From assembly GCA_903894155.1 (NCBI GenBank), contig CAITPF010000181.1:1-39104 (forward strand): 39,104 bases of DNA. Direction: 5' to 3'. The notes under the pieces are model-generated. The model saw only the letters and a program-made list of their open reading frames with translations, was not told where the DNA came from and did not search any database. The DNA is from an uncultured beta proteobacterium. GTDB taxonomy: Bacteria; Pseudomonadota; Gammaproteobacteria; Burkholderiales; Burkholderiaceae_B. Positions 1 to 39,104 of this stretch are shown here, piece by piece (the stretch's first letter is position 1; each line of letters starts with the position of its first letter). The position numbers and the translations under genes were made by a program.

Positions 1-340
1 CGGACCGGCGCAGTCTGAGCCCGACAGGGGGCATGCGGCACCCGGCCCGCACAGCGCAAGGCGAAATACAGCGCCGCTCGGTGACACTGCCGGTTTCTCT
101 AAAAACACTATTCAGAAAAACTGGCAGAAAACCCGCCACGTCCTGCCGAATCCAGAGGCACCCCATAGGAGGATTATGATAGGATTATCGCGGGGACGGA
201 CTCGACCCGTGCACAGATTAGAAGAACAACGATTCGACGAGACATCCGCATCATTTTCGGACGATTATTCGCCGATGTTGCCGCGATTCCTGTCGTAGTG
301 CGTTCAAAATCAGATGCCCCCTGCAACTCCGGAGGATTTT
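1..340. other. Leader region with no convincing gene
   Basis: I see no recognisable protein in this stretch. A 40-codon frame (176-298, plus strand) follows a strong AGGAGG at 167-172, but the spacing to its ATG is only 3 bases and the product, rich in Arg, Asp and Ser, resembles nothing I know. The segment ATAGGAGGATTAT is followed at once by ATAGGATTAT, a short imperfect direct repeat. The region probably holds the promoter and 5' leader of the plus-strand operon. No clear -35/-10 pair could be picked out. Confidence 0.4.
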
Positions 341-1600
341 ATGGATTTCGGTTTTACTAAAGAACAAGAGAACCTGCGCAAGGACGTTCTCGAATTTATC
401 CGGGTCAACATGACCCCTGAGGTCTACGCCGAGATGGACGAGGCTGAGGAGGCGACCGAAAGCTCCTCCCAGGAACGCCACCCGGGCAAGCGAGGCCCCC
501 TGCTGCAGGCCGTCTTCGACAAGATCGGCGAGCGCGGCTGGCTGGGCTACAGCTACCCCAAAGAGTACGGCGGCCAGAACGGCGATCGCGTCGGCCAGAA
601 CATCATCGAGGAAGAGTTCCTGCGCGCCGGCATCCAGATCAGCCTGGCCGGCAGCGGGGCGCCCGCGATCATGGCCGTTGGCACCGAAGAGCAGAAGCGC
701 TACTTCCTGCCCAAGCTCATCAAGATGGACTACTCCTTCGCGCTGGGCTTTACCGAACCGCACGCGGGCGCAGACCTCGCCGCCCTGAAGTGCCGCGCAA
801 AGCGTGATGGCGACCACTTCGTCATCAACGGCCAGAAGATGTACACCACGTCGGCACACTACGCGACGCACATCTACCTGATGGCGCGCACCGATCCCGA
901 TGTGGGTCGCCACGACGGGATTTCGATCTTCCTGATCCCGATGGATACCGCGGGCATTACCGTGCGCCCGCTCTGGACGATCCAGAACAATCCGCGTGCG
1001 CCGCGTGGCACGACCTATGGCGAAGCGCGCAGCAACGAAACGTTCTTCGAGAACGTGCGGGTGCACGAATCGACACTGCTCGGGCGCGAAAACCAGGGCT
1101 GGCGCGTGGGTTCCATGGGCCTGAACCTCGACCGCGTGGGCGCGGCGCGCTATCTGCGCTCGGTGCGTCGCGACGAGGATATCGTCAACTTCGTGAAATC
1201 CAACAAGTTCGGCGATTACACGCCGGCCGACGATCCGGCCATCCGCGACAAGATCGCCGAGATGTGGATCGAAGGCCAGGTCTGCCGCCTCATGACCCTG
1301 CGCAGCATGTCCATCGTTGAGCATGGCGGCAACTTCACCTACGAAGGCTCGGCCGAAAAAGTCTGGTCGCCCGAGCACGGCGTGCGCTGCACCGAGGCCA
1401 TCACGCAAATGCTCGGACCGTACGGGACGCTGCTCAACGGCTCGCCGCGCGCCGTCGAAAAAGGCGTCTTCGCCCACAACACGATGGGCGCATTCCAGTC
1501 CGGCATCAACCACGGCAGCGTGCAGATCATGCGCGATCAGGTGGCCAAGCGCGGTCTCGAATTGCCCTCCCAGCGCAGGAGCCAGAAGGCCAAGGCATAA
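341..1600 (+). CDS. Acyl-CoA dehydrogenase family protein (subunit 1 of a pair)
   Basis: A flavoenzyme of the acyl-CoA dehydrogenase superfamily, expected to introduce an alpha,beta double bond into an acyl-CoA. The 419-residue protein has the N-terminal helical domain from MDFGFTKEQENLR, the GWLGYSYPKEYGG segment, the beta domain with the family motif ALGFTEPHAGADLA and the C-terminal helical domain. The ATG at 341 is chosen over the one at 314 because GGAGG lies just before it and the protein then begins like its family. Near the C-terminus, where MCAD-type enzymes carry the catalytic Glu in a YEG-T motif, this protein reads NHGSVQIM. I could not place the base and it may lie elsewhere. It is the first gene of a plus-strand operon and is followed by a second, different dehydrogenase, a layout typical of heteromeric dehydrogenases. 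The substrate is unknown. Confidence 0.93.
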   Translation: MDFGFTKEQENLRKDVLEFIRVNMTPEVYAEMDEAEEATESSSQERHPGKRGPLLQAVFDKIGERGWLGYSYPKEYGGQNGDRVGQNIIEEEFLRAGIQISLAGSGAPAIMAVGTEEQKRYFLPKLIKMDYSFALGFTEPHAGADLAALKCRAKRDGDHFVINGQKMYTTSAHYATHIYLMARTDPDVGRHDGISIFLIPMDTAGITVRPLWTIQNNPRAPRGTTYGEARSNETFFENVRVHESTLLGRENQGWRVGSMGLNLDRVGAARYLRSVRRDEDIVNFVKSNKFGDYTPADDPAIRDKIAEMWIEGQVCRLMTLRSMSIVEHGGNFTYEGSAEKVWSPEHGVRCTEAITQMLGPYGTLLNGSPRAVEKGVFAHNTMGAFQSGINHGSVQIMRDQVAKRGLELPSQRRSQKAKA

Positions 1601-1693
1601 AAAGGGCCCCGTGCCCCGGGGGGAGCGACGCACTGCGCGTCGCCTGCGATGTCCACAGAACAGTGCTGCTGAAAGCAAAAGATAGGATCGAAC

Positions 1694-2874
1694 ATGGATG
1701 TGCTGCTGAACGACGAAGAGAAACTGGTTGCCTCGAGCGCCCGCGAATTCCTGCAGGGTGAATGCTCGACTGCCCTGGTGCGCGAGATGGAAGAAGACCG
1801 GCTGGGTTACTCGCCCGAACTCTGGGCCAAGAGCGCCGAGATGGGCTGGCCGGGCATGTGCCTGCCCGAGCAATACGGCGGCCAGGAACTGCCCCTGACG
1901 TACCTGGGCCTGGTCATGCAGGAATGCGGGCGCGCGATGGCGCCGATCCCGCTGCACAGCACTGTCGTGACCTCGATCACGCTGGCGCGCTCAGGATCCC
2001 CCGAGCAACGCCAGGCGATCCTGCCCGGCGTGTCGGAAGGAAAGACGATCCTCACCTGGGCGTTCTCCGAAGTCGACGCGCGCTACCTGCCGGCAACCGT
2101 GAAGATGACGGCCAAGGCTGACGGCGACGACTTCGTGCTCAACGGCAACAAACTGTTCGTCGACAATTTCCTCGCGGCCAATCTTTGCCTGGTCGCCGCA
2201 CGCACCGCGCCCGCCTCGGAAAAAAGCGCCGGGCTTTCGTTGTTCCTCGTCGACACCAAGGCCGCGGGCATCACGGATATATCCCGCTGCGCACCCTGGC
2301 CAAGGATCGCCAGTCGGAAATCGTGTTCAAGGACGTGCGCGTCTCCAAGGCCAATCTGGTCGGGGCGCTCAACGAAGGCTGGCCCATCATGGAGCAACTG
2401 CTCGATCTTGGAACCGTCCTCGTTTGCACCCAGATGCTGGGTGCCACGCGGATCGACGCCGAAATGGCCATCGAGCACGCCAAGTTCCGCGAAGCCTTTG
2501 GCCAGCCGATCGGCGCGTTCCAGTCGATCCAGCACACCTGCGCCGACATGATCATCTTCATCGACGGCGGAGAGCTGCTTTCGTACGAAGCGCTCTGGAA
2601 GATGGACAACGGCATGCCGGCCCAGGTCGAGGTATCCCAGGCCAAGGCCTTCTGCAACGAGAAGTGCGAAGCAGTCGTTCGTAACTCCCAGTCGGTCCAC
2701 GGTGGTATCGGCTTCATGATGGAGTTCGACCTGCACCTGTGGCTGCGCCGGGTGACCGCCTGGTCCATGCGCCTGGGCACCGCCTACGAACACCGCGCCC
2801 GGGTCGCCCATGCGCTGCTGGATTTGCCGGGTCGCGTGGTCCTGGGCCAGCCCGTTCCCCCGGTCGCGAACTAG
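1694..2874 (+). pseudogene. Acyl-CoA dehydrogenase family protein (subunit 2), frameshifted
   Basis: The second acyl-CoA dehydrogenase of the pair, about 393 residues if restored. The first part (1694 to about 2276) has the N-terminal and beta domains, with LPEQYGG, and runs to SLFLVDTKAAGIT. The homologous sequence then continues one frame over with YIPLRTLAKDRQ at about 2278 and keeps the C-terminal domain, including VHGGIGFMMEFDLHLWLRR, to 2874. One missing base (or two extra) near 2276-2280, in the stretch GGATATATCCC, explains the break. Both halves are otherwise well conserved, so this is either a very recent mutation or a sequencing error. I see no slippery heptamer that would suggest programmed frameshifting. 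The start at 1694 has AGGA about 7 bases upstream. Its partner is the gene at 341. Confidence 0.88.
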
Positions 2875-2899
2875 TCCTCATTCAATCGGAGCAGTGAAA

Positions 2900-3103
2900 A
2901 TGAAATGTCTCGTGTGCGGAAAGGAAATCGACACGGCCAGCGCCGACTCCAAGACGGGTGAAACCGCCTTCGGTGCCAGGGAAGTCGATCCGAGCAAGGG
3001 CACCCGCCAGTTCCACGATGGCGAGTGGTATTTCTTCGACACGCTGTCTTGCCGTACCAAGTTCATGGTCGCACCGCAGCGTTACCTGACCGGCAAGGCC
3101 TGA
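2900..3103 (+). CDS. Small YHS/TRASH-like metal-binding protein
   Basis: A 67-residue protein that begins with MKCLVCGKEID, a CxxC pair, and contains FHDGEWYFFDTLSCRTKF, which places a further Cys after an aromatic stretch. This arrangement resembles YHS and TRASH domains, small zinc or other metal-binding folds often attached to or beside redox enzymes. The ATG at 2900 has GGAG upstream and opens 26 bases after the dehydrogenase stop. Its place between the dehydrogenases and the hydratases suggests a helper role in the same complex or a metal or redox function. This is inference. No enzymatic activity is expected from its size. Confidence 0.72.
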   Translation: MKCLVCGKEIDTASADSKTGETAFGAREVDPSKGTRQFHDGEWYFFDTLSCRTKFMVAPQRYLTGKA

Positions 3104-3113
3104 GCGGCCGCGG

Positions 3114-3130
3114 GGCCGCCTCGGGCGGCC
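3114..3130. other. GC-rich hairpin inside the operon
   Basis: GGCCGCC (3114-3120), loop TCG, GGCGGCC (3124-3130): a perfect 7-bp stem 10 bases after the stop of the YHS-like gene. Only two T follow on the plus strand, so it is not a classical terminator. In the 172-base gap it may lower readthrough or protect the upstream mRNA end. Confidence 0.45.
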
Positions 3131-3275
3131 TTGCACGGGCCATGGCGCCACGCGGCGCCTGTGCGGCTCGTTTCCCGTATCAGGCTTTCTGTTTGTATGG
3201 CGCTGCGTGCATTCCTTCGGGATGCCAGCAGCGCGGCTCATAGCCACTGGTATTCATCCATCAAGGAGATAGCGT

Positions 3276-3806
3276 ATGTCTGCCCTGACCGAATCGCTCA
3301 AAAAATACATCGGATTGAAATCCGAGACGGATGTGGCCTGCGACACCGTCGAGCGCGGCGCCGTGCGCCGTTACGCCCAGGCGATCCAGAACGAAGACCC
3401 GATTTTCAACACGCCGTGCGAGACCAATGCGCGCTATGGCGGCCCTGTCGCCCCGCCGTTGTTTCCGACGCACATGTTCAGGCGGCCCTTCGGCGTGTCC
3501 GACCCGATCCAGGACAACGTCAACAACCCGGACTTCGACGGAATCGTCGCCGCGACCAGTTCGCAGGGATTGCCGGCGATCGAGCCGCTCAAGGGGTACG
3601 CGCTGCTCAATGGCGGATCTGAAATCGAATTTTTCCGCTATGCGCGCCACGGCGAGAAGGTCACGCTGCAATCGCGCTATGCCGACATCATCGAAAAAGA
3701 GACGAGCAAGGGACCGATGATCCTGGTCATTACCGAGTCGGAATACCGCACGCCGGAAGGCGAGTTGCTGATCCGCACCCGTCGCACCCAGATTCGGAGG
3801 AAATAG
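3276..3806 (+). CDS. MaoC/FAS1-like hydratase, N-terminal hot-dog subunit
   Basis: A 176-residue hot-dog fold protein of the FAS1-like dehydratase (MaoC N-terminal) type. Visible family features are YAQAIQNEDPIFN, the GGPVAPPLFPTHMF loop and the central helix region. In the (R)-hydratase signature D-x-N-P-x-H the catalytic His position reads Phe here, so this subunit is probably not catalytic by itself. AAGGAG precedes the ATG. The next gene, only 2 bases away, encodes a second hot-dog protein that keeps the His. Together they likely form a heteromeric enoyl-CoA hydratase, as known for MaoC pairs such as ChsH1/ChsH2 in steroid side-chain breakdown. The role here would be to hydrate the enoyl-CoA made by the dehydrogenases; the substrate is unknown. 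Confidence 0.85.
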   Translation: MSALTESLKKYIGLKSETDVACDTVERGAVRRYAQAIQNEDPIFNTPCETNARYGGPVAPPLFPTHMFRRPFGVSDPIQDNVNNPDFDGIVAATSSQGLPAIEPLKGYALLNGGSEIEFFRYARHGEKVTLQSRYADIIEKETSKGPMILVITESEYRTPEGELLIRTRRTQIRRK

Positions 3807-3808
3807 TC

Positions 3809-4291
3809 ATGGCACTCGGCAAACCCCTGTTCTTCGAAGACGTGGCGGTCGGGCAGTCGATCCCGACGCTCGAGAAAGGCGCCTTCACGACGGCTCACCT
3901 GATGCGGTGGTCCGCGGCCATGGAAAACTGGCACAAGATCCACTATGACGAGCGCTTTGCCATCGAACATGACAAGCTGCCCGGGCTGCTGGTCAACGGC
4001 TCGCTCAAGCAGCAGTACGTCATGCAACTGCTCGCCGATTGGGCCGGACCCGGCGGCTGGGTCTGGAAGGCGAGCTTTCAGTTTCGCGCGATGAACCAGG
4101 TCGGCGAAGCACTGCGCGTCTGGGGCAAGGTCACCGGCAAGCGCGAAGGGCCCGACTTCGGCGTCGTCGACATCGAGCTCGGCATCCTCAACCAGGACGA
4201 CAAAGAGTCGACCCCTGGCACCGGCACGATCGCGCTGCCCTACCGCAACGGCAAGCCGCTGCCCTATCCCTTCGTGCCGCCGGCGCTCTAG
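3809..4291 (+). CDS. MaoC-like hydratase, catalytic hot-dog subunit
   Basis: A 160-residue MaoC-like protein. The segment AAMENWHKIHYDERFA matches the hydratase helix with the His of the (N)xHxIHYD pattern seen in mesaconyl-CoA hydratase-like enzymes, and GLLVNGSLKQQYVMQLL forms the following helix. GGAGG lies just before the ATG and the gene starts 2 bases after the upstream hot-dog gene, so the two are translated together. I infer that it supplies the catalytic residues of a two-subunit enoyl-CoA hydratase. It is followed without a gap by a CoA-transferase gene that begins with GTG. Confidence 0.87.
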   Translation: MALGKPLFFEDVAVGQSIPTLEKGAFTTAHLMRWSAAMENWHKIHYDERFAIEHDKLPGLLVNGSLKQQYVMQLLADWAGPGGWVWKASFQFRAMNQVGEALRVWGKVTGKREGPDFGVVDIELGILNQDDKESTPGTGTIALPYRNGKPLPYPFVPPAL

Positions 4292-4293
4292 GC

Positions 4294-5535
4294 GTGGATA
4301 CGAGCCACCAGTCTGGCGCGCTCGACGGAATACGGGTTCTCGATCTCAGCCACGGGATCGCGGGCCCGTTTGCCGCGCGGTTGCTGGGCGACTACGGCGC
4401 GCAGGTCATCAAGGTCGAAAAGCCGGTGTCCGGCGATCTTGCCAGAGCCCTGCCGCCGCTCGCGCCCGACGCGCAGGCGCCCGAACAAAGCCTGCTTTTT
4501 CAGTACCTCAACTGGAACAAGCGCAGCATCGCGCTTGACCTGCGCTTAGCCGAATCGCATCCGGCGATCCGCGAGCTGGTGCGCGCGAGCGATATCGTCA
4601 TTGAAAGTTTTCGTCCCGGCACCCTGGCGCGCTGGGGCCTCTCGGTAGATCAGATGCTGGCGTGGAATCCGCGCATCGTCGTCACCTCCATCACCAATTT
4701 CGGGCAGGACGGTCCCTACGCACAGTTCCGCGCCAGCGACCTCGTGCTGCAGGCCATGGGCGGCATCATGCAGATCAGCGGCCAGGCCGATCGCGAACCG
4801 CTCAAGCACGGGTTGTCGCAGTCGTATTATTGCGCCGGGCTCAATGCCGCCTATGCCTCTGTCATGGCGGCCTGCGCGGCCCAGACCGACGGGATCGGCG
4901 AGCATATTGACCTCTCCATCCAGGAGTGCCTGGCCTCCGAGCTCGTGCTCAACCAGTCGTACTACGCTTTTCTCGGTGCCGTGCAAGGTCGTCGCGCCGT
5001 GGTGCAGGATCCCTTTGCCGGCGAGCCGATTCCCGCGCGCAAGGGATTTATCGCCTTTCAAACAGGCGGCGGCGCACCATTCGACACATTTGCCGAGTTG
5101 TTCGACCGGCCTGAGTTTCGCGATCCGCGGTTCTCGAGCCCGCCCCAGCGCGAGAAGCGGGTGCCGGAAGTGCGCGCGCTGCTCGAAGAATGCGTCGCCG
5201 ATCGCGATGCCAAGGAAGTATTTCTTGCCGGGCAGTCCAGGCGTCTGCTCCTTGGCATGGTGCAGAGCGCGCAAGACCTGCTCGACTGCGAGCACCTGCG
5301 CGACCGCAAGGCCTTTGCGGCAGTGCCGCACCCGGCCACCGCCACCGAAATTACTTTCCCGTTCGAGCTCGCCAAGATGTCGGCCACGCCCGCTACGCTG
5401 CGGCGCAGGTCACCCATGCTTGATGAGCACCGCACGGAAATCCTGGCGGGGCTCACGGGCCTGGACGCCGCAGAGCGTGCTGCGCTGGCCGTTGCACCCC
5501 ACCTGGCCGCGGGGAGCGTGACGCATGGAAAATAA
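4294..5535 (+). CDS. Class III CoA-transferase (CaiB/BaiF), likely non-catalytic partner
   Basis: A 413-residue family III CoA-transferase, which moves CoA between carboxylic acids. It has the N-terminal signature IRVLDLSHGIAGPFAARLLG, then GAQVIKVEKP and NWNKRSIALDL. I chose the GTG at 4294 because it lies 2 bases after the preceding stop and the protein then begins at the family start. Class III enzymes carry a catalytic Asp four residues before a Gly in a (D)xxxG segment (Asp169 in formyl-CoA transferase). This protein reads SQSYYCAGLNAAY there, with no Asp and an apparent short deletion compared with the next gene. It overlaps that paralogue by 11 bases. A heteromer such as BbsEF, the benzylsuccinate CoA-transferase, is the closest known model. 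Confidence 0.88.
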   Translation: MDTSHQSGALDGIRVLDLSHGIAGPFAARLLGDYGAQVIKVEKPVSGDLARALPPLAPDAQAPEQSLLFQYLNWNKRSIALDLRLAESHPAIRELVRASDIVIESFRPGTLARWGLSVDQMLAWNPRIVVTSITNFGQDGPYAQFRASDLVLQAMGGIMQISGQADREPLKHGLSQSYYCAGLNAAYASVMAACAAQTDGIGEHIDLSIQECLASELVLNQSYYAFLGAVQGRRAVVQDPFAGEPIPARKGFIAFQTGGGAPFDTFAELFDRPEFRDPRFSSPPQREKRVPEVRALLEECVADRDAKEVFLAGQSRRLLLGMVQSAQDLLDCEHLRDRKAFAAVPHPATATEITFPFELAKMSATPATLRRRSPMLDEHRTEILAGLTGLDAAERAALAVAPHLAAGSVTHGK

Positions 5536-6922
5536 GGCAACCCTGCCATTGACCGGCATGCGCGTGCTGGATCTTTCTTACGTGTTTGCCGTTCCCTACA
5601 TGGCGGGACTTCTCAGCGATCTTGGCGCCGATGTCATCAAGATCGAGGCGCCGCACAAACTCGACCAGACGCGCGGGCGTGCGTTCGGCCCTTACCTGGA
5701 CAACGATCCAGCCGGGGATCCCTGGAACCGCTCCGGCATCTTCTACGTGGTGAATCGCGGCAAGCGCTCGCTGGTGCTGGACATGGGCAAGCCCGAGGGC
5801 AAGGAAGTCTTCCTCGACCTCGTGCGCGAGAGCGATATTGTCCTGGAGAACTACACGCCGCGCGTCATGCGCAAGTGGGGCCTGCATTACGACGAGCTTC
5901 GCAAGATCAAGCCTTCGCTGATCATGCTGTCCAACACCGGATACGGATCCACGGGGCCGTGGTGCAATTTCCCGAGCCAGGGCACGACGCTCGAGGCGAC
6001 GATGGGAATCACCTGCTACACCGGCTACCCCGGCGACAAGCCCTGGAAGGTCGGCCAATCCTATCCGGACTTCCTCGCGTGCTGGTCGGGCCTGACCGCG
6101 CTTTGGTCGGCGATCCACCATATGCGCAAGACTGGCGTTGGCCAGTGGATCGACGTTGGCATGTACCAGCTCGGCGTGGCGCTGATTCCCGAGCCCATCA
6201 TCCAGAAGCAGGTCGACGGCACCGACATGCCGCGCATCGGCAACGAGCATCGCGAGCATGTGCCAAGCAACGTGTACCGCGCGCAGGGCGACGATCAGTG
6301 GATTGCCCTCACGGTCGAGACCGATGCGCAATGGGCAACGCTCGCTCACCTGATGGGCCAGCCCGCGCTTGCCGCCGACGCGCGTTTTGCAACCGCCGCG
6401 GGCAGGCGCGCGCACCGCGACGAAGTCAACGCCGTGGTCGCCGCATGGACACTTGCGCAAGACAAGACGCGCCTGACCGAAATCCTGCAGGGCAGCGGCA
6501 TTGCCGCAGGCCCGGTGCTCAACAGCCGGGAGTTGCTGCTTGATCCGCACCTGACGCACCGGGGTTTCTACGAGCGGGTCGATCACCCGGAACCCATCGG
6601 CATGCGCCGCATCATCGGGCGCCCCTATCGGTTGCGCTTCAGGAACGTGCACATCCGCAAACCGGGGCCACGCTTTGGCGACGGCAACGACAGCGTGCTG
6701 CGCGAGATCGCCGGCCTGGATGACGAGCGCATCGCGGCGCTCAAGGCAGCCGGGATCGTCAGCGACCTGCCGACCAACCCGGGGATCTCCGGCACGATGG
6801 ATACCGAAGGCATGCTCAAGCTGCGCACGCTGGTCGCCGTTGACCCCGATTATCGGGACATCATGGCACGGGCAGAAGCGCCGGCGCGCGCCGACCAGAA
6901 AGGGGAATCCGATGCGAAATAG
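5525..6922 (+). CDS. Class III CoA-transferase (CaiB/BaiF), catalytic
   Basis: A 465-residue family III CoA-transferase starting MENKATLPLTGMRVLDLSYV, with GADVIKIEAP and the TGVGQWIDVGMYQ segment. The candidate nucleophile Asp is present in QSYPDFLACWSG. The protein is about 50 residues longer than its neighbour, mainly by a C-terminal extension. It overlaps the upstream transferase by 11 bases and the downstream TctC gene by 11 bases, so translation of all three is coupled. I infer that the two transferases form one enzyme that activates the acid delivered by the TctABC transporter, using a CoA donor such as succinyl-CoA or acetyl-CoA. The donor is not shown by the sequence. Confidence 0.9.
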   Translation: MENKATLPLTGMRVLDLSYVFAVPYMAGLLSDLGADVIKIEAPHKLDQTRGRAFGPYLDNDPAGDPWNRSGIFYVVNRGKRSLVLDMGKPEGKEVFLDLVRESDIVLENYTPRVMRKWGLHYDELRKIKPSLIMLSNTGYGSTGPWCNFPSQGTTLEATMGITCYTGYPGDKPWKVGQSYPDFLACWSGLTALWSAIHHMRKTGVGQWIDVGMYQLGVALIPEPIIQKQVDGTDMPRIGNEHREHVPSNVYRAQGDDQWIALTVETDAQWATLAHLMGQPALAADARFATAAGRRAHRDEVNAVVAAWTLAQDKTRLTEILQGSGIAAGPVLNSRELLLDPHLTHRGFYERVDHPEPIGMRRIIGRPYRLRFRNVHIRKPGPRFGDGNDSVLREIAGLDDERIAALKAAGIVSDLPTNPGISGTMDTEGMLKLRTLVAVDPDYRDIMARAEAPARADQKGESDAK

Positions 6923-7901
6923 ACTCCGGGAGCGCGGTGCATGGCGCTTGCTCGCCGCCCTGTTTTTCGCATGCCTCGGGGGTGCCGCGTTCGGTCAGGC
7001 CGACAACTACCCCAGCCGTTCGATCACCTTCATCGTCCCCTACGGTCCGGCCGGATCGACGGATCCGGTGTCACGGCAGTTCGTCTCGCAACTCGAAAAG
7101 GTGCTTGGCGTCGACATCAATATTGAAAACAAGCCAGGCGGCTCCGGCACGCTGGGCTTCGGGATCGTCATGCGGGCAAAGCCCGATGGCTACACGATCG
7201 GCCTGGCCACCAACAGCATGCTGGCCTATCAACCCCTGGTCAACCCGGCGCTAACGTTCAAGACGCCTGACGATTACCAGCCCATCGTCAAACTGGGTGA
7301 AACGCCGATCGTGCTGGTGGTGCGCGCGGATTCCCCCTGGAAGACGTTCGACGAATTCATGGCGCACGTGCGCGCCAATCCGGGGAAAGTGCGCGCGGCA
7401 GTCTCGGGCAAGCGCACGGTGCCCGATCTGCTCGCCCAGGAATTCAATTTGAACGCGAAGGTCAACCTGCGCACGGTTCCCTTCACAGGCGGCAGCGGCG
7501 AAGCCCTCGTGGCGCTGCTGGGCAATCGGGTCGAGGCGACGCTTTTCACCGGCGCCTTTGGCCTGCCGGGGCACGTGGAAGCCGGAAAAATCCGCGTGCT
7601 CGCCGTGTTCAAGCAGGGGCCATATGGTCCGCTGCCAGAGGCTTACACCACGATCGATGCGGGATACAAGACAACCATCACGGCGTCCTTTTACGTGATC
7701 GGGCCCAAAGGCCTGCCCAAGCCCGTGCTCGACAAACTGACGGCCGCCTCGATGCAAGTGGTTAAAAGCCCGGAATACGCTGCGTTCGCCAAGGTCGGCT
7801 ACGCGCTCAACCCCCTGGGCCCCGAAGGCATCCGCGAAGAAATCATCCGCGACACGGCCACCTTCAAAGAGCTGATCAAATTGCTCGACACGAGCAAGTG
7901 A
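6912..7901 (+). CDS. tctC: TTT transporter solute receptor (Bug/TctC family)
   Basis: A 329-residue periplasmic receptor of the tripartite tricarboxylate transporter (TTT) family. It begins with a basic stretch and a hydrophobic signal peptide (LLAALFFACLGGAAFGQA), then the family opening YPSRSITFIVPYGPAGSTD and ENKPGGSGTLG. The ATG at 6912 lies inside the end of the CoA-transferase, with AGGGGAA before it. Members bind carboxylates such as citrate, dicarboxylates or nicotinate; the ligand here is unknown. TctB and TctA follow on the same strand, so this is the one receptor in the window with its own permease. It is closest to the receptor at 14630: both share PWKTF(D/E)EF and VPFTGG-GE-LVALLG. 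Confidence 0.92.
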   Translation: MRNRLRERGAWRLLAALFFACLGGAAFGQADNYPSRSITFIVPYGPAGSTDPVSRQFVSQLEKVLGVDINIENKPGGSGTLGFGIVMRAKPDGYTIGLATNSMLAYQPLVNPALTFKTPDDYQPIVKLGETPIVLVVRADSPWKTFDEFMAHVRANPGKVRAAVSGKRTVPDLLAQEFNLNAKVNLRTVPFTGGSGEALVALLGNRVEATLFTGAFGLPGHVEAGKIRVLAVFKQGPYGPLPEAYTTIDAGYKTTITASFYVIGPKGLPKPVLDKLTAASMQVVKSPEYAAFAKVGYALNPLGPEGIREEIIRDTATFKELIKLLDTSK

Positions 7902-7925
7902 CCCGATGATGCCGATCAATCGACC

Positions 7926-8417
7926 GTGGACACCAGCCGGATGACCCTACGCGGAATCACCAAGCGCCAGGGCTATCTCTGGACAGGCCTTTTCGGCATC
8001 GTGCTTTCCGCGGGATATTTCGCCGCTGCCGCCGAATTGCCACTTGGAACGATGGACGAGCCAGGCGCGAGGCTGTTTCCGATCCTCGTCGACGCGCTCC
8101 TCCTGATCGCCAGCCTTGCGTGCGTGCGCGAAGCGCTGATGAGCCCCGACATGAAAGGAAAGCTCGATTTCCCTGTCGGTGCCGATGCAAAGCGGCTGGG
8201 CGGGCTCGTCTTGCTGCTGCTGGCCTACTTTTGCGCGATGCCGTGGGCAGGCTTCCTGCTCTCGAGCCTGGCGTTCGCCACGCTGCTGGTCCGGCTGTTG
8301 TCCGCTTCGGGGTGGTTCAGGTGCATCGTCTACGGCGTGCTGATCACCGCGCTCACGTGGCTCTTCTTTATCTATTTCCTCAAGGTGCCCATGCCCTCGG
8401 GCGTGATCTACTTTTAG
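7926..8417 (+). CDS. tctB: TTT transporter small membrane subunit TctB
   Basis: A 163-residue membrane protein with four predicted hydrophobic segments: YLWTGLFGIVLSAGYFAAA, ILVDALLLIASLACV, LVLLLLAYFCAMPWAGFLL, and the C-terminal IVYGVLITALTWLFFIYF. The segment DEPGARLFPILV matches the TctB signature. It lies between TctC and TctA, as in known TTT operons. GTG at 7926 gives the longest form; ATG at 7941 (MTLRGITK) is an alternative, and neither has a strong ribosome site. It works with TctA in the inner membrane. Confidence 0.88.
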   Translation: MDTSRMTLRGITKRQGYLWTGLFGIVLSAGYFAAAAELPLGTMDEPGARLFPILVDALLLIASLACVREALMSPDMKGKLDFPVGADAKRLGGLVLLLLAYFCAMPWAGFLLSSLAFATLLVRLLSASGWFRCIVYGVLITALTWLFFIYFLKVPMPSGVIYF

Positions 8418-8433
8418 CAAGGAGCCCGACACG

Positions 8434-9960
8434 ATGGATGCGCTGAACGGGATTCTCTACGGCCTGGGCGTTGCCTTTACCTTCAACAACCTGCTTGCCG
8501 CGCTCGTCGGCGCGCTGGCCGGGACGCTGATCGGCGTTCTTCCCGGCCTGGGACCGACCGCGGGCATCGCGATGATCCTGCCGCTGAGCTACTCGCTGGA
8601 TCCCACCAGCGGGCTCATCATGATGGCCGGCATCTTTTACGGCGCCATGTACGGCGGATCGACGACCGCGATCCTGATGAACATGCCGGGCGAATCGGCT
8701 TCGGTCATCACGTGCATCGACGGCTACAAAATGACCAAGAAGGGCCGCGCCGGAGCCGTGCTCACCATCGTCGCGGCCGGATCGTTTTTCGGCGGCGTGC
8801 TGTCGGTCATCGGCGTCATGCTGTTCGCCCCGGCGCTGGCGGAGTTCGGCCTGATGTTCGGGCCGGCCGAGTTCTTCGCGCTGACGGCTGGCGGTCTGTT
8901 GCTGTTTTCGCGCATTTCGGGCGGCACCTTCGCGGCCGGCATTCTTCCGATGGCGCTCGGCCTGATGCTCAGCACGATCGGTCAGGAAGCGGTGACCGGT
9001 CAGGATCGGTTTACGCTGGGTCTGCCCGATCTTGCCCTGGGCGTCGAGCTTGTCGCGCTGGTCGTCGGGCTCTACGGCGTTGCCGAGATCATGAACGTGG
9101 TCGAGACCCTGCACACGCAGCCCAAGCCCGTCGCTGTCCGGCTGCGCGATCTTTTCCCTTCACGGACCGAATGGCGCCGCTCAATGGCGCCGTTCGGGCG
9201 CGGCACGATCCTGGGCTTTCTCTTCGGACTGCTTCCCGGGCCCTCGGCCACCATGGCGAGCTTCGCCTCTTACCGGCTCGAGAAAGGCGTGTCGAAATAC
9301 AAGGACGAAATCGGCGAGGGCGCGATCGAAGGCGTCGCAGGCCCCGAGACCGCCAACAATGCGGCGGCAACCTCCTCCATGGTGCCGCTGCTCGCGCTCG
9401 GCATCCCGTTCAGTTCGGTGACCGCACTGATGCTGTCGGCCATGATGGTCCATGGGGTGCAGCCCGGCCCCACGATGATGGCAAGCCACCCGGAGGTATT
9501 CTGGGGCGTGATCGCCTCGATGGTCGTCGGCAACGTGATGCTGGTGATCCTCAACGTGCCGCTGATCGGCTTGTGGGTGAGCCTGCTGCGCGTGCCCAAC
9601 CATCTTTTCCTGCCCGTGATCCTGATCGTCGCGACCATCGGCTGCTACAGCGTGCGCAACAGCATGCTCGACGTGTTCCTGCTGCTGGTGGTCGCGCTGA
9701 TCGGATGGCTGCTGCGCAAGCTCGACTTCCAGCTCGCGCCGATGGTGGTGGGGCTGGTGCTGGGGCCGCTGATTGAAAAGCACCTGCGCGAGGGACTCTT
9801 CCTGAGTCTGGGCGAACCGTCGTACTTTTATTCCAGCCCGCTGGCGGTGGCGATCTGGGTGGTCGTCCTGGCCGTACTGTGCTTCGATCCGGTGCGCAAA
9901 CTCGCTGCACGGATCTTCGGCTTCAAGGCCGAGCGGATCTTCCCCGAGGGCGAGGAGTAA
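8434..9960 (+). CDS. tctA: TTT transporter large permease TctA
   Basis: A 508-residue polytopic membrane protein, the transport subunit of a TTT system. It shows the repeated family signature: GALAGTLIGVLPGLGPTAG near the start and FGLLPGPSATMASF in the second half, with YGAMYGGSTTAIL after the first. AGGAGC lies before the ATG at 8434 and the gene starts 16 bases after tctB. It should drive sodium- or proton-coupled import of the acid bound by the TctC receptor at 6912. It is the last gene of the plus-strand operon. A convergent gene begins within 80 bases. Confidence 0.93.
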   Translation: MDALNGILYGLGVAFTFNNLLAALVGALAGTLIGVLPGLGPTAGIAMILPLSYSLDPTSGLIMMAGIFYGAMYGGSTTAILMNMPGESASVITCIDGYKMTKKGRAGAVLTIVAAGSFFGGVLSVIGVMLFAPALAEFGLMFGPAEFFALTAGGLLLFSRISGGTFAAGILPMALGLMLSTIGQEAVTGQDRFTLGLPDLALGVELVALVVGLYGVAEIMNVVETLHTQPKPVAVRLRDLFPSRTEWRRSMAPFGRGTILGFLFGLLPGPSATMASFASYRLEKGVSKYKDEIGEGAIEGVAGPETANNAAATSSMVPLLALGIPFSSVTALMLSAMMVHGVQPGPTMMASHPEVFWGVIASMVVGNVMLVILNVPLIGLWVSLLRVPNHLFLPVILIVATIGCYSVRNSMLDVFLLLVVALIGWLLRKLDFQLAPMVVGLVLGPLIEKHLREGLFLSLGEPSYFYSSPLAVAIWVVVLAVLCFDPVRKLAARIFGFKAERIFPEGEE

Positions 9961-9961
9961 G

Positions 9962-10026
9962 GGCGCGCCGTCGCGCCTCTCTGTCGTCCTTGGCCACGGT
10001 GCGTGGCACGCCCCGTCTCAGGGGCG
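9962..10026. terminator. Three hairpins in the convergent gap
   Basis: The 79-base gap between tctA and the convergent receptor gene holds three stems in a row: GGCGCG/CGCGCC (9962-9977), GCCAC/GTGGC (9993-10007) and CGCCCC/GGGGCG (10009-10026). None is followed by a full T-run. The position between two converging genes suggests a transcription stop for one or both strands. Confidence 0.4.
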
Positions 10027-10039
10027 CAGGGACGTCACG

Positions 10040-11026
10040 TCAGTCGTTCGTCGCGCCGGTCAGTTTCACGATCGAGGCCCACTTGGCGACTTCGTTCGCG
10101 ATGAACACGGTCGACGCCTGCGCGTCGAGGTTGGCCACCACCATGCCCAGCTCCTCCACCTTCGCAACGATCTCGGGGCTGCGCATCGCCACGCCCACCT
10201 GCTTGTCAAGCCACGCCATCGCGTCCGGTGGAATACCTGCCGGCGCGACCAGACCGAGCCAGCCGTCGATCGCGTAGCCAGGGAGTCCCGCCTCGTCGAT
10301 CGTCGGAATATCCGGGAACACCGGCGAGCGCTTGGCGCCGGTGACCGCGAGCGCGCGCACCTTGCCATCCCGGATCTGGGGTGCCGCCGTGCTGATGGCG
10401 TCAAACATCACCTCGACGCTGCCGCCGATCACGTCGACCATCGCAGGGCCCGCGCCACGGTAGGGCACGTGCTTCATGTTGATGCCGGCCATCTTGTTGA
10501 ACAGCTCTCCCGAGAAATGCGGGGTAGTGCCATTGCCGGACGAGGCGAAGTTCAGCGGCATCGTGCCCGACTTTCCCAGCGCGATGAGCTCCTTGACGGA
10601 GGTGGCGGGCACCTTGGGATTGACCACCAGGATATTGTTCGACGTGCTCAGGATGCGAATGGCCGCGATGTCCTTCGTCACGTCATAGCCCGGCTTGATC
10701 GGCATGCTCATGTTGATCGCATGCGAGGTGATGATCATGCCGATGGTGTAGCCATCGGGTTTGGCGCGCGCAATCGCCTCCATGCCGACGTTACCGCCCG
10801 CACCCTGCCGGGTCTCGACGACGACCGGCTGGCCGCCGAGTTCGCTGAGCTTTTTGGCCACGATCCGTCCGAGAATATCGGTCAGACCGCCCGTCGGAAA
10901 CGGAATGATCATGCGGATGGGGCGATCCGGATACTCGGCCCCGGCACGCGTGGGCAAGGCCAGGAGCGATATCACCGCCGTCGAGGCCAACACCGACGCG
11001 AGGAGCCTTCTACGAAATGTTTTCAA
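10040..11026 (-). CDS. Bug/TctC-family solute receptor without its own permease
   Basis: A 328-residue periplasmic receptor with a signal peptide (RRRLLASVLASTAVISLLAL) and the family segments YPDRPIRMIIPFPTGG and ETRQGAGGNVG. I chose the TTG start at 11026 because AGGAGAGG lies just upstream and the length then matches the family; a longer frame to 11068 has no ribosome site. No tctA/tctB genes are next to it, so it is an orphan receptor, common in Bordetella relatives. It must borrow a permease or act as a sensor. It follows a class III CoA-transferase on the same strand, which suggests that its ligand is the acid activated by that enzyme. Confidence 0.9.
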   Translation of the reverse strand: MKTFRRRLLASVLASTAVISLLALPTRAGAEYPDRPIRMIIPFPTGGLTDILGRIVAKKLSELGGQPVVVETRQGAGGNVGMEAIARAKPDGYTIGMIITSHAINMSMPIKPGYDVTKDIAAIRILSTSNNILVVNPKVPATSVKELIALGKSGTMPLNFASSGNGTTPHFSGELFNKMAGINMKHVPYRGAGPAMVDVIGGSVEVMFDAISTAAPQIRDGKVRALAVTGAKRSPVFPDIPTIDEAGLPGYAIDGWLGLVAPAGIPPDAMAWLDKQVGVAMRSPEIVAKVEELGMVVANLDAQASTVFIANEVAKWASIVKLTGATND

Positions 11027-11091
11027 TCTGCCTCTCCTGGCATGTGCAATATCACGCCTGTGCGCCACGCGACGCGATCGTAACGCCTTGG

Positions 11092-12330
11092 TCAGGCACC
11101 ACCGGACGCGGCACCCGTCACCGGAACCCAGCCCTTGTCCAGCCCGATCGCCCCACTCGCCGCCAGCGCGTCGATGCGCGCAGCGTCATAGCCCAGATGC
11201 CCCAGGATCTCGGCGGTATGCTGCCCGAGCCTGGCCGGCGGCAAGCGCACCGCGCCCGGCGTTTCGCTGAACTTGATCGGCAGGCCGGCCATCGACATCA
11301 TGCCGAGCCCTTCAAGTTCAATGTGCTCGATCATGTTGCGCGCCTGAACCTGAGGTTGCGCGACCACCTTGTCGACCGTGTTGATCGGGGAGCACGGGAC
11401 CTCGTTGTCCTTCAGGCGCTGCTCCCAATAGGCGACGGGGTGATGCTGCATGACGTCCTGGATCATTTCGATCATCAGCGGCCGATGCTGCGAACGACCG
11501 CGGGCATCGACAAAGCGCGGATCGTCGATCCATTCGGTGCGCTCAAGCGCGGTGCACAGGCCTCGCCACATGCGCTGGTTGAATGCGGACACGATGATCC
11601 AGTTGTCGCTCGCCCGGTAGGCCCGGTACGTCGGGCTGCCGAGCGATCCGCTGCCGCTCGGGCCCGGGATCTCGCCGCTGGCGAAGTGCCGCGTCAGGAA
11701 GTGGGCCAGCATCGAGATCTGCCCTTCGAGCAGCGAGGTATCCACGCGCTGTCCGCGCCCGGTTCGATGCCGCGCCTCGAGCGCCATCATCACCCCTACC
11801 GTCGAAAACAGCCCGGCGCCGATATCCGCGACCGACATGCCCATCTTCGCGGGGCTGCCGCCCGGTTCCCCGGTAATGCTCATGCCGCCAGCGTAGGCCT
11901 GCATGAAAAGATCGTTCGCGGGCTCGGTCGACAGCGGGCCCGAGGCGCCAAAGCCACTGATGCCGCAATAGACCAGTCGCGGGTTCACTTTGGATAAGCT
12001 TTCGTAATCCAGACCAATGCGATCCAGCGCACCCAGCCGGTAGTTATGCACGAAGACGTCGGCATCCTCGATCAGCCGCCGGGCAATGGCAACGCCCTCT
12101 GGCGTCTTGAGATCGAGTGCGATGCTGCGCTTGTTGCGATTGGCTGCCGCGTAGTAGTAACCCATCGCATCATGGAAGTGCGGCGGCCAGGACCGGCTGT
12201 CGTCGCCGACCTCGGTTCGCTCGATCTTGATGACGTCAGCGCCATAGTCGCCCAGCATCATGGCGCAAAAAGGGCCGGCCATGGCAACGCCGATCTCGAC
12301 CACCTTGATGCCGGTCAGGGGTGAAGTCAT
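11092..12330 (-). CDS. Class III CoA-transferase (CaiB/BaiF)
   Basis: A 412-residue family III CoA-transferase. It has the N-terminal IKVVEIGVAMAGPFCAMMLG, then GADVIKIER, NRNKRSIALDLKTPEG and RTGRGQRVDTSLLE. The catalytic Asp is present in SVADIGAGLF (D, then three residues, then G), so unlike the pair in the plus operon this enzyme can act alone. It lies between an Old Yellow Enzyme gene upstream and a Bug receptor downstream, all on the minus strand. I infer that it activates an imported carboxylate as its CoA thioester. Confidence 0.92.
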   Translation of the reverse strand: MTSPLTGIKVVEIGVAMAGPFCAMMLGDYGADVIKIERTEVGDDSRSWPPHFHDAMGYYYAAANRNKRSIALDLKTPEGVAIARRLIEDADVFVHNYRLGALDRIGLDYESLSKVNPRLVYCGISGFGASGPLSTEPANDLFMQAYAGGMSITGEPGGSPAKMGMSVADIGAGLFSTVGVMMALEARHRTGRGQRVDTSLLEGQISMLAHFLTRHFASGEIPGPSGSGSLGSPTYRAYRASDNWIIVSAFNQRMWRGLCTALERTEWIDDPRFVDARGRSQHRPLMIEMIQDVMQHHPVAYWEQRLKDNEVPCSPINTVDKVVAQPQVQARNMIEHIELEGLGMMSMAGLPIKFSETPGAVRLPPARLGQHTAEILGHLGYDAARIDALAASGAIGLDKGWVPVTGAASGGA

Positions 12331-12378
12331 GTGAGTCTGGTTCCTTGTAGGTCCTTCAGGGTCCTGCGGGAAAGGCGA

Positions 12379-13545
12379 TCAGGATTCGCTGTCCATTCCC
12401 CGGGACCAGGTCGAGGGGGTTCCCTCAAAGCCCGACTGAGCGCGCTTTTCGAGCCAGTAGCCATAGTTGTCTGGGACTTTGGCAAAGGTCGCGTCCTCAC
12501 CGAGCTTTTGTGCTGCATCAAGCGCCCAGTTCGGATTGTGCAACAGCTCCCGGCCCAGCGCGACGATATCTGCCTGACCGCTCGCCAGAATGCGCTCGGC
12601 CTGGTCGGCATGAATGATCAGGCCCACCGCCATGGTACGAATATCGGCCTCGCGCCGCACGGTCTCCGCGTACGGAACCTGATAACCATACTGAGGCTTG
12701 GCGACGTTGGCCGTAATGGATTTTTCGGTCATCCCGCCGCTGCTGCAATCGATGACGTCGACGCCATGCGCCTTGAGCTCACGCGCAAGCGCCACGGTTT
12801 CGGCCAGCGACCAGCCCGCCTCGTCGACGGCCGAGGCTCGAAAGAACAGCGGCTTGCCCGCGGGCCACGACTGCCGTACGCGCTCGACCACCTCAATGGC
12901 CAGGCGCATGCGGTTCTGGAACGAACCTCCGTACTGATCCGTCCTGAAGTTGCTGGCGTCGGACAGGAACTGGTGGATCAGGTAGCCGTGCGCGCCATGA
13001 ATCTCCAGCACGTCGAAGCCTGCGCGGTTCGCACGATCGGCCGCGCTTCCCCAGAATTCGATCTGCTCCTGAATATCCGCAAGCGTCATTTCGCGGGGCA
13101 CGCTGGCCCGGGGGCTATGCGCCTGTGCGCTTGGAGAAATGAGTTCCCACTCCTCGCCGTGATCGACGCCCTTTTGCGAGGCATCCAGAGGGGCACGGCC
13201 CTCCCAGGGGACCGAGTTGCGCGCCTTGCGGCCCGAATGACCCAGCTGGATGCCGACCGTGGCGCCGAAGGACTTCACGAAACCGGTGATGCGCTGCAGG
13301 GGCGCGATGAAGTCGTCCTTCCACAACCCGGGATCCCGCGGCGTCGTGCAGCCGCGAGGATCAACCTTGGTGGACTCCATGAACACCAGTCCGACGCCGC
13401 CGATCGCGAACTTGCCCAGATGGATGAGATGGAAGTCGTTGACGCAACCGTTGTTGGCGCAGTAAGTCAACATCGGCGACAGCGCGATCCGGTTCTTGAT
13501 CGTGACGTCGCGGATCTGAATCGGTGAAAACAGATGGCTCTTCAA
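12379..13545 (-). CDS. NADH:flavin oxidoreductase, Old Yellow Enzyme family
   Basis: A 388-residue TIM-barrel flavoprotein of the Old Yellow Enzyme family, YqjM/NamA-like. Visible motifs are FSPIQIRDVTIKNRIALSPM at the start, QLGHSGRKA, HGAHGYLIHQFLSD and DQYGGSFQNRMRL, and the phosphate-binding end LGRELLHNPNWALDAA. Such enzymes reduce activated C=C bonds with NAD(P)H. There is no C-terminal Fe-S/pyridine-nucleotide domain, so it is not a full 2,4-dienoyl-CoA reductase. It is the first gene of a three-gene minus-strand unit with a CoA-transferase and a Bug receptor. A small palindrome lies about 85 bases upstream. The substrate is probably an unsaturated acid handled by this unit (inference). 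Confidence 0.9.
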   Translation of the reverse strand: MKSHLFSPIQIRDVTIKNRIALSPMLTYCANNGCVNDFHLIHLGKFAIGGVGLVFMESTKVDPRGCTTPRDPGLWKDDFIAPLQRITGFVKSFGATVGIQLGHSGRKARNSVPWEGRAPLDASQKGVDHGEEWELISPSAQAHSPRASVPREMTLADIQEQIEFWGSAADRANRAGFDVLEIHGAHGYLIHQFLSDASNFRTDQYGGSFQNRMRLAIEVVERVRQSWPAGKPLFFRASAVDEAGWSLAETVALARELKAHGVDVIDCSSGGMTEKSITANVAKPQYGYQVPYAETVRREADIRTMAVGLIIHADQAERILASGQADIVALGRELLHNPNWALDAAQKLGEDATFAKVPDNYGYWLEKRAQSGFEGTPSTWSRGMDSES

Positions 13546-13627
13546 TTGCCCCCCTCAGGCGCGATGCAACAGGTGGCGACAACGCGCATGCCCATCGGGG
13601 CAACCACTCCTGCTACTCGTTCTTATA

Positions 13628-13644
13628 ATTTGCGATACAAATTG
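13628..13644. promoter_or_regulatory. Palindrome upstream of the Old Yellow Enzyme unit, possible operator
   Basis: AATTTG (13628-13633), spacer CGATA, CAAATT (13639-13644). On the minus strand it reads AATTTGTATCGCAAATT, next to a TATAAG that could be a -10 box for the gene starting at 13545. It sits in an AT-rich patch of an otherwise GC-rich 269-base gap that shows no gene. Its size and half-sites fit a dimeric regulator, GntR or similar. No regulator gene is adjacent. Confidence 0.5.
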
Positions 13645-13814
13645 ATATTGATGACGAATTGCCGGCCTATCGTACCTGCCCGCATTTTCAGGTGCAAGTC
13701 GATTGTGCCGTCTCCGGCCAAACGACCGTGCTACCGATGCGGGCGTGAACGATCGACGTCGATCGCAGGGTCGGCCGACCCTGCCCGCGGCACCAAAAAT
13801 GGCGACCGCGCCGT

Positions 13815-14627
13815 TCAGGGCCGGGCAAAAAACTCCAGCAACAACCGATCCACCAACTCAGGCTGATCGTACTGGATCCAGTGCGCGGCGCCCTCGACGA
13901 TCCGCGCATCGACCCCGCGTAACGCCCCACGGACATTCGCCAGCCTCAGGTCGAGTTCGTGGTTCTGGAAGGGATCGTGGTCGCCGATCAGCGCAAGCGT
14001 CGGAAGTTCGATTTCCCGCATCGCATCGAGCATCCGGTAGCCGATCGAGATCGGACCGGTCGAATACTTCGTCAGGCCGACGTACTCGACCATCATGTCG
14101 AGCAATGGATCGGTGACGCGCTCGTGGTTGCAGAGCATCAGCTCGCGCATCGTATTGTCCACGCCCGCACGAAAGCCGCCCCGGCGTGCCGCAGCCGAGG
14201 AGCGTTGCGGGAGCGCCGAAGACTCGGGCGAGGTTGTCCCCAATCCCGGCGGGCTCACGAGCGCAAGGCGCTCTACACGCGTGGGGTCCTCAATGACCAG
14301 CGTGGTCGCAACGGTCGTGCCAAAGGAGAATGCCGCCACGTCGATGCGTTGAAGGTCAAGCGCATCGAGAAAGCCAACCGCTGCTGCGACATGGTCGGGC
14401 AATTCAGGAGGAGCCGCCGGCGGATCGCTCAGGCCGAATCCCGGCAAATCGGGCGCGATCACGCGATGCGTCCTGGCAAGCGCCTCGATGTTGGCGATCC
14501 AGTGCACCCAGCCGCCGTGTCCACCGTGCAACAGCACCAGCGGCTTGCCCTGGCCCGCTTCCACGTAGTGCATGCGGCCTCGCGGCGTGTGCACCTCGCG
14601 ATGCGTGAAATCCTCCGGTCGTGTCAT
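13815..14627 (-). CDS. Alpha/beta hydrolase
   Basis: A 270-residue alpha/beta-hydrolase fold protein. The oxyanion region is LLHGGHGGWVHW, the nucleophile elbow is AAFSFGTT with Ser101 (Ala replaces the usual first Gly), the acid is in LIGDHDPF and the catalytic His in EGAAHWIQYDQPE. This matches ester or C-C bond hydrolases of the meta-cleavage type, but the substrate cannot be deduced. It is the last gene of a long minus-strand run and starts 2 bases after the stop of a Bug receptor, so they share a transcript. Confidence 0.88.
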   Translation of the reverse strand: MTRPEDFTHREVHTPRGRMHYVEAGQGKPLVLLHGGHGGWVHWIANIEALARTHRVIAPDLPGFGLSDPPAAPPELPDHVAAAVGFLDALDLQRIDVAAFSFGTTVATTLVIEDPTRVERLALVSPPGLGTTSPESSALPQRSSAAARRGGFRAGVDNTMRELMLCNHERVTDPLLDMMVEYVGLTKYSTGPISIGYRMLDAMREIELPTLALIGDHDPFQNHELDLRLANVRGALRGVDARIVEGAAHWIQYDQPELVDRLLLEFFARP

Positions 14628-14629
14628 GG

Positions 14630-15610
14630 CTACTTCTTCTCCAGGAACTTCAGCAACTCGGCGAACTTTTCCTGGTAGAGGGTCAGCTCGGCCCGCATCT
14701 CCTCGGGCCCCTTGCTATCGACAATGTAACCGTGGGCCAGGCCGAACGCGCGGAACTCGTCGCTGCGCACGGTCTCAAGCGATGCGGCGACCAGTTTTTC
14801 GCGAACCGGCTCGGGCATGCCCTTGGGCGCAATGATGTTGTAGACCGCCTGCAACGATGCGTCGTAGCCCGCATCAACCACTGAGGTCGCGTCGGGAAAC
14901 AGCGGATATTTGCCCTTCATGAACACGGCCAGCGGGCGAATGCGGCCTGCCTGGACATGGCCCAGGGCGCCGGGGCCAAAACCCACCGTGGCTTCGACGC
15001 GGCCACCCAGCAATGCAACGAGCGATTCCCCGCCGCCGCCCGTAAACGGCACCGTCACCAGGTGAATGTTCGCCGCCTTGTTCAACTGCTGCACCGCCAG
15101 GTCGGAGCTCTCGCGACGACCCGATACAGACACACGCATTTTCCCGGGCCGCCGGCGCGCATCCTCGATGAACTCCTCGAAAGTTTTCCAGGGAGCGTCT
15201 GCCTGCACACTGAGCACGGCCGGCAACTGCACCAGTTTCACGATGGATTCGTAGTCGCCCGTATCCTTGTAGGGCAGCTTGCTATTGACGAGAGGCTGGT
15301 AGGCCAGCGCGCTGTAGGTGCCCAGGCCGATCGTGTAGCCGTCGGGCTTTGCGCGCACGACTGCGCTCGCACCCAGCGTCGCCGCGCCGCCTGGCTTGTT
15401 CTCGATGTTGACCGACGCCGGCAGCCGTTTGGCGATGCCGGCGGCATACGCCCGCGCGATCGGGTCCGTCGATCCGCCTGGCAGGTACGGCACGATCAGC
15501 GTGATGTCGCGCGAAGGATAAGGCTGCGCCACCGCGGTCGCGGCGGCGGCTGCAAGGGCCATCGCACCGAGGACGCACCTCAGCCCAAACACAAACGGTA
15601 GTCTCATCAA
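14630..15610 (-). CDS. Bug/TctC-family solute receptor
   Basis: A 326-residue periplasmic receptor with a signal peptide (VLGAMALAAAAATAVAQP) and the family segments YPSRDITLIVPYLPGGSTD and ENKPGGAATLG. ATG codons at 15610 and 15607 are both possible starts; AGGAGG lies at 15613-15618. No permease genes are adjacent. It shares PWKTFEEF, VPFTGGGGESLVALLG and RVEAT with the receptor at 6912, more than with the other receptors here, which suggests a within-genome duplicate that could use the TctAB at 7926-9960. It lies between the MDR oxidoreductase and the alpha/beta hydrolase. Confidence 0.91.
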   Translation of the reverse strand: MMRLPFVFGLRCVLGAMALAAAAATAVAQPYPSRDITLIVPYLPGGSTDPIARAYAAGIAKRLPASVNIENKPGGAATLGASAVVRAKPDGYTIGLGTYSALAYQPLVNSKLPYKDTGDYESIVKLVQLPAVLSVQADAPWKTFEEFIEDARRRPGKMRVSVSGRRESSDLAVQQLNKAANIHLVTVPFTGGGGESLVALLGGRVEATVGFGPGALGHVQAGRIRPLAVFMKGKYPLFPDATSVVDAGYDASLQAVYNIIAPKGMPEPVREKLVAASLETVRSDEFRAFGLAHGYIVDSKGPEEMRAELTLYQEKFAELLKFLEKK

Positions 15611-15633
15611 GCCTCCTGAGGCAACGCCGCGGA

Positions 15634-16608
15634 TTAACCGAGGGTGACGACGATCTTGCCGAAGTGCTCGTTGCGACGCATCTTGGCAAAAGCGTCGGCG
15701 AGTTGCGCGAAAGGGAACACCTGGTCGATCGGCAACGAAAGCTTGCCGGCCTGGATCGCGGGCCCGAGGTCCTCCATTGCACGACGCGCGATTTCGCGCA
15801 CTTCCTGAATACTGCGCGTGCGAAACGTCACGCCGATGTACTGGATGCGTTTGAGCGCGTGAAGGTCGAAATCCATCTCGCCCTTGAAGGCGTCAAGCCG
15901 ACCGACGTTGACGATGCGCCCAAGCACTGCTGCGGCTTTCATGTTCTGGTTGACGAACTTGCCCGAAAGCTGATCGATGATCACGTCGATTCCCTGATCG
16001 CCATTCGCCGCGATCGCCTGGGCGGACCAGGTTTCGTCACTATTGTCGAGCGCAACATCCGCCCCCCAGTTCTTCAGTTGCTCGCGACGCGCTGGATTCG
16101 ACGACGTGCCGATCACGAGACGCGCGCCCATGAGCTTGGCGATCTGCATGCCCATCAGGCCCACCCCGGAGGAGGCCCCCTGGATGACCACGGCGTCGCC
16201 CGCACGCATGCGGCCATTGGTGATGATGGCATCGTGCATCGTCAGCACGGCAATCGGCAACGTCACCGCCTGCTCGTAGGAAATCGAGGCCGACGGGATC
16301 TGCATCACGCGGCCATAATCCGTCACCGCATACTCGGCGTATCCCGCGCCGCCCGAACACATGACGCGGTCGCCGGCCTTGATGCCCTTAACCTCGGCAC
16401 CCACCTCGACGACTTCGCCTGCGAATTCCATCCCGGGAATCGTGCCAGGCCCACCGACGCTGCCATGCATATGGCCGGAGATCACGCCGAGGTCGGCGCG
16501 GTTCAACGCGCAGGCACGCACGCGCACCAGCACCTGCTGCGCTCCGGGCGTGGGTTGCTTGGCATCGGCGATTTCGAATCCGCTGCTGGTCAGAACGGCT
16601 GCTTTCAT
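15634..16608 (-). CDS. MDR-family NADPH:quinone oxidoreductase-like protein
   Basis: A 324-residue medium-chain dehydrogenase/reductase of the zinc-independent quinone oxidoreductase type. It has the GroES-like N-terminal domain (CALNRADLGVISG, PGMEFAGEVVEVG) and a Rossmann domain with GASSGVGLMGMQIAKLMGA. The Cys/His zinc ligands of alcohol dehydrogenases are missing, as expected for this branch. The ATG at 16608 (MKAAVLTSSG) has AAGGA upstream and is preferred over 16635. It probably reduces enones, quinones or 2-enoyl compounds with NADPH. It lies between an SDR gene and a Bug receptor in a probable operon. Confidence 0.9.
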   Translation of the reverse strand: MKAAVLTSSGFEIADAKQPTPGAQQVLVRVRACALNRADLGVISGHMHGSVGGPGTIPGMEFAGEVVEVGAEVKGIKAGDRVMCSGGAGYAEYAVTDYGRVMQIPSASISYEQAVTLPIAVLTMHDAIITNGRMRAGDAVVIQGASSGVGLMGMQIAKLMGARLVIGTSSNPARREQLKNWGADVALDNSDETWSAQAIAANGDQGIDVIIDQLSGKFVNQNMKAAAVLGRIVNVGRLDAFKGEMDFDLHALKRIQYIGVTFRTRSIQEVREIARRAMEDLGPAIQAGKLSLPIDQVFPFAQLADAFAKMRRNEHFGKIVVTLG

Positions 16609-16679
16609 ATTCAATATTCCTTGTTGGTCATGCAATGCGGTCTACTTTGGTTCAAATGCGGGCGTGCGCCGCCCGGGCC

Positions 16680-17474
16680 TCAGCGCGTGGCTGAGACCAG
16701 GCCGCCATCCACCACGAGATTCTGTCCCGTCACATAACGGCTTTCATCGGCCGCCAGGAACAGTACCGCGTGGGCCACGTCCCACGCGTCGCCCATATGG
16801 CCTGCCGGCACCTGGTTGTGGCGCGTTTTTACGAATCCCTCGAAATCACCCTTGGCGTATTTATCTGCCAGCCGCTTGACGAGCGGGGTAAAGACCAGGC
16901 CTGGCGAGACGCAATTGAGTCGCACGCCACGGCTCGCCCAAAGTACTGCCGTGGTCTTGGTCAGTTGCATCAGCGCCGCCTTGCCCGCGGCATAGCCCAC
17001 CTGTGGCTTGCCGACATAGCGCATGCCCGCGACCGATGAAATGCTCACGACCGATCCGCTGCCCTGCTTTTCCATGACCGGAAGCACGCTCTTGCAGCAC
17101 AGGAAAGCCGCCTTGACATTGACATCCATCTGGTCGTCCCAGGTTTCCTCGGACATTGTGACCGGATCACCGGGCTCCGAGCGGCCCACGTTATTGATCA
17201 GGATATCGATGCGTCCATATTGCGCCATGCAGGCATCGACCAGGCGACGCACGTCGGCCGAATCGGTCACGTCCGCCGAGATCACATGCGCCTCGCCACC
17301 TTCGTCCTCGATGATCTTGCGCGTCGCCTCGGCCGCCTCAAGATTCAGGTCGCAGCCGAAAATCCTGGCGCCCTGCCGGGCTAGCAGCGTGGCGATGGCC
17401 TTGCCATTGCCCCAGCCCTCGCCCAGCGTCCCGCACCCTGTGACCAGGGCCACTTTTCCATCCAGTCTAAACAC
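16680..17474 (-). CDS. Short-chain dehydrogenase/reductase (SDR)
   Basis: A 264-residue SDR. The nucleotide site reads VTGCGTLGEGWGNGKA, a longer form of TGxxxGxG that occurs in one SDR branch. NNVG follows beta-4, SISSVAG carries the catalytic Ser, GYAAGKAAL the YxxxK pair, and VDGGLVSATR is the usual end. The GTG start at 17474 is chosen because GGGAG lies 5 bases upstream; a TTG at 17486 in the same frame would overlap that site. It likely oxidises an alcohol or reduces a ketone in the same pathway as its neighbours. The substrate is unknown. Confidence 0.9.
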   Translation of the reverse strand: MFRLDGKVALVTGCGTLGEGWGNGKAIATLLARQGARIFGCDLNLEAAEATRKIIEDEGGEAHVISADVTDSADVRRLVDACMAQYGRIDILINNVGRSEPGDPVTMSEETWDDQMDVNVKAAFLCCKSVLPVMEKQGSGSVVSISSVAGMRYVGKPQVGYAAGKAALMQLTKTTAVLWASRGVRLNCVSPGLVFTPLVKRLADKYAKGDFEGFVKTRHNQVPAGHMGDAWDVAHAVLFLAADESRYVTGQNLVVDGGLVSATR

Positions 17475-17534
17475 GGTAACTCCCAAAAGAAGAACGGCAG
17501 CGATGCCGCGATTGCGGCTGATCGCCCGCAGTGT

Positions 17535-18518
17535 TCACTTGCGCTCGACCCCGGCCTGCTCGATCAGCTTGCCCCAGGTCGCATACGTCGTCTGAATCAA
17601 CTTGCTGAAATCCGCAGAGGTGGGGCTCGTCACCACCTCGGTGCCCATCGCCTCGAGCTTGGCGCTGATTTCCGGATCGCGCACCGCCTTGTTGATTTCG
17701 TCATGCAGTCGCTTGACGATGGCATCCGGTGTGCCCTTGGGCGCCACAAACCCGAGCCACGCGCCCATGTTGTAGTCGGGGACGCCCTGCTCCTCGAGCG
17801 TCGGAATCGAGGGGTCGAGCCTGGCACGCTCGTGCGTGCTGACGGCCAGCGCCCAGAGCCGTCCGCTCTTGACGTGCGGAAGCACGGTCACCAGGGTGTC
17901 CAGGGTCATGTCGACGTTGCCGCCGATGACGTCAGCCTGGGACTGACTGCTTCCGGTGTACGGGACGTGGACCATCTGCAGACCCGTTTTCTGAAGCATC
18001 ATCGCCATCAGCAGATGGCTGGTCGTGCCCATGCCAATCGACGCAAACGTCAGCTTGTCGGGATTGGCGCGCGCAAAGGCGACCATCTTCGGAAAGGTGT
18101 CGAGCCCCTTGGTCTTGTTGATCACCAGCACGTACGGCAGCCAGGACGTCTGGCCGATCGGCGCGAAATCCGTCAGCGAGTCGTAACCGAGCTCTTTGTA
18201 GATATGCGGATTGATCCCGAGCGGCCCGGAGGCTGTCAGTGCGAGGGTGTAGCCATCGGGCCTGGCGCGCGCGACTTCGGTCACCGCCAGGCTGCCGCCC
18301 ACCCCGGGCTTGTTCTTGATGATGATCGGCTGCCCGAGCTCCTTGCTGACCTTTTCCATGATCACGCGCGCCACCGAGTCCGTAGAGGTGCCCGGCGGGA
18401 ACCCGACGTAGACGGTAATGGGCTTGTCGGGATAGTCGGCGAGCGCAGCCCCGGAAAGTCCGAGCAGGAGCGCGCCCGCGAGCGCGACGGATCGTTTGAT
18501 GGAATTGAGCAGTGTCAT
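17535..18518 (-). CDS. Bug/TctC-family solute receptor
   Basis: A 327-residue periplasmic receptor with a signal peptide (VALAGALLLGLSGAALA), then YPDKPITVYVGFPPGTSTD and KNKPGVGGSLA. The ATG at 18518 is preferred because GAGG lies upstream and the protein then begins with its signal peptide. It has no adjacent tctAB genes. It follows the TRAP receptor by 71 bases, across a large hairpin, and precedes an SDR gene. Its sequence is clearly different from the other receptors in the window, so a different ligand is likely. Confidence 0.91.
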   Translation of the reverse strand: MTLLNSIKRSVALAGALLLGLSGAALADYPDKPITVYVGFPPGTSTDSVARVIMEKVSKELGQPIIIKNKPGVGGSLAVTEVARARPDGYTLALTASGPLGINPHIYKELGYDSLTDFAPIGQTSWLPYVLVINKTKGLDTFPKMVAFARANPDKLTFASIGMGTTSHLLMAMMLQKTGLQMVHVPYTGSSQSQADVIGGNVDMTLDTLVTVLPHVKSGRLWALAVSTHERARLDPSIPTLEEQGVPDYNMGAWLGFVAPKGTPDAIVKRLHDEINKAVRDPEISAKLEAMGTEVVTSPTSADFSKLIQTTYATWGKLIEQAGVERK

Positions 18519-18538
18519 CGCTACCTCGTTACGTTCAA

Positions 18539-18583
18539 CGCGCACCGGCCCACGCCGCAAGGCGCGGCGCGGTCTGGTGCGCG
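18539..18583. other. Compound hairpin between two receptor genes
   Basis: An outer stem CGCGCACC (18539-18546) with GGTGCGCG (18576-18583) encloses an inner stem CGCCGC (18553-18558) with GCGGCG (18564-18569). It fills most of the 71-base gap between the TRAP receptor stop and the next start. No T-run follows on the minus strand. Stabilising the upstream receptor mRNA or partial termination are both possible. Confidence 0.45.
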
Positions 18584-18589
18584 CGGTTC

Positions 18590-19690
18590 TTATCGGCGCA
18601 GTTGCCTGTTGATGGCCGTGTCGTATGCAAATTCCGACACCTGGTTCCAGGGCGAGGCTTCCTTCTGGTAGGCTCGCTGGCTTTCGTAGATCTTCTTGAA
18701 TGTCGGGTTGGTCGCAGAGATTTCGGCATAGAGCTTGATCGATGCGTCATACGCGGCGTCGATGACTGCGGCCGGAAACGCGTGCAACTTGACGCCCGAC
18801 CCCACGAGCCGGCGCAACGCGGGTGGATTGAGCACGTCGTAGTGGGCGATGCTGTCGATATTGGCGGCAGCGGCCGCCGTTCGCAGGATCGACTGGTATG
18901 ACTTGGGCAGCGATTCCCAGGCTGCATTGCCGATGAAAAAGTGCTGCAGCGACGTGCCATCCCAGAAGCCCGGGTAGTAGTAGTGCGGCGCGACTTTGAA
19001 AAGACCCAGCTTCTCGTCATCGAACGGGCCGTTGAATTCGGCCGCATCGATCGTCCCACGCTCAAGCGCGGGGTAGATATCGCCCGCGCCGATCTGCTGC
19101 GGAATCACACCGAGCCGCGCGAGCACCTGCCCGCCCAGGCCCGAGATCCGGAACTTCAGGCCCTTGAGGTCATCGAGCCCCTTGATTTCCTTGCGAAACC
19201 AGCCTCCCATCTGGGTTGTCGTATTGCCACCCGGCAGCGCCACCACCTTGTACTGCTGGAAGAACGTCTCGAGCAGTTCCTTGCCCTCGCCGTGATAGGC
19301 CCAGGCGGCCTGCTGGCGCGTGTTAAGCAGGAACGGCGCGTGCGTGGCCAGCGCAAAGGCCGGATCCTTGCCCGCGTAATAGTATGCGGCGGTATGGCAC
19401 ATCTCGACCGAAGCCCCGGCCACCGCGTCAAACGCCTGCAACGCGGGCACGACCTCGCCGGCGGCGTGAACCTGGATCTGGAACTTGTTGTCCGTCGCTT
19501 CGGCGACAGCCCGGGCCAGGAAAGGCGCGCAGCCAAAGAGCACTTCGAGGTTCTTCGGAAAGCTCGAGACACAGCGCCATTTGACCGACGGCATCTCCTG
19601 TGCAACGGCTGGCGACGCCACGGCCGCCAATCCGGCCGCCGAGGTCGAGGCGGTCAGGGCCCGACCCAAAAACTTGCGTCTTGTTGTCAT
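18590..19690 (-). CDS. TRAP transporter solute receptor, DctP/TakP-like
   Basis: A 366-residue periplasmic receptor of a TRAP transporter. It starts MTTRRKFLGRALTAS, which looks like a Tat-type signal with a twin Arg, and is cleaved near SPAVAQE. The segments NTTTQMGGWFRKEI, GLGGQVLARLG, GAGDIYPALERGTIDAAEF and HYYYPGFWDG match the TakP branch, which binds alpha-keto acids. The ATG at 19690 has GGGAGGA upstream and is preferred over 19726. Its permease genes lie upstream on the same strand at 21234-23269, separated by two small genes. The TakP resemblance hints at a 2-keto acid ligand, but this is inference. Confidence 0.91.
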   Translation of the reverse strand: MTTRRKFLGRALTASTSAAGLAAVASPAVAQEMPSVKWRCVSSFPKNLEVLFGCAPFLARAVAEATDNKFQIQVHAAGEVVPALQAFDAVAGASVEMCHTAAYYYAGKDPAFALATHAPFLLNTRQQAAWAYHGEGKELLETFFQQYKVVALPGGNTTTQMGGWFRKEIKGLDDLKGLKFRISGLGGQVLARLGVIPQQIGAGDIYPALERGTIDAAEFNGPFDDEKLGLFKVAPHYYYPGFWDGTSLQHFFIGNAAWESLPKSYQSILRTAAAAANIDSIAHYDVLNPPALRRLVGSGVKLHAFPAAVIDAAYDASIKLYAEISATNPTFKKIYESQRAYQKEASPWNQVSEFAYDTAINRQLRR

Positions 19691-19771
19691 GTCATCCTCC
19701 CGTTGTGCATGGATCCGATCGGTCACATGCTGGTTTTTTTGAAATGATACTCGCTTGACGCCATTGCGGCG

Positions 19772-20776
19772 TCACCCGGCACGTACGCGCAATCCCCGAT
19801 CAAGCCCGCGCAGCAACGGCAACACGGCGTCGATCGCCGGGCAGTCCACGCCCGCCTCGCGCGCCAGCGCCTGGACCTGCCCGACGATGGCTTCGACCTC
19901 AAGCGGCCTGCCTGCGAGCACATCCTGAAGCATCGACGGCCGAAGGCCCTTGACGGGGGGTGCGCCGCCTTCGGCGCCGCCGCGCGTGAGCTGCTCGCGG
20001 GCGGCGGCGACATGACTGCCGAGCTCCACGCCCTGGCTGCGCGCGACAACCTCGATATCGGCGATCAGGGCCTGCGCCTGCGCCAGCAAATCGGGATCCT
20101 CGGCCAGGCCATCGACCGCAAGGCGTGTCAGCGCGCACAACGAGTTGATGGATGCGTTTCGCAGCAACTTGGCCCAGATTTCCGTGCGCAGGTCGGCGCT
20201 CGCCACGGCGTTAACGCCGGCGCGCGACAAGAGTGCCGCGACCGCCGCGAGGCGCGGCGTGATCGTGCCGTCCGGCTCGCCCAGAACCCACCGGTTGTTG
20301 CCCAGGTGCCGAACGACGCCCGGGGCGACGACTTCGTTTGCCGAGTAGACGACACAGCCCAGCGCGCGCGCGGGCGTCAGCGTGTTCCACAGCTCGCCCG
20401 CCGGATCGAGCAAAGGAAGCGATGCAGGGTGATCGGTTGCGTACTTCCACCACCACGGCACACCGTTGGAGGCGAAAACAGCGCAGCCTTCGGGGCTGAG
20501 CATCTCGCGAACGGCGCGAGCGACCGCAGGTTGGGCGCCCACCTTGACTGTCACCAGAACGATATCTTGTTGCGGCAGCTGCGCGGGGGTATCCGTCACG
20601 CACACCGGGTGCCCGACCAGTTCACCGGAGGGCGTGCGCAGCCGGATGCCTTGGCGCGACATCGCCTCGGCGTGGGCACCGCGCGCCACCACCGACAAGG
20701 TGACCTCCCCCGCAATCGCGAGTTTCGTGGCCAGGTAGCCGCCCACCGCACCGGCCCCGAAAATGCACACCTTCAT
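19772..20776 (-). CDS. Ketopantoate reductase family protein (PanE/ApbA-like)
   Basis: A 334-residue NADPH-dependent 2-keto acid reductase-like protein. It has FGAGAVGGYLATKLA at the N-terminus (GxGxxG), KVGAQPAVARAV, NGVPWWWKY, and the catalytic Lys region WAKLLRNASINSL in the C-terminal helical domain. Many members are not true PanE but act on other 2-keto acids. Its start overlaps the stop of the small membrane protein as ATGA, so it is coupled to the TRAP permease genes. With a TakP-like receptor in the same unit, reduction of an imported 2-keto acid is an attractive guess. Confidence 0.88.
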   Translation of the reverse strand: MKVCIFGAGAVGGYLATKLAIAGEVTLSVVARGAHAEAMSRQGIRLRTPSGELVGHPVCVTDTPAQLPQQDIVLVTVKVGAQPAVARAVREMLSPEGCAVFASNGVPWWWKYATDHPASLPLLDPAGELWNTLTPARALGCVVYSANEVVAPGVVRHLGNNRWVLGEPDGTITPRLAAVAALLSRAGVNAVASADLRTEIWAKLLRNASINSLCALTRLAVDGLAEDPDLLAQAQALIADIEVVARSQGVELGSHVAAAREQLTRGGAEGGAPPVKGLRPSMLQDVLAGRPLEVEAIVGQVQALAREAGVDCPAIDAVLPLLRGLDRGLRVRAG

Positions 20777-21237
20777 TCAGACGCTCCGGTACGAGGCAAT
20801 GACCCGTCCATCAGGGCCGAAAACGCGCGTATGACTTTCGGATCGGCGCAATAAAAGACGCGCACGCCTGGACCGGCCCGCACGATCAACCGGGGCGCGA
20901 GGAGCCAGCTCAGCCAGGGCACGTAGATGAATTTGGCCTGAGTGATGTCCGCGAGCGCGACCCGCCGCTTCCAGAGCCACGTCTGCTCGATGGCGACCCC
21001 GTCGATGGACGTTCGGCTCTTGAGCATCCAGATATAGGCGACCAGCGTAATGACAAACGCGCCGCCCACCAGCAGCCAGGATCCGGTCGACAGGGATCGG
21101 GGCCCGGCTTGTATCAGCGCGGCCGCCCCCCAGTAGACCAGGGCAAGCACCATGAAAGTGGCCATCAGCTTGACCAGGGGCGGGAAGGCTGGCCCCTCGG
21201 CACGCGTTGCCAGCAGATCGGGGGCCTGCGCGCTCAT
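20773..21237 (-). CDS. Small membrane protein, possible bacterial PH-like domain
   Basis: A 154-residue protein with two transmembrane segments (LMATFMVLALVYWGAAALI and SWLLVGGAFVITLVAYIWML) followed by a soluble part, SRTSIDGVAIEQTWLWKRR onward, that resembles the membrane-associated PH-like domains of bacterial proteins. The start overlaps the TRAP large permease stop as ATGA, and its stop overlaps the PanE-like start in the same way. It is not a standard TRAP component. I do not recognise a function; a regulatory or assembly role with the permease is possible. Confidence 0.75.
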   Translation of the reverse strand: MSAQAPDLLATRAEGPAFPPLVKLMATFMVLALVYWGAAALIQAGPRSLSTGSWLLVGGAFVITLVAYIWMLKSRTSIDGVAIEQTWLWKRRVALADITQAKFIYVPWLSWLLAPRLIVRAGPGVRVFYCADPKVIRAFSALMDGSLPRTGASE

Positions 21238-22733
21238 TGGGTCGATTTGTTTTCCTTCATCAGGCCCCTGAGCAAGTCGTCCATGTTGCTCTGGTCCTGT
21301 GCCTGCTCGGCCTCGTCGGCTTCGGGAACCTCGATACGGATCTGATTGATGTCGTACTCGATCGGTTTGTCGAGGAACACCGTCACAGTCTGCGGGAAGA
21401 AGATCACGATGATCACCAGCAGCAGTTGCAGGATGACCCAGGGGATCGACCCAAGATAGATATCCTTGGACAGGACTTTGCCGGGCAGCGAACCGTTCTT
21501 GAAGAGCGAATCCGCCGCGCCGCGCAAATAGAACAGCGCAAAGCCAAACGGGGGATGCATGAAGCTGGTCTGCATGTTGACGCACAGCAGCACGCCGAAC
21601 CAGATCATATCGATGCCCATCTTGCTGGCCGTCGGGGCCAGCATGGGCAGGATGATGAAGGCGATCTCGAAGAAGTCCAGAAAGAACGCCAGGAAGAACA
21701 CGAAGACGTTGACGACGATCAGGAACCCAACCTGCCCCCCGGGCAACCCCGACAGCAGGTGCTCGATCCAGATCGCGCCGTCCACGCCCTGGAATACCAG
21801 GGAGAAGACTCTTGAGCCGAAGAGGATGAACACCACCATCGCCGTGATGCGCATTGTGCCGGTCATCCCGTCCCTGACGATTTCCCAGTTCAGACGCCCG
21901 TGAATCGCCGCCAGGATAATGGCCCCGACCGCGCCCATGGCACCGGCCTCGGTCGGCGTGGCGATCGCGGTGTTCATTCCGGGCAACCCGCCCATGCTGC
22001 CGAGCACGGCAAAAATCAGGATTGCCGATGGAATGATGCCGCGCAGGCATTTCTTCCATAAATCCCAGCCCTGCAGCGTGCGGTCCTGCAGCGGGATCCC
22101 GGGAAGGTGGTGGGGGCGCAGCCTCGAAAGGATGAACGTATACGCCAGGAAAATCAGCACCTGCAGGATCGAAGGCCCCCAGGCGCCCTTGTACATGTCG
22201 CCCACTGACCGGCCAAGCTGGTCGGCCATGACCACCAGCACCAGCGAAGGCGGCACGAGCTGCGTGATGGTGCCGGACGCCGCGAGCACCCCGGTGGCGT
22301 AGCGCATGTTGTAGCCGTAGCGCATCATGACCGGCAGCGAGATCATCGCCATGGCGATCACCTGCCCCGCTACCGTGCCGGTAATGGCGCCCAGGATGAA
22401 GCCCACGATGATGACCGAGTACCCCAGGCCGCCCCGGATGGGGCCAAAAAGCTGGCCCATCGAATCGAGCATGTCTTCGGCCAAACCGCATTTCTCGAGG
22501 ACGGCCCCCATCAGGGTGAAGAAAGGAATCGCCAGCAGGAGATCGTTGGACAGAATAGCGAATATGTTCAGCGGAAGATTGAACATGAAACTCGCGGGGA
22601 ACCATCCCATCTGGATGGCGATGAACCCGCAAAGCAATCCCAGCGCAGAGAGCGAAAATGCCACCGGGAACCCGATCAGCATGATAATGACCAGGCCCCC
22701 GAACATCATGGGAGCGAAATCCTGCATGGTCAT
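21234..22733 (-). CDS. dctM: TRAP transporter large permease (DctM type)
   Basis: A 499-residue polytopic membrane protein, the transport subunit of a TRAP system. It begins MTMQDFAPMMFGGLVIIMLIG and has the family segments DLLLAIPFFTLMGAVLEKCG, GYSVIIVGFILGAITGTV and ATPTEAGAMGAVGAI, plus many hydrophobic helices. The C-terminus carries an unusual acidic tail, EVPEADEAEQAQDQ. The ATG at 22733 overlaps the small permease stop as ATGA. The receptor is encoded at 18590-19690. It imports carboxylates with sodium or proton coupling; the exact substrate is not known. Confidence 0.93.
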   Translation of the reverse strand: MTMQDFAPMMFGGLVIIMLIGFPVAFSLSALGLLCGFIAIQMGWFPASFMFNLPLNIFAILSNDLLLAIPFFTLMGAVLEKCGLAEDMLDSMGQLFGPIRGGLGYSVIIVGFILGAITGTVAGQVIAMAMISLPVMMRYGYNMRYATGVLAASGTITQLVPPSLVLVVMADQLGRSVGDMYKGAWGPSILQVLIFLAYTFILSRLRPHHLPGIPLQDRTLQGWDLWKKCLRGIIPSAILIFAVLGSMGGLPGMNTAIATPTEAGAMGAVGAIILAAIHGRLNWEIVRDGMTGTMRITAMVVFILFGSRVFSLVFQGVDGAIWIEHLLSGLPGGQVGFLIVVNVFVFFLAFFLDFFEIAFIILPMLAPTASKMGIDMIWFGVLLCVNMQTSFMHPPFGFALFYLRGAADSLFKNGSLPGKVLSKDIYLGSIPWVILQLLLVIIVIFFPQTVTVFLDKPIEYDINQIRIEVPEADEAEQAQDQSNMDDLLRGLMKENKSTQ

Positions 22734-23269
22734 TGCAGCGGCCTCTCGTAGTGGAATTCCATCTGGTAGGTGTGGTTCAGCCACCCAACCCGCTTGATGA
22801 TTTCAGCGATGCCTTGCAGGACCATCAGGCTGAAACCCAGCGGAAGCAGCATCATGGCGGGCCAGCGAATCAGCCCGCCCGCGTTGCTCGACATCTCCTG
22901 GCTATAAAGCATGCTGACGAACAGCGGCCAGGAGAGATAGAGGAAGGTGACCATGGCCGGCATCAGGAAGCACAACAGGCCGAACAGGTCGATATAAACC
23001 CGGGTGCGGCTGCTCAGGGTGCCATAGATGACATCGACGCGAACGTGCTCGTTCACGCGCAGCACCTGCGCGCCGCCGAGCATCACACAGGCAGCGAACA
23101 GATACCACTGGATTTCAAGCCAGCCGTTCGAGCTGTACCCGAACACATAGCGCACGACGGCGTTGCCGGCGCTGATGAAAGCGCACAGCAATACCGACCA
23201 TTTCGCCAGAACGGCGAAGGCGTCCGAGATCCGGTCGATCAGACCGGCGAACGCAAGCAAAGGTTTCAT
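22730..23269 (-). CDS. dctQ: TRAP transporter small permease (DctQ type)
   Basis: A 179-residue membrane protein with four hydrophobic segments, the small TRAP subunit. Family features are VLLCAFISAGNAVVRYVFG, WLEIQWYLFAACVMLGGAQ and LRVNEHVRVDVIYGTLS, the last being the usual DctQ signature. The ATG at 23269 (MKPLLAFAG) has GGAG upstream and is preferred over 23317. It is the first gene of the TRAP unit and pairs with the large permease that overlaps it. Confidence 0.91.
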   Translation of the reverse strand: MKPLLAFAGLIDRISDAFAVLAKWSVLLCAFISAGNAVVRYVFGYSSNGWLEIQWYLFAACVMLGGAQVLRVNEHVRVDVIYGTLSSRTRVYIDLFGLLCFLMPAMVTFLYLSWPLFVSMLYSQEMSSNAGGLIRWPAMMLLPLGFSLMVLQGIAEIIKRVGWLNHTYQMEFHYERPLQ

Positions 23270-23294
23270 GAGGACTCCGGAGCCCAAATTCCCG

Positions 23295-23309
23295 TCCGCC
23301 AGAGGCGGA
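23295..23309. other. Small hairpin in the TRAP unit leader
   Basis: TCCGCC (23295-23300), loop AGA, GGCGGA (23304-23309), between the likely promoter area and the dctQ ribosome site. A TATGAT at 23328-23333 on the minus strand could be a -10 box, but no good -35 is found at the right distance. Confidence 0.35.
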
Positions 23310-23459
23310 TCGGTCACGTCAACCCCGAATCATACTTAAATTACCCACCCGGACGCCGTTTTTAAACTGACGCGGGGCAAGCACTGGCGTTCAGTGCGCA
23401 GCGGACCTCAATTTCTGAAATTTTTCGGGTGTGCTTGCGTCAGACGCTGCCCCCGCCTC

Positions 23460-24044
23460 TTAGTCCAGATCCTGGACCAGCGATGCCAGCGTCGCGTCCG
23501 GCAGCGAGGCCAGGTGCATGGGGTAATCCGGATGGTCACAGCCCACCATCAGCTGTGCGCCCGCCTTGAGCGATTTCTTCATCTCCGGCGTCAGCTCGAA
23601 GCGCAGGAAATGCACTGCGGACGTCTTGGTGGCCGTGGAGCGCTCGAGATCCTCGTCGGCGATCGCATAGACACGGGGTTGACCCTCGACTTCGACAAAG
23701 ACCCGGTTCTCGATCCCCACGAGCCTGGCGAGCGCAAGCTTGCGATCGACCTCGTTGGGGTACTCAAGCATCATCGTGGCTTTGAAGTTCGAGCCGTCCG
23801 GCACGAGCGGGTTATAGGCGTCGAGCTCGTCCTGTATGCCCTCGTCCTCGAAGATCTTCTCGACGCGCAGCATCTCCTGGATCTGGTAGCGCATCAGGGA
23901 TTCGCTCTCGAAAATCAGGTTCAGGTGCTCGCCCAGGCGCACGCTGCGCAAGCGCCGCTCCTCGATCGCCTTGCCGCGCAGCTCCGTGCGCGCCTTGTGA
24001 TAAGCCTCCAGCGTCAGCAGGCTTTCACGTGTGATCTTGCTCAT
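23460..24044 (-). CDS. DUF3501 family protein
   Basis: A 194-residue soluble protein of the DUF3501 family: MSKITRESLLTLEAYHKAR, SVRLGEHLNLIFESESLMRYQIQEMLR, and FLRFELTPEMKKSLKAGA, with VGCDHPDYP near the end. No catalytic function is established to my knowledge. The gene lies directly downstream of an Fe-S oxidoreductase and a rubrerythrin on the same strand, a set that recurs in other proteobacteria and suggests a shared role in oxidative stress or redox repair. No membrane segments or signal are seen. Confidence 0.87.
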   Translation of the reverse strand: MSKITRESLLTLEAYHKARTELRGKAIEERRLRSVRLGEHLNLIFESESLMRYQIQEMLRVEKIFEDEGIQDELDAYNPLVPDGSNFKATMMLEYPNEVDRKLALARLVGIENRVFVEVEGQPRVYAIADEDLERSTATKTSAVHFLRFELTPEMKKSLKAGAQLMVGCDHPDYPMHLASLPDATLASLVQDLD

Positions 24045-24111
24045 TTCATCTTCCTCGTTTCAATCGTGCCACGCCCGAAACGGGCGCAGTGTCTTCGTGT
24101 TGGCAACGGCG

Positions 24112-25452
24112 TCAGGTCAGCCCGTACGCGCGGGCGATCAGGGTCAGTGGATGCGCCATTTCGGCCTTCTTAAGCCCGTTTTCCGCCATGCCCTGGGCGA
24201 TGTGGTGCCCGGCAAGCTGGCAATCGGAGCTGATGAAGTCGGGCTCGTCGCGGGCCATGGCCTGGAAGACCGGCTTGCCGATTTTCATGGCTTGCGCGTG
24301 GAACTGCTTTTTCACGCCCCAGGTGCCCGCGTGCCCCGAGCAGCGCTCGACCACGTTGACCTGCGTGCCAGGCACGAGCTTGAGGGTTTCGGCCGTCTTC
24401 TTGCCCATACTCTGCACGCGGGAGTGGCAGGGGATCTGGTAACTGACATGCCCGAGCGCCTGCTTGAAATCCGTCTTCAGCAGTCCGTCCCGGTTGCGCT
24501 CGATGAAATACTCGAACGGGTCCCACATGGCGTCGCGCACCAGGGCGACGTCGGGTTCGCCCGGGAACATCAGCGGCAACTCCTGCTTGAACATCAGCGT
24601 GCAGGAGGGGATCGGCGTCACGATGGCGTAGCCCTCGCGCGCAAGGGTCGCCATCGCCGGGATGTTCTTGTCCTTGTTGGCGGCCACCGACTCCAGGTCG
24701 CCGAGCTCCAGCTTGGGCATGCCGCAACAGGCCTCTTTCTGCACGATGACGTACGGAATCTCGTTGTGGTCGAGGATCTTCAGAAGATCCTGACCGATCC
24801 CGGGCTCGTTGTAGTTGACATAGCAGGTCGAAAATATGGCGACTTTGCCGGGCGTGCGCTGGCCGTCGCGCACGGCGTAAGGCTTCGAGTCCTCGGCAAG
24901 CTGGGAGAAGGTCCTGGTCGCATACTCCGGAATCCACGCCTTGCTGTCCACGCCCAGCGTTGATTCCATGACGGACCTGGCCATCTTGGTTCGGTTTACC
25001 GCGTTGACGGCCTGGGTGACGATCGGGATTCCCGCGAACTTGCCGAGCGTATCCGTGGACGCCAGCAACTTGTCGCGGAACTTCACCTCGCCCTTGCGAA
25101 ACGCCACGGCCTTCGCGCGCAGCATCAGGTGGGGAAAATCGAGGTTCCACGGATGGGGCGGCACGTAAGGGCACTTGGTGACGTAACAGATATCGCACAG
25201 GTAGCACTCGTCGACGACTTTCCGATAATCCTTTTTGTCGATACCGTGTACTTCGCCGTCCTCGGTTTCGTCGACCAGGTCAAACAGCGTCGGGAACGAG
25301 CCGCACAGGTTCACGCAGCGCCGACAGCCATGACACATGTCAAAGACGCGCTCCATCTCCGTGTTCAGCTTGTCTTCGTCGTAGAAATCAGGATTGGTCC
25401 AGTCCAGGGGATGCCGGGTGGGCGCCTCGAGATTGCCTTCGCGGTTTGACAT
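24112..25452 (-). CDS. Fe-S oxidoreductase, GlpC/HdrD-like (CCG domains)
   Basis: A 446-residue protein with two [4Fe-4S] sites of ferredoxin type: C40, C43, C46, C50 in CHGCRRCVNLC and C83, C86, C89, C94 in CYLCDICYVTKCP. The C-terminal half has cysteine-rich CCG-type segments (CCGMPKLELGD and ERCSGHAGTWGVKK), as in heterodisulfide reductase subunits, GlpC and GlcF. The ATG at 25452 has AAGGAGC upstream and is preferred over 25527. It should pass electrons between a partner and a quinone or disulfide-type centre. It lies between rubrerythrin and DUF3501 genes. A strong terminator separates it from rubrerythrin. Confidence 0.9.
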   Translation of the reverse strand: MSNREGNLEAPTRHPLDWTNPDFYDEDKLNTEMERVFDMCHGCRRCVNLCGSFPTLFDLVDETEDGEVHGIDKKDYRKVVDECYLCDICYVTKCPYVPPHPWNLDFPHLMLRAKAVAFRKGEVKFRDKLLASTDTLGKFAGIPIVTQAVNAVNRTKMARSVMESTLGVDSKAWIPEYATRTFSQLAEDSKPYAVRDGQRTPGKVAIFSTCYVNYNEPGIGQDLLKILDHNEIPYVIVQKEACCGMPKLELGDLESVAANKDKNIPAMATLAREGYAIVTPIPSCTLMFKQELPLMFPGEPDVALVRDAMWDPFEYFIERNRDGLLKTDFKQALGHVSYQIPCHSRVQSMGKKTAETLKLVPGTQVNVVERCSGHAGTWGVKKQFHAQAMKIGKPVFQAMARDEPDFISSDCQLAGHHIAQGMAENGLKKAEMAHPLTLIARAYGLT

Positions 25453-25495
25453 GTTCGCTCCTTCCATCGGGTACCGGATCCATCGCTTCGGACCC

Positions 25496-25532
25496 ATAAA
25501 ACGACTGTGACCAGCAAGGCTGGTCACAGTCG
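25496..25532 (-). terminator. Intrinsic terminator after rubrerythrin
   Basis: A perfect 14-bp stem, CGACTGTGACCAGC (25502-25515) with GCTGGTCACAGTCG (25519-25532), and a 3-base loop. On the minus strand the stem is followed by TTTTATGGG. It lies between the rubrerythrin stop and the Fe-S oxidoreductase start, so it should end or attenuate the rubrerythrin transcript before the next gene. Confidence 0.8.
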
Positions 25533-25597
25533 CAACACGAGACTACATGCCTGCCAGCCGTTCGCATCGCTGGGATGCGTTCGGCCTGGCCCGGTAA

Positions 25598-26020
25598 TTA
25601 GTCGACCAGCTGATCCAGCGCCTTCTGGTAGCGGTTGGCGTGCGAGCGCTCAGCCTTCGCCAGGGTTTCGAACCAGTCGGCGATCTCGTCGAAACCTTCG
25701 TCACGCGCCGTCTTGGCCATGCCCGGATACATGTCGGTGTACTCGTGCGTTTCGCCGGCAACGGCGGATTTGAGGTTGTCGCGGGTCGGGCCGATCGGCA
25801 GGCCGGTGGCCGGATCGCCGGAGGCTTCGAGGAATTCGAGGTGGCCGTGGGCGTGCCCGGTTTCGCCTTCGGCGGTCGAGCGGAACAGCGCGGCGACATC
25901 GTTCTGGCCTTCGATGTCAGCCTTGTTTGCGAAGTACAGATAGCGGCGGTTTGCCTGCGATTCGCCGGCAAATGCGTCTTTCAGACACTGTTCGGTCTTG
26001 GAACCTTTGAGTTGAGCCAT
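25598..26020 (-). CDS. Rubrerythrin, single-domain form
   Basis: A 140-residue ferritin-like diiron protein. Iron-ligand motifs are [43 protein letters not shown] and AERSHANRY. The C-terminal rubredoxin domain with its CxxC pairs is absent, so the protein is a short form that needs an external electron donor. GGAGG lies just before the ATG. Rubrerythrins reduce hydrogen peroxide. The neighbouring Fe-S oxidoreductase could be the donor or a partner (inference). Confidence 0.94.
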
Positions 26021-26160
26021 GGGGCCTCCTGATTGGAAAATGGGGGAAAACGAGCCTAGCCGCGCGGTATTTGGCGCGGGCGCATCACTCTGGAATCAGT
26101 TTATGACCAACTTGATGACAGAATGAAATTGATTTTTCCTACTTTTTGGATAGCGAACGC

Positions 26161-27354
26161 CTATTTGCCGCCGAGCCAGCGCTCGGTGAGGCGAACGAAG
26201 TAGCTGGCCCCGACCGGAATGATGGTGTCGTTGAAGTCATAGGAGGCGTTATGCAGGATACAGGCGCCTTCCCCGTGACCGGGCAAGCGGTGATCGCCCC
26301 CGCCGTTACCGATAAAAGCGTAGCAACCCGGTCGGGCCAGCAGCATGTGGGCAAAATCCTCGGCGGTCAGTACGCCCGGGAACTGGTCGTCGACCATGTC
26401 GTCGCCGACGATTTCCCGCATGACGTCCGCGGCGAACCGCGCCTCGGCGGGATGATTGATGACGGGCGGCGACGCCCGGCGAAAGAATATATCCGCCTCG
26501 CACTCGTGCGATTGGGCGATGTGCACTGCCAGACCCCGAAGTCGTTGCTCGATACGGTCGAGCGCCTCCACCGAGAAGGTGCGCACAGTGCCGCCCAGCC
26601 ACGCCTCGTCCGGGATGATGTTGGGCGCCACAGAGCCCTGTATCTGGGTGACCGCCAGCAGCGCGCGTTCGGTGCTCGGAATAATCTTGGGCACCAGACC
26701 CTGCAATGCGGTGGCGAGCGCCAGCAGGGGCGCGATGGGGTCGACCCCCGTATGGGGCATCGAGGCATGCGTGCCCTTGCCCCGCATGGTGACCTTGAAC
26801 GTGTTGCTCGACGCCATGAAGGCGCCGCCGTTCAGTGCAAAGGCGCCGACTCGACCCAGCGAGAAATTGTGCAGGCCGAAGATCGCGTCGCAGGGAAACC
26901 GCTCGAAAAGCCCTTCGTCGATCATCTTTCTGGCGCCGGCCTTGCCCATCTCCTCGGCAGGCTGGAAGACGAAGTTCACCGTGCCGTCGAAATTGCGCGT
27001 GCGCGAAAGGTGCCAGGCGGCTGCAAGCAGCATCGTGGTGTGCCCGTCATGACCGCACGCGTGCATACGGCCATCATGGGTGGATCGGTGCGCAAAGGTA
27101 TTGAGCTCATTCAGCGGCAGGGCATCCATATCGGCGCGCAGGCCAATCGCGCGCTTGCCCTTGCCGCTCTTGAGCACCCCGACCACGCCCGTGCCCGCAA
27201 TGCCCCGATGCACCTCGATGCCCCACTCCCCCAGCAAGCCGGCAACGATCTCCGAGGTGCGATGCTCGTCGAAGCCAAGCTCAGGGTGCGCGTGGATGTC
27301 GCGCCGGATCTGGACGAAGCGGCTCGCGTCCAGGAAATCTTCAACCAGTTTCAT
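26161..27354 (-). CDS. M20 family metallopeptidase/amidohydrolase
   Basis: A 397-residue enzyme of the M20 amidohydrolase family (hippuricase, IAA-amino-acid hydrolase-like). It has RRDIHAHPELGFDE, the metal-ligand motifs RADMDALPL, HACGHDGHT and FQPAEEMGKAG, and a C-terminal ligand His in ACILHNASYDFND. The ATG at 27354 (MKLVEDFLD) fits the family start, though its ribosome site is weak. It hydrolyses amide bonds of N-acyl amino acids or related compounds. It is the last gene of the long minus-strand unit with the ABC transporter, and may release an acid from an amide taken up by it. Confidence 0.92.
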   Translation of the reverse strand: MKLVEDFLDASRFVQIRRDIHAHPELGFDEHRTSEIVAGLLGEWGIEVHRGIAGTGVVGVLKSGKGKRAIGLRADMDALPLNELNTFAHRSTHDGRMHACGHDGHTTMLLAAAWHLSRTRNFDGTVNFVFQPAEEMGKAGARKMIDEGLFERFPCDAIFGLHNFSLGRVGAFALNGGAFMASSNTFKVTMRGKGTHASMPHTGVDPIAPLLALATALQGLVPKIIPSTERALLAVTQIQGSVAPNIIPDEAWLGGTVRTFSVEALDRIEQRLRGLAVHIAQSHECEADIFFRRASPPVINHPAEARFAADVMREIVGDDMVDDQFPGVLTAEDFAHMLLARPGCYAFIGNGGGDHRLPGHGEGACILHNASYDFNDTIIPVGASYFVRLTERWLGGK

Positions 27355-27412
27355 GCGGATTGATGTCCAGTGATGAAACGCCGCCGCCGGGCCATGCCGG
27401 CGGCGTGCGGTG

Positions 27413-28387
27413 CTATTGAACAGTCGCGCCCGATTTCCGGACCACCTCGGCCATTTGCGCATCAGACTTGCGCAACACCTCGGCGAACTGCGCGTTGGTC
27501 AGGATCGCGGGCTCGATGCCCTGCTTGGCCAGACGCGCGAGCACGACCGGGTCTTTCAGCAAGCCTGCCATGGCCTGCTGGATGCGGTCGAGCGCAGGCT
27601 CGGGCGTGCCCGCCGGCGCAAGCAAGCCAAACCATGACGTGAATTCGTATCCCGGCAACCCCGATTCGGTCACCGTCGGGATCTGCGGCAGGAATTTCGA
27701 GCGCTCAAGCGACGTGACCGCAAGCAGCTTGACCCGCTTGTCTTCCTGGTAGCCCAACGCCGCGATGCTGGCGGCAATGACAGCCTGCGACCGGCCCGAC
27801 AGCACTTCCATGACAGCCTCGCCGGTCGACTTGGTCGGGATGTGTTCCATATTCAGGCCAGCCATGCCCGCAAAATACGCCATCGAGAGGTGCGTGGCGC
27901 TGCCGTTGCCGGCCGACGCGTAGTTGTACTTGCCCGGAGCCGCTTTGACCAGTTTGATGAAGTCGGCGACATTTGAAACCGGAAGATCGCCCGGCACCAT
28001 CAGCACATAGCTCGCCAGGCCCACATACGCCGCCGGGGCAAAGCTCTTGATCGGATCGTAGGCAAGCTTGCCGTACAGATAGCTGGCAATCACGTGGCTT
28101 GCCGCGGCCATGACCAGCGTCTGGCCATCGGGCGGCGCCTTGGCCACGAGCGCCGTGCCGATCGTGCCGCCGGCTCCCGCCTTGTCCTCGACAATCACTG
28201 TCTGGCCCAGCGCCGTGCCCAGCTCCGAATTGAAGCTGCGCGCCAGCGTATCCTGCACCGCGCCCGCGGCGAACGGAACGATGATGCGCACCGTCTTGTC
28301 CTGCGCGCCCGAGGGCGCGACCAGCGAAAAGGCCAGCGTCGCCGCAGCGAGCCAGAAACCCGTCATCCGAAATCTGTTCATCATCAT
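27413..28387 (-). CDS. Bug/TctC-family solute receptor
   Basis: A 324-residue periplasmic receptor with a signal peptide (FWLAAATLAFSLVAPSGAQ) and the family segments TVRIIVPFAAGAVQDTLAR and EDKAGAGGTIG. Three ATG codons in a row (28387, 28384, 28381) can serve as the start. No tctAB genes are near. It lies between the BKACE gene and the M20 amidohydrolase, in a unit that already has a complete Liv-type ABC transporter, so a second uptake route or a sensing role is possible. Confidence 0.91.
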   Translation of the reverse strand: MMMNRFRMTGFWLAAATLAFSLVAPSGAQDKTVRIIVPFAAGAVQDTLARSFNSELGTALGQTVIVEDKAGAGGTIGTALVAKAPPDGQTLVMAAASHVIASYLYGKLAYDPIKSFAPAAYVGLASYVLMVPGDLPVSNVADFIKLVKAAPGKYNYASAGNGSATHLSMAYFAGMAGLNMEHIPTKSTGEAVMEVLSGRSQAVIAASIAALGYQEDKRVKLLAVTSLERSKFLPQIPTVTESGLPGYEFTSWFGLLAPAGTPEPALDRIQQAMAGLLKDPVVLARLAKQGIEPAILTNAQFAEVLRKSDAQMAEVVRKSGATVQ

Positions 28388-28402
28388 TTCCGATTAGCCG
28401 CT

Positions 28403-29335
28403 TCAGAATGCAACATTAGCCGCGCCCTTCAGGCCCAGAATCTGGCGCGCCTCGTCGGGCGTCGCGACTTCGCGGTTCAGCGCCTCGAGGACAGTCCGAA
28501 TGCGGGTGACCTGCTCGGCGTTCGATGCGGCCAGCTGACCCGGCCCGATCCAGAGCGAATCCTCCAGGCCGACCCGCACGTGCGACCCCATGGCCGCGCC
28601 GATCGTCGCCAGCGGGATCTGGTTGCGGCCCGCGCCCAGAATCGACCACTGGTACTGGTCGCCGAAAAGCCGATCGGCCGTGCGGCGCATGTGCATCAGA
28701 TCCTCGGGATGCGGGCCGATGCCGCCCAGGATGCCGAACACCGACTGCACGAAGATCGGCCCCTTGACCAGCCCGCGCTCGACGAAATGCGCCAGGTTGT
28801 AAAGGTGGCTGATGTCATAGCACTCGAATTCGAAGCGCGTGCCGTTGTCGCTGCCGCGACGCAGGATGGTCTCGATATCATTGAAGGTGTTCTTGAACAC
28901 GAGGTCGCGACTCTTCTCGAGGTGCTCGCGCTCCCATTCGTACTTGAACTCCTTGAACCGGTTGAGCATCGGAAACAGGCCGAAGTTCATCGAGCCCATG
29001 TTCAGCGACGCCACTTCGGGCTGGAAGGTCATGGCCGGGCGCATGCGCTCCTCGACCGTCATGTGCGGGCTGCCGCCGGTCGTCAGATTGATGACCGCAT
29101 TGGTCTCAGCCTTGATCTGCGCCAGGAAAGGCCGGAACGCCTCGGGATCCTGCGTCGGCCGGCCATCCTTCGGATCGCGTGCGTGCAGGTGCAGGATGGC
29201 CGCGCCGGCCTTGGCCGCATCGATCGCGGCACGGGCGATTTCATCCGCGGTCACCGGCAAATGCGGCGACATGCTCGGGGTGTGGATCGCGCCGGTCGCG
29301 GCACAGGTGATGATGACTTTGTTATTGGTTGCCAT
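28403..29335 (-). CDS. BKACE family 3-keto acid cleavage enzyme (DUF849)
   Basis: A 310-residue TIM-barrel enzyme of the BKACE family (DUF849). These enzymes use Zn2+ to react a 3-keto acid with acetyl-CoA, giving acetoacetate and a new CoA ester. The Zn ligands H49 and H51 lie in ILHLHARDPKDGRP, and the third ligand Glu is likely in VRVGLEDSLWIG. The N-terminus ITCAATGAIHTPSMSPHLPV is typical. It follows a 3-hydroxyacyl-CoA dehydrogenase family gene by 49 bases, a pairing known from carnitine breakdown (CdhA and CdhC). The third gene of that pathway, a thioesterase, is not seen here, so the substrate may differ. Confidence 0.93.
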   Translation of the reverse strand: MATNNKVIITCAATGAIHTPSMSPHLPVTADEIARAAIDAAKAGAAILHLHARDPKDGRPTQDPEAFRPFLAQIKAETNAVINLTTGGSPHMTVEERMRPAMTFQPEVASLNMGSMNFGLFPMLNRFKEFKYEWEREHLEKSRDLVFKNTFNDIETILRRGSDNGTRFEFECYDISHLYNLAHFVERGLVKGPIFVQSVFGILGGIGPHPEDLMHMRRTADRLFGDQYQWSILGAGRNQIPLATIGAAMGSHVRVGLEDSLWIGPGQLAASNAEQVTRIRTVLEALNREVATPDEARQILGLKGAANVAF

Positions 29336-29384
29336 GGTCGATGCTCTTTTCGCTTTGGGGTGACAGACGGATTATCCCAGCAAT

Positions 29385-30320
29385 TTACTTCTCGCCGCTC
29401 TCGGCGTGTTTCTTGTGGGCAGCCAGCGCCATCAGGCGACGGTCGCGCCAGAGACGGCGCTCGAGCAGGCGATCCGCCGGCAGCGCGGCGCGCCGCTGGG
29501 CCTCCAGTTTCTGGATCAGGTCCTCGGACCAGGGCTCGGTCGAAGTTTGCTCGGTGGCGATCGATTGGTACATCTCCCCGAAACGATGCGCGTAGTCCGC
29601 GAGCCCTTCCGGAGCATTCAGGTCGATCGTCTCGAACGGCCCCATGAAAGACCAGCGCAGGCCCAGCCCCTCGCGAATCGTCACGTCCAGGCCTTCGGCA
29701 TCCACGTAGCCCTGCTCGACGAGGCGAAAGGCCTCGCGCAGCAGCGCACCCTGGAGGCGATTGAGAATGAACCCCTCAAGCTCACGCTTGATCTTCACGG
29801 GCTTCTGCCCCACGCTGACCATGACATCCCAGGCGCTCTGGACGGCGCTTGCGTCAGTCCACGGCGCGCCGCAGATTTCGACCACGGGCACCAGATAGGG
29901 CGGGTTCACCGGATGCGCGACCAGGCAGCGCGCGCGCCCGGGCAAGGCCTCGGTGAACGCCGAGGCGGGGATGCTGGAAGTCGAGCTGGCGAGCACCGTC
30001 TGCGGCGCGGCCAGCGCATCCATCTTTGCGAAGATTTCGCGCTTGATCTCGACCTTCTCGGGAAGGCTTTCCTGCACATAGTCGGCGCCGTCGAGTGCTT
30101 CCTCAAGCGTTGCGCACCCGTGAATGCGGGCCTGCAGGCCCTGCGGATCATCGATCAGGCCGGCGCGCTGAAGATCGGCGACCTGGCTTGCGATCAGCGA
30201 TTGCGCGCGTGCCACCGCCTGAGGGTCGCCATCCCACATGCGGACGGCGTGACCGCCGCGCGCAAAAACGATTGCCCATGCCTGGCCCACCAGGCCGGAA
30301 CCCACCACGGCGATATTCAT
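29385..30320 (-). CDS. 3-hydroxyacyl-CoA dehydrogenase family protein
   Basis: A 311-residue NAD-dependent dehydrogenase. It has the Rossmann motif VVGSGLVGQAWAIVFARGGH, then SSTSSIPAS, the catalytic His region LVAHPVNPPYLVPVVEI and the C-terminal GFILNRLQGALLREA. This is the short form (lambda-crystallin, L-gulonate or carnitine 3-dehydrogenase type), which often oxidises free 3-hydroxy acids rather than CoA esters. Its direct partner downstream is a BKACE enzyme, which would cleave the 3-keto product. The SDR gene lies 13 bases upstream. Confidence 0.91.
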   Translation of the reverse strand: MNIAVVGSGLVGQAWAIVFARGGHAVRMWDGDPQAVARAQSLIASQVADLQRAGLIDDPQGLQARIHGCATLEEALDGADYVQESLPEKVEIKREIFAKMDALAAPQTVLASSTSSIPASAFTEALPGRARCLVAHPVNPPYLVPVVEICGAPWTDASAVQSAWDVMVSVGQKPVKIKRELEGFILNRLQGALLREAFRLVEQGYVDAEGLDVTIREGLGLRWSFMGPFETIDLNAPEGLADYAHRFGEMYQSIATEQTSTEPWSEDLIQKLEAQRRAALPADRLLERRLWRDRRLMALAAHKKHAESGEK

Positions 30321-30333
30321 CGCGTCTCCTAGT

Positions 30334-31131
30334 TCAACTCAGTTTTTGTGTGTACCCATCCACCACGAGTTCCTGGCCGGTGATGTGCCTGGCGCAATCG
30401 GTCGAGGCAAACAGCGCCATGTTGGCGATATCGACAACCGTGACCAGACAGCCCATCGCGGACTGGGACTCGTACTCGCGTGCTACGTCGGCGACCGCAC
30501 GCCCGAGCGACTCGGCCTTGGCTGCAATCACCGCCCGAATGCGCGGGCCATCGACCGCGCCAGGCAGAATGGCATTGACCCGGATGCCCTCGGGACCAAG
30601 CTCGATCGCGAGCGACTTGGTGAAGCCGACCACGGCCCACTTGGACGCGGCGTATGCCGAGCGACCGGGAAACCCGAGATGGCCCGCCGCCGACGAGAGA
30701 TTGATCATACTGGCGTTCGTGCCCTTGCGCAGTCGCGGCACCGCGAGCCGCGCGCACAGGAACTGGCCGGTGACATTGACCGCCAGGGTCCTGTTCCACT
30801 CGTCCAGCCTGAGGTTTTCGACGGTTCCGGTGGGGCCGGCGATGCCGGCGTTGTTGACCATCACGTCGAGTCCGCCCAACTGCGCGTCGACCGCGTCGAA
30901 CAGCGCGCTGACGCTGCCCTCGTCAGACACGTCGGCGATCGTCGTCATCAACTGCGGATACGCCTCGCGCGCGGAATCAATCGCCCTGGCATCGACATCG
31001 CAAACGAGCACGCGTGCCCCGGATTCGAGAAAGCCGCGTGCGATCGCCAGGCCGATTCCGTTTGCGCCAGCGGTGACCAATACACGCTTGCCGGCAAGGG
31101 AGGGATCTTTCAGGAACATGCTTACACCCAT
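30334..31131 (-). CDS. Short-chain dehydrogenase/reductase (SDR)
   Basis: A 265-residue classical SDR with the cofactor motif VTAGANGIGLAIA (Ala in place of the usual first Gly), NNAGIAG, the catalytic SSAAG Ser and YAASK Tyr/Lys, and the end VVDGYTQKLS. ATG at 31131 overlaps the last codons of the ABC fusion; ATG at 31119 (MFLKDPS) is an alternative. It is co-transcribed with the ABC transporter and the dehydrogenase/BKACE pair, so it probably acts on the same imported compound. The substrate is unknown. Confidence 0.9.
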   Translation of the reverse strand: MGVSMFLKDPSLAGKRVLVTAGANGIGLAIARGFLESGARVLVCDVDARAIDSAREAYPQLMTTIADVSDEGSVSALFDAVDAQLGGLDVMVNNAGIAGPTGTVENLRLDEWNRTLAVNVTGQFLCARLAVPRLRKGTNASMINLSSAAGHLGFPGRSAYAASKWAVVGFTKSLAIELGPEGIRVNAILPGAVDGPRIRAVIAAKAESLGRAVADVAREYESQSAMGCLVTVVDIANMALFASTDCARHITGQELVVDGYTQKLS

Positions 31132-33638
31132 AGTTTTTCACGTCTGAATTCAAGGTCTTCCAGGAGCGGGCGCGCCGGCCCCCGGTGCGAAATGCGGCCG
31201 CGGTCCAGCACCAGCGCACTGTCGGACAGCGCAAGTGTCAGGTCGAGATTATGATCGACGATGAGAATGGTCATGTGACCCTTGAGCGTCAGGATCGCGT
31301 TGAACACCTCTTCAGTCATCGCCGGCGACAAGCCCTCGAATGGCTCGTCAAGCAGCAGGACGCTCACATGGCCCGCCAGGGCGCGCGCGATCGCGACCAT
31401 CTGCTGCTCGCCGCCCGAGAGCAATTCCGCATTCACCTCGTAGCGCTCGCGCAGGCGAGGGAACACCGAAAATATCCGCTCGTCATCCCATCCATCGTTC
31501 CCGTTGCCCGAGCGCCGGAGTCGTCCGAGCATCAGGTTATCCCGAACCGTCAGCCCCGGAAAAAGGCGCCGCCCCTGTGGAACAAAGGCAATGCCAAGGC
31601 GGGCCATGACCTCGGGAACCGGAGCGCTGATCGCCTGGCCTGCGATGTGCACCACGCCTGCTCCCATGCGCGCCATCCCGATCAGGCTCTTGAGCAGCGT
31701 CGACTTGCCCGCCCCGTTGCGCCCCAGCACGGCCATGACCTCCCCCTCGTGGACGGAGAACCCAATGCCCGAGAGAATATGACTCTTACCGTAAAACGCC
31801 TCCAGCCCGCTGACTTCCAGCGCGACCTGGTCAGACACCGTTGTGTCCGGAACGGTATTTGCGAGGGCCTGCGTACCGGAACCGATATAGATTTCGCGCA
31901 CCCGCGCGTCGGTTCGCACCACGTCCGCCGTGGATTCAATGAGCACCTGGCCCTGATTCATGACGGTGATGCGGTCAGCGATGGCGAACACGCGGTCGAC
32001 GTCATGATCGACAAGCAGCACGCCGATGCGCTGGCCCAGCGCGTGGATCAGCCTCCCGACCCGATCACGTTCGGCAGCCGCGAGCCCCGCCAACGGTTCA
32101 TCAAGCAGCAGGATGGCAGGCGCAGAGCCCAGGGCAAGCCCCATGTCGACCAGACGCTGCCCGCCATAGGACAGATCCTCGGCGGTTGCGCGATCCATGC
32201 CCTCGACCCCCAGAAAGCGGATCAGGGCGTCAGTCTCTTCCTGTACCTGGCTTATGCGCGCCACGCCGCGCCAGAGTGAAAAGCGCTGGGGATGCCTCGA
32301 CAGGACAGAGAGCAGCAGGTTCTGCCGTACGGTCAGGCCCTTGAACAAATTGGTGATCTGGAACGAGCGGGCCACGCCCGCTTTGCAGATCACGTTGGGG
32401 GGGCGGCCGGCGAGATCGCGGCCCCCGAACCTGATCGTGCCCGCATCCGGGGCGAACATGCCCGAAACGAGGTTGAAAAACGACGTTTTGCCGGCTCCGT
32501 TCGGCCCGATCAGCGCATGTACGCCACGCCCCGCGATCGTGGTGCTGACATTGGCAACCGCGGCAATTCCACCGAAATGCTTGCTCACTGCGTGCGCTTC
32601 AATGGCATCGCCGCGGCCCTCGGGCAGAAACGCAGGAAACGCGCCGGTGCCGGTGGGCGTCTGACGCGCCGCCATCGCGGCTTGCGTGACGCGCGCGGGG
32701 CGCAGGATGCGCCATACTCGCTGGCCGATGCCCACGAGGCCTTCGGGCGAAAAGAGAATAAAAACGATGAATACCAGCCCGAAGTACAGCAGCCAGTTTT
32801 CCGTGAACATCGACAGGTACTCGCGAAACAGCACGAAAAACAGCGCACCGACAATTGGCCCGGTGTAGCTGCGCATGCCGCCGATCAGGACGAGTGCGAG
32901 CAATTCTCCGGAGAACGACACCGACAGGCTCTCGGCCGACGCGATCCGGTGGTTGAGCACGAAGAGCCCGCCGGCGAACCCGGTGACTGTCGCCGAGATG
33001 ACGAAGGCGAGCAGTTTGTACGCCATCACCGGATACCCCAGGAAACGGGTACGCACCTCGTTCTCGCGGATCGCGACAAGCACGTGGCCAAACGGCGCGT
33101 TGGCCAGTCGCAACAGGAAGAGGCTCACCAGGAAAGCCTGCACGGCGATGAAGGCATAGAACAGCAAAGGCTGATCCAGGGAATAGCCCAGCACGGAACG
33201 TCGCTCGACGCCGCCAAGGCCGTTCTCACCTCCCGTGAGCGATGTCCATCGAAACGCGACCGTAAAGCACAGGGCACTGAACGCCAGCGTGAGCAAGGAA
33301 AAATAGACGCCCCGTCGGCGCAGGACGAGCGCTCCGATCAAGACCGCGCTCACCGCAACGATCACCGCACCGAGCGCGATGGGAATCATCACAGAATCCG
33401 GGAAGAACCGGCGCTGCAGGATCGCAACCGCGTATGCGCCGATGCCGAACCAGGCGCCATGACCGAACGAAACCAGCCCGGTCTGCCCCAGAAGCACATT
33501 CAGCCCGAGTCCCACGACGGCCAGCAGAACGCAATCGACCGCCGAAGTCACGGTGAGCCCCCCGGCCAGCAGGACAAACGGCAACACGACCAATCCGGCC
33601 AGCAACAGGCCGAGCGTGCGCATCTCTGATCGGTTCAT
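31122..33638 (-). CDS. LivM-LivG-LivF fusion: ABC permease with two ATPase domains
   Basis: An 838-residue single chain that joins three normally separate parts of a branched-chain amino acid (HAAT) ABC transporter. Residues 1 to about 325 are a LivM-type permease with many hydrophobic helices (LNVLLGQTGLVSFGHGAWFG). Residues about 345-590 are a LivG-type ATPase with Walker A LIGPNGAGKTSFF near 375, signature LSYGGQRLVD and Walker B LLLDEP. Residues about 607-838 are a LivF-type ATPase with Walker A VLGRNGAGKSTLL near 634, signature LSGGEQQMVAI and Walker B LLLDEPFEGLSP. All motifs are intact and the frame is open throughout. LivH lies 3 bases upstream and the receptor gene before it. The transporter likely imports amino acids, amides or aromatic acids. 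Confidence 0.93.
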   Translation of the reverse strand: MNRSEMRTLGLLLAGLVVLPFVLLAGGLTVTSAVDCVLLAVVGLGLNVLLGQTGLVSFGHGAWFGIGAYAVAILQRRFFPDSVMIPIALGAVIVAVSAVLIGALVLRRRGVYFSLLTLAFSALCFTVAFRWTSLTGGENGLGGVERRSVLGYSLDQPLLFYAFIAVQAFLVSLFLLRLANAPFGHVLVAIRENEVRTRFLGYPVMAYKLLAFVISATVTGFAGGLFVLNHRIASAESLSVSFSGELLALVLIGGMRSYTGPIVGALFFVLFREYLSMFTENWLLYFGLVFIVFILFSPEGLVGIGQRVWRILRPARVTQAAMAARQTPTGTGAFPAFLPEGRGDAIEAHAVSKHFGGIAAVANVSTTIAGRGVHALIGPNGAGKTSFFNLVSGMFAPDAGTIRFGGRDLAGRPPNVICKAGVARSFQITNLFKGLTVRQNLLLSVLSRHPQRFSLWRGVARISQVQEETDALIRFLGVEGMDRATAEDLSYGGQRLVDMGLALGSAPAILLLDEPLAGLAAAERDRVGRLIHALGQRIGVLLVDHDVDRVFAIADRITVMNQGQVLIESTADVVRTDARVREIYIGSGTQALANTVPDTTVSDQVALEVSGLEAFYGKSHILSGIGFSVHEGEVMAVLGRNGAGKSTLLKSLIGMARMGAGVVHIAGQAISAPVPEVMARLGIAFVPQGRRLFPGLTVRDNLMLGRLRRSGNGNDGWDDERIFSVFPRLRERYEVNAELLSGGEQQMVAIARALAGHVSVLLLDEPFEGLSPAMTEEVFNAILTLKGHMTILIVDHNLDLTLALSDSALVLDRGRISHRGPARPLLEDLEFRREKLWV

Positions 33639-33641
33639 GCG

Positions 33642-34523
33642 CTACTCCAGCCTTTCCATGCGCTCACCCATGAGGCCGCGCGGCCGGGTGAGCAAAATCA
33701 GCAGCATCAGCAGATAGAGCGAAGCCTCCGACGCCGGGGGGAAGAAATACGACGTGAGCCCTCGGATCACACCAACGAGCATGGCCGCGATGACGACACC
33801 CCAGAAGCTGCCCAGACCGCCGATGACCACCACCACAAAGGCAGCGGTCAGTATTTCCTGGCCCATCGCCGGATGCACGCCTGCGATGGGTGCGAGCAAC
33901 GCGCCGGCGAGTCCGGCAAGGCCGATGCCCAGCCCGCAGATCGCCGTCAGCACCGGAGCCAGCGAAATCCCGAGCGCGCGCACCATGTCCGGATCGTTGA
34001 TCCCGGCGCGCACGATTTTGCCAAACGACGTGCGGTTCAGCAGCCACCAGGTCGACACGAGCGCTACTGCGGCTACGCCGAGCATCCCAAGGCGGTAATA
34101 GGGGTACATGAAGTCGCCGATGGTGGCCTGTCCGCGCGCGAACGCCGGGATGCCGAACTGCAGCGGCGAGGCCCCGTAGGTCATGCGCAACCCCTGCTCG
34201 ATGACCATCGCCAGGCCAAACGTAAACAACAGGCTAAGCACCGGATCCGATCGGTAGAACCGTCTCAGGAACAGGCGCTCGACCACCATGCCGAGCAACG
34301 CCACCAGCAAGGGCGACGCCACGTAAGCGGCACCGTAGCCCACGTATTGCGTCAACGTCACCATCAGGTACGCGCCGATCGCAAAGAATGCGCCATGCGC
34401 GAGGTTGACGATTCCGCCAAGGCTGAAAATGATCGACAGCCCCAGCGCGATCAGCAGATAGTAAAAGCCGAGCAGCAGGCCATTGGCCACCTGCTCGGCG
34501 ATGAATACAAACTCCATGCCCAC
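33642..34523 (-). CDS. ABC transporter permease, LivH type
   Basis: A 293-residue inner-membrane permease of a Liv-type ABC transporter. Family segments are LGLSIIFSLGGIVNLAHGAF, AIGAYLMVTL, FGLAMVIEQGLR, and VVVVIGGLGSFWGVVIAAML. The GTG at 34523 is preferred because GGGGA lies 7 bases upstream; ATG at 34517 is in the same frame but too far from that site. It pairs with the LivM domain of the fusion protein that starts 3 bases downstream. Confidence 0.92.
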   Translation of the reverse strand: MGMEFVFIAEQVANGLLLGFYYLLIALGLSIIFSLGGIVNLAHGAFFAIGAYLMVTLTQYVGYGAAYVASPLLVALLGMVVERLFLRRFYRSDPVLSLLFTFGLAMVIEQGLRMTYGASPLQFGIPAFARGQATIGDFMYPYYRLGMLGVAAVALVSTWWLLNRTSFGKIVRAGINDPDMVRALGISLAPVLTAICGLGIGLAGLAGALLAPIAGVHPAMGQEILTAAFVVVVIGGLGSFWGVVIAAMLVGVIRGLTSYFFPPASEASLYLLMLLILLTRPRGLMGERMERLE

Positions 34524-34538
34524 GACAATCTCCCCGTC

Positions 34539-34570
34539 GCCGGGGTCCCGCCCTCACGGACGGACCCGGC
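34539..34570. other. Hairpin between receptor and LivH genes
   Basis: GCCGGGGTCC (34539-34548) pairs with GGACCCGGC (34562-34570) with one bulged base. It fills the 54-base gap after the receptor stop. No T-run follows on the minus strand. Such stems after receptor genes often raise receptor mRNA levels over permease mRNA. Confidence 0.5.
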
Positions 34571-34577
34571 ACTCCGA

Positions 34578-35828
34578 TCAGGCGAACTTACACTCGTTCT
34601 CCTGCCGGTTCGGCGCCAGAACCTCGAGACTCTCGTCAGGACCGGGCACCGGGGCGCTGGTCACCATGGTGTCCCACTTGCCGGCTTTGGGATCCGGATT
34701 GGGCGATACGGTATACATCTCGAACATCAGCTGGTGATCCCAGGGCCGGAAATATCCCTCGCGTGCGCGCAGAACGTCGAACTTCACGTTGCTCTCGAGA
34801 TATTCGATGACCTTCATCGTGTCATCGGTCTTGATGGCATTCATGGATTGCGCGAGGATCTTGATCGCCAGATAATCCGCGACACCCTGATTCTCAGGGG
34901 GTGTGTTGAAACGCTTGGTGAAGGTCTCGACGAACTTCTGCGCCGAGGGCGCCTTGACCTGATGTGTCCAGATGATCGGCCAGGTTCCCGAAAACCCTTC
35001 GCGGCCCGCACCCCAGATGCTGACCGCATTCAGGTCGGCCCCTGCCAGCGGGAAAGGCAGCTTGAATTCGTTGTACTGCTTCATGAAATTCGTGGTTTGG
35101 TTGCCCGCCAGGTTACTCATGACCAGGTCTGGCTTCTGCTGCCGAATCTTCAGGATCACCGAGCTGTATTCGGTCGCGTCGGTCGGGATCAGATCGTTCG
35201 AGATGAAGATCCCGCCATTGGCGTCCATGAACGCCTTGGTCTTCTCGAACAGATCGTGGCCAAAAGCATAGTCTGCGGTGAATGCCATCCAGCGCTTGCC
35301 CTTGACCATGTTCTCGCGCAGGAGATAGCGGCCAATCGTGCGAACATACATCGTGTTGTTCGCCTCGGTGTGAAAGAGGTATCGGCTGCAGCTCTTGCCA
35401 CGCAGTTCGTCAGAGTTGCACCCGGTCTGGAAGAACATTTTTTGCGCGCGCGTCGCCACCTGCGAGATCGCCAGACCGGATGCCGAACTAATTTCGCCTA
35501 TCAGCGCATAGACGTTGTCGCGCTCGATCATGCGCTGCGCCTTGGTGGACGCGGTCTGCGGGTTCACGCTGTCCTCCGCGAGCATTTCGATCTTGCGACC
35601 GAGCACACCGCCAGCAGCGTTGACTTCCTCGACGGCCAGGGTGGCGCCCATGACGGCGTATTCACCCATGGGGCCCAGAAAACCGGTGCGGGGGGTGAGG
35701 TGGCCCAGACGGATCGGCCCCGCCTGTGCACGCACGATGGCCGGTGCCACCGCGCCAAGCGCTGCAGCGGTGGTTGCGCCAAGCACGAGTTGCCGGCGGG
35801 ACTGGGATATGGTGGTTTTTTTGCTCAC
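34578..35828 (-). CDS. ABC transporter substrate-binding protein, LivK/amide-binding type
   Basis: A 416-residue periplasmic receptor of the Liv/amide/urea-binding family. The N-terminus has SRRQLVLGATTAAALGAVAP, a Tat-like signal, followed by IRLGHLTPRTGFLGPMGEY, AVEEVNAAGGVLGRKIEML and DYAFGHDLFEKTKAFMDANG. GTG at 35828 is preferred because GGAG lies 6 bases upstream; ATG at 35840 has no ribosome site. It is the first gene of the minus-strand unit, divergent from a GntR regulator and next to a perfect palindrome. The ligand is not evident. Confidence 0.91.
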   Translation of the reverse strand: MSKKTTISQSRRQLVLGATTAAALGAVAPAIVRAQAGPIRLGHLTPRTGFLGPMGEYAVMGATLAVEEVNAAGGVLGRKIEMLAEDSVNPQTASTKAQRMIERDNVYALIGEISSASGLAISQVATRAQKMFFQTGCNSDELRGKSCSRYLFHTEANNTMYVRTIGRYLLRENMVKGKRWMAFTADYAFGHDLFEKTKAFMDANGGIFISNDLIPTDATEYSSVILKIRQQKPDLVMSNLAGNQTTNFMKQYNEFKLPFPLAGADLNAVSIWGAGREGFSGTWPIIWTHQVKAPSAQKFVETFTKRFNTPPENQGVADYLAIKILAQSMNAIKTDDTMKVIEYLESNVKFDVLRAREGYFRPWDHQLMFEMYTVSPNPDPKAGKWDTMVTSAPVPGPDESLEVLAPNRQENECKFA

Positions 35829-35913
35829 GATTGTCTCCATTACAGGCTATCTGGACCACAGGCTGTGCCGCCCGTTGGGGTTGACCAATTCATCACAACA
35901 GAATTAAATCCGA

Positions 35914-35945
35914 GTATAGATATCTGTGATCACAGATATCTATAC
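35914..35945. promoter_or_regulatory. Perfect 32-bp palindrome, likely GntR operator
   Basis: Half-site GTATAGATATCTGTGA (35914-35929) is followed directly by its exact reverse complement. It lies between the divergent receptor gene (start 35828) and the GntR gene (start 35991). A TATACT at its edge (35913-35918, minus strand) could be the -10 box of the ABC unit, so binding there would block that promoter. The inner TGTGATCACA has the symmetry expected of a GntR-type site. Confidence 0.8.
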
Positions 35946-35990
35946 CGTACTAACCCTAGCATTTATGCCAGAAAATCTTCGCCGCCCGTG

Positions 35991-36689
35991 ATGACCACCA
36001 GCCTCAGGCCCCCCCTCGTCAAGCGGCGGACCCTTGGATCGGACGTCTATGGTCAGATCCGGGAGTTGCTCATGAGCGGGCGCCTCATGCCGGGCGAACA
36101 ACTATCCCTGCGCAAAACAGCCAGTGCGCTCAGCGTCGGCGTCATGCCGGTGCGCGAGGCGATCCAACGGCTCGTCGCCGAACAGGCGCTCGAGGTTGCA
36201 CCTAACCGGGCGGTGCGCGTGTCGACCATGACCGTCAGCCAGTTTCGGGAAATCACCTCGATTCGCATTCACCTCGAGGGCATGGCGGTGCGCAAGGCAG
36301 CGCTTGCAGGTGACGCAGCACTGATCAAGGCACTCACGCGACTGAACGTCTTCATCGAGCAGGAGATGAAGCAGTCCCGGCCGGATGCAGCGCGAATCAT
36401 TGCCGCGAACAAGGCACTCCACTTTGCTGTCTATGAGGCGGCCAGGATGCCATTGCTTCTCGGAATGATCGAAACGCTCTGGCTGCGCGTAGGTCCGATC
36501 CTCAACTACGACCTGCGCTCAGGTTCGTCGCGCACCGTCGAGCGCGTCGCGGTTGCCCACCACGCGCAGCTCATCGAGGCCCTTTCGCGTCACGATCCCG
36601 ACGCCGCCGCGCTGGCGCTCGAGGGGGATATTGCCTCGGCGGCGGCCTTTATTGTCGATGCCCAGGTGCTGGTTTCGGCCGACGGCTAG
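35991..36689 (+). CDS. GntR family regulator with FCD domain
   Basis: A 232-residue regulator. Residues about 15-80 form the winged helix: DVYGQIRELLMSGRLMPGEQ, LSLRKTASALSVGVMPVREA and IQRLVAEQALEVAPNRAVRV. The rest is an FCD-type helical ligand domain, with IRIHLEGMAVRKAA, NKALHFAVYEAARMP and VAVAHHAQLIEALSRHD; the Asp/His metal ligands appear partly kept. The ATG at 35991 is the first good start; the frame is open much further upstream but only as antisense of the receptor gene. It likely binds the adjacent palindrome, regulating itself and the divergent ABC/BKACE unit in response to a carboxylate. Confidence 0.9.
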   Translation: MTTSLRPPLVKRRTLGSDVYGQIRELLMSGRLMPGEQLSLRKTASALSVGVMPVREAIQRLVAEQALEVAPNRAVRVSTMTVSQFREITSIRIHLEGMAVRKAALAGDAALIKALTRLNVFIEQEMKQSRPDAARIIAANKALHFAVYEAARMPLLLGMIETLWLRVGPILNYDLRSGSSRTVERVAVAHHAQLIEALSRHDPDAAALALEGDIASAAAFIVDAQVLVSADG

Positions 36690-36785
36690 CCGTGGCGCGA
36701 CCGGATCGAGGTCGTTGCCCGCCTGAAACGAATCGGTGCCCGACGGGCAAGCCGTTAACAAAAAGAGTCAAAATAAGACGATAGA

Positions 36786-36804
36786 GGCCCTAGACTTGAG
36801 GGCC
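36786..36804. other. Hairpin after the GntR gene
   Basis: GGCCCT (36786-36791), 7-base loop, AGGGCC (36799-36804), about 100 bases after the GntR stop. It is not followed by a T-run, so termination is uncertain. The region 36690-36868 holds no gene that I can recognise and marks the change from GC-rich to AT-richer DNA. Confidence 0.35.
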
Positions 36805-36868
36805 CCTAAGTCTTTCGAGAACGGCCGTGCCGACGAATTCGTCTTCAGGCTTGCCAGAATCGCCCGAC

Positions 36869-37783
36869 TCACAAGACCTCGATTTCGACATCTGCAGATC
36901 GCAAGGCATCCTCTTTATGGATTAAGAGCCCAGGATATTTGCTTTCGCGAAGATCTTTTAATGCGGCTTCTGTTGATTTCCACGAATCGCCCTTGATATG
37001 TACGATTAATTCAAGCCAGACGCGCTCAAAAGCCTGAATTGCATCGTCGCCATTGAAGTGGACGCCCGCTGGCAGCAACGGTGCAATGTCATCAATAAGA
37101 CTGCGCTCTAGCTTTTTTAGCATGCGTGGCTCGGCGTTTGCACGAGTTATAGGGTTACCTTCTAGCGTTAAATAATGATCGAAACAAGCAATAATCCTGT
37201 CACGATCCATTGTAAGTTGACATAATCCGTGGTGTAGATCAAACAAATCACGATTCTTACTACGCTGAAGTAACGCGCGCAGTTTGGTACCAAACAACTC
37301 TTCTGCCTCAAAAGAGGCAATCGCAGCATTACCTCGATACCAGTCGTTGTCTACTGCGAACGGATAAGTCTTAATACCAAATAGCGGTTTGTGTTCTCTT
37401 GTATTAATCTAAACCTTGAGCTTAAGTACTGTTTGAGGATCCGATTCTGGAGCAAATTTGAATACCAAATGCATCGAATGTCCGGCCTGCGCACTGTTGC
37501 ACTTACCAAGCCACGAAAGGGATTCGCGAATTGCATCGACTGTTGTTCCAATGGGTTCTGCTTGCGTTTGAACCAAATCAATATCTTCCGAATACCGTAA
37601 TGGCTGTTTGAATAACAGCTTGTTGATTGCGGTGCCGCCTCGAAATGCGATCTTGCCTTTCAAGGCAGGGGTGTTAAATAGGTCGCACAATGCACGGCTG
37701 ATAATCAGGTCTTGCTCGATTTGTCTGGCATCAGGCCATGGCGCCTTCGTGCTCCATGCCTGGATGAATGAAGTAGGAATCAA
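36869..37783 (-). pseudogene. abiEii: AbiEii-type nucleotidyltransferase toxin, broken by an amber codon
   Basis: The toxin of a type IV (AbiE) toxin-antitoxin system, about 304 codons. The nucleotidyltransferase core shows FRGGTAINKLLF and YSEDIDLVQT. The frame is stopped once, by TAG at 37411-37409 after LKLKV. Without that stop it continues in the same frame as INTREHKPLFGIKTYPFAVD and on through ELFGTKLRALLQRSKNRDLFDLHHG to 36869. Relatives usually read K-x-E-I-N at this point, so a single GAG to TAG change explains the break. The start is TTG at 37783, with GGAGG 7 bases upstream, and it overlaps the antitoxin stop. A product cut at residue 124 would lack the C-terminal half. Confidence 0.85.
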
Positions 37784-38598
37784 AAGTCGACCTCCACAGG
37801 TTCATTAATTAGAAGTTTCCATTTCACATTTCTCTCGTGAGATTCAGAGAGGGATTTGATGATTGGTTTGACTGAAGGATCAAGCAGAACTGTCGTCTTG
37901 GACTTTTTAACGAACGTTTCTAGCACTCTGGCTTGTTGTGAATGGCCGGACCAGTCTAGTAAATAGCCCAATCGACGCACAGCAGAGTTTTCGTAGATCA
38001 ATGCAGCTTTAGCTAGAGCAAGCGGTTGAGCTTTTTGCCCGATATCCTTAACGATTTGTGCGACGCCATTAATTCCAGATGCCTTATGAAAATAGCGAAC
38101 ACAATCAAGTAGCGTCAACTCGACGCCGGCAACTTTGGCGAAACCGGCGTCACTCTTCATTTGATTAAGATGATCAGATTGATTCGCTTTTTCAAATGAC
38201 TTTGGCGCCTGATAGATAAACTGAATGCGATGGCGTCCAATTTCGAAATCTCGCAATTGCTTTGGCGCAATCACTTGAAAAATCATCGCGGCTTGGTGCG
38301 ACGAACCATGAAACGACGCGGCACGCAGCAGCGAAACACGATAGTCAATGCCTTGATGCTTCATCAAAGGGTCAATCCAGCGAACCGGGTCAGGGGCGCC
38401 GGACTTCTGATCTTCGGCGCGCAGAATCAAGTAGAAGTCGTGACGGGGCATTACCAGCCGCCTTTTCTTTGCTAATCTCGTAATCGCGGCGGTTAGGCTC
38501 TCTGGTTTTAGGTCGAGCGCAGCCGCCGCTTCTTTGCGGTCAAAGTGCGATCGTCCATGGAGAAGTCGATCGTCAATAAAATTATCAAGAGAACCCAT
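37780..38598 (-). CDS. abiEi: AbiEi-type antitoxin
   Basis: A 272-residue antitoxin of the AbiE family. The N-terminal winged-helix region is FDRKEAAAALDLKPESLTAAITRLAKKRRL followed by PRHDFYLIL, and the C-terminal domain includes GVELTLLDCVRYFHKASGI. Such proteins repress their own promoter and neutralise AbiEii. ATG at 38598 (MGSLDNFIDDR) is chosen because the frame before it lies in the promoter and IS-derived sequence. The stop overlaps the toxin TTG start. The codon use is AT-richer than in the metabolic genes, which points to transfer. Confidence 0.86.
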   Translation of the reverse strand: MGSLDNFIDDRLLHGRSHFDRKEAAAALDLKPESLTAAITRLAKKRRLVMPRHDFYLILRAEDQKSGAPDPVRWIDPLMKHQGIDYRVSLLRAASFHGSSHQAAMIFQVIAPKQLRDFEIGRHRIQFIYQAPKSFEKANQSDHLNQMKSDAGFAKVAGVELTLLDCVRYFHKASGINGVAQIVKDIGQKAQPLALAKAALIYENSAVRRLGYLLDWSGHSQQARVLETFVKKSKTTVLLDPSVKPIIKSLSESHERNVKWKLLINEPVEVDF

Positions 38599-38604
38599 TC
38601 CCAA

Positions 38605-38644
38605 ATCATATACAGATACAGACAATAATGCAAGGTTTTTGCAT
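38605..38644 (-). promoter_or_regulatory. abiE promoter with overlapping inverted repeat
   Basis: On the minus strand TTGCAT (38633-38628) and TATGAT (38610-38605) are separated by 17 bases, a good sigma-70 pair. The -35 box is one arm of an inverted repeat, ATGCAA/TTGCAT with a 5-base spacer (38628-38644), a likely AbiEi binding site. The -10 box ends only 6 bases before the ATG at 38598, so the transcript may begin at or very near the start codon. Confidence 0.65.
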
Positions 38645-38674
38645 ATGATCTGGGTGTGGGGCCCCGTTGGCCAC

Positions 38675-39015
38675 CCAAATTCCCCCACCCCTGGCCACCT
38701 CAAATTCCCCCACCTGACCGGGGCGTAATTCTGGGCAAATCGCCCGCTTTTGCACCCTCGGCTTGACTCCTGGCAGGACGTAACCTTTGCCCCTCCTATT
38801 GAGGGGAACTGGATTGAACGTCTTGAAGCCGCACTTACAAACGACGATATTCACCCTGCTTGAGGCCGGCAAGAGTCAGCGCGACATCGAACGGGTCACC
38901 CGTATTGATCGCAAGACGATTCGTACCTACCAGCGGCGATGGCTGGCGGAGCGGGCAAATTCCCCCAGGGTGGCCACCGGCTCCGAAGTTCAAATTCCCC
39001 CACCCCGGCCACCGG
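38675..39015 (+). repeat. Four copies of a CAAATTCCCCCACC-GGCCACC repeat
   Basis: Copies begin at about 38676, 38701, 38956 and 38991. The common unit is CAAATTCCCCCA followed by CC or GG and then (C/T)GGCCACC. The first two are tandem in the left end; the last two lie inside the istA coding region. Multiple end repeats bound by IstA are a known property of IS21 elements. Confidence 0.75.
38790..38806 (+). promoter_or_regulatory. Hairpin covering the istA ribosome binding site
   Basis: CCCCTC (38790-38795), loop CTATT, GAGGGG (38801-38806). The GAGGGG arm is also the Shine-Dalgarno sequence of istA, 7 bases before its TTG start. Folding would hide the site and lower transposase translation. 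Confidence 0.6.
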
Positions 39016-39104
39016 CTCTGGCAAGCGCTTCTCTGTGCGAGGAGCACCGGGAATTCATTGCAACCCAGCTGAGTCTGCGCCGGAACTACACCGCGATTTA
39101 CCAG
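38814..39104 (+). CDS. istA: IS21 transposase IstA, N-terminal part
   Basis: The first 97 codons of an IS21-family transposase, open to the window end. It begins LNVLKPHLQTTIFTLLEAGK, then the helix-turn-helix SQRDIERVTRIDRKTIRTYQ, followed by a linker with ANSPRVATGSEVQIPPPRPP and HREFIATQLSLRRNYTAIYQ. The TTG at 38814 is chosen because GAGGGG lies 7 bases upstream; TTG at 38823 is also possible. The catalytic DDE domain is outside the window. Two copies of the element's end repeat lie inside this coding stretch. Confidence 0.87.
   Translation, partial: MNVLKPHLQTTIFTLLEAGKSQRDIERVTRIDRKTIRTYQRRWLAERANSPRVATGSEVQIPPPRPPALASASLCEEHREFIATQLSLRRNYTAIYQ

Follow-up and report, generated by a model that had tools for sequence, protein, structure and literature searches.

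Three adjacent pairs of paralogues

Positions 341-6922 of the window (the whole 39,104-nucleotide stretch of DNA that was analyzed) contain three adjacent pairs of paralogues, assigned from open reading frames and family calls: two acyl-CoA dehydrogenases (ACAD1/ACAD2), two MaoC-type hydratases (M1/M2) and two class III CoA-transferases (CT1/CT2). One member of each pair is without catalytic residues. We moderately favor the explanation that the operon encodes a heteromeric pathway of the methylsuccinate/itaconate type, whose substrate would be a bulkier 2-substituted succinate (or 3-substituted glutarate). In this pathway, each of three successive steps would be catalyzed by an obligate heteromer of a catalytic and an inert subunit. 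The likely role of the operon is to degrade a bulky, branched dicarboxylic acid. No description of this operon was found in the titles and abstract openings of the open-access literature.

A sequence-only reading of this DNA had placed the three pairs of enzymes side by side, and the open reading frames and their families confirmed this arrangement. When the active sites were aligned, the site of one member was incomplete in each pair, rather than both being complete. The dehydrogenase pair, on which the earlier reading had not decided, shows complementary site loss in aligned columns and follows the same rule as the hydratase and transferase pairs. The earlier reading had overlooked the YHS-like gene, the frame break in ACAD2 and the probable end of the pathway on another contig, all described below. 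The earlier reading had also proposed heteromers and drawn the comparison with ChsE, ChsH and BbsEF; both are backed by the site losses, matches to solved structures, CoA-transferase fusions and gene order. We infer from the sequences that the pairs assemble into complexes. The genes given with window coordinates below all lie on the + strand.

The dehydrogenase pair and the YHS-like gene

ACAD1 (341-1600) is followed by ACAD2 (1694-2874), a beta-type subunit with only the ADP side of the FAD site. Residues of the FAD site were counted in aligned columns of 57 ACAD1/ACAD2 pairs from several phyla and of 29 control ACADs, because loose FAD-motif regular expressions gave chance matches in ACAD1 (ADP-side patterns, 14/57 and 17/57; E376 pattern, 56/57) and were set aside. 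The flavin-ring residues, which are the Gly of TEPxAG and the Ser/Thr of the FAD motif after it, are present in 57/57 ACAD1 and 0/57 ACAD2 sequences, and the ADP-side Arg, Phe and Gln occur together in 0/57 ACAD1 and 57/57 ACAD2 sequences. Among the 29 control ACADs, which come from this genome, 24 keep both sides. In the isovaleryl-type base column every ACAD1 (57/57) has Asp, and every ACAD2 (57/57) has Ala or Gly. The same division, with the flavin-ring side and base on one subunit and the ADP side on the other, is described for ChsE enzymes in PMC11153573. ACAD1/ACAD2 resembles ChsE4-ChsE5, ChsE1-ChsE2 and Tcur3481-Tcur3483 in that two neighboring paralogues hold complementary parts of the FAD site. 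Unlike the ChsE-type alpha2beta2 enzymes, which have Glu, ACAD1 has Asp in its base column, and the pair is not filed as ChsE; it also differs in the YHS-like gene that usually follows ACAD2 and in a gene context that is not steroid-like. The best solved matches of ACAD1 are Tcur3483 (197 bits) and 4x28 (171 bits), with the next at 119 bits. ACAD2, for which the protein of the nearest relative (L033) was used as query, is closer to ordinary ACADs, and Tcur3481 ranks only eleventh.

In this assembly ACAD2 of the window is not a single open frame but is broken at about 2276-2284, and it is the sole copy found in the genome; if the break is real, the strain would be without the dehydrogenase. Among loci L033-L111 there are 62 ACAD2 frames, one per locus. 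At least 380 residues are found in 56/62, and the six shorter ones stop no more than two bases from a contig end. Both parts of the ACAD2 of the window are matched by 61/62 of these frames. The broken frame and the likeness of ACAD2 to ordinary ACADs are points against our favored explanation.

Between ACAD2 and M1 lies a gene (2900-3103) for a 67-residue YHS-like protein, which is found after ACAD2 in 50 of 60 loci. The protein scores 22.8 bits against the Pfam YHS model (PF04945), under the gathering cut-off of 30.3, and is YHS-like only; a PF04945 search of the genome accordingly gave no match, since the protein scores below that model. A fold search with its structural model gave no match up to E 0.001 (best 0.057, with phenol hydroxylase chains in the top rows). 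It is possibly a third component of the dehydrogenase. No description of a link between YHS proteins and such dehydrogenases was found in open-access titles and abstract openings.

Solo ACAD1-like genes were also found, 14 in 12 assemblies. The ADP-side Arg, Phe or Gln occurs in 0/14 of them, and ACAD2 is present elsewhere in the genome in 12/12 of these assemblies. More speculatively, this might be a modular cross-phylum system in which a shared ACAD2, with the YHS-like protein as a perhaps metal-binding third component, serves several alpha paralogues (ACAD1 and the solo ACAD1-like proteins) whose Asp base is unusual. It would provide combinatorial dehydrogenases for 2-substituted succinates of refractory dissolved organic matter in Burkholderiales, SAR202 and other Chloroflexi, and it was not described in the papers found.

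The hydratase pair

M1 (3276-3806; PF13452) is a MaoC-type partner that appears inert and resembles HadA and ChsH2 as well as the N-terminal domain of itaconyl-CoA hydratase. M2 (3809-4291), with no Pfam match above E 0.001, is the putative catalytic subunit and carries an Asn-x4-His motif (N40, H45). With the residue register taken from an HMM alignment, His45 of M2 is His in 23/23 aligned homologues, and the M1 residue that aligns with it, at position 44, is Tyr in 16/23 and Phe in 7/23, so that the earlier claim of a His only in the second member holds. At the other dyad position, M1 keeps an acid in 17/23 and has Asn in the window; in M2 the canonical Asp five residues ahead of the His is replaced by Asn in 23/23. 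The profile of M1 matched HadC, ChsH2-type and HadA chains and that of M2 matched HadB, PhaJ and ChsH1-type chains; the first match of each profile was to one half, N or C, of the two-domain protein 5i7n. A PDB search with M1 alone gave only chance matches. The structural model of M1 is weak in the helix region (mean pLDDT 69.5, blocks near 40-50), and its fold matches include ChsH2-type chains at low TM-scores (about 0.5 or less).

In PMC10164722, Asn and His are named as putative catalytic residues of mesaconyl-CoA hydratase. M1/M2 is like the mesaconyl- and itaconyl-CoA hydratases in combining Asn-x4-His with an inert N-terminal hot-dog domain, here M1. Those enzymes are single polypeptides, whereas two genes are used here. 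MaoC heterodimers with Tyr or Phe at the His position of the inert subunit are described in PMC11321319. M1/M2 shares with the ChsH1-ChsH2, HadAB and HadBC heterodimers one catalytic and one inert hot-dog subunit, as judged here from the genes, but these have Asp-x4-His where M2 has Asn-x4-His in all 23 homologues.

The CoA-transferase pair

CT1 (4294-5535, GTG start) and CT2 (5525-6922) are class III CoA-transferase subunits; the catalytic Asp is missing from CT1, whereas CT2 has an invariant Asp182. Alignment bore out the claim that only the second member keeps the candidate Asp: it is Asp in 11/11 CT2 proteins, and position 178 of CT1 is Asp in 0/12 (Gln 6, Tyr 2, Phe 1, His 1, Glu 1, Leu 1). 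Two plasmids carry natural CT1-CT2 fusions of 865 and 846 residues, whose CT1 half has Tyr or Ala where the Asp would be and whose CT2 half contains GQSYPD. The pair resembles BbsEF (benzylsuccinate CoA-transferase, PDB 9fn0), which also consists of two adjacent class III paralogues, one of them without the Asp; its chain A, as read from the alignment, has Tyr in place of Asp. In a profile search CT1 scored higher with chain A of BbsEF (216 bits) than with chain B (167 bits). CT2 scored higher with chain B (204 bits) than with chain A (92 bits). The top solved match of CT1 overall is 4ed9, not BbsEF, which counts against our favored explanation. As its name says, BbsEF acts on a substituted four-carbon diacid. 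The setting differs from that of BbsEF in that no glycyl-radical (PFL-like) match was found in this genome. This makes it unlikely that benzylsuccinate is formed here in the way known from anaerobic toluene degradation, and fumarate addition as the source of the succinate was rejected.

Linked genes and distribution

Downstream are genes for TctC, the solute-binding protein of a tripartite tricarboxylate transporter (TTT) (6912-7901), a TctB-like small membrane subunit (7926-8417), which is conserved beside TctA in relatives, and a TctA-like large membrane subunit (8434-9960), also conserved in relatives; the TctB-like and TctA-like names are our assumption from gene position. An HMG-CoA-lyase-like gene (PF00682, HMGL-like) and an MmgE/PrpD gene are both on contig C388 of the same genome. 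C388 appears to adjoin the contig of the window (C181), as the L033 locus bridges the two, and the two genes are the probable end of the pathway. The lyase-like protein of L035, from the lineage of the window, scores 280 bits, over the NCBIfam HMG-CoA lyase cut-off of 246. The one protein scored of the longer form, which is common in other loci, reached 157.5 bits and so fell below this cut-off; the Cys-Pro signature is present in the longer proteins sampled by alignment. The lyase-like protein of the own genome keeps GGCP and Arg, and the usual Arg-Asp is Arg-Glu in the lineage of the window. A different substrate for the lyase-like protein is conceivable, which, like its Arg-Glu and the low score of the longer form, counts against our favored explanation.

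The same gene order was found in other genomes: all three pairs occur together in 23/79 loci of relatives, including Rokubacteria and Chloroflexi. The lyase-like gene is present in 19 and PrpD in 13 of these 23 loci. A more distant three-pair arrangement is on a Rhodococcus plasmid. The sequence-only reading had called this combination unusual, a description that has to be qualified in view of these recurrences. The pairs are not always together, which is a further point against our explanation. In Chloroflexi, 15/16 loci have the dehydrogenase pair but neither the hydratase nor the transferase pair in the stretch examined; for four of these 15 the contig is shorter than 13 kb. In L020, L112 and L114 the neighbors of M1-M2 are single ACADs and transferases that are either single or fused.

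Proposed pathway and alternatives

In the favored pathway, the substituted succinate (or 3-substituted glutarate) would be imported by the TTT transporter, and CT1/CT2 would use the Asp of CT2 to transfer CoA to it. An alpha,beta double bond would then be introduced by ACAD1/ACAD2, an alpha2beta2 enzyme in this scheme, in which ACAD1 would hold the flavin ring and the base and ACAD2 the ADP end of FAD. M1/M2 would hydrate the product via the Asn and His of M2, M1 making room for the side group, and the resulting tertiary alcohol would be cleaved by the HMG-CoA-lyase-like protein to acetyl-CoA and a 2-oxo (or 3-oxo) acid. The MmgE/PrpD protein may correct the stereochemistry of the free acid. 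The assembly of the pairs, the substrate, the order of reactions and the role of the YHS-like protein are proposals; pairing, complementary site loss, conservation and the linkage seen in relatives are read directly from the sequences.

What favors a branched dicarboxylate is the motif of M2, the likeness of the transferase to BbsEF, and the linkage of genes for the lyase-like and MmgE/PrpD proteins. The earlier reading's "bulky or unusual acid" is thereby kept but sharpened, away from steroids. PMC12290011 describes an itaconate/methylsuccinate cluster of Cupriavidus and Pseudomonas with Ict, Mcd, Ich, Ccl and an MmgE/PrpD isomerase, and states that known MmgE/PrpD substrates contain a 1,4-dicarboxylate. 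As in that cluster, a CoA-transferase, an acyl-CoA dehydrogenase, an itaconyl/mesaconyl-type hydratase, a lyase and MmgE/PrpD are linked here. Here, however, the transferase and dehydrogenase are gene pairs, the hydratase is split in two genes, the linked lyase-like gene belongs to the HMG-CoA lyase family, and the YHS-like protein is added. If the proposed pathway is correct, catalytic-plus-inert pairing would be a design for a whole pathway, beyond single enzymes, and would not be confined to steroid degradation. The proposal names specific genes, and a class of substrates that can be tested, for clusters recurring in Burkholderiales and groundwater Rokubacteria, and supplies genomic context for an unstudied YHS-like mini-protein. 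Its dehydrogenase part also bears on how persistent organic acids are broken down in SAR202/Dehalococcoidia.

We consider it unlikely that the substrate is a 3-substituted glutarate with a true HMG-CoA-type cleavage, in a pathway akin to those for leucine and acyclic terpenes but free of carboxylation. The score of the L035 protein and the GGCP and Arg of the own-genome protein suit such a cleavage, but a glutarate is without the 1,4-dicarboxylate of the known MmgE/PrpD substrates (PMC12290011). BbsEF, as its name says, uses a substituted four-carbon diacid, and so does mesaconyl-CoA hydratase (PMC10164722).

A steroid or other polycyclic side-chain pathway, with heteromers as in actinobacterial ChsE and ChsH, appears quite improbable. 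The closest chains to ACAD1 are ChsE-type, M1 resembles ChsH2-type chains by profile and by fold (at low TM-scores), and a linked FAD protein is similar to ketosteroid dehydrogenases, below the cut-off. This possibility was nevertheless lowered from first choice on the M2 motif, which is that of mesaconyl-CoA hydratase and not Asp-x4-His (PMC10164722), and on the lack of a KshA_C match in the genome, a weak test in which 1/14 control genomes matched, itself below the cut-off. Neither a thiolase-type aldolase nor a DUF35 protein is among the operon genes scanned, and the linked MmgE/PrpD gene suits dicarboxylates (PMC12290011). Judged from sequence, the gene set and the Asn-x4-His of M2 are a better fit to a methylsuccinate/itaconate pathway than to steroid breakdown.

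A further alternative, in which the degenerate members would be duplicates undergoing decay and each enzyme a homomer of the intact member, is hardly credible and was rejected: ACAD2 is frame-broken in this assembly, but the ADP-side residues are missing from ACAD1 itself, identical site losses are found in 57/57 ACAD pairs of several phyla, and dN/dS against L033 is low for M1 (0.037), the two parts of ACAD2 (0.055-0.060) and CT1 (0.071). By these measures, the same losses over 57 pairs and the low dN/dS, the losses are conserved across relatives and not decay. All operon members have dN/dS of about 0.03-0.10 (0.031-0.096) against this nearest relative.

Operon layout and the ACAD2 frame

The genome assembly has 5.1 Mb in 502 contigs (completeness 99.45%, contamination 5.57%), and the window is all of one contig, C181. 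Two acyl-CoA dehydrogenase genes, ACAD1 (341-1600) and ACAD2 (1694-2874), are followed by a gene for a 67-residue YHS-like protein (2900-3103), the MaoC-type hydratase genes M1 (3276-3806) and M2 (3809-4291), the class III CoA-transferase genes CT1 (4294-5535) and CT2 (5525-6922), and transporter genes (6912-9960), namely TctC and then two which we take, from position, to be TctB-like and TctA-like. The open reading frames and families bear out the coordinates and gene types of the sequence-only reading, which had overlooked the YHS-like gene, lying between ACAD2 and M1, as well as a break of the ACAD2 reading frame near 2276-2284.

Among the related loci fetched (L033-L111), 62 ACAD2 frames were found; 56 have at least 380 aa and the other six stop no more than 2 bases from a contig end. 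All but one (61) align to both parts of the window's ACAD2. Compared with L033, a Burkholderiaceae MAG which is the nearest relative among the fetched loci (ACAD1 identity 97%), the two parts gave dN/dS values of 0.060 and 0.055. Because both parts are under strong constraint, the break is, by this comparison, either a recent event or an assembly error. A second ACAD2 was looked for in the same genome and not found.

Complementary losses in the dehydrogenase pair

Three paralogue pairs with degenerate partners had been noticed earlier, and the aligned site losses confirm this observation. We aligned 57 ACAD1/ACAD2 pairs from L033-L111 (same strand, no more than 700 bases apart, each over 330 aa) and used 29 other acyl-CoA dehydrogenases of the same genome as controls (39 matches, two of them the window's own pair; 30 were fetched and 29 of these had usable frames). 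The flavin-ring side of the FAD site, consisting of the Gly of TEPxAG and the Ser/Thr of the next FAD motif, is present in 57/57 ACAD1 and 0/57 ACAD2. The Arg, Phe and Gln of the ADP side occur together in 57/57 ACAD2 and 0/57 ACAD1 (Arg alone in 3), and 24 of the 29 controls retain both sides. The isovaleryl-type base column holds Asp in all 57 ACAD1, Ala or Gly in ACAD2 and Glu in 10 controls. The second position where a base is common is His in 57/57 ACAD1; in ACAD2 it is Leu (41), Met (14), Phe (1) or a gap (1), and Glu and Asp occupy it in 11 and 7 of the 29 controls. Since the losses are complementary, neither ACAD1 nor ACAD2 should have a complete FAD site by itself; together they should be able to form exactly one. 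An earlier study describes the same division of labour in ChsE4-ChsE5 and ChsE1-ChsE2 (PMC11153573); unlike ChsE, ACAD1 carries Asp in the base column. The closest solved sequences to ACAD1 were Tcur3483 and 4x28. With the intact L033 copy of ACAD2 as query, Tcur3481 ranked eleventh, behind ordinary acyl-CoA dehydrogenases.

Hydratase and transferase pairs

The M1 profile matched HadC, ChsH2-type and HadA chains, and the M2 profile HadB, PhaJ and ChsH1-type chains (the PDB molecule names of ChsH1 and ChsH2 are interchanged between two entries, so chains were assigned by length and by PMC11321319). Both profiles ranked the two-domain 5i7n first, with M1 aligning to the N half and M2 to the C half. 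An AlphaFold model of M1, of moderate quality, gave itaconyl-CoA hydratase and the ChsH1-ChsH2 complex as its first fold matches, with low TM-scores. M1 has Tyr (16/23) or Phe (7/23) at the catalytic-His position, but its second dyad residue is still Asp in 17/23. M2 has Asn40-x4-His45 in 23/23. Mesaconyl-CoA hydratase has its putative catalytic residues, Asn226 and His231, at the same spacing (PMC10164722), and itaconyl-CoA hydratase contains the stretch NGHRIHYD. For these reasons the absence of the Asp from M2 looks like a trait of branched-dicarboxylate hydratases and not like damage.

In the transferase pair, the catalytic Asp is present in 11/11 CT2 and 0/12 CT1. CT2 matched BbsEF best among solved structures (chain B 204 bits vs. 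chain A 92 bits). The best solved match of CT1 was 4ed9, and between the BbsEF chains it favours A over B (216 vs. 167 bits by profile, 131 vs. 113 by single sequence). On Variovorax and Diaphorobacter plasmids CT1 and CT2 are fused with the CT1 half leading; its Asp position is Tyr and Ala, and GQSYPD lies in the second half. More distant versions of all three pair types occur on a Rhodococcus qingshengii plasmid, followed there by genes for a thiolase and an OB-fold protein.

Conservation and gene order

Of the 270 stretches confirmed in a scan for relatives of ACAD1, we retained the best 80, representing 79 loci; counts over these loci depend on ACAD1 similarity and on how far each contig reaches. 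Within this set, ACAD1 and ACAD2 adjoin (<400 bases) in 60/79 loci, M1 and M2 in 34/79, and CT1 and CT2 in 29/79. The YHS-like gene comes next in 50 of the 60. Where it is missing, the contig ends in less than 450 bases at six loci, and L080, L089, L090 and L092 lack it despite room. All three pairs are present in 23/79 loci, each with the YHS-like gene and in several gene orders, from records titled Burkholderiales and other Betaproteobacteria, Acetobacteraceae, Rhodospirillaceae, Rokubacteria, Lambdaproteobacteria and one Dehalococcoidia. Ten MAGs titled 'Bordetella parapertussis' (L035, L038, L046, L062, L065, L067, L081, L082, L086, L094) have loci like those of environmental Betaproteobacteria, and the species label looks doubtful.

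The Chloroflexi loci speak against a simple picture of the three pairs: in 15/16 the fetched stretch has the dehydrogenase pair but neither the hydratase nor the transferase pair (L097, L100, L110 and L111 being contigs <13 kb). So do M1-M2 pairs beside single acyl-CoA dehydrogenases. A luciferase-like monooxygenase gene lies behind ACAD1-ACAD2(-YHS) in 8/16 Chloroflexi loci (L093, L097, L099-L102, L104, L105). When 399 genomes of the order, not selected by ACAD1, were searched with a YHS profile, nine matched. The eight strong ones, own genome included, all adjoin ACAD2 and ACAD1; the ninth (E 5.9e-8) has neither in its fetched stretch. M1 matched in 9/300 genomes of the order, own included.

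Solo ACAD1-like genes, with room for an ACAD2 but none beside them, were found at 14 loci in 12 assemblies. Their ADP side is likewise defective, and all 12 assemblies have ACAD2 elsewhere. This suggests that one beta subunit may serve several alpha subunits, as HadB partners both HadA and HadC (PMC11321319). Every heteromer type is already known singly; in the open-access literature, searched by title and abstract start, we recognised no pathway with all three steps split and no YHS-like protein with an acyl-CoA dehydrogenase. Transferase expansions are known in SAR202 genomes, and the term YHS is absent from the available part of that paper (PMC5395668); the SAR202 ACAD1-ACAD2-YHS cassette is a candidate addition.

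Linked genes and proposed pathway

An HMG-CoA-lyase-like gene is present in 19/23 three-pair loci, directly beside M1 in 14; those without it (L033, L045, L046, L054) are all cut by contig ends. PrpD is present in 13/23. Another contig of the same genome, C388, carries counterparts of the genes of L035, a locus of the window's lineage: lyase-like (85%), PrpD (78%), second TctA (86%), FAD_binding_2 protein (74%) and FAA-hydrolase (78%). Because L033 bridges the C388 end and the window start, these genes are very probably the upstream neighbours of the operon. Window positions 19-84 form a 66-base inverted match (89%) to the C388 start (L120), and the ends neighbour in L033; this is possibly a small assembly-breaking repeat.

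The lyase-like proteins of L035 (280 bits) and L091 pass the NCBIfam HMG-CoA lyase cut-off of 246 bits, and the longer L065 form falls below it at 157.5 bits. The nearest rival reading, a 3-substituted glutarate with true HMG-CoA-type cleavage, seems unlikely. Each step has its equivalent in the methylsuccinate/itaconate cluster (CoA-transferase, dehydrogenase, hydratase, lyase, MmgE/PrpD isomerase), and a four-carbon dicarboxylate is common to all known MmgE/PrpD substrates (PMC12290011). The earlier interpretation, heteromeric enzymes for a bulky or unusual acid, is partly supported; the M2 motif and the linked lyase-like and PrpD genes point to branched dicarboxylates instead of steroid-like acids.

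In the pathway that we favour, a chiral 2-substituted succinate would be taken up and isomerised by PrpD, CT1/CT2 would transfer CoA onto the acid, ACAD1/ACAD2 would dehydrogenate the CoA ester, M1/M2 would hydrate it to a tertiary alcohol, and the lyase-like protein would cleave this to acetyl-CoA and a 2-oxo acid. The substrate of BbsEF is likewise a 2-substituted succinate. The inert partners may provide space for a side group bigger than the methyl of methylsuccinate; such room-making is discussed for ChsH2 in PMC11321319. Because a PFL-like enzyme was looked for in the genome and none was found, the acid is probably imported and not produced by fumarate addition.

Other features of the window

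Five TctC-type solute-binding proteins lie within 6912-28387 (6912-7901; 10040-11068, by similarity only; 14630-15610; 17535-18560; 27413-28387), but tblastn of this contig found one TctA. The remaining features are on the minus strand. TRAP transporter genes DctP, DctM and DctQ lie at 18590-23317; a ketopantoate-reductase-like gene separates DctP from DctM. In a 471-residue protein (24112-25527) we found a single CCG cysteine-rich domain and, below the cut-off, a match to a 4Fe-4S dicluster domain. Genes for an M20 peptidase, TctC, BKACE (beta-keto acid cleavage), a 3-hydroxyacyl-CoA dehydrogenase and an SDR are adjacent at 26161-31131, possibly a second acid-degradation set. What looks like a LivM-LivG-LivF fusion is encoded at 31122-33638, where one 838-residue chain contains both a branched-chain permease domain and two stretches of ABC ATPase, and near the contig end (37780-38703) lies a protein with an AbiEi antitoxin C-terminal domain.
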